Part shown: in pieces, positions 1-39,815 of the stretch
How positions within the stretch are numbered: the first letter of the stretch is position 1
Layout: each line of letters starts with the position of its first letter
Source: Spirochaetaceae bacterium
Lineage (GTDB): Bacteria > Spirochaetota > Spirochaetia > Treponematales > Breznakiellaceae
Assembly (NCBI GenBank): GCA_031262035.1
Contig: JAISIL010000025.1
Span: 1 to 39,815 of the forward strand
Length of the DNA: 39,815 nt
Direction of reading: 5' to 3'
The notes under the pieces: model-generated
The model's database searches: none
Told to the model about the DNA's origin: nothing
Seen by the model: only the letters and a program-made list of their open reading frames with translations
Program-made: the position numbers and the translations under genes

Positions 1-1
1 T

Positions 2-352
2 GAAGTTAATGATCAAAATATCCTTGGATGCGCATATTCTGATGGATATGTGCCACTAGAACGTAATGGCACAGACACTTGTGAAGTTTTTTATTCATTG
101 GAACTACCTGACTATACAAAGTCTGCATACTGGCATAAAATGGCAGCTGATAATGGTAAACAACATAGTCAAATACATCTGGCTGATTACTACCTAGAAG
201 GTAAAGGTGTAGAAAAAGATATTAATCAAGCGTTGTTGTATCTTGTAAAAGCGACACAAGGTAATGATGAATATTGGTGCAATTCTGCGAAAAATAAAAT
301 TAAGGATATAACTGGTATGAGTTATGAGCAGTTTGTATTAAAGCATAGTTGA
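2..352 (+). CDS. Sel1-like repeat protein, C-terminal part (5' end outside window)
   Basis: The frame is open from the left edge of the window and closes at 352, so this is the C-terminal piece of a longer gene. Residues such as AYWHKMAADNG, a stretch reading LADYYLEGKGVEKDINQALL and YLVKATQGN fit the alpha-alpha repeat of the Sel1/SLR family, which makes solenoid scaffolds for protein contacts. About two repeats are visible, followed by a short non-repeat tail. A GTG at 50 could serve as a start but no convincing ribosome site precedes it, and homologous-looking sequence continues upstream. Its partner and role cannot be told from this piece. Confidence 0.75.
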   Translation, partial: EVNDQNILGCAYSDGYVPLERNGTDTCEVFYSLELPDYTKSAYWHKMAADNGKQHSQIHLADYYLEGKGVEKDINQALLYLVKATQGNDEYWCNSAKNKIKDITGMSYEQFVLKHS

Positions 353-404
353 TTAATAGCATTATAAAGGTTTTTTGAATTTGACAATTGATTAAGGTTT
401 GAAC

Positions 405-433
405 ATGCCAGCGGACATTCTTCCGCCAAGGTT
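405..433. repeat. Short hairpin repeat, copy 1
   Basis: A 5-bp stem (gcgga 411-415, tccgc 422-426) is followed by caaggttt. Nearly the same string recurs at 777-807, so this is a small dispersed hairpin repeat. It lies in the leader between the Sel1 gene and the 64-aa gene. No function can be assigned. Confidence 0.5.
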
Positions 434-500
434 TCTGTGCCAGGAAACCAGAATAAAAATACCTGTTGATTGGCAATAGATACAGGAAAGGAGGAAGATT

Positions 501-695
501 ATGAGAGAAATTTATGCAGAAGTCAGAGGCGCATGCCCATTCTGGAATGGCGAATTGCGATGCAGGCTCTCCGACTCGATAGAGTCTACCGGCACTATCG
601 ACTATAACTGCAAATCAGACACCAACTGCAAATCCTGCGCCAACTATGAGGCTTGGAAAAGCGGACGGAGTTATACAGATGTAGTGGCCAGGTAA
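501..695 (+). CDS. Small cysteine-rich hypothetical protein (64 aa)
   Basis: A strong ribosome site (aaaggagg, 487-494) precedes the ATG, which supports a real gene despite the 64-codon length. The product is soluble, with no signal peptide or membrane segment. It carries five cysteines spread as C12, C21, C37, C43 and C46, the last pair as a CKSC motif, which suggests metal binding or a small zinc-stabilised fold. I do not recognise the family. It sits alone between two copies of a hairpin repeat and 218 bases ahead of a zinc-ribbon gene. Confidence 0.6.
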   Translation: MREIYAEVRGACPFWNGELRCRLSDSIESTGTIDYNCKSDTNCKSCANYEAWKSGRSYTDVVAR

Positions 696-776
696 GGTAG
701 GAATCTCATGTGGCTAAAGTGAGATGATGTAGCTTTACAATGGAGGCACGGATAGTAGCTGTGCGTCAGTATTGGA

Positions 777-807
777 ATATGCCGGCGGACATTTTTCCGC
801 CAAAGGT
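777..807. repeat. Short hairpin repeat, copy 2
   Basis: This matches copy 1 at 405-433: stem gcgga 785-789 with tccgc 796-800, then caaaggttt. It directly abuts the larger palindromic element at 811-892. Confidence 0.5.
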
Positions 808-810
808 TTA

Positions 811-892
811 TTAACCGCGAACCTCACGAACTCCGCGAACAATTCCATGATTGCGCTAAGCCGTTCGCGTGGTTGGCGTGGTTCGCGGTTAA
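811..892. repeat. Palindromic interspersed element, family A, full copy
   Basis: Arms 811-840 and 863-892 are imperfect reverse complements. Each arm is built of short quasi-repeats of the type cgcgaac/cacgaac starting ttaaccgcgaac. A half copy of the same family (one arm only) is at 19873-19902. The element occupies most of the gap before the zinc-ribbon gene at 914, so transcripts reading through would form a long hairpin. The rest of 696-910 holds nothing else I can recognise. Confidence 0.7.
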
Positions 893-913
893 ATTAAAGA
901 TGGAGGTAAACTT

Positions 914-1471
914 ATGAATGAAAATGATAAGATATCTAACGACACTGAGCAAGGCTACAAGATTAAATGCGCCGGATGCGGGAATATATTTTATGTCATG
1001 AACATAGACACAAAATATAACACTGACTACGAATGTCCGCAATGCAAAAAACATACGCATCTCATATTCTTCGGAACTTGCCCGGACTGTCGTGAGAAAG
1101 TCGGATTTGGCGAATATTCATGGTCACAGGTTGCACAGAGCATAGGAAAGATTGCGCTGAAGGGAGCTTTGCATCATGGTATTGGGGATGTTATGAAAGG
1201 CATAAAAACAATAACTGATAATATCCCCACCGCAAAGTATGGCGGCGTCTGCCCGCAGTGTAATAATTATTATATCGAATGCGTCAATTGCAAGCAGGTG
1301 GTGCCGTTTCCTAAAAAAGGTGATATACAAACGGTTGTCCAATGCGAAAAATGCGGTTCAAAAATGCGGAGACCTATTGACGAGGTAAAAAAGATTGGTG
1401 CAGCCGCTTTAGACGGCGCAAAGGTAGCAAATAATAAATTTTTCGGATTAGGTGCCAGGGGGAGTGTTTAA
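914..1471 (+). CDS. Multi-zinc-ribbon protein (185 aa)
   Basis: The ATG follows a good ribosome site (tggagg, 901-906). The protein has several CxxC knuckles: CAGC near residue 19, CPQC near 42, CPDC near 56, CPQC near 113, CVNC near 123 and CEKC near 144, which can pair into about three zinc ribbons. Between the first and second groups is an alanine/glycine/isoleucine-rich helix (about residues 70-100) that could be amphipathic. Zinc-ribbon arrays are also found in the proteins of the kinase locus starting at 3018, so a link is possible, but an intervening minus-strand nuclease locus separates them. No enzymatic motif is seen. Confidence 0.7.
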   Translation: MNENDKISNDTEQGYKIKCAGCGNIFYVMNIDTKYNTDYECPQCKKHTHLIFFGTCPDCREKVGFGEYSWSQVAQSIGKIALKGALHHGIGDVMKGIKTITDNIPTAKYGGVCPQCNNYYIECVNCKQVVPFPKKGDIQTVVQCEKCGSKMRRPIDEVKKIGAAALDGAKVANNKFFGLGARGSV

Positions 1472-1505
1472 TCAGAATGGGTTATGATAGGTTTATTGCT
1501 CTGAC

Positions 1506-1544
1506 TTACTTGGCGTCGTCCCAATTCCATTCTGCACTCAACAT
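1506..1544 (-). pseudogene. Truncated fourth copy of the Rpn tail
   Basis: Twelve codons (MLSAEWNWDDAK) then TAA. This matches the beginning of the two complete tail mini-genes and of the tail inside the nuclease. It starts 3 bases after the stop of the previous copy, with the same AAGGT-type site just upstream. It may be the remnant of another duplication, or simply the break point of the array. Confidence 0.65.
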
Positions 1545-1547
1545 GGC

Positions 1548-1742
1548 TTACCTTGCGGAAAGATGCTGGGAGCCTTCGATGGACGAAAGTCTATCTGCCA
1601 AGATCTCCCTAAGTTCATCAAGCGAATACCCGGAGTTGATAAGGTTAATAACATCTCGAATCTCTTCATCTCTGGCTCGCCCACCCGCTTCTTTCTGCCA
1701 AACACGCTTGGCATCATCCCAATTCCATTCTGCGGTTAACAT
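1548..1742 (-). CDS. Stand-alone Rpn C-terminal tail, copy 3 (64 aa)
   Basis: The product begins MLTAEWNWDDAKRVWQKEAG, the same opening as the nuclease tail at 2189, then diverges into a helical charged stretch ending RLSSIEGSQHLSAR. It starts 3 bases after the stop of copy 2, with AAGGTGA overlapping that stop, so translation is probably coupled. Copy 3 and copy 2 share the ending (LSS.E.SQ.LSAR) but differ in the middle, as expected for diverging cassettes. In E. coli Rpn systems short C-terminal proteins made from within the nuclease gene neutralise the toxic nuclease; a similar role here is inference. Confidence 0.65.
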   Translation of the reverse strand: MLTAEWNWDDAKRVWQKEAGGRARDEEIRDVINLINSGYSLDELREILADRLSSIEGSQHLSAR

Positions 1743-1745
1743 GGC

Positions 1746-1952
1746 TCACCTTGCTGAAAGATACTGGGAGCTTTCGGTAGATGAAAGCCTTTCGGAAAAG
1801 ATTTTCAACAGGTCATCTGTTGTATGGCCTGATTTGATTAGATCAATAACATTACGTGCGTCTTCTTGCCGAGCTTGCTTTCTCGCGTTCTCCCCTGCCT
1901 CTTTTTGCCAAACACGCTTGGCATCGTCCCAGTTCCATTCTGCGGTTAACAT
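1746..1952 (-). CDS. Stand-alone Rpn C-terminal tail, copy 2 (68 aa)
   Basis: ATG at 1952 follows GGAGGTGG (1958-1965), a near-perfect Shine-Dalgarno site. The roughly 45 bases upstream are homologous to the stretch upstream of the internal ATG at 2189 in the nuclease gene, so the duplicated unit carried its own ribosome site. The product opens MLTAEWNWDDAKRVWQKEAG and continues as a charged helical chain. A GTG at 1961 is also in frame but overlaps the ribosome site. The copy lies 45 bases after the nuclease stop and is probably cotranscribed with it. Confidence 0.7.
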   Translation of the reverse strand: MLTAEWNWDDAKRVWQKEAGENARKQARQEDARNVIDLIKSGHTTDDLLKIFSERLSSTESSQYLSAR

Positions 1953-1957
1953 ATTTA

Positions 1958-1965
1958 CCACCTCC
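1958..1965 (-). promoter_or_regulatory. Shine-Dalgarno site of tail copy 2
   Basis: GGAGGTGG on the minus strand, followed by TAAAT and the ATG at 1952. It matches the site at 2195-2202 inside the nuclease gene. Confidence 0.7.
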
Positions 1966-1997
1966 GATCCGTGTTCAAGTAAAATGGATTTAAACTT

Positions 1998-2927
1998 TCA
2001 GTTTCGTCTACCGAGGTTTGTAATAACTTCAAGAGGCATCTTTAATTCTTTCGAGATATTCTCAGGGGTAATACCATACTTGAGCATGATTCCAATATCC
2101 TCCTCACGAGCCTGCCTCCTTGCATCCTCACCCGCTTCTTTCTGCCAGACATATTTGGCGTCGTCCCAGTTCCATTCTGCTATTAACATATTTATCACCT
2201 CCGATCCGTGCTCAAGGAGAAAATCCTTGAGTTTATTATTTTTTATACACCATTGTACTGCTTTTTTCATGGTCTCGGCTTTACCTGCGTCGTCCAGTTT
2301 TGATACGCCTAATTCAGATTTCAAATCCTCTCTATACTCCCGCACCTTTTCAACGAGGGCACTGTATCCTGTCAGGTTCTGGCTACGTAAAATAATATCA
2401 TTGTTGTGTCCTTGGTTAATATTGAATATCTTCACTGTTATTTCAAGCGAGGGGTATTCTGATTCATGCAAACCAGCACTAACTTTTAAGGGCATTCCCT
2501 CAGGAAAAGATTCAGAAAGCCGCATCAGCGATTCATCCGGGTACCAATCTGTGCCATTGTATAGCACGATGAACTCTGGCCGAGGTATCTTAATCTGGTG
2601 TTCCGAATATATTTCATCTTTTCCAAACTCCATGCTGTTGATTATCTTCTCATATATGCGGGAGATATACAGTAGCATTCTCAGTGCCATATTTGGGTTG
2701 ATTGTGCTCTGGTGCTCTATTAATACTACAAGCTTGTCGCCTATCTCGAATGAGACATCGTTCATTCTGTCCATAAATATGGCGTCCTCAAGGGTGTCTA
2801 TTTTAATGTTGACCTCTTTAGGGATAGTTGTCCCCTCAAGGGCGCCGTATAGCTCACGCAAAACCTCGGTATCATGCCCAAAGAGGAGGGTAAAAACGCT
2901 GTCTTTGTATTTTTTGTTCACATTCAT
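1998..2927 (-). CDS. Rpn-family PD-(D/E)XK nuclease / recombination-promoting transposase-like protein
   Basis: Rpn proteins are PD-(D/E)XK DNA endonucleases; E. coli members promote RecA-independent recombination and are toxic antiphage factors. Numbering from the upstream ATG at 2933, the catalytic core is visible as N-D59-V..., then IE73HQ75 (the D...ExQ variant), followed by the family stretch NPNMALRMLLYISRIYE. The middle part contains PRPEFIVLYNGT, also typical. The last 63 residues form a separate tail starting MLIAEWNWDDAK at base 2189. I chose the second ATG (2927) because the -10 hexamer ends directly at 2934, which puts transcription start on or next to it; the first ATG (2933) would lie upstream of the transcript. 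The gene heads an array of duplicated tails. Confidence 0.85.
   Translation of the reverse strand: MNVNKKYKDSVFTLLFGHDTEVLRELYGALEGTTIPKEVNIKIDTLEDAIFMDRMNDVSFEIGDKLVVLIEHQSTINPNMALRMLLYISRIYEKIINSMEFGKDEIYSEHQIKIPRPEFIVLYNGTDWYPDESLMRLSESFPEGMPLKVSAGLHESEYPSLEITVKIFNINQGHNNDIILRSQNLTGYSALVEKVREYREDLKSELGVSKLDDAGKAETMKKAVQWCIKNNKLKDFLLEHGSEVINMLIAEWNWDDAKYVWQKEAGEDARRQAREEDIGIMLKYGITPENISKELKMPLEVITNLGRRN
2195..2202 (-). promoter_or_regulatory. Internal Shine-Dalgarno site within the nuclease gene
   Basis: GGAGGTGA on the minus strand sits inside the coding sequence, followed by TAAAT and an in-frame ATG at 2189. Eight matches to the anti-Shine-Dalgarno at suitable spacing would drive a 63-residue product identical to the nuclease tail. 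Confidence 0.7.
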
Positions 2928-2933
2928 ACTCAT

Positions 2934-2962
2934 AGTATATCAAATTATTGGAGAAAAGGCAA
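2934..2962 (-). promoter_or_regulatory. Sigma-70 type promoter of the Rpn nuclease gene
   Basis: Minus strand: TTGCCT (2957-2962), 17-base spacer, TATACT (2934-2939). Transcription would start about 2927, the second ATG of the gene, giving a leaderless message. Confidence 0.65.
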
Positions 2963-3017
2963 GAGGTTATCTAAGAAATATAAAGAAAATAGATACAAAG
3001 GAAGGTAAAACAATACC

Positions 3018-6000
3018 ATGGAAACACAGATACTAAACAACACTACGGCGCAGATTGAAGAAGCTGCTTTAAATGACCGGCAGAATCAGCTTGCCATTCC
3101 TTCGGCGGACCTTTTGCAGGCCGGGGAAGCGGTAAACGGTTGGACTATCAGTGAAAAACTCAAGACTGATTCCGGCGAGGCGGAAATCTATCTTTGCAAG
3201 AAAGACAAAGATATTGCCATATTCAAGTATTACTACAATAAAAAACCAAAGCTTGAAGTAATGAAAAAGCTCAAAGCACTAAATCAGCCTAATATCATCG
3301 AATTGATTGAATATGGTAACTACAACAATCGTTTTTATGAGGTGCAGGAATACGCCGAAGGCGGCTCACTTGACTCGAAGACGCCCGATGGTTCCTGGGT
3401 CTATCTGCCACTTAAGGAGGATGATGCGGCAGAGGTGGTGAAGGAGACGATTGAGGCTTTCAAGGCTTGCCATGATGCGGGCATCATTCATCGCGATATA
3501 AAGCCGGGAAATCTTTTCTATAAGACAAAGGAGCGCCAGGGAGTTTTAGTCGGCGATTTCGGAATTTCAAGTTCTTTCGATGTTGAAGATGGGATGAGTA
3601 AGCATCTGACGCAGAGTAACGACAAGACAATCGGCTTTGCCGCGCCCGAGGTTTTTTCGAGCGTTATCGGAAAGGAGATGGATTATTACTCGCTAGGAGT
3701 AACACTGTGGATGCTACTCACAGGTAAGGAGCCTTTTGTTAATGAGAAAGGCCAGCCACTTTCCGATGCACAGATTACACTTGACACTGTGCAGGGTAAA
3801 ACAGTAACACATCTATTGGAGCGTTCAAGCGAACTTAGCACACGAATGAAAACTTTGATACAAGGTCTGATGATTGTGCGTCATGATAAGCGCTGGGGGT
3901 ATAACGAGGTAAGTAAGTTTCTTGCAGGTGAGGATGTGCCGCTATTTAATGAGGTTCGGGAATTTCCTACTGATATAGATCTTGCCGGTCACACTTGCTC
4001 CTCATACCTTGAAATTGCTCAAGCTTTGCTTACAAGGGAAGATGCTGTCAGTCAATATTTTTACCAGGGTCGTCTTGTTCGTGAGCTTGTAAAATTTAAT
4101 GACAAACTTGCCGATGCACTTTCTGATTTAATTGATGAATATAACGACCCAAATGATAAATCAAAACTAATAAAAGGGCTGGTGTTTGCCGCATGCAAAA
4201 TAAGCCCTGCTGTCCCCTTCCCTATTGGAAAGAATAGTGACGAAGAAGAAAAAGCGGTGAGCGGCCTTCGTGATATAGCTGATTATATCGAGAGCGACCC
4301 TGTTCTTATAATGCCTTTCTTGCGTGATGAAACAAAGGGCCTTTACTATTTTCTTGAAGCAGTAGGCGCCGGAGACAATGCAGAGAAAATACTTGAGATT
4401 GCAAAATCTTCAAGCGGCGAAATTCGTGGCAGAAAGCGTATACTTGTTGCAATGAATGGTAATAAAATAAAGCCTTTTGAAGATGGCACAAACAATAATA
4501 TAGTATTAGAAAAGATAGAGGACTTGGATAAATTACCTGACTATCTGCAAACACGCATTTTACTCTTTATCCAAAAAAAGCAAGGTTTGATTTCAGCCTG
4601 GATAGAAAACCTGACAGGTCGCAATCTTGACTTATGGCTTACAAAGTATCAGAATCAGAAAGATAAACTCCTTGCCTGGGGTGAATGGAAGTATTTCAGG
4701 CTTTTCCTTGAAGGAAAGGATGTGCAGAAAAATACGAAGTTTAGTGTAGAGAAAGACGATCAGAAGTTGTGGGGATTGAAAGATGCATTTAACAATGAAT
4801 TATTACCTGCAATCTGGTTGGATATTAACGAAGAATCAATAGCTGGCAAGTTTATTGTTTGCCAAAAGGACTATAAATGGCAATTGATAGATTCTAAAGG
4901 CACTGGTATTCTGCCACCTGAATACAGCAGTATGGAAATTTTTAATGAAGAATTTGGGCAATACAAGGTGCAAAAAGATGGTATTTGGCAGATTGTCGAT
5001 GATAATGGTAATAGCATTTATGAATCGAAAGAAAAAATCAATGTGTATGCTTCTGCAACCAATCCATTTGATGTAATCACTGAGGGCACGCGCTATCTTC
5101 TTTCGGCAGATTTCCAGGTAATAAAGAAAGCAGATAAAATTGCTGTAGCTGATTATGGGAAGAATACCAAGCCTGCCAATAATACTGTATGGCTTAAAGA
5201 CGGCACAGACTGCTATTGTTGTGATGGACAGGGGAATAATGTGAAAAGTATACCATACACTGATTTTGAAATTCAAAATATATCTGTGTGGGTGCAAGTG
5301 CAAAATAATAAATTTGGTTTGGCAGCTCCTGACGGGGAAATTATATTAGACTGTGTCTATGATGATTATGTATATTGCGGTGAAATAAATGATGTGCCTT
5401 ATGCCGCCTTAAAGAAAGCCAATGATTTTGTAATTTATAAATTTATTGATCATGGTATTATTCCAAGGGAATTGCACAAGATTGTTTATGAAAACGGTAA
5501 ATATGTATTATCCCATGACAATGCAAAAAGCATTCAAGTGGATTATATTTGTGATATTACCGAAAAAGCTGAACATATTTACACAAGTAAGCATTACGCC
5601 AATTTTGTTTACAAACACTGTCTTTACGGTTTTGCGGACAATGAGCTAATTTGCCTTGATATAGATTCTCTTAAAGACACACCTCGAAATAAACTGTTTA
5701 GTGGCGAGGAAGAAATGTTTTATAAGCATATTGATACGATTGCGTTATGGAAAAAGGTTCATACACTTAAGAAAGCCGGCAATATTATTGAAATGAATAA
5801 AACAGTGGATCGCTGCTGGAAAATCTTTGCCACTTCCTATTTTAACGCTGAACACCAGGAAATCCCTGCAGATTATGAAACGGCAAAACGCCTCTTATGG
5901 TTCATAAAACCTGATAATACTGAGGGGCTTGAAAATGAATTTTGGTATTATGAAGCACAAAAAGCAAAATGTTGTGAAATGCTCAAAGACCATAAAAATG

Positions 6001-6350
6001 CTGTTATGTTTTATGAAGATGCTATAAAAAGAAATAAGACAAAAGATAATACTGACCATGAATTAGAAAAGGCTTATTGTTGGTTGGGCTTAAGTTATCG
6101 GGGATTAAATGATTATAAGAATGCTCTTGTTTGTTTTGATAAAGCCCTGGAGTTTGATCCGGAAGAATATAGTAATTTGAAACTAAAAGGGCAAACTCTT
6201 ATAGACCTTAATAAATTTCCGGAAGCTATAGGGCATTGTAATATGGTATTGGATATGCATAAATTTGGTGGAAATATGGAACAATCATTTCATAGTTTAC
6301 GCAGCGAGGCATACAGTAAACTTGGTATGAAAGATAAAGGTGGTGTATGA
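3018..6350 (+). CDS. Ser/Thr protein kinase with WG-like and TPR regions (1110 aa)
   Basis: This is a Hanks-type kinase that would phosphorylate Ser/Thr on partner proteins. In order: a short N-terminal tail; kinase domain about 42-320 with K70 (beta-3 lysine), HRD 158-160, K162, N165, DFG 180-182 and APE 209-211, so all catalytic residues are present; a helical region about 320-590 shared with kinase 2 at 13439; a WG-repeat-like region about 610-830 (for example KWQLIDSKG, GIWQIVDDNG, KFGLAAPDGE); and TPR-like repeats about 975-1095. No transmembrane segment is seen, so it is cytoplasmic, unlike PknB-type receptors. It overlaps the next gene by 4 bases (ATGA). The ATG is preceded by ggaagg about 12 bases away. 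No convincing promoter was found in the 84 bases between it and the divergent nuclease gene. Confidence 0.9.
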   Translation: METQILNNTTAQIEEAALNDRQNQLAIPSADLLQAGEAVNGWTISEKLKTDSGEAEIYLCKKDKDIAIFKYYYNKKPKLEVMKKLKALNQPNIIELIEYGNYNNRFYEVQEYAEGGSLDSKTPDGSWVYLPLKEDDAAEVVKETIEAFKACHDAGIIHRDIKPGNLFYKTKERQGVLVGDFGISSSFDVEDGMSKHLTQSNDKTIGFAAPEVFSSVIGKEMDYYSLGVTLWMLLTGKEPFVNEKGQPLSDAQITLDTVQGKTVTHLLERSSELSTRMKTLIQGLMIVRHDKRWGYNEVSKFLAGEDVPLFNEVREFPTDIDLAGHTCSSYLEIAQALLTREDAVSQYFYQGRLVRELVKFNDKLADALSDLIDEYNDPNDKSKLIKGLVFAACKISPAVPFPIGKNSDEEEKAVSGLRDIADYIESDPVLIMPFLRDETKGLYYFLEAVGAGDNAEKILEIAKSSSGEIRGRKRILVAMNGNKIKPFEDGTNNNIVLEKIEDLDKLPDYLQTRILLFIQKKQGLISAWIENLTGRNLDLWLTKYQNQKDKLLAWGEWKYFRLFLEGKDVQKNTKFSVEKDDQKLWGLKDAFNNELLPAIWLDINEESIAGKFIVCQKDYKWQLIDSKGTGILPPEYSSMEIFNEEFGQYKVQKDGIWQIVDDNGNSIYESKEKINVYASATNPFDVITEGTRYLLSADFQVIKKADKIAVADYGKNTKPANNTVWLKDGTDCYCCDGQGNNVKSIPYTDFEIQNISVWVQVQNNKFGLAAPDGEIILDCVYDDYVYCGEINDVPYAALKKANDFVIYKFIDHGIIPRELHKIVYENGKYVLSHDNAKSIQVDYICDITEKAEHIYTSKHYANFVYKHCLYGFADNELICLDIDSLKDTPRNKLFSGEEEMFYKHIDTIALWKKVHTLKKAGNIIEMNKTVDRCWKIFATSYFNAEHQEIPADYETAKRLLWFIKPDNTEGLENEFWYYEAQKAKCCEMLKDHKNAVMFYEDAIKRNKTKDNTDHELEKAYCWLGLSYRGLNDYKNALVCFDKALEFDPEEYSNLKLKGQTLIDLNKFPEAIGHCNMVLDMHKFGGNMEQSFHSLRSEAYSKLGMKDKGGV

Positions 6351-7486
6351 TGAAAATCAAATGCGAATTATGCGGACATGAAACAACAGTCTCCGATGAT
6401 ATGGGCATGTGTTGCATGGAATGCGGCGCTACATTTAATGAGCAGGTAAAAAGTGCTGCCTTGTCAAAAATACATGCAGAAGCTACAAAGAATGCCGCCA
6501 AGATAAAAAAGGCGCAGGAACGTTCAAAGGCACTAACAAAAAATATTGTGTTCTCTATCCCCTACATTATAAGCCTTTTTGTAGCCTTAAGCGGCGTCTT
6601 TATTTTATTAAGCAGGTCTACACGCCTTAATCTTGATGGCAGTCTGACATTGATTTTATACATAACGGCAGGCATTTTAGCTGTTGCCGGTATAACTATT
6701 GGTTTATTAAATCATTTTAAACAAGTATATTTTTCTCTTGTCTATTGGTCGATAGCATTTGCGGCACTGCTTTTCTTTTATGAATTGATTAATTATATAT
6801 CATATGATAAGCTTCCCAGCATCCTTGGACTAAGTGCTAGCGTTTCGAATACTGTGGCTATTATTGAGGTAATGGTTGTAATGCCGCTTATGCTTACAGT
6901 AGTTGGAACATATTTACTACGTGCAAAAGGTTTTTTTATCGGCCTTGCAATTGGAATTGCTGCACTTGTATTTTTATCAAAACAATTTACATCTTTTGAA
7001 TCTGAAATTAAGTGGATGACAATACTATTGGTATTAATATCAGCGCTTACTATCGTTATATATACATTTTCAATTAGACGTTTGGACACATCCCTTATAC
7101 CCATTACAGCAATTCTGGGCGCTTTGCTTATTGCGTTCACAGCGTTTTTAGTAAATCAAAACCCACTTATAGTTCAGAAAATATGGACAGGTAAGATTCA
7201 AATAAATTCATCAGCAACTGAAGAACCAATTAATTTCATAGAAGAACCATTTAGCCACGAAGTATCCACTGGCGATGGCTCAACGCTCAGCCTGAAAGAA
7301 ACACCTCTTGCAGGAAGCGCAATCGTAACGCGCATGGCCGAAGGGACAGATGTCCGGCTGTTAGAAACAGGCGGTGAGGACACAATTGACGGTATTGACG
7401 GCAACTGGGTCCGGGTAGGAACAGAAGATGGCGATGAAGGCTGGTGTTTCTCCGGATATTTACAGGAATTGGGAGATGGTGAATAG
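6347..7486 (+). CDS. Zinc-ribbon, multi-pass membrane protein with C-terminal SH3-like domain (379 aa)
   Basis: The N terminus is a zinc ribbon (C6xxC9 and C23xxC26), followed by a lysine/alanine-rich helix about 33-62 that looks like a coiled coil. About seven hydrophobic segments follow between residues 66 and 270. The last ~70 residues (about 305-372) look like a bacterial SH3 domain, with VRLLETG, NWVRVG and GWCFSGYL. With an odd number of membrane segments the zinc ribbon would be cytoplasmic and the SH3 domain outside, where this fold often binds cell-wall peptide. It could tie the kinase locus to an envelope signal. It starts within the kinase stop (ATGA) and ends directly before the AAA+ gene. 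The topology is my reading, not a computed prediction. Confidence 0.75.
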   Translation: MMKIKCELCGHETTVSDDMGMCCMECGATFNEQVKSAALSKIHAEATKNAAKIKKAQERSKALTKNIVFSIPYIISLFVALSGVFILLSRSTRLNLDGSLTLILYITAGILAVAGITIGLLNHFKQVYFSLVYWSIAFAALLFFYELINYISYDKLPSILGLSASVSNTVAIIEVMVVMPLMLTVVGTYLLRAKGFFIGLAIGIAALVFLSKQFTSFESEIKWMTILLVLISALTIVIYTFSIRRLDTSLIPITAILGALLIAFTAFLVNQNPLIVQKIWTGKIQINSSATEEPINFIEEPFSHEVSTGDGSTLSLKETPLAGSAIVTRMAEGTDVRLLETGGEDTIDGIDGNWVRVGTEDGDEGWCFSGYLQELGDGE

Positions 7487-10400
7487 ATGAGTGATATGAA
7501 GAACACCCAATACGCAACACCTAAAGTGCCACAAACACAAAGCACCACAATCCCCTGCCCTACTTGTAGCAGGGAAAATCGCAGTGTAGCAAAATACTGC
7601 CGTTACTGTGGTAAAACAATGCAAGATGCTTCCGCTGCTCCGTTCGTACCGTCTGTGTCCTCCGTAGCTAAAAATGAAAGATCTACCGACTATATCGGCT
7701 TGGAAAAAATCCGCACAGAACTAAATAAACAAAAAGTTTTACTTGAACTACAGAAACGAGGCAACACCGGCGGCAACAAAAAAATAGTTTTCATATTCCA
7801 GGGAAACACCGGCTCAGGCAAATCGCTTGTAGCCTCATGTTTTATCAAAGAACTGAAAAGCAAGAATCTGTTGAGCAGCGATAAAATACTGGAAAAATCC
7901 GCAAAAGAGCTTTCGAACACCTTCAGAAGCGAATTTGAAATCACAAAGTATTTTAACGAAAACCAGTATGGCGCTATTGTTATTGATGAAATACAACAAA
8001 GCATTGAATACTTGAATGAATTATTGCGAGGCCTTAAAAAGAGCACAGGTGAAAGCCTTTGTATCATTCTGGGCCTTAAAGAACCGCTTGCACAATATTT
8101 CAAGGAGCATCCTGAAGATGTGAGTTTTTGTAACGAAACCTTTGATTTCCCTGACCAAAGCGATGAAGACTTGGCATTGATACTTGAAAAAGAACTGGCG
8201 AATAAAAACATGGTATATGATGATTCGGTAAAAGAAATATTTATTCCATACATTCAGGAAAGCCGTTACAATCCTGACTGCCAGAACAAAAACGGCTGGC
8301 TTGTAGAGAATGACATCATTCCGAATATCCTTAAACAACAGGCAGAGAGATTAACACAGAAAACAGAACTAAACGATGATGATTTTAAAACAATCCTCAA
8401 AGAAGACCTACCATTAAAAACAAGCCAGAAAAGCATCAACGAAATATTTGCAGACCTCGATGAAATGACCGGCCTTGCTGCTGCAAAAAAAGCAGTGCGG
8501 GAAATTGCCGACACTATCGAAATGCAAAAAGAAATGGCAGAACAGTCAGGCGAGCCGGGTAAAAAAACGCAGGCGCCTTCGGTGCATATTGTTTTTACCG
8601 GCAATCCCGGCACTGGCAAAACAACTGTAGCCAGAATGCTCGGCCAATTGTTCAAGAGTATTGGCTTATTACCCAGCGATAAGGTCATTGAAGTTGACAA
8701 GAGCAAACTGGTTGCCTCTTATGTGGGTCAAACAGCGCCGCTGGTAAATCAGTGGTGCGACAAGGCAATGGGTGGCATTCTGTTTATTGATGAAGCCTAT
8801 AGTATTACCGGCGGAAAAGATGGCGACACCGACAGTTTTGGACAAGATGCCATTGATGCACTTTTGAAACGCATGGAAGATGACCGTGGAAAATTTGTGG
8901 TAATTGCAGCCGGTTATAAAAACGAAATGAAACATTTTCTTGACGCAAATCCCGGCCTGCAAAGTCGTTTTACTCATTTTATTGACCTGGAAGATTATAC
9001 TCCTGATGAACTTTTCGCGATATTCACCTCGATTGTGCAGAAGAACGGCCTTGCCATGACACAGGAAGCAAGCAACATTGCGCGAGAAAAAATAGAAGAA
9101 ACATATCGCAATCGCACAAAAAACTTTGCCAATGGCCGTGAAGTGCGGAATATGTATGATGAAACAATCCGCCGCCGTTCGAGCCGCCTTGTAAAAATGT
9201 CTAAAGATGAACGCACGAAAGACGCGCTCTCCACAATTTTACCTGAGGATATTGCCTTTGAAAAGAAGAAAGTGTTGACGGTTGATGAAATTCTCTCAGA
9301 ACTTGATGCAATGATTGGTTTAAGCGCCGTGAAAAAAGCAGTGCGGGAACTGGCGAACAAAATTGAGATGCAAAAAGAGCGCGAAGAAAAAGGCGCAGGT
9401 GAGGCGAAGCGCATGGGTATTCACATCGTCTTTACCGGCAATCCCGGCACTGGTAAAACTACGGTGGCGCGCAAACTTGGTGCATTGTTTAAGGCTATGG
9501 ATTTACTGCCCCGTTCTGATGTTATCGAAAAAGACAAGAGCGGTATGGTCGGCCAGTATGTTGGTTCTACACCAAAACTGGTGAACCAGGCATGCGATGA
9601 TGCAATGGGTGCAATTCTCTTTGTTGATGAAGCCTACACACTTGCTGGTGAAGACGGAATGAAAGATTCATTTGGGCAGGAAGCGATTGACACTTTGATG
9701 AAGCGTATGGAAGATGACCGTGGAAAGTTTGTGGTGATTGCAGCCGGTTATAAAAAAGAAATGGAACGCTTCCTCACTGCAAATCCCGGTATGCGAAGCC
9801 GCTTTACCGATTTTATTCACCTTGATGATTATAACCCCGATGAACTGTTCCAAATTTATGAACTTACCTTGAAGAACGAAAACTATTTTCTTGATGAAGA
9901 AGCAAAGGCGAAGGCAAAAGAAGCAATCACTGAAATTTACAACAACCGTGGTGATGATTTTGCCAACGGCAGAACAATGCGAAACCTTGCCGATGAAACC
10001 ACCCGCCGCCAGTCGAGCCGCATTTCGGAATTGACAAAAGATGAGCGCACAACCGAAGTGCTCACCACAATTACCGCAGATGACATACCATTTGAAAAGC
10101 AAAAAACGGTAAGTGTGAAAGAAATTTTAAGCGAACTTGACAGCATGATTGGATTGCAGGCAGTGAAAAAAGCGGTGCGGGAATTGGCACAAACGGTGCA
10201 GATGGATATTGAAAAAGCCGACGAAGGCTTGGGTAGCAACATGCCTGTTGTTCATATCGTCTTTACCGGCAACCCCGGCACAGGCAAAACCACTGTGGTG
10301 CGCAAACTCGGCAAACTGTTCCAGGCAATGAAACTATTGCCGTCTGCAAAGGTGGTAGAAGTTGACCGCAGTAAATTGGTGGCATCCTATGTAGGCCAAA

Positions 10401-10921
10401 CCGGGCCGTTGGCGAACCAGGCCTGTGATGAAGCAATGGGCGGCATCCTCTTTATCGATGAAGCCTATTCGCTGGTTTCAGGCGGCGGCAATGATTTTGG
10501 TCAAGAAGCAATTGACACATTGCTGAAACGCATGGAAGACGACCGTGGAAAATTCGTGGTGATTGCCGCCGGTTATGAAGACGAAATGCAGGGCTTTATC
10601 GAAGCAAATCCGGGTCTAAAAAGCCGCTTTACCCACTTTATACACTTGGAAGATTACAACCCCGATGAACTTGCCGCCATTTATTTATCGATGGCAAAAC
10701 AGCAAGGCTACAAACTCACAGCGGAAGCGGAAGACGGCATCAAAGCATTTGCGGCAAGCGTCTACGACAATCGTGGCAAAGATTTTGCAAACGGTAGAAC
10801 AATGCGCAATTATCTCGATGAAACAATCCGCCGTCAGGCAAGCCGTATCAGTGAATTACCCAAGGCAGAACGGTCGCGTGAAGTGCTTATGACAATAACA
10901 GAGGAGGATACACCCAAATGA
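7487..10921 (+). CDS. Zinc-ribbon protein with one divergent and three CbxX/CfqX-type AAA+ modules (1144 aa)
   Basis: An N-terminal zinc ribbon (CPTC 24-27, CRYC 38-41) is followed by a divergent P-loop module (Walker A GNTGSGKS 106-113, Walker B IVIDE near 164-168). Then come three tandem modules of the CbxX/CfqX/SpoVK class, each with GNPGTGKTT (starting 372, 651, 928), a Walker B ending in LFIDEAY or LFVDEAY, and the shared stretch MEDDRGKFVVIAAGY. Module spacing is about 280 residues. Relatives remodel protein complexes (Rubisco activase CbbX, EccA of type VII secretion). Three fused copies in one chain could make a pseudo-hexameric ring from two chains. The start directly follows the previous stop; the end overlaps the FHA gene by 4 bases. 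The three modules are clearly internal duplications. Confidence 0.9.
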   Translation: MSDMKNTQYATPKVPQTQSTTIPCPTCSRENRSVAKYCRYCGKTMQDASAAPFVPSVSSVAKNERSTDYIGLEKIRTELNKQKVLLELQKRGNTGGNKKIVFIFQGNTGSGKSLVASCFIKELKSKNLLSSDKILEKSAKELSNTFRSEFEITKYFNENQYGAIVIDEIQQSIEYLNELLRGLKKSTGESLCIILGLKEPLAQYFKEHPEDVSFCNETFDFPDQSDEDLALILEKELANKNMVYDDSVKEIFIPYIQESRYNPDCQNKNGWLVENDIIPNILKQQAERLTQKTELNDDDFKTILKEDLPLKTSQKSINEIFADLDEMTGLAAAKKAVREIADTIEMQKEMAEQSGEPGKKTQAPSVHIVFTGNPGTGKTTVARMLGQLFKSIGLLPSDKVIEVDKSKLVASYVGQTAPLVNQWCDKAMGGILFIDEAYSITGGKDGDTDSFGQDAIDALLKRMEDDRGKFVVIAAGYKNEMKHFLDANPGLQSRFTHFIDLEDYTPDELFAIFTSIVQKNGLAMTQEASNIAREKIEETYRNRTKNFANGREVRNMYDETIRRRSSRLVKMSKDERTKDALSTILPEDIAFEKKKVLTVDEILSELDAMIGLSAVKKAVRELANKIEMQKEREEKGAGEAKRMGIHIVFTGNPGTGKTTVARKLGALFKAMDLLPRSDVIEKDKSGMVGQYVGSTPKLVNQACDDAMGAILFVDEAYTLAGEDGMKDSFGQEAIDTLMKRMEDDRGKFVVIAAGYKKEMERFLTANPGMRSRFTDFIHLDDYNPDELFQIYELTLKNENYFLDEEAKAKAKEAITEIYNNRGDDFANGRTMRNLADETTRRQSSRISELTKDERTTEVLTTITADDIPFEKQKTVSVKEILSELDSMIGLQAVKKAVRELAQTVQMDIEKADEGLGSNMPVVHIVFTGNPGTGKTTVVRKLGKLFQAMKLLPSAKVVEVDRSKLVASYVGQTGPLANQACDEAMGGILFIDEAYSLVSGGGNDFGQEAIDTLLKRMEDDRGKFVVIAAGYEDEMQGFIEANPGLKSRFTHFIHLEDYNPDELAAIYLSMAKQQGYKLTAEAEDGIKAFAASVYDNRGKDFANGRTMRNYLDETIRRQASRISELPKAERSREVLMTITEEDTPK

Positions 10922-11505
10922 TTTGTCCTAACGAATTGTGTAAAGAAACCATCCCCGACGACTCCCTCTATTGCGACCAGTGTGGCAACGAAATATGGCG
11001 CTGTCTCCAATGCGGTAAACCCGGCACCGATAGATACTGCGATGATTGTGGTGTGGAGATGGTGTTTACGCCTATGGAAGAAGCAACAGGTACACCCCTC
11101 CCCCAGCCCCTCCCGCAAGGGGAGGGGAGGAAAATAAACTCCTCCCCCTCTGGGGGAGGTTGGGTGGGGGTAACTTCACCCTCTCCTTCTGCCACCGTCG
11201 TCGTCCAACTCCCCTCAGACCACATCACCTTCTTCCACCCAGATGGCTGGAAACTGGAAATACATGATGGTGATATCCTCGGCCGTAGCAATGGCCGGCA
11301 CACAGCACGATTGGGAAGCATACCGGTTATTTCAGGCAACCATGCAAAAGTGACAAACAATGGCGGTAAATGGTTTCTGACAGATTTGAATTCAACCAAT
11401 AAGACCTATGTAAATACATCGCGTCTTGAGCCAAATGTACCAATAGAAATAAAACAAAACGATGTTGTGACCTTGGCGAATGTCAATTTTACGGTGGTAG
11501 TATAA
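10918..11505 (+). CDS. Zinc-ribbon and FHA-domain protein (195 aa)
   Basis: FHA domains bind phosphothreonine, so this is the likely reader of the locus kinases. The N-terminal ~50 residues hold two zinc ribbons (C3, C8, C19, C22 and CLQC, CDDC). The FHA domain spans about 101-195 with the expected residues: GR 122-123, S139-G-N-H142 and N158-S-T-N161. The linker between them, residues 57-88, is the translation of a palindromic repeat (TPLPQPLPQGEG ... SGGGWVGV) and is probably disordered and recently acquired. The ATG overlaps the AAA+ stop (ATGA), which suggests coupled translation. Confidence 0.88.
   Translation: MICPNELCKETIPDDSLYCDQCGNEIWRCLQCGKPGTDRYCDDCGVEMVFTPMEEATGTPLPQPLPQGEGRKINSSPSGGGWVGVTSPSPSATVVVQLPSDHITFFHPDGWKLEIHDGDILGRSNGRHTARLGSIPVISGNHAKVTNNGGKWFLTDLNSTNKTYVNTSRLEPNVPIEIKQNDVVTLANVNFTVVV
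11094..11171. repeat. C/G-rich palindromic element inside the FHA gene
   Basis: Arms 11094-11130 and about 11139-11171 are imperfect reverse complements, both rich in cccctccc/gggaggg blocks. The element keeps the reading frame and adds about 30 residues to the linker. Such elements are normally intergenic; the base composition differs sharply from the surrounding A/T-richer gene. Confidence 0.8.
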
Positions 11506-11515
11506 GGGTAGAAAA

Positions 11516-12214
11516 ATGAAAGTAACAAGCGGAGTATATTCAACAAAAGGTGTTCGGCCTCAAAACGAAGATTCGTATATCTGCAATACTGATAATACAC
11601 CAAACGGACCAATGCTATTTGCAGTAGCAGACGGCATGGGCGGACATGCTGCAGGGGATGTAGCGAGTCAGTTTGTTGTAAAAGCGCTGAAAGACTTCAC
11701 TACATCAAACAGTGATGTAGTGACCGGCGATTCACTTGAAGCCTTATTAAAAAGAATACACAACAATTTATTGGAAGAAGGTAAAAAACGCGGCACACCG
11801 AATATGGGCACCACCATCACCGGCATTGTGTTGCAGGATGGCGAATGCGGCATCTTCAATGTGGGCGACAGCCGCACCTATCGTTTGCGTAACGGCATCT
11901 TGCAGCAACTTTCCCGTGATGATTCACTTGCAAGTATTGTTCCGGATGCTGCGAAAAACATTATCACCAATGCATTAGGTGCAGGCCTTAATACAATCAC
12001 TGTGCAGCAGCGTTTTTCAAAAAACATTGCCGTCCCTGGTGACCTGTTCTTCATGTGTAGTGATGGTGTACATGGCGCCATTGACGATGATGGACTGGCA
12101 GAGATGCTGGAAAATGGCGGTAGTCTTGATGATATCGCAAAAACAATTGTAGAAAAGGCAATTGAAAATGGCTCAGACGATAATTGCACGGCGGTTATTG
12201 TGAGGATAGAATAA
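11516..12214 (+). CDS. PP2C-family Ser/Thr protein phosphatase (232 aa)
   Basis: This is the likely eraser of the locus, removing phosphate from Ser/Thr. Metal-binding and family motifs are intact: R14-P-Q-N-E18-D19, DGMGGH 39-44, VGDSR near 116-120, SDGVHG near 182-187 and DDNC near 221-224. At 232 residues it is a bare catalytic domain of the PrpC/Stp1 type with no membrane segment. It lies 10 bases after the FHA gene, with aagggtag as ribosome site. Pairing of PP2C with Hanks-type kinases and FHA proteins is a recurring genomic pattern. Confidence 0.92.
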   Translation: MKVTSGVYSTKGVRPQNEDSYICNTDNTPNGPMLFAVADGMGGHAAGDVASQFVVKALKDFTTSNSDVVTGDSLEALLKRIHNNLLEEGKKRGTPNMGTTITGIVLQDGECGIFNVGDSRTYRLRNGILQQLSRDDSLASIVPDAAKNIITNALGAGLNTITVQQRFSKNIAVPGDLFFMCSDGVHGAIDDDGLAEMLENGGSLDDIAKTIVEKAIENGSDDNCTAVIVRIE

Positions 12215-12219
12215 AAAAG

Positions 12220-12285
12220 TTCACGCAAAGGCGCAAAGACGCAGAGGAATATAAGCTCTTGGCGCCTTTGCGGCTTTGCGTGAGC
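12220..12285. repeat. Palindromic interspersed element, family B, full copy
   Basis: Arms 12220-12246 and 12260-12285 are imperfect reverse complements, built of cacgcaaag/gcgcaaaga units about 11 bases apart. It fills the gap between the phosphatase and the next zinc-ribbon gene. It could attenuate or protect the mRNA between the two parts of the operon. A half copy lies in mtnA at 35810-35840. Confidence 0.75.
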
Positions 12286-12302
12286 TTTTATAGGAGATAT
12301 TT

Positions 12303-13418
12303 ATGGCAGATTATCAACAGCAACAACAACAAGCGCAACAACAGCAGGCGCAGGAAGATAAGCTTAGTGTAACACTGTGTCCAAACTGTGGCTCACCCCT
12401 GAAACCAAACGCAAAATTCTGCACCCACTGTGGGGAAAAGTTTGGTGGGGAAAAGCATACCTGCATTTATTGCAAAACTGAAACAACAAACGACATCTGT
12501 CCACATTGCAAAAGGCGTGTGGTTCCCTTTACCTGCCCCAAATGCAGCAACAAAACATTGAATGATGTATGCGAAAAATGCGGCATGATACTCAACCCAC
12601 AGTTGCAGGCATTTGCAAATGAGGAAAAGAAAGAGGCGCCTAAACAAATGTCCGCCGAAGAAGTGCGGCAGATGGAGCAGCAGTTTAAGCAAGCCGAGTC
12701 GCCTGAGTTTGAAGCATTTCAGAAAAAGCTGATTGAACACCAGATATTACTTGAAGAACGGGATTATTTTAATAACAGAGAAAAGCGAATCATAAAGACA
12801 TTTGGAAGGCAGCCTTTCGATATAGAACTGCCCGACCCGGAAGAAGAAGCGTTTAGAATGAAAGCGTATGCAGGTTTTGAACAGGTGATTATCGAAAAAC
12901 AGCAGAAGTTGGAAACAGACGAATGGTTAAAATTGTTTCCCCCGGAAGTAAAACAACAATTTGATGCTGAAATTAAGGCTGTTGAACAGGTTGCCGACCT
13001 TGCAGCACGGAAAAAGGAAATGGAAAAGAAATATAAAGAGATGCTGGCAAAGGTAAATGATGAAGTTACGGCATTCAGGATTGAGGAAGAACGGAAGCGA
13101 AAGGAACGTGAAAGACGTGTTCTGGGAATATATTATTATGGTAATCCTGTTAGTGATTATGAATGGATAAAATTAGATATTGGCAATCAAACAAGTGCAA
13201 GTGCAGCCCACCACTGTGGCGGACATGGTATGAGTTATGGAAGTTACACTATGGGTTATGATGGACGTAATATTAATTTAACCTGCAGATTACTTTCATA
13301 TAAGGATTGTCCCTTAAAACACCAAAATATGGGCAATTTTAATGGTGTTCTTAATGATAACGGAACAGTCATTTCAGGCTATTGGCAAGGTGCGCCGGTA
13401 ACAATGATGAAATTTTAA
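12303..13418 (+). CDS. Q-rich, zinc-ribbon and coiled-coil protein with an unrecognised C-terminal domain (371 aa)
   Basis: The N terminus is glutamine-rich (residues 5-17). Residues about 26-93 hold six CxxC knuckles (CPNC, CTHC, CIYC, CPHC, CPKC, CEKC), enough for three zinc ribbons. Residues about 105-275 are charged helices with strong coiled-coil character. The last ~95 residues (about 277-371, starting VLGIYYYGNPVSDYEW) are glycine- and aromatic-rich, probably beta, with HHCGGHG; I do not recognise this domain. A good ribosome site (aggag, 12292-12296) fixes the start. It sits between the phosphatase and kinase 2 and may be a substrate or scaffold; this is inference. Confidence 0.75.
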   Translation: MADYQQQQQQAQQQQAQEDKLSVTLCPNCGSPLKPNAKFCTHCGEKFGGEKHTCIYCKTETTNDICPHCKRRVVPFTCPKCSNKTLNDVCEKCGMILNPQLQAFANEEKKEAPKQMSAEEVRQMEQQFKQAESPEFEAFQKKLIEHQILLEERDYFNNREKRIIKTFGRQPFDIELPDPEEEAFRMKAYAGFEQVIIEKQQKLETDEWLKLFPPEVKQQFDAEIKAVEQVADLAARKKEMEKKYKEMLAKVNDEVTAFRIEEERKRKERERRVLGIYYYGNPVSDYEWIKLDIGNQTSASAAHHCGGHGMSYGSYTMGYDGRNINLTCRLLSYKDCPLKHQNMGNFNGVLNDNGTVISGYWQGAPVTMMKF

Positions 13419-13438
13419 AATAACAGGAGAGAATATAA

Positions 13439-15115
13439 ATGGCAGACACACAAATAATCAACACAGGAACACATTCTGGAACACAGGTTATTACCGGTTC
13501 TACTACAGACACCGGTGCAAACTTCACCGGCGGACTTTTACAGAAGGGCGAAACGGTGGCAGGCTGGATGGTGGAAAGTAAGATGAACACCGCATCGGGT
13601 GAGGCGGATTTGTATATTGCAAGGCAGGTGGTCTCGACAAGCTCGACCACCGAGGTTGGCTCGACTACCGAAGACGGCTCAAGTACCGAAGGTGCTCGGA
13701 AAGGCGTAATCAAGTATTATCGGAGTATTACTAAACCGAAGACTGATATTCTGGACAAAATTAAGATGCTCAATCATCCGGATATAATTGAACTATTTGA
13801 GTATGGTGAATATAAGGGACGCTTCTATGAAATCATGGAGTATGCAGCAGGCGGCTCGCTTGATACACACAACAGTGATGGCAGTTATAAATATCTTCCC
13901 CTAGATGAAGAAAAAACAATTGACACGGTAAAAGAAATAGTAAATGCCTATAAAACCTGCCACGAAAAAGGCATCATTCACCGGGACATTAAACCGGCAA
14001 ATATTTATTATCGAAATGAAGGTAAAGATATTGTCATAGGCGATTTTGGTATTTCCAGTATCATGGAGGAAAGCGAACAACTGCACAAAACGCAAACCGG
14101 CTCACGCACCACCGGCTATGCAGCGCCGGAAGTACTATCAGGCATCATCTCACCTGCAATGGACTATTATGCACTGGGTGTAACAATATGGGAAATGCTC
14201 ACAGGTAAAGACCCATTTGTAATGGAAAATGGTAAGCGCAGAAATGATGCACACCTGATACGCGACACCATCGAAGGCCGCATTGCAGATGATATGTTAA
14301 GCCGCACACCGGATATGTCAAAAAAAATGCAGAAACTGGTCCGAGGCCTCATGGTAATCGATAGCGACAAACGCTGGGGCGGCGAAGAAGTGCTCCGTTT
14401 CCTTGCCGGGGAAGATGTGCCGGTATACGAAAAGCCGAAACAGGCATGGCATTTTGAGCTTGGTGAAAAAGATTGCACCAGCCTTGAAGAACTAGGGCAA
14501 GCAATACTTGATGACCCAAACGGCACACAGAAAAAAGTATACCGTAACCTTCTTGCCGGTTTTCTTGAAACAGATTATCCTGACTATGCAAAACAAATCA
14601 ATGAAATTACCGAAGAATATTCGGCAAAAAATGATATGTATAACGGCCTTATCCGCATTGCCTATCTTTTGAACCCCAGTATGCCAATGCTTTTAGGTAA
14701 TGGTTTCAGCCTTACCACTCCTGACGAACTGATTTCTTGTCTTGAAAATGCCCCGGAAACCGTTTTGCCTTTGTTAAAAGATAAAAAATCAAAACTCTAC
14801 ACCTGGCTGGATATAACCGGTTATGAAAAAGAAGCAGACGAAATACAAATACTGCTGGATGCTTACGATAGAAACAATGAAACTGATGGCAGCTTCCTGG
14901 CAAAGACAGAAGTGATTCTTCGTCATTATATCATCAAACCTTTTAAGTTGGAAAAATATGCAAATCTTGAACTATCATCATTAGAGCAGATAGAGAAATT
15001 ACCGAAAGAGCTTAAAAATCATCTAGAAGCTGTCCGGAAGGAACACAGCTACGAAGGACTTCTCCTTCCCTGGCTTCAACTTCTAGAAACTAACCCTTCC
15101 CCTGAAGCTGCGTGA
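13439..15115 (+). CDS. Second Ser/Thr protein kinase, paralogue of the first (558 aa)
   Basis: A Hanks-type kinase with K92, HRD 181-183, K185, N188, DFG 202-204 and APE near 231-233 all present. It is similar to the kinase at 3018 across the kinase domain and the following helical region (for example HPDIIELFEYG against QPNIIELIEYG), but it lacks the WG and TPR parts. No membrane segment is seen. Between beta-2 and beta-3 of the N lobe (residues about 63-86) is a Ser/Thr/Glu-rich insert encoded by a palindrome and an 18-base tandem repeat. A good ribosome site (caggagag, 13423-13430) fixes the start. The last 33 bases overlap recR tail to tail. Confidence 0.9.
   Translation: MADTQIINTGTHSGTQVITGSTTDTGANFTGGLLQKGETVAGWMVESKMNTASGEADLYIARQVVSTSSTTEVGSTTEDGSSTEGARKGVIKYYRSITKPKTDILDKIKMLNHPDIIELFEYGEYKGRFYEIMEYAAGGSLDTHNSDGSYKYLPLDEEKTIDTVKEIVNAYKTCHEKGIIHRDIKPANIYYRNEGKDIVIGDFGISSIMEESEQLHKTQTGSRTTGYAAPEVLSGIISPAMDYYALGVTIWEMLTGKDPFVMENGKRRNDAHLIRDTIEGRIADDMLSRTPDMSKKMQKLVRGLMVIDSDKRWGGEEVLRFLAGEDVPVYEKPKQAWHFELGEKDCTSLEELGQAILDDPNGTQKKVYRNLLAGFLETDYPDYAKQINEITEEYSAKNDMYNGLIRIAYLLNPSMPMLLGNGFSLTTPDELISCLENAPETVLPLLKDKKSKLYTWLDITGYEKEADEIQILLDAYDRNNETDGSFLAKTEVILRHYIIKPFKLEKYANLELSSLEQIEKLPKELKNHLEAVRKEHSYEGLLLPWLQLLETNPSPEAA
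13627..13697. repeat. Palindrome plus 18-base tandem repeat inside kinase 2
   Basis: A hairpin (ggtgg ... tcga/caagc/tcga ... ccacc, 13627-13651) leads into three 18-base units beginning gctcga/gctcga/gctcaa. Translated, they give S-T-T-E-V-G, S-T-T-E-D-G and S-S-T-E-G-A. The corresponding position in kinase 1 has no insert, so it was gained in frame. Confidence 0.75.
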
Positions 15116-15697
15116 GAGGGTGAGGCGGTCGGTATATTCGAGGTCGCCGCCGACGGGGAGGCCTGATGCGAGGCGGCTTATGGTCAGGCCTTCAAGGCCG
15201 GGCTCCTCGGAAAGGACTTTTTGTAGATACAGGGCGGTGGTGTCGCCTTCTATGGTGGGGTTAAGGGCAATAATTACTTCTTTTGCCCCCTTGTGAAGCC
15301 GCATTACCAGTTTGCCTATGCTGAGCTTTTCCGGGCCGATGCCGTCCAAGGGGGCAATTAGACCACCGAGCACATGAAAGAGGCCGCGGAATTCACGGCT
15401 TTCTTCTATTATATGAACATCCTGGGGGCGTTCCACAACACAGATAAGGCTTCTGTCGCGGGTGTCGTCGCTGCAGATGGGGCAAGTGGCTGTTTCGGTC
15501 CAGGCGCCGCATTCGGGGCAGCGTTTAATGGTAGAATGAAGGATATTCAGGTTTTGGGCAAGGGATTGGCAATAGGCCGGGTCGCCTTCCAAAAAGAAAT
15601 AGGCCATGCGGCTTGCGCTTTTTTTCCCTACACCGGGGATTTTAGCAAGCTGCATGGTTAAACGGTCTATAAGGCCTTCACTATTAGAGGTTGACAT
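15083..15697 (-). CDS. recR: Recombination protein RecR
   Basis: RecR works with RecF/RecO in loading RecA at gaps. The 204-residue length is normal. Seen in order: helix-hairpin-helix LAKIPGVGKKSASRMAYF near the N terminus, the zinc finger C..C..C..C (CPECG..., CPIC) around residues 55-75, and a Toprim domain with VVERPQDV and ALNPTIEGDTTALYL. It starts 14 bases inside the end of ybaB, in the usual dnaX-ybaB-recR operon. Its 3' end overlaps kinase 2 by 33 bases. Confidence 0.95.
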   Translation of the reverse strand: MSTSNSEGLIDRLTMQLAKIPGVGKKSASRMAYFFLEGDPAYCQSLAQNLNILHSTIKRCPECGAWTETATCPICSDDTRDRSLICVVERPQDVHIIEESREFRGLFHVLGGLIAPLDGIGPEKLSIGKLVMRLHKGAKEVIIALNPTIEGDTTALYLQKVLSEEPGLEGLTISRLASGLPVGGDLEYTDRLTLSRSFRGRVSF

Positions 15698-16022
15698 TGG
15701 GCATACCTTGTAACAAGCCGGGGATGTTTATGCCGCCTGTCATTGCAGACATTTCTTTTGCCGCAGCGTTACGGGCCTTTTCCGTTGCCACATTAAAGGC
15801 TGCCTGGACAAGGTCTTCGAGCATGGCTGCATCGTTTTCTGCAACAATGTCGGGGCTTATGGTAATGTTTACCAGTTCAAGCTTGCCGTTCATTTCTACT
15901 TCGACCATGCCTGCTCCGGCACTGCCCCGGACAGTAACATTGGCAAGTTTTTCCTGCATAACACCCATTTGCTCCTGAATCTTCTGGGCATTTTTCATTA
16001 TATCCAGGGGATTGATTGTCAT
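15684..16022 (-). CDS. ybaB: YbaB/EbfC family nucleoid-associated protein
   Basis: A small dimeric DNA-binding protein that coats the nucleoid, commonly encoded between dnaX and recR. The 112-residue length, the early helix with KNAQKIQEQMGVMQEKL, the VRGSAGAGMVEVEMNGKLELVNITI sheet region (shortened here: GSAGAGMVEVEMNG) and the C-terminal helix match the family. It overlaps dnaX by 4 bases (ATGA) and recR by 14. Confidence 0.93.
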   Translation of the reverse strand: MTINPLDIMKNAQKIQEQMGVMQEKLANVTVRGSAGAGMVEVEMNGKLELVNITISPDIVAENDAAMLEDLVQAAFNVATEKARNAAAKEMSAMTGGINIPGLLQGMPNVNL

Positions 16023-17413
16023 TGTATTGTTCCTCCAAAAACCTTTAACACGGTATCAACTGCATCGCTGCTTTTATCATCAGTATTATTCCCATTGGCC
16101 CGCTCCTGCTTCATTTTTTTGTATTGCGCAATGAGGGAATCGTCATCGGGGTCGGACGGCGGAGCGGCGGTTTCCGCCGCCATTGTAGGGGCGGGTTTCA
16201 AACCCGCCCCTACAATGGTTGTTTCGCCACCACCGGTTGCCCCGGCCACCATTGCCCCCCCACCAATACGCACCTTTGCAATGGCCTCCACAATCTCCCC
16301 GGAGCTTATCCATTTGCTTAATGCGGCTAATTTGGATACGACTGTTTCTATTTCGAAACGGGGGGATATGCAATAGCGGACATTCCGGTAGAGCTCGAGT
16401 AATATATCAAGGGCCCTTTCAAGGCGGGCGGTATCCAAGGCTTGTAATACAATAGAAGAAAAATGCTCGCCTTTTTCGCCAAGGATTGATTCACGGGTGA
16501 TGCCGTTTTTTAAAAGGAGCAGGGAACGGTAATAGCCTGCAAGTTCTACTACCAATTGTTCAATTGCCACGCCGGCTTCCAGTGTTTCGTCCAAAAGCAT
16601 AAAGGCCTTGTTTGCATCCCCGGTGGCGCAGGCTTCGGCAAGATTGTTCAGCGTTTCTATGCCGGTAAGGCCAAGTTTTTCGCGAATAAGGCTGGTGCGA
16701 ATAAATGTTTCGCCTTCTGATGCCGAAAAAGCGACCACCTGGTCGAACAAGGTGTATGCATCACGGAGGCTGCCGGTGGATTCTTTTGCTATCCAGAAAA
16801 GGGCTTCATCTTCTGCCTTGATGCCCATTTCATCGCAGGCCTGTTTTAATATACTCTGGATTGTTTCTATGGGAATAAGGCGGAAGCTAAATTGCTGACA
16901 ACGGCTTTTAATCGTTGCCGGCACCTTGTGTATTTCGGTTGTAGCAAAAATGAAAATGATATAAGGCGGTGGCTCCTCAATTGTCTTGAGCAGGGCATTA
17001 AAGGCGCTGTTTGAAAGCATGTGGACTTCATCAATAATATATATCTTGTAGGGCCGTCCGCTGCTCGGCGGATAGAGCACCTCATCTTTTATCTGCCTGA
17101 CATCATTCACGCTGGTATTGCTGGCCCCGTCTATCTCTATCACATCAATATTGGCGCCCCGGGCTATCTCCTGACAGCTTGAGCAGAGGCCGCAAGGGTT
17201 AGCAGTCGGCCCCTTCTCGCAGTTCAGCGCCCGCGCAAGAATCCGAGCCGTGCTGGTTTTTCCGCAGCCCCGCGGGCCCGAAAAAAGATAGGCGTGAGCA
17301 ATCTTTCTTGTTTCAAGAGAATTTTTGAGGGTGCTTGCGACAAATTCCTGCCCGGCAAGTTCATTAAATGTTTTGGGCCGCCTTCTGGTGGCTGTTACTT
17401 CATATTCTGCCAT
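16019..17413 (-). CDS. dnaX: DNA polymerase III subunit gamma/tau
   Basis: The clamp-loader ATPase. Visible: TRRRPKTFNELAGQ at the start, Walker A GPRGCGKTS, a four-cysteine zinc module (C8xC2xC2xC type, CEKGPTANPCGLCSSC), Walker B YIIDEVHM, and the sensor-1 region FIFATTE. I use ATG 17413 (MAEYEV) because the alternative ATG 17443 lies inside the SRP RNA. At about 464 residues it is short for a tau form. The linker near residues 385-415 contains two palindromic stretches; one translates as IVGAGLKPAPT, a repeat peptide rather than conserved DnaX sequence. Transcription probably comes from the SRP RNA promoter. Confidence 0.94.
   Translation of the reverse strand: MAEYEVTATRRRPKTFNELAGQEFVASTLKNSLETRKIAHAYLFSGPRGCGKTSTARILARALNCEKGPTANPCGLCSSCQEIARGANIDVIEIDGASNTSVNDVRQIKDEVLYPPSSGRPYKIYIIDEVHMLSNSAFNALLKTIEEPPPYIIFIFATTEIHKVPATIKSRCQQFSFRLIPIETIQSILKQACDEMGIKAEDEALFWIAKESTGSLRDAYTLFDQVVAFSASEGETFIRTSLIREKLGLTGIETLNNLAEACATGDANKAFMLLDETLEAGVAIEQLVVELAGYYRSLLLLKNGITRESILGEKGEHFSSIVLQALDTARLERALDILLELYRNVRYCISPRFEIETVVSKLAALSKWISSGEIVEAIAKVRIGGGAMVAGATGGGETTIVGAGLKPAPTMAAETAAPPSDPDDDSLIAQYKKMKQERANGNNTDDKSSDAVDTVLKVFGGTIQ
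16164..16216. repeat. Perfect palindrome within the dnaX linker
   Basis: 16182-16198 and 16200-16216 are perfect 17-base reverse complements around a single base. Just beside it is a second hairpin, gcggcgg/ttt/ccgccgc (16164-16180). Both are in frame in the C-terminal linker of DnaX. Confidence 0.85.
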
Positions 17414-17421
17414 ACTAAAAA

Positions 17422-17532
17422 GCTCTATCGCCAGGATGGCCACGGCGCGACATGCATCTGCTTGCCGTTGCTGCCTTCCGGCCCTGGCGGATTCCGGCGG
17501 CGCATGCCCGCATGGGTCCTGACGATAAGAGC
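17422..17532 (-). ncRNA. ffs: Signal recognition particle RNA (small bacterial type)
   Basis: The minus strand contains the diagnostic apical-loop core CCAGGGCCGGAAGGCAGCAA (about 17466-17485), which binds Ffh. The two ends pair over about 14 positions (GCTCTTATCGTCAGGA with TCCTGGCGATAGAGC), giving a 111-base hairpin of the expected size. It lies 8 bases upstream of the dnaX start, an arrangement common in bacteria, and has its own strong promoter. The exact ends are inferred from the outer stem. Confidence 0.93.
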
Positions 17533-17538
17533 CTTATC

Positions 17539-17567
17539 AGTATATCAATTCTAAAAGATAATTGCAA
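17539..17567 (-). promoter_or_regulatory. Sigma-70 promoter of the SRP RNA
   Basis: Minus strand: TTGCAA (17562-17567), 17-base spacer, TATACT (17539-17544). Transcription start falls about 7 bases on, at the predicted 5' end of the SRP RNA. Confidence 0.8.
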
Positions 17568-17572
17568 GGGGG

Positions 17573-17601
17573 GTGCAAGAAAAAGAAAACTGTGGTATAA
17601 T
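17573..17601 (+). promoter_or_regulatory. Promoter of the arabinofuranosidase gene
   Basis: Consensus -10 TATAAT (17596-17601) with extended TGG in front, and a weak -35 GTGCAA (17573-17578) at 17 bases. It is back to back with the SRP RNA promoter; the two -35 regions are only 5 bases apart. Confidence 0.6.
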
Positions 17602-17619
17602 CAGAGTAAGGGAGTGTGA

Positions 17620-19128
<1,509 letters not shown>

Positions 19129-19136
19129 AAATTATT

Positions 19137-19199
19137 TCTCACAAAGACACAAAGAACACGGAGTTTTATTTTCTTTGTGTTCTCTGTGTCTTTGTGAGA
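19137..19199. repeat. Palindromic interspersed element, family C
   Basis: Arms 19137-19163 and 19173-19199 are imperfect reverse complements built of cacaaaga/cacaaaga-type units. It lies between the convergent ends of the arabinofuranosidase and csrA and could stop transcription from both sides, although it lacks a clean T run. Confidence 0.75.
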
Positions 19200-19213
19200 G
19201 TTTAAATCTTCGC

Positions 19214-19426
19214 TTAGAGTTTTAGCTTTGGCAGTGAAGTCTTTGATGCAGCAGCGGCTTTGTTTTCAGCTTCTATTGCTTCAAAGACTTCCTGCCTGAA
19301 TACTTTTACCGATTGGGGAGCATTTACCCCGATGCGCACCTGGTCGCCTTTTATCTCGATGATTGAAACGCTGATGTTTTTTCCGATTACAATCTTTTCA
19401 TTTACTTTACGGGAGAGGATAAGCAT
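19214..19426 (-). CDS. csrA: Carbon storage regulator CsrA
   Basis: An RNA-binding dimer that blocks ribosome sites carrying GGA. The 70-residue product starts [15 protein letters not shown] and contains VRIGVNAP and [10 protein letters not shown] with the RNA-contacting arginine, followed by an alanine/lysine tail. It shares one base with the fliW stop (TGATG). FliW binds CsrA and releases it when flagellin is exported, so the pairing is functional. In T. pallidum the same flgK-flgL-fliW-csrA order is known. Confidence 0.96.
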
Positions 19427-19854
19427 CAGTCTGTTCCTCCCACAATTTCTTGTTTAATCTTCCAGCGGGGGTCGCTTAATACGGCTTGCTTGCCTTCCCT
19501 TGTTTCCTGGTTTATCACCAAAGGCCCCTGGAGGTTGGCAGTAATGGTGCTGCCATCGGCAGGAACAGTAACAATCGAAAAGATTAGTGCTTTCTCCGGT
19601 GAATCAAGTTTAATGTCCTTTAAATCATCATCATTGATATTGATCTCATAGTCAGATTTGAATAAAAAGGGATTGATTAAAATAAAGGCCGTTTCGGCAG
19701 ATTCTATCGATTGCAGCCAGAAAAAGGGTGCTTCGTTTGCATCCATGAGGGCATAGTCTTTCAAGCCTTCGAAACCAAGGAGGCCCTGGGGAAAATGCAA
19801 GAGTTGGCGCTCATCTATTTCAAGTAGGCCATAGGGCTTTGTATTAATTTTCAT
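19426..19854 (-). CDS. fliW: Flagellar assembly factor FliW
   Basis: FliW antagonises CsrA and binds flagellin. The 142-residue length, [16 protein letters not shown], the pair of PFFWLQS residues and NLQGPLVIN near the C terminus are characteristic. The ribosome site taggag precedes the ATG. It lies after flgL with a 54-base gap that holds a half palindromic element (19873-19902). It is translationally linked to csrA by a one-base overlap. Confidence 0.95.
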
Positions 19855-19872
19855 ATATTCTCCTATAAATTT

Positions 19873-19902
19873 TTAACCGCGAACCACGCGAACCACGCGA
19901 AC
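19873..19902. repeat. Palindromic element family A, single-arm copy
   Basis: The sequence is closely similar to the left arm of the element at 811-840 (ttaaccgcgaaccacgcgaa...) but no second arm follows. It sits between flgL and fliW. The solitary arm shows that the short-unit string itself can exist without its partner. Confidence 0.75.
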
Positions 19903-19908
19903 ATAATT

Positions 19909-21144
19909 TTACCGTAGATAGTCCAGTAAGCTACGAGGAAGAACCTGGGCGGTTACCTGTAGGGCGGCTTGGTGGGCATTTTTTAGCATGGCCAGGTCTG
20001 TGGCTGCGGTAATCATATCTAGGCCTGATTCACGGGTTAGGGCGGCAGAGGCAATGGGGATTTCGCTGTTGATGCGTGCCCAGGCTGTTTCGACCCGCTC
20101 CTGCCGGCTGCCGTTTTCGGCCATGCGGTCTTGCAGATTGGCAAGGGCTAAGTCCATGCCGCCAATGCCCTGACTGCCTAAGTATCTTTGGTCCGAACGG
20201 GTTAGAGCATCGCGCACTCCGATAAGTTCATCGAAGACACTGCGTCCTGAAACCTGTGCCGTGTTTGACCAGTTGGGAGCGCCTACCGTTGCATTGTGGG
20301 TGATTATTCCTAAGTCCTGCAAGACAGTGCTATTTTGTGTATCCTCTGCACGAATCATGTGCGGGCTGCTTCCCAAGAGGACAAGGCCGTTTGTTGCAGG
20401 GTCAAGGTGTGCCGATACCGGTGCACCTGCGCTATTGATTTTATCAATTATAGAATACACGGTGTCGCCCGTTGCTACTGCTATCTCTTTGCCGTCAATT
20501 GAAAAAGATTGATTGCTTAAAGCGGTATAAGATGTAGCATCAAGATTAGCGATAACTTCCATTTTACCTGCCCAAAAGGCATCGCCGCCGGGGATATCAA
20601 GATTGGCGTATGCGCCCTCGGTTATTTCAACCTGTCTCCCCTGCCCTGCTCCATTGTAGGAGACATTGACGATATTTGCATCAGTTCCGTCTCCCGGCAA
20701 AGTGAAAGGTTTACTGAAGGCCTTATCACCGGAAAAAATATACTTGCCGTCAGAGCCAACCGCATTGGCTATGGTAACCATTTCTTTCAAGAGCTCGTTT
20801 ACCTCGGAGGCCATGTATTCACGGTCTTCCGGCGCAAAAGTGCCGTTTGCCCCGGCAATAGAGATTTCGCGGACCCTTTGCAGGACATCGTTTGCCTGCC
20901 TTAAATAAGCGTCAACCTCGTTGTAATGGTCCTTTGCATACTGGGTATTATCTTCAAAACGATGCAGGCGGGCCAAATAGGACTCGTAACGCACCGCATG
21001 GGAGGCTGCCATTGGGTCGTCCCGTGGCGAAAGAAGCCTTTTCTGGCTTCCTATCTGGCTTTCCTTGTCGGAAATTGCCTTTTCCTGCCGCCTTAAATGA
21101 AAGGCCATGTCGTTATTGGGCATTGCGCTTGAAATTCTTGTCAT
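19909..21144 (-). CDS. flgL: Flagellar hook-associated protein 3 (hook-filament junction) FlgL
   Basis: FlgL joins the hook to the filament and is exported by the flagellar type III apparatus. The 411-residue product has the flagellin-like N-terminal helix (SAMPNNDMAFHLRRQEKAI, then QIGSQKRLLSPRDDP) and a C-terminal helix with ALTRESGLDMITAATDLAML. The central part with VGSDGKYIFSGDK is the usual family landmark. It has a strong ribosome site (ggaggt) and its own sigma-28-type promoter upstream. It is separated from flgK by four envelope genes. Confidence 0.95.
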   Translation of the reverse strand: MTRISSAMPNNDMAFHLRRQEKAISDKESQIGSQKRLLSPRDDPMAASHAVRYESYLARLHRFEDNTQYAKDHYNEVDAYLRQANDVLQRVREISIAGANGTFAPEDREYMASEVNELLKEMVTIANAVGSDGKYIFSGDKAFSKPFTLPGDGTDANIVNVSYNGAGQGRQVEITEGAYANLDIPGGDAFWAGKMEVIANLDATSYTALSNQSFSIDGKEIAVATGDTVYSIIDKINSAGAPVSAHLDPATNGLVLLGSSPHMIRAEDTQNSTVLQDLGIITHNATVGAPNWSNTAQVSGRSVFDELIGVRDALTRSDQRYLGSQGIGGMDLALANLQDRMAENGSRQERVETAWARINSEIPIASAALTRESGLDMITAATDLAMLKNAHQAALQVTAQVLPRSLLDYLR

Positions 21145-21166
21145 TTCAGATACCTCCGCACTTAAA

Positions 21167-21193
21167 TTGTCGGCATATATTTTAAGGGCTTTA
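21167..21193 (-). promoter_or_regulatory. Sigma-28 (FliA) type promoter of flgL
   Basis: Minus strand: TAAAGCCC (21186-21193), 11-base spacer, GCCGACAA (21167-21174), compared with the consensus TAAAGTTT-N11-GCCGATAA. The spacing is exact and the -10 has seven of eight matches. The -35 overlaps a weak hairpin that follows the preceding gene's stop. Confidence 0.75.
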
Positions 21194-21197
21194 GCCT

Positions 21198-22637
21198 TTA
21201 ATTATCCACATTATTAACAATTGTTACCTCTATGGTGCCATAGATTTTATCATCGTCGGCAAGGTAGGTAAATGTCCAGGGAACAATGACAATACTGCCA
21301 TGAGAAACCTGTGAATCTTCAGCAAGAAGGTTGATATTCAGTGTCTTCAAATCGCTATACATGGCGGATTCTATATTTTCATCGATGCTGCCGTCGGGTA
21401 ATTGATTAACCGGAGTGCCATAGCGAATCGTATAGAAGTCAGAATTATCAACGGGTGTTTTTTCCGATGGGAGAATAATTGCTTTGCGTTCGCCCGGTAA
21501 AAATTCACTGCTTTCTACTACATATTTTGCATCAGTCTGCCCCCATCCACTGATTCCGGTAACCTCAATTAACTGCGTACTGTCCCCTAGTGTTTCTGTG
21601 CCCGGTGTTTCGGTGCCTGGTGTTTCAGCGCCTGGCGTCTCTGTTCCTGGTGTTTCAGTTCCAGGCGTCTCTGTGCCTGGTGTTTCTGTCCCTGGTGTTT
21701 CTGTGCCGGGTATTTCCCCCGGTTCTTCGGCAGGAGCAGGTGTTTCTTTATGAGGGTTTATAAAGTCTTCAATAATACCCTTGAGGGTATCGTCTTTGGT
21801 CTCTTTCTTTTCCTCCACTTCTTTTTGCAGTTCTGCATTTTTCTCTGCTATTGCCAGTTCAATAACCGAATATTCCATTGCAGTGAGCATTACCCCACGG
21901 GCATGTATGGCATCGCCACGAAACACAATGCTCATACTGTTCGGGCCGCTTACAATACCGTTTTTTGCCTGTTCACTGCTTAAAAGCGATGCCACCTTTA
22001 TTGCAGCAAGGGCTTTCTCACTGGAAAGACTGAAGCCTTTCAATCTATCGGCTTCTGCAAATACTGTTGAATTTACCTCCTCATTGGTATTGAGGCTTTC
22101 TACTTTAATAGCGCCATCATCCGGGGGAAGCCTGTTTACCACAACAAGGTAAGAATCCTGAAGATAACGGCTTGTTGAAATATTACTGAATACAGTTGTT
22201 TCACCGCTTGATATTATCCAGGGGCTTATTGGTTCAGATAATCCGCTTAATTCATTTAAGGCTTCCAGAGTAATGGTAGAAGCATCAACAATGGCATAGT
22301 AACGAAGCCCTTTTGCCTTGTTGATTGCCTCTGCCAAATGTATAGCAAGTGTGTCAGCATCATCATCGCCTACCCGGTGTGTATAGACAATGTCGGTATC
22401 TGCAATACCTGCTATGGTAGTCGTGGTTGTAGATAAGTTGTCGCCTGCAATAACGGAAAAAGTATAATTCGCTGTTTCACCTGCTTTTTTTTCAACAAGA
22501 TTCATTACCGGCATATCTATTTCAGATGGTGTTTCTGCATCCCGGACATTCATCTGATTAGGACAAGCAGATAATAACAATACTGCTATACAAAGTATAC
22601 CGCGTATACAAAACATACCACTTTTCTTATACATCAT
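21198..22637 (-). CDS. Lipoprotein with PGTET repeat linker (479 aa)
   Basis: The N terminus is a lipoprotein signal with hydrophobic core and lipobox LLLSAC, so the protein is exported and lipid-anchored. The ATG at 22637 follows ggagaag; an upstream in-frame ATG at 22664 lies inside the preceding gene. About residues 35-285 are a globular or helical part with a charged coiled-coil-like stretch, residues about 300-355 are a proline/threonine-rich linker made of eight PGTE-type units, and the C-terminal ~120 residues are beta-rich. I do not recognise the domains. It overlaps the beta-helix gene by 11 bases. Confidence 0.8.
   Translation of the reverse strand: MMYKKSGMFCIRGILCIAVLLLSACPNQMNVRDAETPSEIDMPVMNLVEKKAGETANYTFSVIAGDNLSTTTTTIAGIADTDIVYTHRVGDDDADTLAIHLAEAINKAKGLRYYAIVDASTITLEALNELSGLSEPISPWIISSGETTVFSNISTSRYLQDSYLVVVNRLPPDDGAIKVESLNTNEEVNSTVFAEADRLKGFSLSSEKALAAIKVASLLSSEQAKNGIVSGPNSMSIVFRGDAIHARGVMLTAMEYSVIELAIAEKNAELQKEVEEKKETKDDTLKGIIEDFINPHKETPAPAEEPGEIPGTETPGTETPGTETPGTETPGTETPGAETPGTETPGTETLGDSTQLIEVTGISGWGQTDAKYVVESSEFLPGERKAIILPSEKTPVDNSDFYTIRYGTPVNQLPDGSIDENIESAMYSDLKTLNINLLAEDSQVSHGSIVIVPWTFTYLADDDKIYGTIEVTIVNNVDN
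21598..21717. repeat. 15-base tandem repeat (PGTET linker)
   Basis: Eight head-to-tail 15-base units encode IPGTE, TPGTE (four times), TPGAE and TPGTE (twice). Third-position differences between units show it is not perfectly recent, but the unit length keeps frame on slippage. Confidence 0.85.
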
Positions 22638-24246
22638 TATCTTCTCCAAAATTAGCCTTTGCACTGTTTGCTGTGCAGAGATTGTTTAGTATAATATCAT
22701 CTATACCGGATGCACAATTTATTTTTGCTTCATCGTAAAGCAGATATTGATACTTTGTGCTATAAATTCCACCGCCTGACTGAGAAGCAAGATTAGCTGT
22801 TATTTTGGTATTCTCCAATTTAAGGCTTAGGCTGGCAGTGCTTCCCTGGAATTCAGCCTGTATACCGCCGCCGCTTGTTGCAATATTATGGTCAATGCTT
22901 ATCCCACTTAAATCATACTGGGGTGCAAGTGCACTATCCGGAATCAAGAAATAAGCTCCTCCGCCTGCACTTGCAATATTATTAGTGATACTCACATTTT
23001 GTATACTTACCGTATCAACTATTTCATCGCCTTCACCGCCAATGTAAAAACCTCCGCCATTTGTTGATTTATTCTCTGAAATATCACCACCGCTCATTAG
23101 AAAGGAGGCAGAACCGGTATTATTATTCGAGGCGCCCTGGGTTATATATACACCACCGCCATACTTATGCGATATATTATTGTTTATACTACCTGCCTCA
23201 AAGATAAAACTGCCATTGTGCACAGCAAGACCGCCACCGTAATCTGCACCATTATTAAAGCTGATTGTGCCACCTTGCATAGTAAAAACACTGTTTATAC
23301 CCAGTGCAACACCGCCACCGCTTGTATCACCTGTGCCAAGCCGCTGAACGGTATTTTTGGTGATTATGCCGCCTGTCATAAGAAAAACCGGGGCTTCTCC
23401 GCCTTCAAGTCCTACCAAAAGAACACCGCCGCCATTGGGAGATGCAACATTTTGACTGATTTCTCCCCCGGACATCTCCATGATACCGCCTTTCCCAATA
23501 AACACTCCGCCACCGCCAAAACAATCCGGTAATGCACCTTCCTCGCCATTAATCCCGTAGTTTAAATCACTCTGTGTTGTTACATAACGGGCCATTGCAG
23601 TATTATGCTGGATAATTCCCCCCTGCATACTGAACTTTCCACTATCACTCACTGATACTGCACCGCCATTTACAGAACTGCAATTCTCAATACTTCCACC
23701 TATTAACTCAAACACACCACCTTGTGTAACATGCACAGCGCCTGTTATACTGTCCTGTATTTTAGCCTTAGCCTTCATTCGAAGGATGCCGGTATTATAC
23801 ACTTCAATAAGCGACTCCTGGTTTGGCCCATTAGCACCCTGTAAAATAATAGCACCATCAAGAGTTAATGTGGAACAGTCCACATGAAAAAGCGCCTTGC
23901 TGGCATTTGTTGCAAGCCTTATTACCGGATTAATTTTATCCGACGCAGAAAGGATAATATTGATGTTTTTACCCTTAAACTCACTCATATACTGTGGATC
24001 AATACTTGCATTCTCAGCAATTTGAATACGATAAGTGGTATTATCAACAGAATTTTCCTTAAGCCACTTTAAGGCCCCCGAAAGGCTAAATGAGGTATTA
24101 ATATCAAGCGGCATGCTTGCATTATCAAGAAAGATACCGGGAAGATTATAAAGCTCATTTTCCATAAAAGCATTTCCACAAGAGACTGTTGTCAATATAC
24201 TGAACAGGGTAATTATTCCTATACTTTTTTTACAATTTTTCATCAT
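22627..24246 (-). CDS. Beta-helix repeat lipoprotein, large (539 aa)
   Basis: An N-terminal lipoprotein signal (TLFSILTTVSC, cysteine about residue 23) is followed by a ~60-residue region shared with the smaller neighbour and then a long right-handed beta-helix. Repeats of the form GGAVSVSDSGKFSMQGGII, GGGVFIGKGGIMEMSGGEI and similar occur at least eight times. These repeats resemble those of spirochaete and chlamydial polymorphic surface proteins. There is no C-terminal barrel, so it is probably held by its lipid anchor. It overlaps the upstream gene by 4 bases. Confidence 0.85.
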   Translation of the reverse strand: MMKNCKKSIGIITLFSILTTVSCGNAFMENELYNLPGIFLDNASMPLDINTSFSLSGALKWLKENSVDNTTYRIQIAENASIDPQYMSEFKGKNINIILSASDKINPVIRLATNASKALFHVDCSTLTLDGAIILQGANGPNQESLIEVYNTGILRMKAKAKIQDSITGAVHVTQGGVFELIGGSIENCSSVNGGAVSVSDSGKFSMQGGIIQHNTAMARYVTTQSDLNYGINGEEGALPDCFGGGGVFIGKGGIMEMSGGEISQNVASPNGGGVLLVGLEGGEAPVFLMTGGIITKNTVQRLGTGDTSGGGVALGINSVFTMQGGTISFNNGADYGGGLAVHNGSFIFEAGSINNNISHKYGGGVYITQGASNNNTGSASFLMSGGDISENKSTNGGGFYIGGEGDEIVDTVSIQNVSITNNIASAGGGAYFLIPDSALAPQYDLSGISIDHNIATSGGGIQAEFQGSTASLSLKLENTKITANLASQSGGGIYSTKYQYLLYDEAKINCASGIDDIILNNLCTANSAKANFGEDNDV

Positions 24247-24977
24247 TCTATCCCACTAATATATAAATCATTGAAGGTTGCATCTGAATAAAAGCAATTG
24301 TTGCCGGATATTGTTCCTCCTGTCCTTTTAAAAATACCTTCTTCTACATAGACCCCGCCGCCTACTGCCGCAATATTCTTCGAAATAGTGCCATTTTCAA
24401 GGAAAAAGGCTCCGCCATTTAGGTAAACACCTCCACCTTTTGCATTTGTGTTATTGCCGGTAATCCGGACATTGCCCCGCATTATCAGTGTTCCTGTCTT
24501 TTCGACACGAATAAGAGAATCACGGTTGTTTGTGCCTTTAATAGTAATATTACCATCCAGAATAAGGGTATTCGCATTACCGTGTTCCGAGCCTACAGTA
24601 AATATACTCCCACGGGAAAAGTTATCGATATACATTGCATGTGCAACCTGTAAGCTAATATCCTTTGTTTCCGGTGCAGTAATGGTAATGCTCACATTTT
24701 CTGCCTTGCCCAAACAGGAACTTATATCAATGGGATTGACATTTTCGCTATGCGCCAATCTCATGGTATAGCGGGTGTTGCTTTGTGCATGTCGCTGCAA
24801 CCATTGAAAGCCATCGGTAATAGTGAATGTTTTTTTGCTCCAGTCAACCGGCATCACATTATCGTTAATATAAAGGCCGGGCAAGTCGCTCATGACTGCA
24901 TCCATTATCGGATTACAAGCCGATAAAAAAAGACAAACAATACTAATAATACCTATACTATACACTATTCTTTTCAT
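24243..24977 (-). CDS. Beta-helix repeat lipoprotein, small paralogue (244 aa)
   Basis: The lipobox FLSAC marks a lipoprotein. The region after it (DLPGLYINDNVMPVDW, FQWLQRHAQSNTRYTMRLA) matches the start of the larger neighbour (NLPGIFLDNASMPLDI, ALKWLKENSVDNTTYRIQIA), so the two arose by duplication. Only two or three beta-helix turns follow, ending in GGTISGNN. It may be a shortened version. It is 53 bases from the upstream barrel gene and overlaps its downstream paralogue by ATGA. Confidence 0.83.
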   Translation of the reverse strand: MKRIVYSIGIISIVCLFLSACNPIMDAVMSDLPGLYINDNVMPVDWSKKTFTITDGFQWLQRHAQSNTRYTMRLAHSENVNPIDISSCLGKAENVSITITAPETKDISLQVAHAMYIDNFSRGSIFTVGSEHGNANTLILDGNITIKGTNNRDSLIRVEKTGTLIMRGNVRITGNNTNAKGGGVYLNGGAFFLENGTISKNIAAVGGGVYVEEGIFKRTGGTISGNNCFYSDATFNDLYISGIE

Positions 24978-25030
24978 AACTTATCTATTTTCTCTTTTTA
25001 GTTTATAATTACTACCTTGTTTCTTATTTC

Positions 25031-25558
25031 TTATTCTTTTATTAAGTCAAAACTATACCCTACATACATTCCAAATGACATCATCTTTGGATACTGAAAT
25101 GACACAAAAGGGTCTACATAGAGGCCTTTCCATATATTAATACGAGCACCTGCGGTAAGCCCGCCTGCAAACGAAACCTTATTGTATGCTTGCGAATTTA
25201 CCGTTATTATTGTTATACCGGCATCTGCTTGGGCAAAAAAGTCTGCAAAACCGACCGAGGCTATATACCAACGGAAAAGCGGCTCTATCTCCAGTGCCAA
25301 AACACCATTAAAATCGTCAAAAATATTGACTTTTAGGCCTGCGGTGAGTGCATTGGTAAAACGGAAATCAACAAGAGCTCCACCACCAAAAGCAAGGGTA
25401 TCACTGATAGTATACTGGTTACCTTCAACACAGAGACCTATTGATAGTTCACCCATACTGCCATTGCGTTGTGAATCAACAATATTCGCTGCAAACAATG
25501 TATTTGAAATAAAGAAAAAACAAATACATACTATAAAACAAATACTTTTCTTTTTCAT
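25031..25558 (-). CDS. Small outer-membrane beta-barrel protein, predicted (175 aa)
   Basis: A signal peptide (FIVCICFFFISNTLFA with a cleavage after AFA-like TLFAA) is followed by about eight short amphipathic strands with alternating aromatic and small residues, ending in a strand with terminal SFDLIKE. The size and pattern fit an eight-stranded OmpA/OprF-like or Treponema barrel. No peptidoglycan-binding domain is present. It overlaps flgK by 4 bases, so it is translationally coupled to the flagellar gene. Confidence 0.7.
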   Translation of the reverse strand: MKKKSICFIVCICFFFISNTLFAANIVDSQRNGSMGELSIGLCVEGNQYTISDTLAFGGGALVDFRFTNALTAGLKVNIFDDFNGVLALEIEPLFRWYIASVGFADFFAQADAGITIITVNSQAYNKVSFAGGLTAGARINIWKGLYVDPFVSFQYPKMMSFGMYVGYSFDLIKE

Positions 25559-27522
25559 CCTACCATTCCCAGCAATACATCCAACAGACTATTTGCCGTT
25601 GTTAAAAACCGTGCAGCCGCTTCGTAGCCTTTTTGGTATTGTATCATTGCCGCAAGCTCTTCGTCCAAGTTTACACCGGAGATACTGGAACGCAGGTCTG
25701 TTAACTGTTTCATTATCAGTTGCTGTGTTTCCAATGCATCCTTACTCTGTGCACCAAGACTGCCTATTCGTCCGACTGCGCCGGCAAAATAATCATCAAA
25801 GGTCTTATAACCGTTGCTGCCTGAAACCCCGGATATCATCACCTGGCTGTCACGTAAGGCGGCTATTGCCAAAGCTGCATCACCATTGCCTGCATTGGCA
25901 GGGCGGCCATTGGTTCCCAGGCCTGCGGCTACAGAACCAGGTTCACGCACTAACTGTGGGTTTACCGCAACCCAGGCTGCAGGGTGTGTCTCGGGGGCAA
26001 CGGCATAGTATTCAGCCCCTGTGCCGTCAGCCCTTGTAGATGCGGCAAGCGAATTAATTGCATCGGCTTCTTGCCAATTGTAGGTTGCACCCCGTTGTAA
26101 AATACCCGTATAGTCGCTGAGCAACAAACCTGCTTCGCCATTTGCTCCATTGTCCGCAAGGCTTCGGATAACAAAATCGGGATTGCCGTTTGGCAGAATA
26201 GAGCCCTGGGCTGTAGTTCCCTTAATGCTTAACTGGCCTTCCCTGTTCAAACGGGCAAAAACCTCTGCACCACTTCCATTAATTCTATCTATTATATCCT
26301 GCACACTATCCGTATCATAATAGGGCACATCAATTGTTGCATTAGGGTTTTCTGCTATTGCAGGTGCAGGAAGGGTCAGCGTGCCATTAAGGCCCGGCTT
26401 TGCATTCAGGTCAAGCTTATTCTGGCCATTCATCCGGTAGATGTAGGTTGAATCAAATTGGCCATCACCATTCCGGTCATAGTTGCCGTTTACATTAGCA
26501 ACAAAGGGATACTGGGAAAAGAAATCGAGGCCGGTTTTTCCGTTTGCCCCATAACCTGTTTTATGCACCTCGTTCACTAGGTCAATAAAATTCATCGTCA
26601 TAGAATCGAGGGTCTGAATTTCTTCTTGTATCGAAGTATCCCGCATCTCGACAAGCGCCGCAAGAGAACCATCCTGAAAGCTCACATCCTCGCCTGTTGC
26701 CTGCCAGACAATCTTTCCATAACCTTCAGCCTGGTTTCCCAGGACATAATCAAACTGATTGCCTATATTCCCCTGCACCAGGGTGAAGCCCGCAGTATGA
26801 ATCATAAATTCTTTATTCCCGCCGTCTGCCCCATCACGGTTTTCAACGGTAATATCAATCAGTTTAGAAAGTTTATCGACAAGAAGGTCTCGCCGATCGT
26901 AAAGGTCGTTCGGATTATCACCCTGAGCCCGAATACGGGAAATATCCTTGTTAAGCGCCGCAATCTGACTGGATAAATCGTTTACCTGCCGAACAGTAAT
27001 AGTAATATCTTCTTCGGCCATGTCCTGAAGGCCCTTCAGTGCAGTAAAACGCTGATGAATACTGTCGACAAAGGACTTTCCCCGCTCCAGAACGGAACTC
27101 CGCGCCGCATTGTCGGTCGGATGCAGGCTGAGTTCCTGCCAGGCGTTCCAGAAAGCGTCCATATTTCCCCGAACAGAGCTTCCCCCAACTTCAAGATAGG
27201 CCTGCTCCATCTGGAAGAGATACTTATCGCGCGTCTCCCAGTAGCCGCCCACACTGCCCTGAGCAACGATGCGCTTGTCGAGGAGGCGGTCTCGCACCCG
27301 CTCAACATTTGCCGCGACGCTCCCCTGCCCCAGTTGGCCGGCCTGCTCGCCACGGGTGAGCCCCGGCATATAAATCGGCTCGGAAGCGCCAATCCGCACC
27401 CGTTGGCGGGAGTAGCCTTCGCTATTCATGTTATCAATGTTGTGCCCCGTCGTGGAAAGCGCACTTTGATGCGCCATAATACCGCGCTTACCCAGCTCAA
27501 TTCCCATAAAAGTTGAGGTCAT
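25555..27522 (-). CDS. flgK: Flagellar hook-associated protein 1 FlgK
   Basis: FlgK is the first hook-filament junction protein. Seen: STFMGIELGKRGIMAHQSAL at the N terminus with STTGHNIDNMNSEGYSRQRV, the canonical flagellar rod/hook N-terminal motif; the coiled D0 helix; and the C-terminal motif SGVNLDEELAAMIQYQKGYEA, all typical of the family. The length of 655 residues is within the spirochaete range. It overlaps the FlgN-like chaperone by 4 bases and the barrel gene by 4. Confidence 0.96.
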   Translation of the reverse strand: MTSTFMGIELGKRGIMAHQSALSTTGHNIDNMNSEGYSRQRVRIGASEPIYMPGLTRGEQAGQLGQGSVAANVERVRDRLLDKRIVAQGSVGGYWETRDKYLFQMEQAYLEVGGSSVRGNMDAFWNAWQELSLHPTDNAARSSVLERGKSFVDSIHQRFTALKGLQDMAEEDITITVRQVNDLSSQIAALNKDISRIRAQGDNPNDLYDRRDLLVDKLSKLIDITVENRDGADGGNKEFMIHTAGFTLVQGNIGNQFDYVLGNQAEGYGKIVWQATGEDVSFQDGSLAALVEMRDTSIQEEIQTLDSMTMNFIDLVNEVHKTGYGANGKTGLDFFSQYPFVANVNGNYDRNGDGQFDSTYIYRMNGQNKLDLNAKPGLNGTLTLPAPAIAENPNATIDVPYYDTDSVQDIIDRINGSGAEVFARLNREGQLSIKGTTAQGSILPNGNPDFVIRSLADNGANGEAGLLLSDYTGILQRGATYNWQEADAINSLAASTRADGTGAEYYAVAPETHPAAWVAVNPQLVREPGSVAAGLGTNGRPANAGNGDAALAIAALRDSQVMISGVSGSNGYKTFDDYFAGAVGRIGSLGAQSKDALETQQLIMKQLTDLRSSISGVNLDEELAAMIQYQKGYEAAARFLTTANSLLDVLLGMVG

Positions 27523-27983
27523 ATTTTCATCTCCAATGCATGTAATTCCGGCGCTGCCATCGTTCCATTACGGCCATAAATGCGTCCTTTTGCCGCCGGA
27601 TAGACTTTTTTTAAGAAATCTTCGGCTAAAGAGGCCGATTCATTGATATAAGCAAGCAAAGAATCGTTCTCCAGCCTGATTCGTAAGGCTTCAAGCTTCA
27701 GTTTTCGGTATAAATCATTCAGAATATCCCGTTCTTCGGGCTTAAAACCCAGTGACAGCCGGTAAAAATAGGTATTATCAAGAATATCCATCCTGTTTTT
27801 ATCGATTTTCTCAAAATCACTGCCAATTTTCTTGAGTGTTTTCATCATCAAGTCAAAATTAGTCCACTGTCTTTGCCGGACACTCTTCTTGATAATCGCC
27901 TGCAGGGCGGCAATCTCTGCTGTTTGATGCAGTTCCCGCTTGAGAATCGATACACACTCGGCATACGCAATCTTTTTTTCCAT
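27519..27983 (-). CDS. flgN: FlgN-like flagellar chaperone
   Basis: A 154-residue, almost all-helical, charged protein placed immediately before flgK. FlgN is the export chaperone for FlgK and FlgL and commonly precedes flgK. Sequence conservation in this family is low, so the call rests on size, helical character (EKKIAYAECVSILKRELHQT, LNDLYRKLKLEALRI) and position. Ribosome site gaggtg upstream of the ATG. It heads the operon, downstream of a sigma-28-type promoter. Confidence 0.78.
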   Translation of the reverse strand: MEKKIAYAECVSILKRELHQTAEIAALQAIIKKSVRQRQWTNFDLMMKTLKKIGSDFEKIDKNRMDILDNTYFYRLSLGFKPEERDILNDLYRKLKLEALRIRLENDSLLAYINESASLAEDFLKKVYPAAKGRIYGRNGTMAAPELHALEMKI

Positions 27984-28004
27984 AAGCTTTACACCTCATT
28001 TTGT

Positions 28005-28031
28005 TTATCGGTTTTTTCAAAAAATCCTTAA
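28005..28031 (-). promoter_or_regulatory. Sigma-28 (FliA) type promoter of flgN-flgK
   Basis: Minus strand: ACCGATAA (28005-28012), seven of eight matches to GCCGATAA, with TTAAGGAT (28024-28031) 11 bases upstream as a partial match to TAAAGTTT. Its position before a late flagellar operon supports it. Confidence 0.6.
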
Positions 28032-28042
28032 GAAAAACTTTT

Positions 28043-28077
28043 ACCCACTTGAATTTTTTTTTCAGTGGGTGTATAAT
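28043..28077 (+). promoter_or_regulatory. Sigma-70 promoter with overlapping inverted repeat, EAL-HDOD gene
   Basis: TTGAAT (28049-28054), 17-base spacer that includes nine consecutive T, TATAAT (28072-28077). A 7-base inverted repeat, acccact (28043-28049) and agtgggt (28064-28070), brackets the spacer and could be an operator. Transcription start about 28084-28085 coincides with an ATG. Confidence 0.7.
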
Positions 28078-28084
28078 GTCCAAA

Positions 28085-29329
28085 ATGAGTAATATAAATG
28101 ATGATTTAAAAATGATTTACATCGCAAGGCAGCCTATCCTCAACAAGTGGGGAAAACTGGTAGCTTACGAGCTGCTTTTCAGACGGGACAATATCAGTAA
28201 CAAAGCCGATGTCCAGAATGCAACCCTTGCTACGGTGCAGGTTATGGAACATGCCTCGAACTTCGGGCTCACAAGGCTTGTTGGCAGCCACAATGCTTAT
28301 ATCAACTGCAATCGGGATATTCTGATGAGCGATATATTACAACTTCTCGACCCGCAAATCTTTGTTTTGGAGATACTCGAGGATGTCCAGATTGACCCCA
28401 TCCTCACTATCCAATTACGAAAACTCAAAGAGATTGGCTATAAGATAGCGCTCGACGACTTTGTCTACGACGAGGCAAATATCAAGCGGGCCGAATCAAT
28501 TATGAATTATGTGGATATCATTAAGATTGATTTAGGCCTTACGGCCCGCGATAAGTGGAAGGCCACTGCCGATTTTATTCTGCGACATGGAAAGAAGGGC
28601 CTTGCCGAAAAGGTTGAAAGCCAGGCCGATTTTGAACTCTGTAAATCTTATGGCTTTATGTATTTCCAGGGTTATTTTTTTGCACGCCCCGAAATGCTTT
28701 CCAAAGGTGAGGTTGATGCAAAAACAATGGAGGTGCTTAAAATACTAAACACACTAAATACACAACCTGATATGACTGCTCTTGAAAAAGAATTTAAGAG
28801 CTCACCTGCTCTCACCTTAAAGTTACTGAGCTTTGTCAATTCGGCTTACATAGGTATTCCGCTTCCTGTGCAGTCAATTAAGCATGCCCTTGCCATGTTC
28901 GGTTTAGGCAAGCTTGAACGATGGCTTAGTTTGATGCTCTACTCGCGTTCCGATACTGTAGAAGATTTGGGCGGTTCCCCGCTTTTTGAAAATGCAGCCC
29001 AGCGTGCAGTGTTAATGGAAAGCCTCTGCCAGGAACTTCATCCTGATAAAAAAGAGATGCATGAAAAAGCATACTTAACCGGTGTAATAAGCAGAGTTGA
29101 TGCACTGTTTAGAATGCCAATGGATAAGGCTCTTGATAACTTTAACCTTGACCAAACCATAAATGATGCACTTTTAAAACAAGATGGTGAATTAGGCGCT
29201 CTCTTAAATTTAATGAACTTACAGGAATTAGACCAAGGCATTGATATTGACAAAATGCTGAAAGATTTGCACATTTCTGAAGATAAATACAAAGAGATGC
29301 TTTCATCATCATACGGACGGGTTATGTAA
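28085..29329 (+). CDS. EAL-HDOD domain protein (YuxH-like)
   Basis: An N-terminal EAL-type domain (about residues 10-205) is joined to a C-terminal HDOD domain (about 210-405). In the EAL part, YELLFR keeps the E-x-L-x-R motif, and KIDLGL, AEKVES and QGYFF are recognisable, but the loop after LDDF reads VYDEAN instead of GTG, so cyclic-di-GMP hydrolysis is doubtful and binding or protein contacts are more likely. The HDOD part (LEKEFKSSPALTLKLLSFVNSA) belongs to the HD-related signalling family without the metal site. An ATG far upstream (28001) would lie ahead of the promoter; 28085 is at the predicted transcript start, and 28112 is the alternative. Confidence 0.88.
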   Translation: MSNINDDLKMIYIARQPILNKWGKLVAYELLFRRDNISNKADVQNATLATVQVMEHASNFGLTRLVGSHNAYINCNRDILMSDILQLLDPQIFVLEILEDVQIDPILTIQLRKLKEIGYKIALDDFVYDEANIKRAESIMNYVDIIKIDLGLTARDKWKATADFILRHGKKGLAEKVESQADFELCKSYGFMYFQGYFFARPEMLSKGEVDAKTMEVLKILNTLNTQPDMTALEKEFKSSPALTLKLLSFVNSAYIGIPLPVQSIKHALAMFGLGKLERWLSLMLYSRSDTVEDLGGSPLFENAAQRAVLMESLCQELHPDKKEMHEKAYLTGVISRVDALFRMPMDKALDNFNLDQTINDALLKQDGELGALLNLMNLQELDQGIDIDKMLKDLHISEDKYKEMLSSSYGRVM

Positions 29330-30775
29330 ATGCGAGTAATAATTGTAGGTGCAGGAACTGTAGGCACAGAACTTGCACGGCAATTGGTGAGCGAAAAGCA
29401 TGATGTCTTGATTATTGAAAATGATGCAGACCGTGCACGTCATGCATCATCCCGCCTTGACTGTCAGGTTATTCAAAATTCTGCAAACAATATTAGTGTT
29501 CTTGAAGAAGCAGGTGTTGCAAAAGCCGATGCACTTATTACCGTTACCGATTCCGATGAACTAAATATGATAGTCTGTGGTCTTGCAAGTGCAAAAAACC
29601 CAGACATGATAAAAATTGCACGAGTGCGAAACAATGATTACATTAAACTTGCCGATAACAATGGCGCATTAGGTATAAACCATTTTGTTCACCCCAATGT
29701 AGAAGCTGCCCGTTCCGCCCTTGATGCAATTGCACATGGGGCAATGGGCGATATCCTTTCCTTCCACGGCACACCTTTTTGCTTCTGTTCAATTGACATA
29801 GAAACAGACTCGGCCTTTGACGGCCTTATATTAAAAAACTACACAAGCCTTAATGCCGGTGAAAGCATGGTTATCCTTCTTGAAAGAGAAAAAGAGGATA
29901 AAACAGGTTTCGAAAGCATAACACCGGTAGGCTCCACCGTGCTGAACCGGGGTGACCGCATTCACCTGCTGGCACGGGAAGATGCAATGGATACTATTTT
30001 TTCGCTTGCAGGCAGAAAAGAAGCGCCTTTGCGCAAAATAGGCATCGTAGGCGGCGGGCGTTTAGGCGCCCTGATTGCAGAAGGAATATTGGACTCAGGC
30101 GATGCAAAACAAAGTATTATTACAAAACCTTCATTTATAAACTCTATCTTTAAGAAATTTATGCCCCATATTGCAAACAAACTGACTATTATCGAGCAGG
30201 ATTATGACTTATGCAAGGAACTTTCCGAGCGTTTTCCCCAGGCTCTGATATTAAACGAAGACATTACCGACGAAAACTTTATTGCAGAAGAACGCATTGA
30301 CGGCCTTGATTTAATTATAACAGCCACCGAAATGCAGGAATTGAATATAATTACTGCGGTTTATTTAAAATCCCGGGGGGTCAGGCGTGCAATTTCTATG
30401 GTTACAAGCCCTGGTTATGGGGCTATTGCACGCAAACTCGGCATTGATGTCGTTATTCCAATGAAGTCCGTTGTTGTCGATTCGATATTAACGCACCTGA
30501 TTGGCGGCGGTGTAAAGGGGCTGCACCGTTTAGGCGAAGGAAAGGTAAACCTGATTGAATTAAAGGCAAATGATAATGCACCGGTTACAAAAGATAAAAT
30601 CCTGAACATTCATTTCCCGCCGGGAGTCTTATTGCTCCTGGTGAACCGGGGCGAAGGCAATTCCTTTATTCCCCACGGGGATACAACTATACAAAGCGGC
30701 GACCAGGTTGCCTTAATTACCAAGTCGGGAACAGAACTGGAAGTAGCAAAATTCTTTGCTACAAGCGAAACATGA
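29330..30775 (+). CDS. trkA: Trk potassium uptake regulatory subunit TrkA
   Basis: TrkA is the cytoplasmic nucleotide-binding ring that gates TrkH. Two complete RCK units are seen: the first with IIVGAGTVGTELARQL and acidic IIENDADRA, the second with IVGGGRLGALIAEGIL, each followed by a TrkA-C part (for example RGDRIHLLAREDAMD, SGDQVALITKSGTE). The 481-residue size is usual. It starts directly after the EAL-HDOD stop and overlaps trkH by 4 bases. Confidence 0.95.
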   Translation: MRVIIVGAGTVGTELARQLVSEKHDVLIIENDADRARHASSRLDCQVIQNSANNISVLEEAGVAKADALITVTDSDELNMIVCGLASAKNPDMIKIARVRNNDYIKLADNNGALGINHFVHPNVEAARSALDAIAHGAMGDILSFHGTPFCFCSIDIETDSAFDGLILKNYTSLNAGESMVILLEREKEDKTGFESITPVGSTVLNRGDRIHLLAREDAMDTIFSLAGRKEAPLRKIGIVGGGRLGALIAEGILDSGDAKQSIITKPSFINSIFKKFMPHIANKLTIIEQDYDLCKELSERFPQALILNEDITDENFIAEERIDGLDLIITATEMQELNIITAVYLKSRGVRRAISMVTSPGYGAIARKLGIDVVIPMKSVVVDSILTHLIGGGVKGLHRLGEGKVNLIELKANDNAPVTKDKILNIHFPPGVLLLLVNRGEGNSFIPHGDTTIQSGDQVALITKSGTELEVAKFFATSET

Positions 30776-32214
30776 AATATTTTTTTATACTAAGATACTG
30801 TATATATATACTTGCCCTGCTTGCACTATTTTTGTTACTACCCCTGTGTATAGCATTAGTGTATGGCGAGAAAAATATGCTTCACTGTTTTTATCTGCCT
30901 TTCATTATAATTGCTGCACTTTGCCTTATTGTCTATTGTATAGGCGCCTCTATAAGTAAAGGAAAAAAGCCCCGCCTCCATTCTGCCGATGGTTATATCA
31001 TTGTCTTTTCCGCATGGATTTTTATGTGTGCTTTTGGCGCTATCCCCTTTGCCTTATCAGGTTACTATTCCGATATACCCTCTGCAATCTTCGAAAGCGC
31101 ATCAGGTTTTACCACAACAGGCTCCACCATGTTGGCAGATGTAGAAAGTATACCAAAATCTATTCTTATGTGGCGGGGTTTAACGCATTGGATTGGCGGT
31201 ATGGGTATTGTTGTTCTCATGGTAGCATTACTACCCATTTTAGGCATGGGCGGTTTTCAGATGCTCGAAGCGGAAAGCCCCGGCCCCGAAGCAGACAGAA
31301 TCGTTCCCCGGATTACCCCAACGGCAAAAATACTCTGGCTTTTGTATGTAAGCCTTACCTTTTTGTGCTGTATCCTCTTAAAAATAGGCGGCATGCCCTG
31401 GTTTGATGCCCTGTTTAATGCTTTTTCTACACTGGGCACCGGTGGTTTTTCTACACGAAATGCCAGTATTGCCTCCTATGCCTCACCTTTTTGTGAATGG
31501 GTCATTATCATTTTTATGCTGCTTGCCGGTTTTAACTTTACCCTAATATTCAGAAGCCTGCAAGGTAAATTCAAAGAGGTCATTACAAATAGCGAAGCAA
31601 GAGCATACTTTTTAATAATTCTTGTAGCAACAGCAGTGGTCGCTATATCCCTTGGCCGGTCGGGGGGCAATGTCCGGCATGGCCTTTTTCATATTGTATC
31701 TACCATTACTACTACCGGCTTTTCGGTAGCAAACCAGGATGCATGGCCTTCATTGGCACAGGTAACAATCTTTTTTATGATGTTCATTGGCGGTTGTTCC
31801 GGTTCTACAGCCGGTGGCATAAAAGTAGTCCGTCATGTAATCCTTTGGAAACAGGCGGGCAATGAAATGAAGAAAATGATTTATCCCAAAGGAGTGTTCA
31901 GCATCCGCCTTAATGGAAACCCTGCAAAAAAAGAAATAGTTCACGGCATTGCAGGATTTGTGTTTTTATACTATGCAGTTTTAGTGCTTAGCTTTTTGGT
32001 AATTGCTTCCTCGGGATTAAACATATGGCACAGCTTTAACCTCTCGCTTATTACCCTGGGTAATATTGGTATGGGCTTTGGCGGAACAGACCATTTATTA
32101 CAAGGTTTACCGGCATGGCAGAAAGTGTATATATCCCTTGTAATGATTATCGGCCGCCTTGAACTAATGAGTTTCTTTGTCTTCTGTTCAAAAGACTATT
32201 GGGAGCGGCCTTAG
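30772..32214 (+). CDS. trkH: Trk potassium transporter, membrane subunit TrkH (first copy)
   Basis: A K+ channel-like transporter with four pore loops, all visible: SGFTTTGSTM, STLGTGGFST, STITTTGFSV and TLGNIGMGFG, each with the central glycine. The 480-residue length and the HWIGGMGIVVL segment are typical. It starts with ATGA overlap in trkA and carries a normal N-terminal membrane hairpin. A second, divergent trkH follows. Confidence 0.95.
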   Translation: MKYFFILRYCIYILALLALFLLLPLCIALVYGEKNMLHCFYLPFIIIAALCLIVYCIGASISKGKKPRLHSADGYIIVFSAWIFMCAFGAIPFALSGYYSDIPSAIFESASGFTTTGSTMLADVESIPKSILMWRGLTHWIGGMGIVVLMVALLPILGMGGFQMLEAESPGPEADRIVPRITPTAKILWLLYVSLTFLCCILLKIGGMPWFDALFNAFSTLGTGGFSTRNASIASYASPFCEWVIIIFMLLAGFNFTLIFRSLQGKFKEVITNSEARAYFLIILVATAVVAISLGRSGGNVRHGLFHIVSTITTTGFSVANQDAWPSLAQVTIFFMMFIGGCSGSTAGGIKVVRHVILWKQAGNEMKKMIYPKGVFSIRLNGNPAKKEIVHGIAGFVFLYYAVLVLSFLVIASSGLNIWHSFNLSLITLGNIGMGFGGTDHLLQGLPAWQKVYISLVMIIGRLELMSFFVFCSKDYWERP

Positions 32215-32220
32215 CAGGTT

Positions 32221-32267
32221 ACAGGTTGCGTATAGCAACCTGTAGGGGCTTGGCGTGCCAAGCCCTA
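32221..32267. repeat. Double hairpin between the trkH genes
   Basis: Two adjacent perfect 9-base stems: acaggttgc/gtata/gcaacctgt (32221-32243) and gggcttggc/gt/gccaagccc (32246-32265). It lies in the 63-base gap, just where the N-terminal part missing from the second trkH would be. Confidence 0.75.
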
Positions 32268-32277
32268 GGATACAGTT

Positions 32278-33543
32278 ATGAAAATGAGGATTTCAACGAT
32301 TACGACAAAAAATTCTTATCTCTTTGTGTTTGGCACATGGTTAGCCATTGTTTTGATAGGGACTATTCCCTTTTTGCTCAGCGGCATTTCATTTACCGAT
32401 AGTTTTTTTGAAAGCGCTGCGGGTTTTACTACAACGGGATGCACTGTTTTGGAAGATATTGAATCGCTATCAGCGCCTCTGCAAATGTATCGGGCAATTA
32501 CACACTGGATTGGCGGTATGGGAATAGTCCTTTTAACGGCAGCCCTCTTTCCCCTGCTTGGCATTGGCGCTTTTCAATTGATAAAAGCGGAAACAACCGG
32601 CCCTGAAAAGGAAAAAATCACTCCAAAAGTAGCAGAAACGGCAAAAATACTCTGGCTTATTTACCTCGCCCTTACCGCAGCCCTCCTTCTTTTATACAAA
32701 ATCGGCGGCATGAATTGGTTTGACGCAATCTTCCACGGCCTGAGTATCATGTCAGGCGGCGGCATAAGCGACAAAGAAGATGGCCTTTCCTTTTTTCAGT
32801 CTGATTTTATTATCAACACCACCACAGTATTTATGTTTCTTACCTCTATCAATTTTGCCTTATACTTTAAACTGGTTACCGGCCGTATAAAAGATATTGG
32901 TAAAAACAGTGAGTTCAAGGTTTTTATCTGTATACTATTAGTAAGCACAGTAATTGTAACACTAAGCATTGTTCCCAATTCTGCAAACATAGGCGACGCA
33001 ATCAGTAAGGGCTTATTCCACACAGCATCATTCTTATCCACCACAGGTGTTGCAGTAAGTAACTATGAAGCATGGCCGGCCATTGCACAGGGAGTCTTAT
33101 TGTTTTTGATGCTTATCGGCGGCTGCTCCGGTTCAACTGCCGGCGGCATAAAAATTGTTCGCATAACAACCTTGGCAAAGCAGGCAATCAATGAAATTAA
33201 ACGAATAGTCTACCCACGCGGTTTTTTCAATGTCCGCCTGAACGGAAAGCCCGGTAGAAAAGACATCATCTACGGCACTGCTTCTTTTTGCTTTGTCTAT
33301 ATGTTTATTTTAATGCTCCTTACCATTGCAACAAGCACTACCGGCTTCGACCCTATATCCTCATTCAGCGCCTCCATTGCAGTGCTGGGGAACACCGGCC
33401 TTGGTTTCGGTGCCGCCGGCATCAACAGCCTCCTTTCAGACTTCCACGCCCCCCTAAAATGGCTCTACGCACTGGCAATGATAGTAGGCAGACTGGAACT
33501 GTGGACATTCTTGGTATTGTTCCGGAGGGAATATTGGGAATAG
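32278..33543 (+). CDS. trkH: Divergent second TrkH-like transporter (421 aa)
   Basis: Homologous to the first TrkH over its whole length but about 60 residues shorter at the N terminus, lacking the first membrane hairpin. Pore loops are GFTTTGCTV (residues 49-57), SIMSGGGIS (156-164), ASFLSTTGVAV and VLGNTGLGFG. In loop 2 the Thr of TGG is replaced by Gly and the following STRN becomes SDKED, so ion selectivity or gating may differ. There is no strong ribosome site ahead of the ATG. It may form a heteromer with the first copy or use the same TrkA. Confidence 0.88.
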   Translation: MKMRISTITTKNSYLFVFGTWLAIVLIGTIPFLLSGISFTDSFFESAAGFTTTGCTVLEDIESLSAPLQMYRAITHWIGGMGIVLLTAALFPLLGIGAFQLIKAETTGPEKEKITPKVAETAKILWLIYLALTAALLLLYKIGGMNWFDAIFHGLSIMSGGGISDKEDGLSFFQSDFIINTTTVFMFLTSINFALYFKLVTGRIKDIGKNSEFKVFICILLVSTVIVTLSIVPNSANIGDAISKGLFHTASFLSTTGVAVSNYEAWPAIAQGVLLFLMLIGGCSGSTAGGIKIVRITTLAKQAINEIKRIVYPRGFFNVRLNGKPGRKDIIYGTASFCFVYMFILMLLTIATSTTGFDPISSFSASIAVLGNTGLGFGAAGINSLLSDFHAPLKWLYALAMIVGRLELWTFLVLFRREYWE

Positions 33544-33549
33544 AAAATA

Positions 33550-33634
33550 AACCACGAATGAACACGAATATTACACGAATTTGTATTGACTAATATTTTA
33601 CATTATTCGTGTTTTATTCGTGATATTCGTGGTT
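33550..33634. repeat. Palindromic interspersed element, family D
   Basis: Arms 33550-33580 and 33605-33634 are imperfect reverse complements built of cacgaat/acgaat units (aaccacgaat at the outer end). It separates the second trkH from rsmG and could serve as a weak terminator. Confidence 0.75.
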
Positions 33635-33650
33635 ATTATTAGGAATAGCT

Positions 33651-34301
33651 ATGTTACAAGAAGGATTAGACAAACTACATATTGATATTCGTATATCAGA
33701 AAAACTCACTGCCTACATTTCTGAAATTGAGATGTTCAATGCTGCCTATGGCCTGGTGAGTTATAAGACTGTCGATGAGCTTATTGTCCGGCATATACTC
33801 GATTCGTTATCGCCATTGCATCTTTTGATGCAACATAATCCGAAGCAGATTGCCGATGCAGGTTCCGGTGCAGGCTTACCGGGAATTCCCCTGGCAATAG
33901 CCCTGCCCGATGTGCAATTTACCTTAATAGAAAAAATGGGCCGCCGTGCAAATTTTCTGCGTAATTGCCAGGCCGTGTTGGCCCTGCCCAATGTGCAAAT
34001 TGCTGAATGCGAAGTAGAAAAGGCAGAGCAAAATAAGCTGAGCGGAAAGTTTGACATAGTCACCTTCCGCGCATTCAGGCCATTAGATGCAGCAATGTAT
34101 AAAACACTGTCGAAGCTGCTTCGCCCCTCTACGGAGGCAGACCAAAAAGGCATACTGGCTGCCTACAAGGGAAGGCGGCAAAACATAGAGGCCGAGATGC
34201 AGGCACTGGAAACAAAGCCCCTTCACTGGCAAGCCACCCCCTGCCCCACCCCCTTCCTGGACGAGGAACGCTGGCTGGTGGAGGTGGAAAAAACAGGGTA
34301 A
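33651..34301 (+). CDS. rsmG: 16S rRNA (guanine527-N7)-methyltransferase RsmG
   Basis: A SAM-dependent methyltransferase acting on G527 of 16S rRNA. Markers: VRHILDSLSPLHLL, the SAM loop ADAGSGAGLPGIPLAI (about residues 68-83), and LIEKMGRRANFLRN. The 216-residue length is normal. The ribosome site is taggaa at 33640-33645. It converges on mtnP with only 10 bases between the stops. Confidence 0.94.
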   Translation: MLQEGLDKLHIDIRISEKLTAYISEIEMFNAAYGLVSYKTVDELIVRHILDSLSPLHLLMQHNPKQIADAGSGAGLPGIPLAIALPDVQFTLIEKMGRRANFLRNCQAVLALPNVQIAECEVEKAEQNKLSGKFDIVTFRAFRPLDAAMYKTLSKLLRPSTEADQKGILAAYKGRRQNIEAEMQALETKPLHWQATPCPTPFLDEERWLVEVEKTG

Positions 34302-34311
34302 GAGGGTATGT

Positions 34312-35055
34312 TTACCCTATCGTTTCAACCACTTCACAGAGCAGAGTTGTTACCTTCGAGGCATTTTCGGCAAAAACCTTGCTGATTGCTTCCCAGCTCG
34401 CCGCTTCTTCATCTTCCCGCCAGGAATCATAGTCGGTGACCATGCCGACTGCAGCATAGGGAATGCCCGCCTCGTTGGCCAGTGCCGTCTCGGTTGCTAT
34501 CGACATATTGATGATGTCGCCGCCCCAGATTCTGAACATCCGCGATTCGGCCCGTGTGGCAAAACGGGGACCTTCTTCGGTAATCACCGTGCCCTTCTCG
34601 TGAAAAGACCAGCCATGTTTTTTGATGCCGGCGATAAAAAGCTGTCGCAGCTTCTCATCATAAGGATCCGGCATAGCCGGATGTACCGGATTATTCGGCT
34701 CAAATGCCTCATAGAAACTCCGTTTTCGCTGTAGGGTAAAGTCGATAAACTGGTCGATAACCACAAAATCACCCCGATGAATCTCCTCCCGAAGTGAGCC
34801 CACCGCTGTTGTGGCAAGAATGTGGGTGCAGCCCGCTTCTTTCAGAGCGGCAATGTTCGCCCGATAATTCACCTGGGTCGGGGGAATAGTATGCTCCCTG
34901 CCATGCCGGGCAAGCAGTATCACTTCGGCACTGCCGATAGTCCCCGTCTTCAATGGCGATGAAGGTTCGCCCCACTTGGTCGTCATGACCACATCCTTTG
35001 CATTTTTCAAAATATCCGGATTGTCAAGCCCGCTTCCACCAATAATTCCTACCAT
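34312..35055 (-). CDS. mtnP: S-methyl-5'-thioadenosine phosphorylase
   Basis: It cleaves methylthioadenosine with phosphate to adenine and methylthioribose-1-phosphate, the first step of methionine salvage. Motifs: IGGSGLDNP (phosphate loop), ARHGREHTIPP, VNYRANI, NMSIATETALA and VTDYDSW, the MTAP-type pattern. The 247-residue length fits. It starts immediately after the mtnA stop, so the two genes form one operon with consecutive pathway steps. Confidence 0.93.
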   Translation of the reverse strand: MVGIIGGSGLDNPDILKNAKDVVMTTKWGEPSSPLKTGTIGSAEVILLARHGREHTIPPTQVNYRANIAALKEAGCTHILATTAVGSLREEIHRGDFVVIDQFIDFTLQRKRSFYEAFEPNNPVHPAMPDPYDEKLRQLFIAGIKKHGWSFHEKGTVITEEGPRFATRAESRMFRIWGGDIINMSIATETALANEAGIPYAAVGMVTDYDSWREDEEAASWEAISKVFAENASKVTTLLCEVVETIG

Positions 35056-36177
35056 TTATACACTCTCCTTATATTTTTTTCTTATATCGTCTTCGTTTGC
35101 CTGCATGATTCCCCGCTCGGTAATAAGAGCAGTAATAAGCTTTGCCGGGGTGACATCGAAGCCCCAGTTCCGTGCCGGTGTTTCCGGCGGACAGATTTCT
35201 ACCGTCTCGATGCGTCCGTCTTTTGTCTTACCACTTATATAGCGCACTTCGCCTGCATCCCGCTCCTCAATGGGTATCTCTTTAACGCCATCTTTCATAG
35301 AAAAATCGAAGGTTGATGAAGGGAAGGCCACATAAAAGGGGACGCCGTTTTCCTTTGCGGCAAGGGCTTTAAGGTAGGTGCCGATTTTGTTTGCCGCATC
35401 GCCCTGCCTTGTCACCCGGTCCGCCCCGGTAATGACCATATCGACAAGACCATGCTGCATAAGATGGCCGCCTGCATTATCGGCAATCAAATCATGTGGA
35501 ACACCTTCCCCGGAAAGTTCCCAGGCGGTAAGGCTTGCCCCCTGATTGCGTGGCCGTGTTTCATCAACCCAGACATGCAGGGGAATGCCTGCATTAAAGG
35601 CTGCATACACCGGCGAAAGGGCCGTACCGTAGTCGACAAAAGCAAGCCAGCCGGCATTACAATGGGTAAGAATATTCACCGGTTCGCCACCACGGCCCTC
35701 CTCTGCCTTTTTGCGTGCAATATCTTCTATTATACTAAGCCCATTAAGGCCAATCTGTCGGCACATTTCAGCGTCTTCATCGCTAATAGCCTGAGCTTCA
35801 GCTTTTATTAAGCTCACGCAAAGGCGCAAAGACGCAAAGGAGTTGGAGAGGGGGCTAGTCGAGATTTTGCTCATAATCCTGTCCACTGCATAAGCCAGAT
35901 TTGAGGCAGTTGGGCGGGTGGCTTTTAGTGTTTGTGCCGCTTCGTTCAGGTCATTGCCATTCAGGGCAGCGAGATACATGCCCCAGGCAGCCGTAGCACC
36001 AATAAGGCCCGCCCCGCGGACATACATGTCCTTAATGGCCCGCCGTGCGTCCTCCAAAGTAGCCAGCTCGATAATCTCAAACCGAAAAGGCAGAACAAGC
36101 TGGTTTATGATGCAAACCTTCGAAGGGTCCTCTTCCTTGAGCCAGATTGTGCGATAGTGACGGTGGTTAACGGTCAT
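35056..36177 (-). CDS. mtnA: Methylthioribose-1-phosphate isomerase
   Basis: It isomerises the product of MtnP to methylthioribulose-1-phosphate. The core motifs RGAGLIGATAAWGMYL, HCNAGWLAF (C173) and GADRV (D253) are present; catalytic C and D are 80 residues apart, as in B. subtilis MtnA (C160, D240), but shifted by 13. The shift is explained by an insert near residues 105-124 of which 113-123 (SFASLRLCVSL) is the translation of a family B repeat arm. The insert lies in a helix-linker of the N-terminal domain. A promoter lies 24 bases upstream. Confidence 0.92.
   Translation of the reverse strand: MTVNHRHYRTIWLKEEDPSKVCIINQLVLPFRFEIIELATLEDARRAIKDMYVRGAGLIGATAAWGMYLAALNGNDLNEAAQTLKATRPTASNLAYAVDRIMSKISTSPLSNSFASLRLCVSLIKAEAQAISDEDAEMCRQIGLNGLSIIEDIARKKAEEGRGGEPVNILTHCNAGWLAFVDYGTALSPVYAAFNAGIPLHVWVDETRPRNQGASLTAWELSGEGVPHDLIADNAGGHLMQHGLVDMVITGADRVTRQGDAANKIGTYLKALAAKENGVPFYVAFPSSTFDFSMKDGVKEIPIEERDAGEVRYISGKTKDGRIETVEICPPETPARNWGFDVTPAKLITALITERGIMQANEDDIRKKYKESV
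35810..35840. repeat. Palindromic element family B, single arm inside mtnA
   Basis: The plus-strand string aagctcacgcaaaggcgcaa and what follows is nearly the same as the arm at 12220-12246 and as the reverse of 12260-12285. It is read in frame as part of MtnA. Confidence 0.85.
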
Positions 36178-36200
36178 AATAAAATTCTCTCAGTAACTAT

Positions 36201-36229
36201 AGTTTATGGGAAATAGGGGATTTGGTCAA
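36201..36229 (-). promoter_or_regulatory. Sigma-70 type promoter of mtnA-mtnP
   Basis: Minus strand: TTGACC (36224-36229), 17-base spacer, TAAACT (36201-36206). Confidence 0.6.
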
Positions 36230-36247
36230 GTGAGTGAATAAGTAATG

Positions 36248-36437
36248 TCAGCGACCAGCGATTATGTAATCTTTGGCAACAGTCCTTTCGTATTCCATGC
36301 ACATAATGTCATTAAGATTCACCCTGCCTAAAGGCACATGGAAGTCATCAGCGCTTTTATCATTTCTTCATCGAAAAACTGTGATAATCGTATCTTTGTG
36401 GCATCGTCAATAAGCGTGATTAGAGGCAACAACCGAT
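36248..36437 (-). pseudogene. Relic of an integrase-core (DDE) transposase
   Basis: Two short overlapping stretches in different frames look like pieces of one transposase. One (about 36328-36437) reads PLITLIDDATKIRLSQFFDE, the region of the second catalytic Asp in rve-type cores. The other (36248-36349) reads VNLNDIMCMEYERTVAKDY, similar to the C-terminal region following the core in ISNCY-like transposases. Most of the gene between and around these is missing. The assignment to a family is tentative. Confidence 0.55.
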
Positions 36438-36504
36438 TTGGTTATTCTGGTGCATGAACATAGCAAAAAAGTCGCGGAGTATAACAAAATGATTATGAAT
36501 GCTT

Positions 36505-36982
36505 TCATGCTATTACATTCATCGCTTTTCTAACATCTTCTTTTATCATCTCTACCTTTGATTTTTCAAGACCAAAACTGTCTCCGGTCTGTGTGTATGA
36601 AGGGAAAAATCTAATATCATGTGAGCATAATTACTTTGATGTTGGCAAACGAATCCAATTCAGTTTCGAGGATATTTGAACAATGTTTTATGGTCTCAGA
36701 CGACACAAGGTAATCTTTCTTAACACATTTAATAGCAGTAGTTAAATAAATGCCGTTGTTCAAATAATCGGTATAAGTCTTATAATTATATCCAAGACTA
36801 TTGAAAATCAGGTTTGTATTTCTGATAAACGCCGGTTCGCCTTTTCCATCAAAATAATCATCCTGATTTTGCGGGAAACTTTCAGAGACAAGCGCTAATT
36901 TAATTAAGCTTTTTGGGCTAGATTCAGGTAATATGTGTTTTGCCAGAATCACATCACAACAATTAAAAATGCAATTATTCAT
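36505..36982 (-). pseudogene. Uracil-DNA glycosylase-like gene with internal deletion
   Basis: From ATG 36982 (aaaggag upstream) the frame encodes a protein with ALVSESFPQN, GIYLTTAIKC and ETIKHCSNIL, resembling small uracil-DNA glycosylase superfamily proteins. It stops at 36617 after KVIMLT. A second stretch at 36505-36620, in another frame, reads IRFFPSYTQTGDSFGLEKSK and on to MNVIA, which fits the end of the same family. About 35-40 codons appear to be missing at the junction. The truncated product is unlikely to be active. It starts 5 bases after the acetyltransferase. Confidence 0.65.
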
Positions 36983-36987
36983 ATTTT

Positions 36988-37569
36988 TTATAACTCCTTT
37001 CTCATAATAACTTTTGTATCCCATTCAAAGGTTTTTATAAAACCGCATTCTTCAAATATTTTTACTGGTCCCATATAATCAAATCTCTCACTGTTAAACT
37101 CTTTGTTTGGATAACTTTCAACATAATCAAAGCCATCCAAAGCAGCGTCTTTACATGCCTGCTCAAGGAGTAGTTTACTGATCCCTTTTCTTCTCATTTC
37201 CGGCGCAATCACAAAACAAAACACCGATTTTACCTTTACGCCTGGATCTTCTTTTGGAACATCGCCCATATACCAAACCCCGCCCTGGCACTTCAGGCAT
37301 TCCATCTTTGTGTTTGCATTGCACCAGCCAACAATTTTATCATTACAATAAGCCAAATAGCCTTGAATTTTGCCATCTTTCACATTTTGTAGTGCAATAA
37401 CGCGTCGTGTTTCAGCGGAAGACAAATCTTGTCCGGCACAATCATCCGCAGACCACATAACACAATAACACTTGTGTTCATCAACAGCGTCATCATGAGG
37501 GGTCATATCAAAGAAATGCACATAGTCCTCTGCCATTTTCGGCGTTAATTTCTTAATTTCAATATTCAT
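36988..37569 (-). CDS. GNAT-family N-acetyltransferase (193 aa)
   Basis: An acetyl-CoA dependent transferase of unknown substrate. The core motif is visible as KSVFCFVIAPEMRRKGISKL, the R/Q-x-x-G-x-G/A acetyl-CoA loop in the form RRKGIS, followed by LLEQACKDAALDGFDYVE, then the C-terminal FEECGF. I start at ATG 37569 (MNIEIKKL) because gaagga precedes it; the longer frame to 37611 has a worse site. It appears intact, unlike most of its neighbours. It is probably a horizontally acquired gene of Firmicute type (inference). Confidence 0.82.
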   Translation of the reverse strand: MNIEIKKLTPKMAEDYVHFFDMTPHDDAVDEHKCYCVMWSADDCAGQDLSSAETRRVIALQNVKDGKIQGYLAYCNDKIVGWCNANTKMECLKCQGGVWYMGDVPKEDPGVKVKSVFCFVIAPEMRRKGISKLLLEQACKDAALDGFDYVESYPNKEFNSERFDYMGPVKIFEECGFIKTFEWDTKVIMRKEL

Positions 37570-37667
37570 AAATTCTTCCTTCGCTATATGTATCGGCATA
37601 AATTCTCTCAATCATCACAGAACTTACCCTTAAAGAAGTTCTCATTGCCGGTTTTCTTGGCGGTCAT

Positions 37668-37928
37668 TCAAAATAATACGCAACCATCCGGGCAGACAAC
37701 GTCTTTGCTGTATTGTCCGATCCCTCCTATATTGGTCAGGTCTCCGCCGCTCCGCATAGCTTCCATGATGGGAAACATCTGGAGCATCGTTTTAGAGCAG
37801 ATTCCCTGTCCATCGGCGTTGACAGGGCAGCCATAGGTACAGGTATACTTATCACCGATTTCCTCGCCGTTGCGGCAGCAGTGTTCGGTCTTATCACCAC
37901 GCAGGAACCCTGTGACTTCGATTTCCAG
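37668..37928 (-). pseudogene. TIGR04076-like small protein, no canonical start
   Basis: An open stretch after a TGA at 37929-37931 reads EVTGFLRGDKTEHCCRNGEE, then YTCTYGCPVNADGQGICSKT, then PIMEAMRSGGDL and VVCPDGCVLF. The cysteine pattern and the ending (SGGDL ... CPDG..LF) resemble TIGR04076-type small proteins. There is no ATG, GTG or TTG at the front; CTG at 37928, preceded by gagga, would be the only start. I think the N terminus was lost where it meets the isochorismatase fragment. Confidence 0.5.
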
Positions 37929-38278
37929 TCATATTCCTCGATTTGACACAGGCGACTGCATCCGCTCCAGTAATATAGAAGTCGGATATTTCATTTTTGC
38001 AGATAAAGTCGGCAAATGCCTCACTGGTGAGCGCATTTCCTTTGGATTTCGTAAAGATATGCTCCGATACGATTTTTAAGTCCGGCGGCCAGCTCCGCCC
38101 CCTGCGTTCCAGGCTTAAACCTCCGTGTGCCGGGAGAAAGATTTTCGTGCCAGATATACACAACGGGAACGCCGCCCACCACCGCCCAGGCAATGGCGGT
38201 GGTGATGTTTTCGATAATTTCCTTGTAGTTTTTTGTGATGTCGTTTTGAATGTCGATGACGACTAAGGCTTTATTCAT
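37894..38278 (-). pseudogene. Isochorismatase-like hydrolase, frameshifted and truncated
   Basis: The start is good: aggagg at 38286-38291 and ATG 38278, with LVVIDIQNDIT (catalytic Asp), VVYIWHENLS and GTQGAELAAGLK. The frame then breaks at a run of five A (plus strand T5 38073-38077); removing one base restores IVSEHIFTKSKGNALT, and the frame continues with the family region DFYITGADAVACVKS (catalytic Cys). After that the family sequence ends abruptly and the remaining C-terminal ~50 residues are absent. The frameshift alone could be a read error in a homopolymer, but the missing C terminus could not. Confidence 0.75.
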
Positions 38279-38327
38279 TTGGCCTTACCTCCTGTGTGCA
38301 GCAATTTCGCGTTCCAAAAAACCTTTA

Positions 38328-38532
38328 CTATGAGGTTCTTTTGGTATCCGAGAAAATGTAAGAGATCACATATCCGCTCTTTGCGGATTTAATCTCACAC
38401 TTGCAGTTGTTTGCTACCAGATAGTCATTGAGTTCAATAACAAATTCCTTGAAACGGTCATCAACCGTATCAAGAAAAGCGTTAAACGTTCATGACAAGC
38501 GACTGATCATTTAAATTGATATTGTTTCCCAT
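38328..38532 (-). pseudogene. Small hypothetical gene broken by a frameshift
   Basis: ATG 38532 follows gaaaggag. The frame encodes MGNNINLNDQSLVMNV and stops (38482-38484). In the next frame, with no gap, it continues NAFLDTVDDRFKEFVIELND and GYVISYIFSDTKRTS to a TAG at 38328. Joined, the pieces form a ~68-residue protein of no family I can name. The continuity of amphipathic helix then beta strands across the break supports one former gene. Confidence 0.6.
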
Positions 38533-38551
38533 AAGGAATTCTCCTTTCTTT

Positions 38552-38753
38552 CTACTCTTTCCTTCCAATATAGAACACATAGCCGTAGTAAGCGCCGATG
38601 TTGTCAATTACCCCTTCACACCAGATGAGGTCAAGTTCCCCCTCATTGAAAGGAAGGTCATCCATTGACCCGAATGTGGCTTCCGGGCTTCCCGGCCCCT
38701 GCCGTTCGAGACTTGAAAAATACTCATTGATAAGAGCAGGCGAAAATATGAAA
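38552..38753 (-). pseudogene. SAM-dependent methyltransferase fragment
   Basis: The frame directly overlapping the amidase stop reads FSPALINEYFSSLERQGPGS and then GSMDDLPFNEGELDLIWCEG, the motif region after the SAM loop in class I methyltransferases, then jumps to a typical C-terminal ending (GYVFYIGRKE). The N-terminal SAM-binding loop and most of the C-terminal half are absent, so there are deletions at both places. No product is expected. Confidence 0.7.
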
Positions 38754-39278
38754 TCAGCAACTCGCCTTGAAGTCTTCCCAGGCGTGCAGGTTATCGACAA
38801 AGGGCTTGGGGCATATTTTGCCGGTAATATCATAGTGCCGCCAGAGGTCGTCTCTGTTAAGTCCATAGGTTTCACGCAGCATACGTGCCAGTTCCTGTCC
38901 GGAAGCAAGGACAGCAGTGTTAAAGCTGCCTGTTTTGTCGATGCACAGTTCTATCCCAATCGTGCAATCATTCGGATATGAAGACAGGCGCTGCAGGGCC
39001 TCGGGCGTATACTGCCGTGCCCCCACATGGTAGCCAATCTCGGTATCCGGCAGACAGCGGATTATCTCGCCCTCCAGCCCGACCACATAATGAGCAGAGG
39101 CATATATTCCACTGCTATCGGGCGGCTGATTTTTCAGGCTGTCAAAGTAGTTGCGGTTCCCCTGCGCCGAAGCGCCTGGATTCCCGGTATAATGAATGAC
39201 AATGCCCTTTACTCCCTGCAACAAGGTTCCCGGCCTTGAGTATTCATTCGGGGTTAATAGCTGTTCTGATATGTTCAT
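38754..39278 (-). CDS. N-acetylmuramoyl-L-alanine amidase (Amidase_2/PGRP type, 174 aa)
   Basis: Zinc amidases of this family cut the bond between muramic acid and the stem peptide. Seen: KGIVIHYTGNPG (first zinc His), ASAHYVVGLEGEIIRCLPD, GIELC, and a C-terminal RHYDITGKICPKPF carrying the second His and the Cys/Lys position. There is no signal peptide and no SH3 or LysM domain; such bare domains are common in phage endolysins and recycling enzymes. aaggaa precedes the ATG. It is the only complete gene on the right flank of the decayed region. Confidence 0.88.
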   Translation of the reverse strand: MNISEQLLTPNEYSRPGTLLQGVKGIVIHYTGNPGASAQGNRNYFDSLKNQPPDSSGIYASAHYVVGLEGEIIRCLPDTEIGYHVGARQYTPEALQRLSSYPNDCTIGIELCIDKTGSFNTAVLASGQELARMLRETYGLNRDDLWRHYDITGKICPKPFVDNLHAWEDFKASC

Positions 39279-39399
39279 ATATGGTTCCTTATTAGTATTA
39301 TATCATACCTTTATGTTTTCTGTCAAGGCTCTGCACATCTTTTGCAGTAATTACAAATTCTATATGATATTTTTGTCAAAAAGGGTATTCTGTATTCGA

Positions 39400-39612
39400 C
39401 GGAATACGGGAGCCGACGTCGATTGGTGCTTGAAGGGAAGGAACGCTTTGTCTGAGGAATCAGATAAAGACGACTTCGGTACAAATAGTAATCGCAACGG
39501 CGTCCGAAGACAAAAATGAGGTGCGGGGTTGAGGCCCCGCAACCTCGAATAGGATTTCGGAGCTCCCGGCAGAGGACTCCCGTTCCTCCGATTTTATCAT
39601 AAGGAGAGAAAG
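39400..39612 (+). ncRNA. Candidate bridge RNA region of the IS110 element
   Basis: IS110-family elements carry a structured guide (bridge) RNA in the non-coding left end, upstream of the transposase. This stretch has no coding sequence and contains at least one clear hairpin, tgcgggg/ttgagg/ccccgca (39522-39541), plus a looser one bracketed by cggag and ctccg (about 39558-39590). The RNA itself and its ends are not demonstrated. Confidence 0.4.
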
Positions 39613-39815
39613 ATGGCAAGAAGGTATGAACAGAACAAACGGTATGTAGGAATCGACCTTGCGAAAAGGACGATGGAAGTGTGCATTTTGGAAGGCGGCC
39701 GGATAGCCCGGCACGGCTTCAAAACGGATGCGGAAGGACGGGGGAGGCTGATAAAGCTTCTGAGGAAAAGCGACACAGTGGCGATGGAGTTATGCTGCTG
39801 TGCGCTGAAACTGAC
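39613..39815 (+). CDS. IS110-family transposase, N-terminal part (3' end outside window)
   Basis: The frame starts MARRYEQNKRYVGIDLAKRT, where GID carries the first Asp of the DEDD RuvC-like site, followed by MEVCILEGG and KLLRKSDTVAMELCC with the Glu of the second site. aaggag at 39601-39606 gives a good ribosome site. The gene runs off the window edge after 67 codons. IS110 transposases act with a bridge RNA and leave no target duplication of the usual sort. Confidence 0.88.
   Translation, partial: MARRYEQNKRYVGIDLAKRTMEVCILEGGRIARHGFKTDAEGRGRLIKLLRKSDTVAMELCCCALKL

Follow-up and report, generated by a model that had tools for sequence, protein, structure and literature searches.

The SpoVK-CbbX-EccA clade of classical AAA ATPases is recognised in PMC10659427 by a tyrosine at sensor 1 (GY), an asparagine before the first arginine finger, and a second arginine. 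The same paper describes the members of the clade as dedicated chaperones with narrow targets, and SpoVK as the chaperone of MurG in sporulating Firmicutes. In the present analysis a lid of the AAA_lid_6 type was added as a clade feature, which is absent from the definition in PMC10659427. We analyzed a gene at 7487-10921 (+) of the window, that is, of the whole 39,815-nucleotide stretch of DNA under study. The gene starts with ATG, is free of internal stops, and encodes a protein of 1144 aa, called the tandem ATPase below.

Judged from its sequence, the tandem ATPase consists of four CbxX-type modules, one degenerate (N) and three intact (M1-M3), behind a zinc ribbon. The N-terminal ribbon (CPTC...CRYCG, aa 24-42, 7556-7612, + strand, as are all the modules) was found by a CxxC scan. 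A module profile built for this analysis located Walker A motifs at aa 106, 372, 651, and 928. Module N (about aa 66-313, 7682-8425) was delimited by profile and PDB matches and by a motif table. M1 (aa 314-595, 8426-9271) and M2 (aa 596-873, 9272-10105) were delimited by the module profile, the motif table, and separate profile searches, and M3 (aa 874-1144, 10106-10918) in the same way, with additional matches to the CbbX structures 3ZUH/3SYK at E 3e-58. The Pfam AAA and AAA_lid_6 models each matched the tandem ATPase three times, and also matched M1-M3 when these were searched separately; the AAA_lid_6 domain behind the AAA core scored 55-62 bits against a cut-off of 24.3. The clade signatures (GY, Asn and finger, sensor-2 Arg) were all present in M1-M3. 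An earlier note on this DNA had described a covalent fusion of three CbxX modules with intact Walker motifs, about 280 residues apart, following a divergent P-loop module and a zinc ribbon. The Pfam and profile matches agree with this description, the Walker motifs are intact, and the measured spacing was 271-282 residues.

The characterization of the first module as a divergent P-loop module also held, and could be refined, as module N is itself derived from a CbxX module. Searched alone, it gave a full-length match to TIGR02881 (stage V sporulation protein K; 52 bits, E 5e-14), a weak match to AAA_lid_6, and a match to crystallised CbbX (full-sequence E 6e-4). When used as a query on genomes of the phylum, it also retrieved ordinary CbxX modules. 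The chain is therefore counted as four CbxX-type modules. The motif table, which covered 16 tandem proteins, showed that N modules have kept most of Walker A, often as GxTGTGKS/T. The sensor-1 GY was lost in all of them (now G[LIMST]), as was the sensor-2 arginine (mostly NGW instead), the pore aromatic was lost in nearly all, and the catalytic glutamate of Walker B was often lost. In the tandem ATPase, module N has kept Walker A and the DE of Walker B and has lost the finger arginine, while module N in L081-L083 is less degenerate, with Walker A, a DE Walker B, and a finger-like arginine. The loss of the pore aromatic, GY, and the sensor-2 arginine suggests that module N is probably not a working motor.

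Each of M1-M3 matched the SpoVK, EccA, and CbbX models at 209-281 bits in per-module searches, and all three also matched CbbX structures in a PDB search. Each is homologous over its full length to the red-type Rubisco activase CbbX (3SYK/3SYL/3ZUH), with which it shares the pore loop, the type of arginine finger, and the lid; however, CbbX has one module per chain, whereas the tandem ATPase has three active modules and a degenerate one. The scores of M1-M3 with the NCBIfam CbbX equivalog (209-224 bits) did not reach its cut-off of 459.25, and the RuBisCO_large profile had no match in this genome, with control matches obtained in five genomes. SpoVK was the best-scoring curated model for each of M1-M3 (259-281 bits) and has the same clade signatures, but the per-module scores were under the equivalog cut-off of 422.95, which the whole tandem ATPase passes only because the scores of its three modules add up. 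The tandem ATPase also differs from SpoVK in its tandem modules, its kinase operon, and its host, which is marked by FlaA as a spirochaete and not as a sporulating Firmicute. EccA of type VII secretion has the same type of AAA core and lid (222-225 bits per module), but the match was confined to the AAA region of the model (about 270-552 of 557), and the tandem ATPase is without its N-terminal TPR domain. The EccB profile had no match in this genome, and none in the controls either; the T6SS sheath protein VipA had no match in this genome, with a control match in E. coli.

The spirochaete host was inferred from the flagellin and FlgK genes in the window and from three genes of the FlaA (periplasmic flagellar sheath) family in this genome, a family found in 0 of 14 controls. 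The flagellin and FlgK genes lie within 19909-27522 (-) and enclose three unassigned ORFs (21198-24977). The window also holds potassium uptake genes, one TrkA and two TrkH in succession, at 29330-33543 (+).

A repeat of this kind in a draft genome of 215 contigs could be an assembly or frameshift artefact concealing a single module. The modules M1, M2, and M3 were 60-64% identical to each other in protein and 63-65% in DNA, and third codon positions were only 44-48% identical, which indicates old duplications. The same triple fusion, which the earlier note had suggested looking for in other genomes, was present in the same order (module N and three intact modules, N+3) in seven other genomes of the phylum, which FlaA points to as Spirochaetota: L077 (60% identical) and L078, L079, L080, L081, L082, and L083 (41-46%). 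The cysteines of the zinc ribbon were invariant in the eight N+3 proteins. This recurrence, together with the divergence among the modules, excludes an artefact for practical purposes. Between the tandem ATPase and L077, codon positions 1 and 2 were better conserved than position 3 in all segments, as purifying selection would predict; M2 was the most conserved module (73%) and N the least (44%). Chains with module N and two intact modules (N+2) were found in L084-L091, with L091 incomplete at a contig end. The distribution was patchy, as strong module N matches were found in 8 of 392 sampled genomes of the phylum. A scan of genome contigs gave one match only, which was single-module. Three CbxX modules were also present in one chain of 1203 aa on a viral metagenome contig (L099, 5050-8658).

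From the fixed covalent order the earlier note had concluded that the three sites can specialise, as they would if three distinct sites occupied fixed positions in one ring, in the manner of dynein or Pex1/6-like asymmetric rings. The motif table did not bear this out. Walker A (GNPGTGKTT), the DE of Walker B, the pore Tyr/Phe, the sensor-1 AGY, and the asparagine and arginine of the finger motif NxGxxxR[F] were kept in all 40 intact modules of the 16 tandem proteins, and the sensor-2 motif FANGR..RN was present in M1-M3 of the tandem ATPase. The second arginine of sensor 2 was altered in L081 M2, and the first was lost only in L078. Among the sensor, pore-loop, and arginine-finger residues compared between modules, this L078 loss counted as the one exception, and it was common to all three modules of that protein. 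Since the 40 intact modules keep the same motif set, and M1, M2, and M3 do not differ in any class of catalytic or pore residue, the sequences give no support to a catalytic specialisation of the three sites. The L078 (G206) tandem gene (1439-4948) also has FAEEAATTLMK and RRF in all three modules, along with the sensor-2 loss, as if they had been homogenised.

The history of the modules was investigated with one tree of 58 modules and a second tree limited to 24 modules of N+3 proteins. In both trees, M1-M3 of L078 formed one clade (100/100) and M2 and M3 of L079 clustered together (100/100), while M1 and M2 of L088 clustered in the 58-module tree (99/94). An AU test on the N+3 modules rejected a single clade for all M1, all M2, or all M3 (p 2e-55, 6e-45, and 3e-5, respectively). 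One ancient triplication is thus rejected on the module phylogeny; given the AU result and the within-protein clades, either triplication happened more than once or the modules were homogenised in some lineages. However, the trees also showed positional clades of M2 and M3 maintained across distant families in L080-L083, and in part for the tandem ATPase and L077. Homogenisation in place would suggest that the positions are functionally equivalent in the lineages concerned, whereas the position-specific clades argue against equivalent positions in L080-L083. These clades are what speaks for a ring with three specialised sites; with positional orthology rejected over the whole N+3 set and the catalytic residues alike, we regard that arrangement as unlikely.

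Complete CbxX chains were grouped at 60% identity into 83 clusters, a sample biased to relatives of the tandem ATPase; 63 of these had one intact module, 13 had two, six had three, and one was scored as having four. The last score arose because module N of the L081-L083 type passes a loose motif filter, and the fuller motif table gave three plus one for this cluster. A clear chain with four intact modules was not found among these clusters, which may be an effect of sampling, as even three modules were rare. Tandem CbxX chains are as such a known kind, since public databases already contain two-module ones, annotated for instance as AAA family ATPase. The two-module proteins on plasmids and viral contigs, from Virgibacillus, Calothrix, Streptomyces (beside eccC), and Methylobacterium, resemble the tandem ATPase in having tandem intact modules in one chain, but they have two modules, other N-terminal domains (e.g., a beta-helix), and no kinase/FHA/PP2C operon in the annotated stretches. 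One of them, a Streptomyces plasmid protein with a beta-helix and two CbxX modules (L201, 2291-5602), adjoins eccC, which links this one tandem CbxX protein to type VII secretion.

Several AAA modules per chain are also found in the type II AAA proteins Cdc48/p97, Rix7, and Drg1, but these have two modules that form two stacked rings, and their sequence similarity is only distant. Each module of the tandem ATPase might form its own homohexameric ring, giving a Cdc48/ClpB-like machine of three or four tiers made of six chains. The sequence and fold matches that span two modules go to the two-tier proteins Cdc48/p97, Rix7, and Drg1, and the fixed order and position-specific clades of L080-L083 would suit tiers with differing roles. 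However, superposition of a two-module AlphaFold model on p97-type chains (VIA-align, Foldseek), with both modules spanned, gave an rmsd of 8-13 A and a TM score of 0.36-0.47, and with the low pTM as well the model does not clearly reproduce the p97 arrangement; the homogenised modules of L078, L088, and L079 are also harder to square with distinct tier jobs. The two-module model had a pLDDT of 86 and a pTM of 0.54, with good single modules (M2 aligned to CbbX with Z 27.7) and an unreliable mutual placement. Neither dynein nor midasin was among the matches listed, to which no weight is given as evidence. The full-length model, from an alignment with the three-module L099, had a pLDDT of 40; an alignment with single-module viral relatives was set aside, as all of these stacked on M3. 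Stacked tiers are a serious contender, though one that we hold to be somewhat improbable.

We next describe the genes around the tandem ATPase, which are joined by ATGA overlaps or short gaps and lie on the + strand. A Ser/Thr kinase with a C-terminal TPR region (1110 aa, 3018-6350, Pkinase E 3e-36), whose stop overlaps the next start, is followed by a zinc-ribbon, multi-TM, SH3b protein (379 aa, 6347-7486; SH3_3, about seven hydrophobic segments, two CxxC). Downstream are a zinc-ribbon and FHA protein (195 aa, 10918-11505; FHA E 8e-15, DZR), which has an ATGA overlap with the AAA gene, a PP2C phosphatase (232 aa, 11516-12214; PP2C_2 E 5e-16, Stp1-like E 4e-46 but under the NCBIfam cut-off), a 371-aa protein with six CxxC and an unassigned C-terminal domain (12303-13418; zinc ribbon by DZR and CxxC count) that has homologues in related operons, and a second Ser/Thr kinase (558 aa, 13439-15115, Pkinase E 1e-41). 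A zinc-ribbon-like protein (185 aa, 914-1471, +; six CxxC, weak Zn_ribbon_5) is a possible further member. Between it and the kinase at 3018 lies a YhgA-like, transposase-like ORF (Transposase_31, PDDEXK_2; 1998-2933, -); an ORF at 1477-3036 (+) is probably no gene, and looks spurious because it is antisense to the YhgA-like ORF. On the other side, the operon is flanked by recR (15083-15697), which at its end shares about 33 bases with the second kinase gene, and by a dnaX-like DNA polymerase III gamma/tau gene (16019-17443), both on the - strand.

The FHA and PP2C neighbours recurred in L077, L079, L080, L081, L082, L083, L085, L088, and L090. L078 had PP2C, zinc-ribbon, and kinase neighbours, with no FHA called. 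Kinase neighbours were present in most relatives having PP2C, and most N+3 relatives, across distant families, share the STK, FHA, PP2C, and zinc-ribbon partners; ankyrin or MORN repeats were seen on the kinases of some relatives. Kinase/PP2C partners were not found beside the N+2 genes of L084, L086, L087, and L089, which indicates that phospho-regulation does not go with this architecture in every case. The set of enzymes and reader is the same as in known kinase-FHA-PP2C phospho-signalling modules, T6SS-associated ones among them. The lack of a VipA match in this genome sets the tandem operon apart from the latter, and the regulated machine in the tandem operon is presumably the AAA protein.

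Kinase signalling joined to an AAA motor could also belong to an anti-phage or other conflict system, for which the patchy distribution, the adjoining transposase-like ORF, the tandem relatives on plasmids and phage or viral contigs, and matches of the kinases to the PADLOC mad6/PD-T4-6 models would speak. However, the kinase matches reflect generic Pkinase similarity, with NCBIfam MAD6 far under its cut-off, and the AAA matches to IetA/TRIP13 are likewise generic. A nuclease, toxin, or effector domain was not found in the operon, which adjoins recR and dnaX. A role in conflict is therefore quite unlikely.

Given its intact motors and the partners of the kinase, FHA, and PP2C types, the tandem ATPase is best read as a phospho-regulated, ATP-driven remodeller, a dedicated chaperone of the SpoVK/CbbX/EccA clade. 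It would be a natural concatemer, preferably with two chains per ring, and we give this reading a probability of about 0.55. The active modules would assemble as six-membered AAA rings whose pore loops pull on the target. In the preferred assembly two chains would form one hexamer (3+3, a single ring), with module N outside it; the occurrence of chains with one, two, or three intact modules and the within-protein clades in L078, L088, and L079 are hints in this direction. Module N would bind nucleotide at most and would have a docking or regulatory role or form a fixed cap. Partners may be docked by zinc ribbons, which the AAA, FHA, SH3b, and 371-aa proteins share. The kinases would phosphorylate a partner or target, the FHA protein would bring this to the motor, and PP2C would reset the system. 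A broader proposal is that bacteria have repeatedly evolved genetically concatenated AAA rings. Each chain would hold two or three CbxX motors that can stand in for one another, in a number that has to divide six; the modules would be renewed or homogenised where they stand, and two or three chains would close a hexamer under phospho-signalling control. We put this forward as speculative and rather doubtful.

No description of the form with a degenerate N module and three motors, of its kinase operon, or of its repeated re-making was found in the open literature searched, the architectures in Figure 3A (zinc-binding domain key) of the SpoVK paper PMC10659427 aside; its parts come from established families. 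If the modules share one ring, the tandem ATPase would be a natural AAA hexamer of fixed order, in which single sites could be mutated without mixing subunits and sequential versus random firing would be directly testable. If the concatenated-ring reading is true, it would also be a natural counterpart of the covalently linked ring-ATPase subunits engineered in the laboratory. The recurrence of the operon further leads one to expect a chaperone under phospho-regulation in spirochaetes; the members of its clade that have been studied act in secretion, in envelope synthesis, or in carbon fixation.
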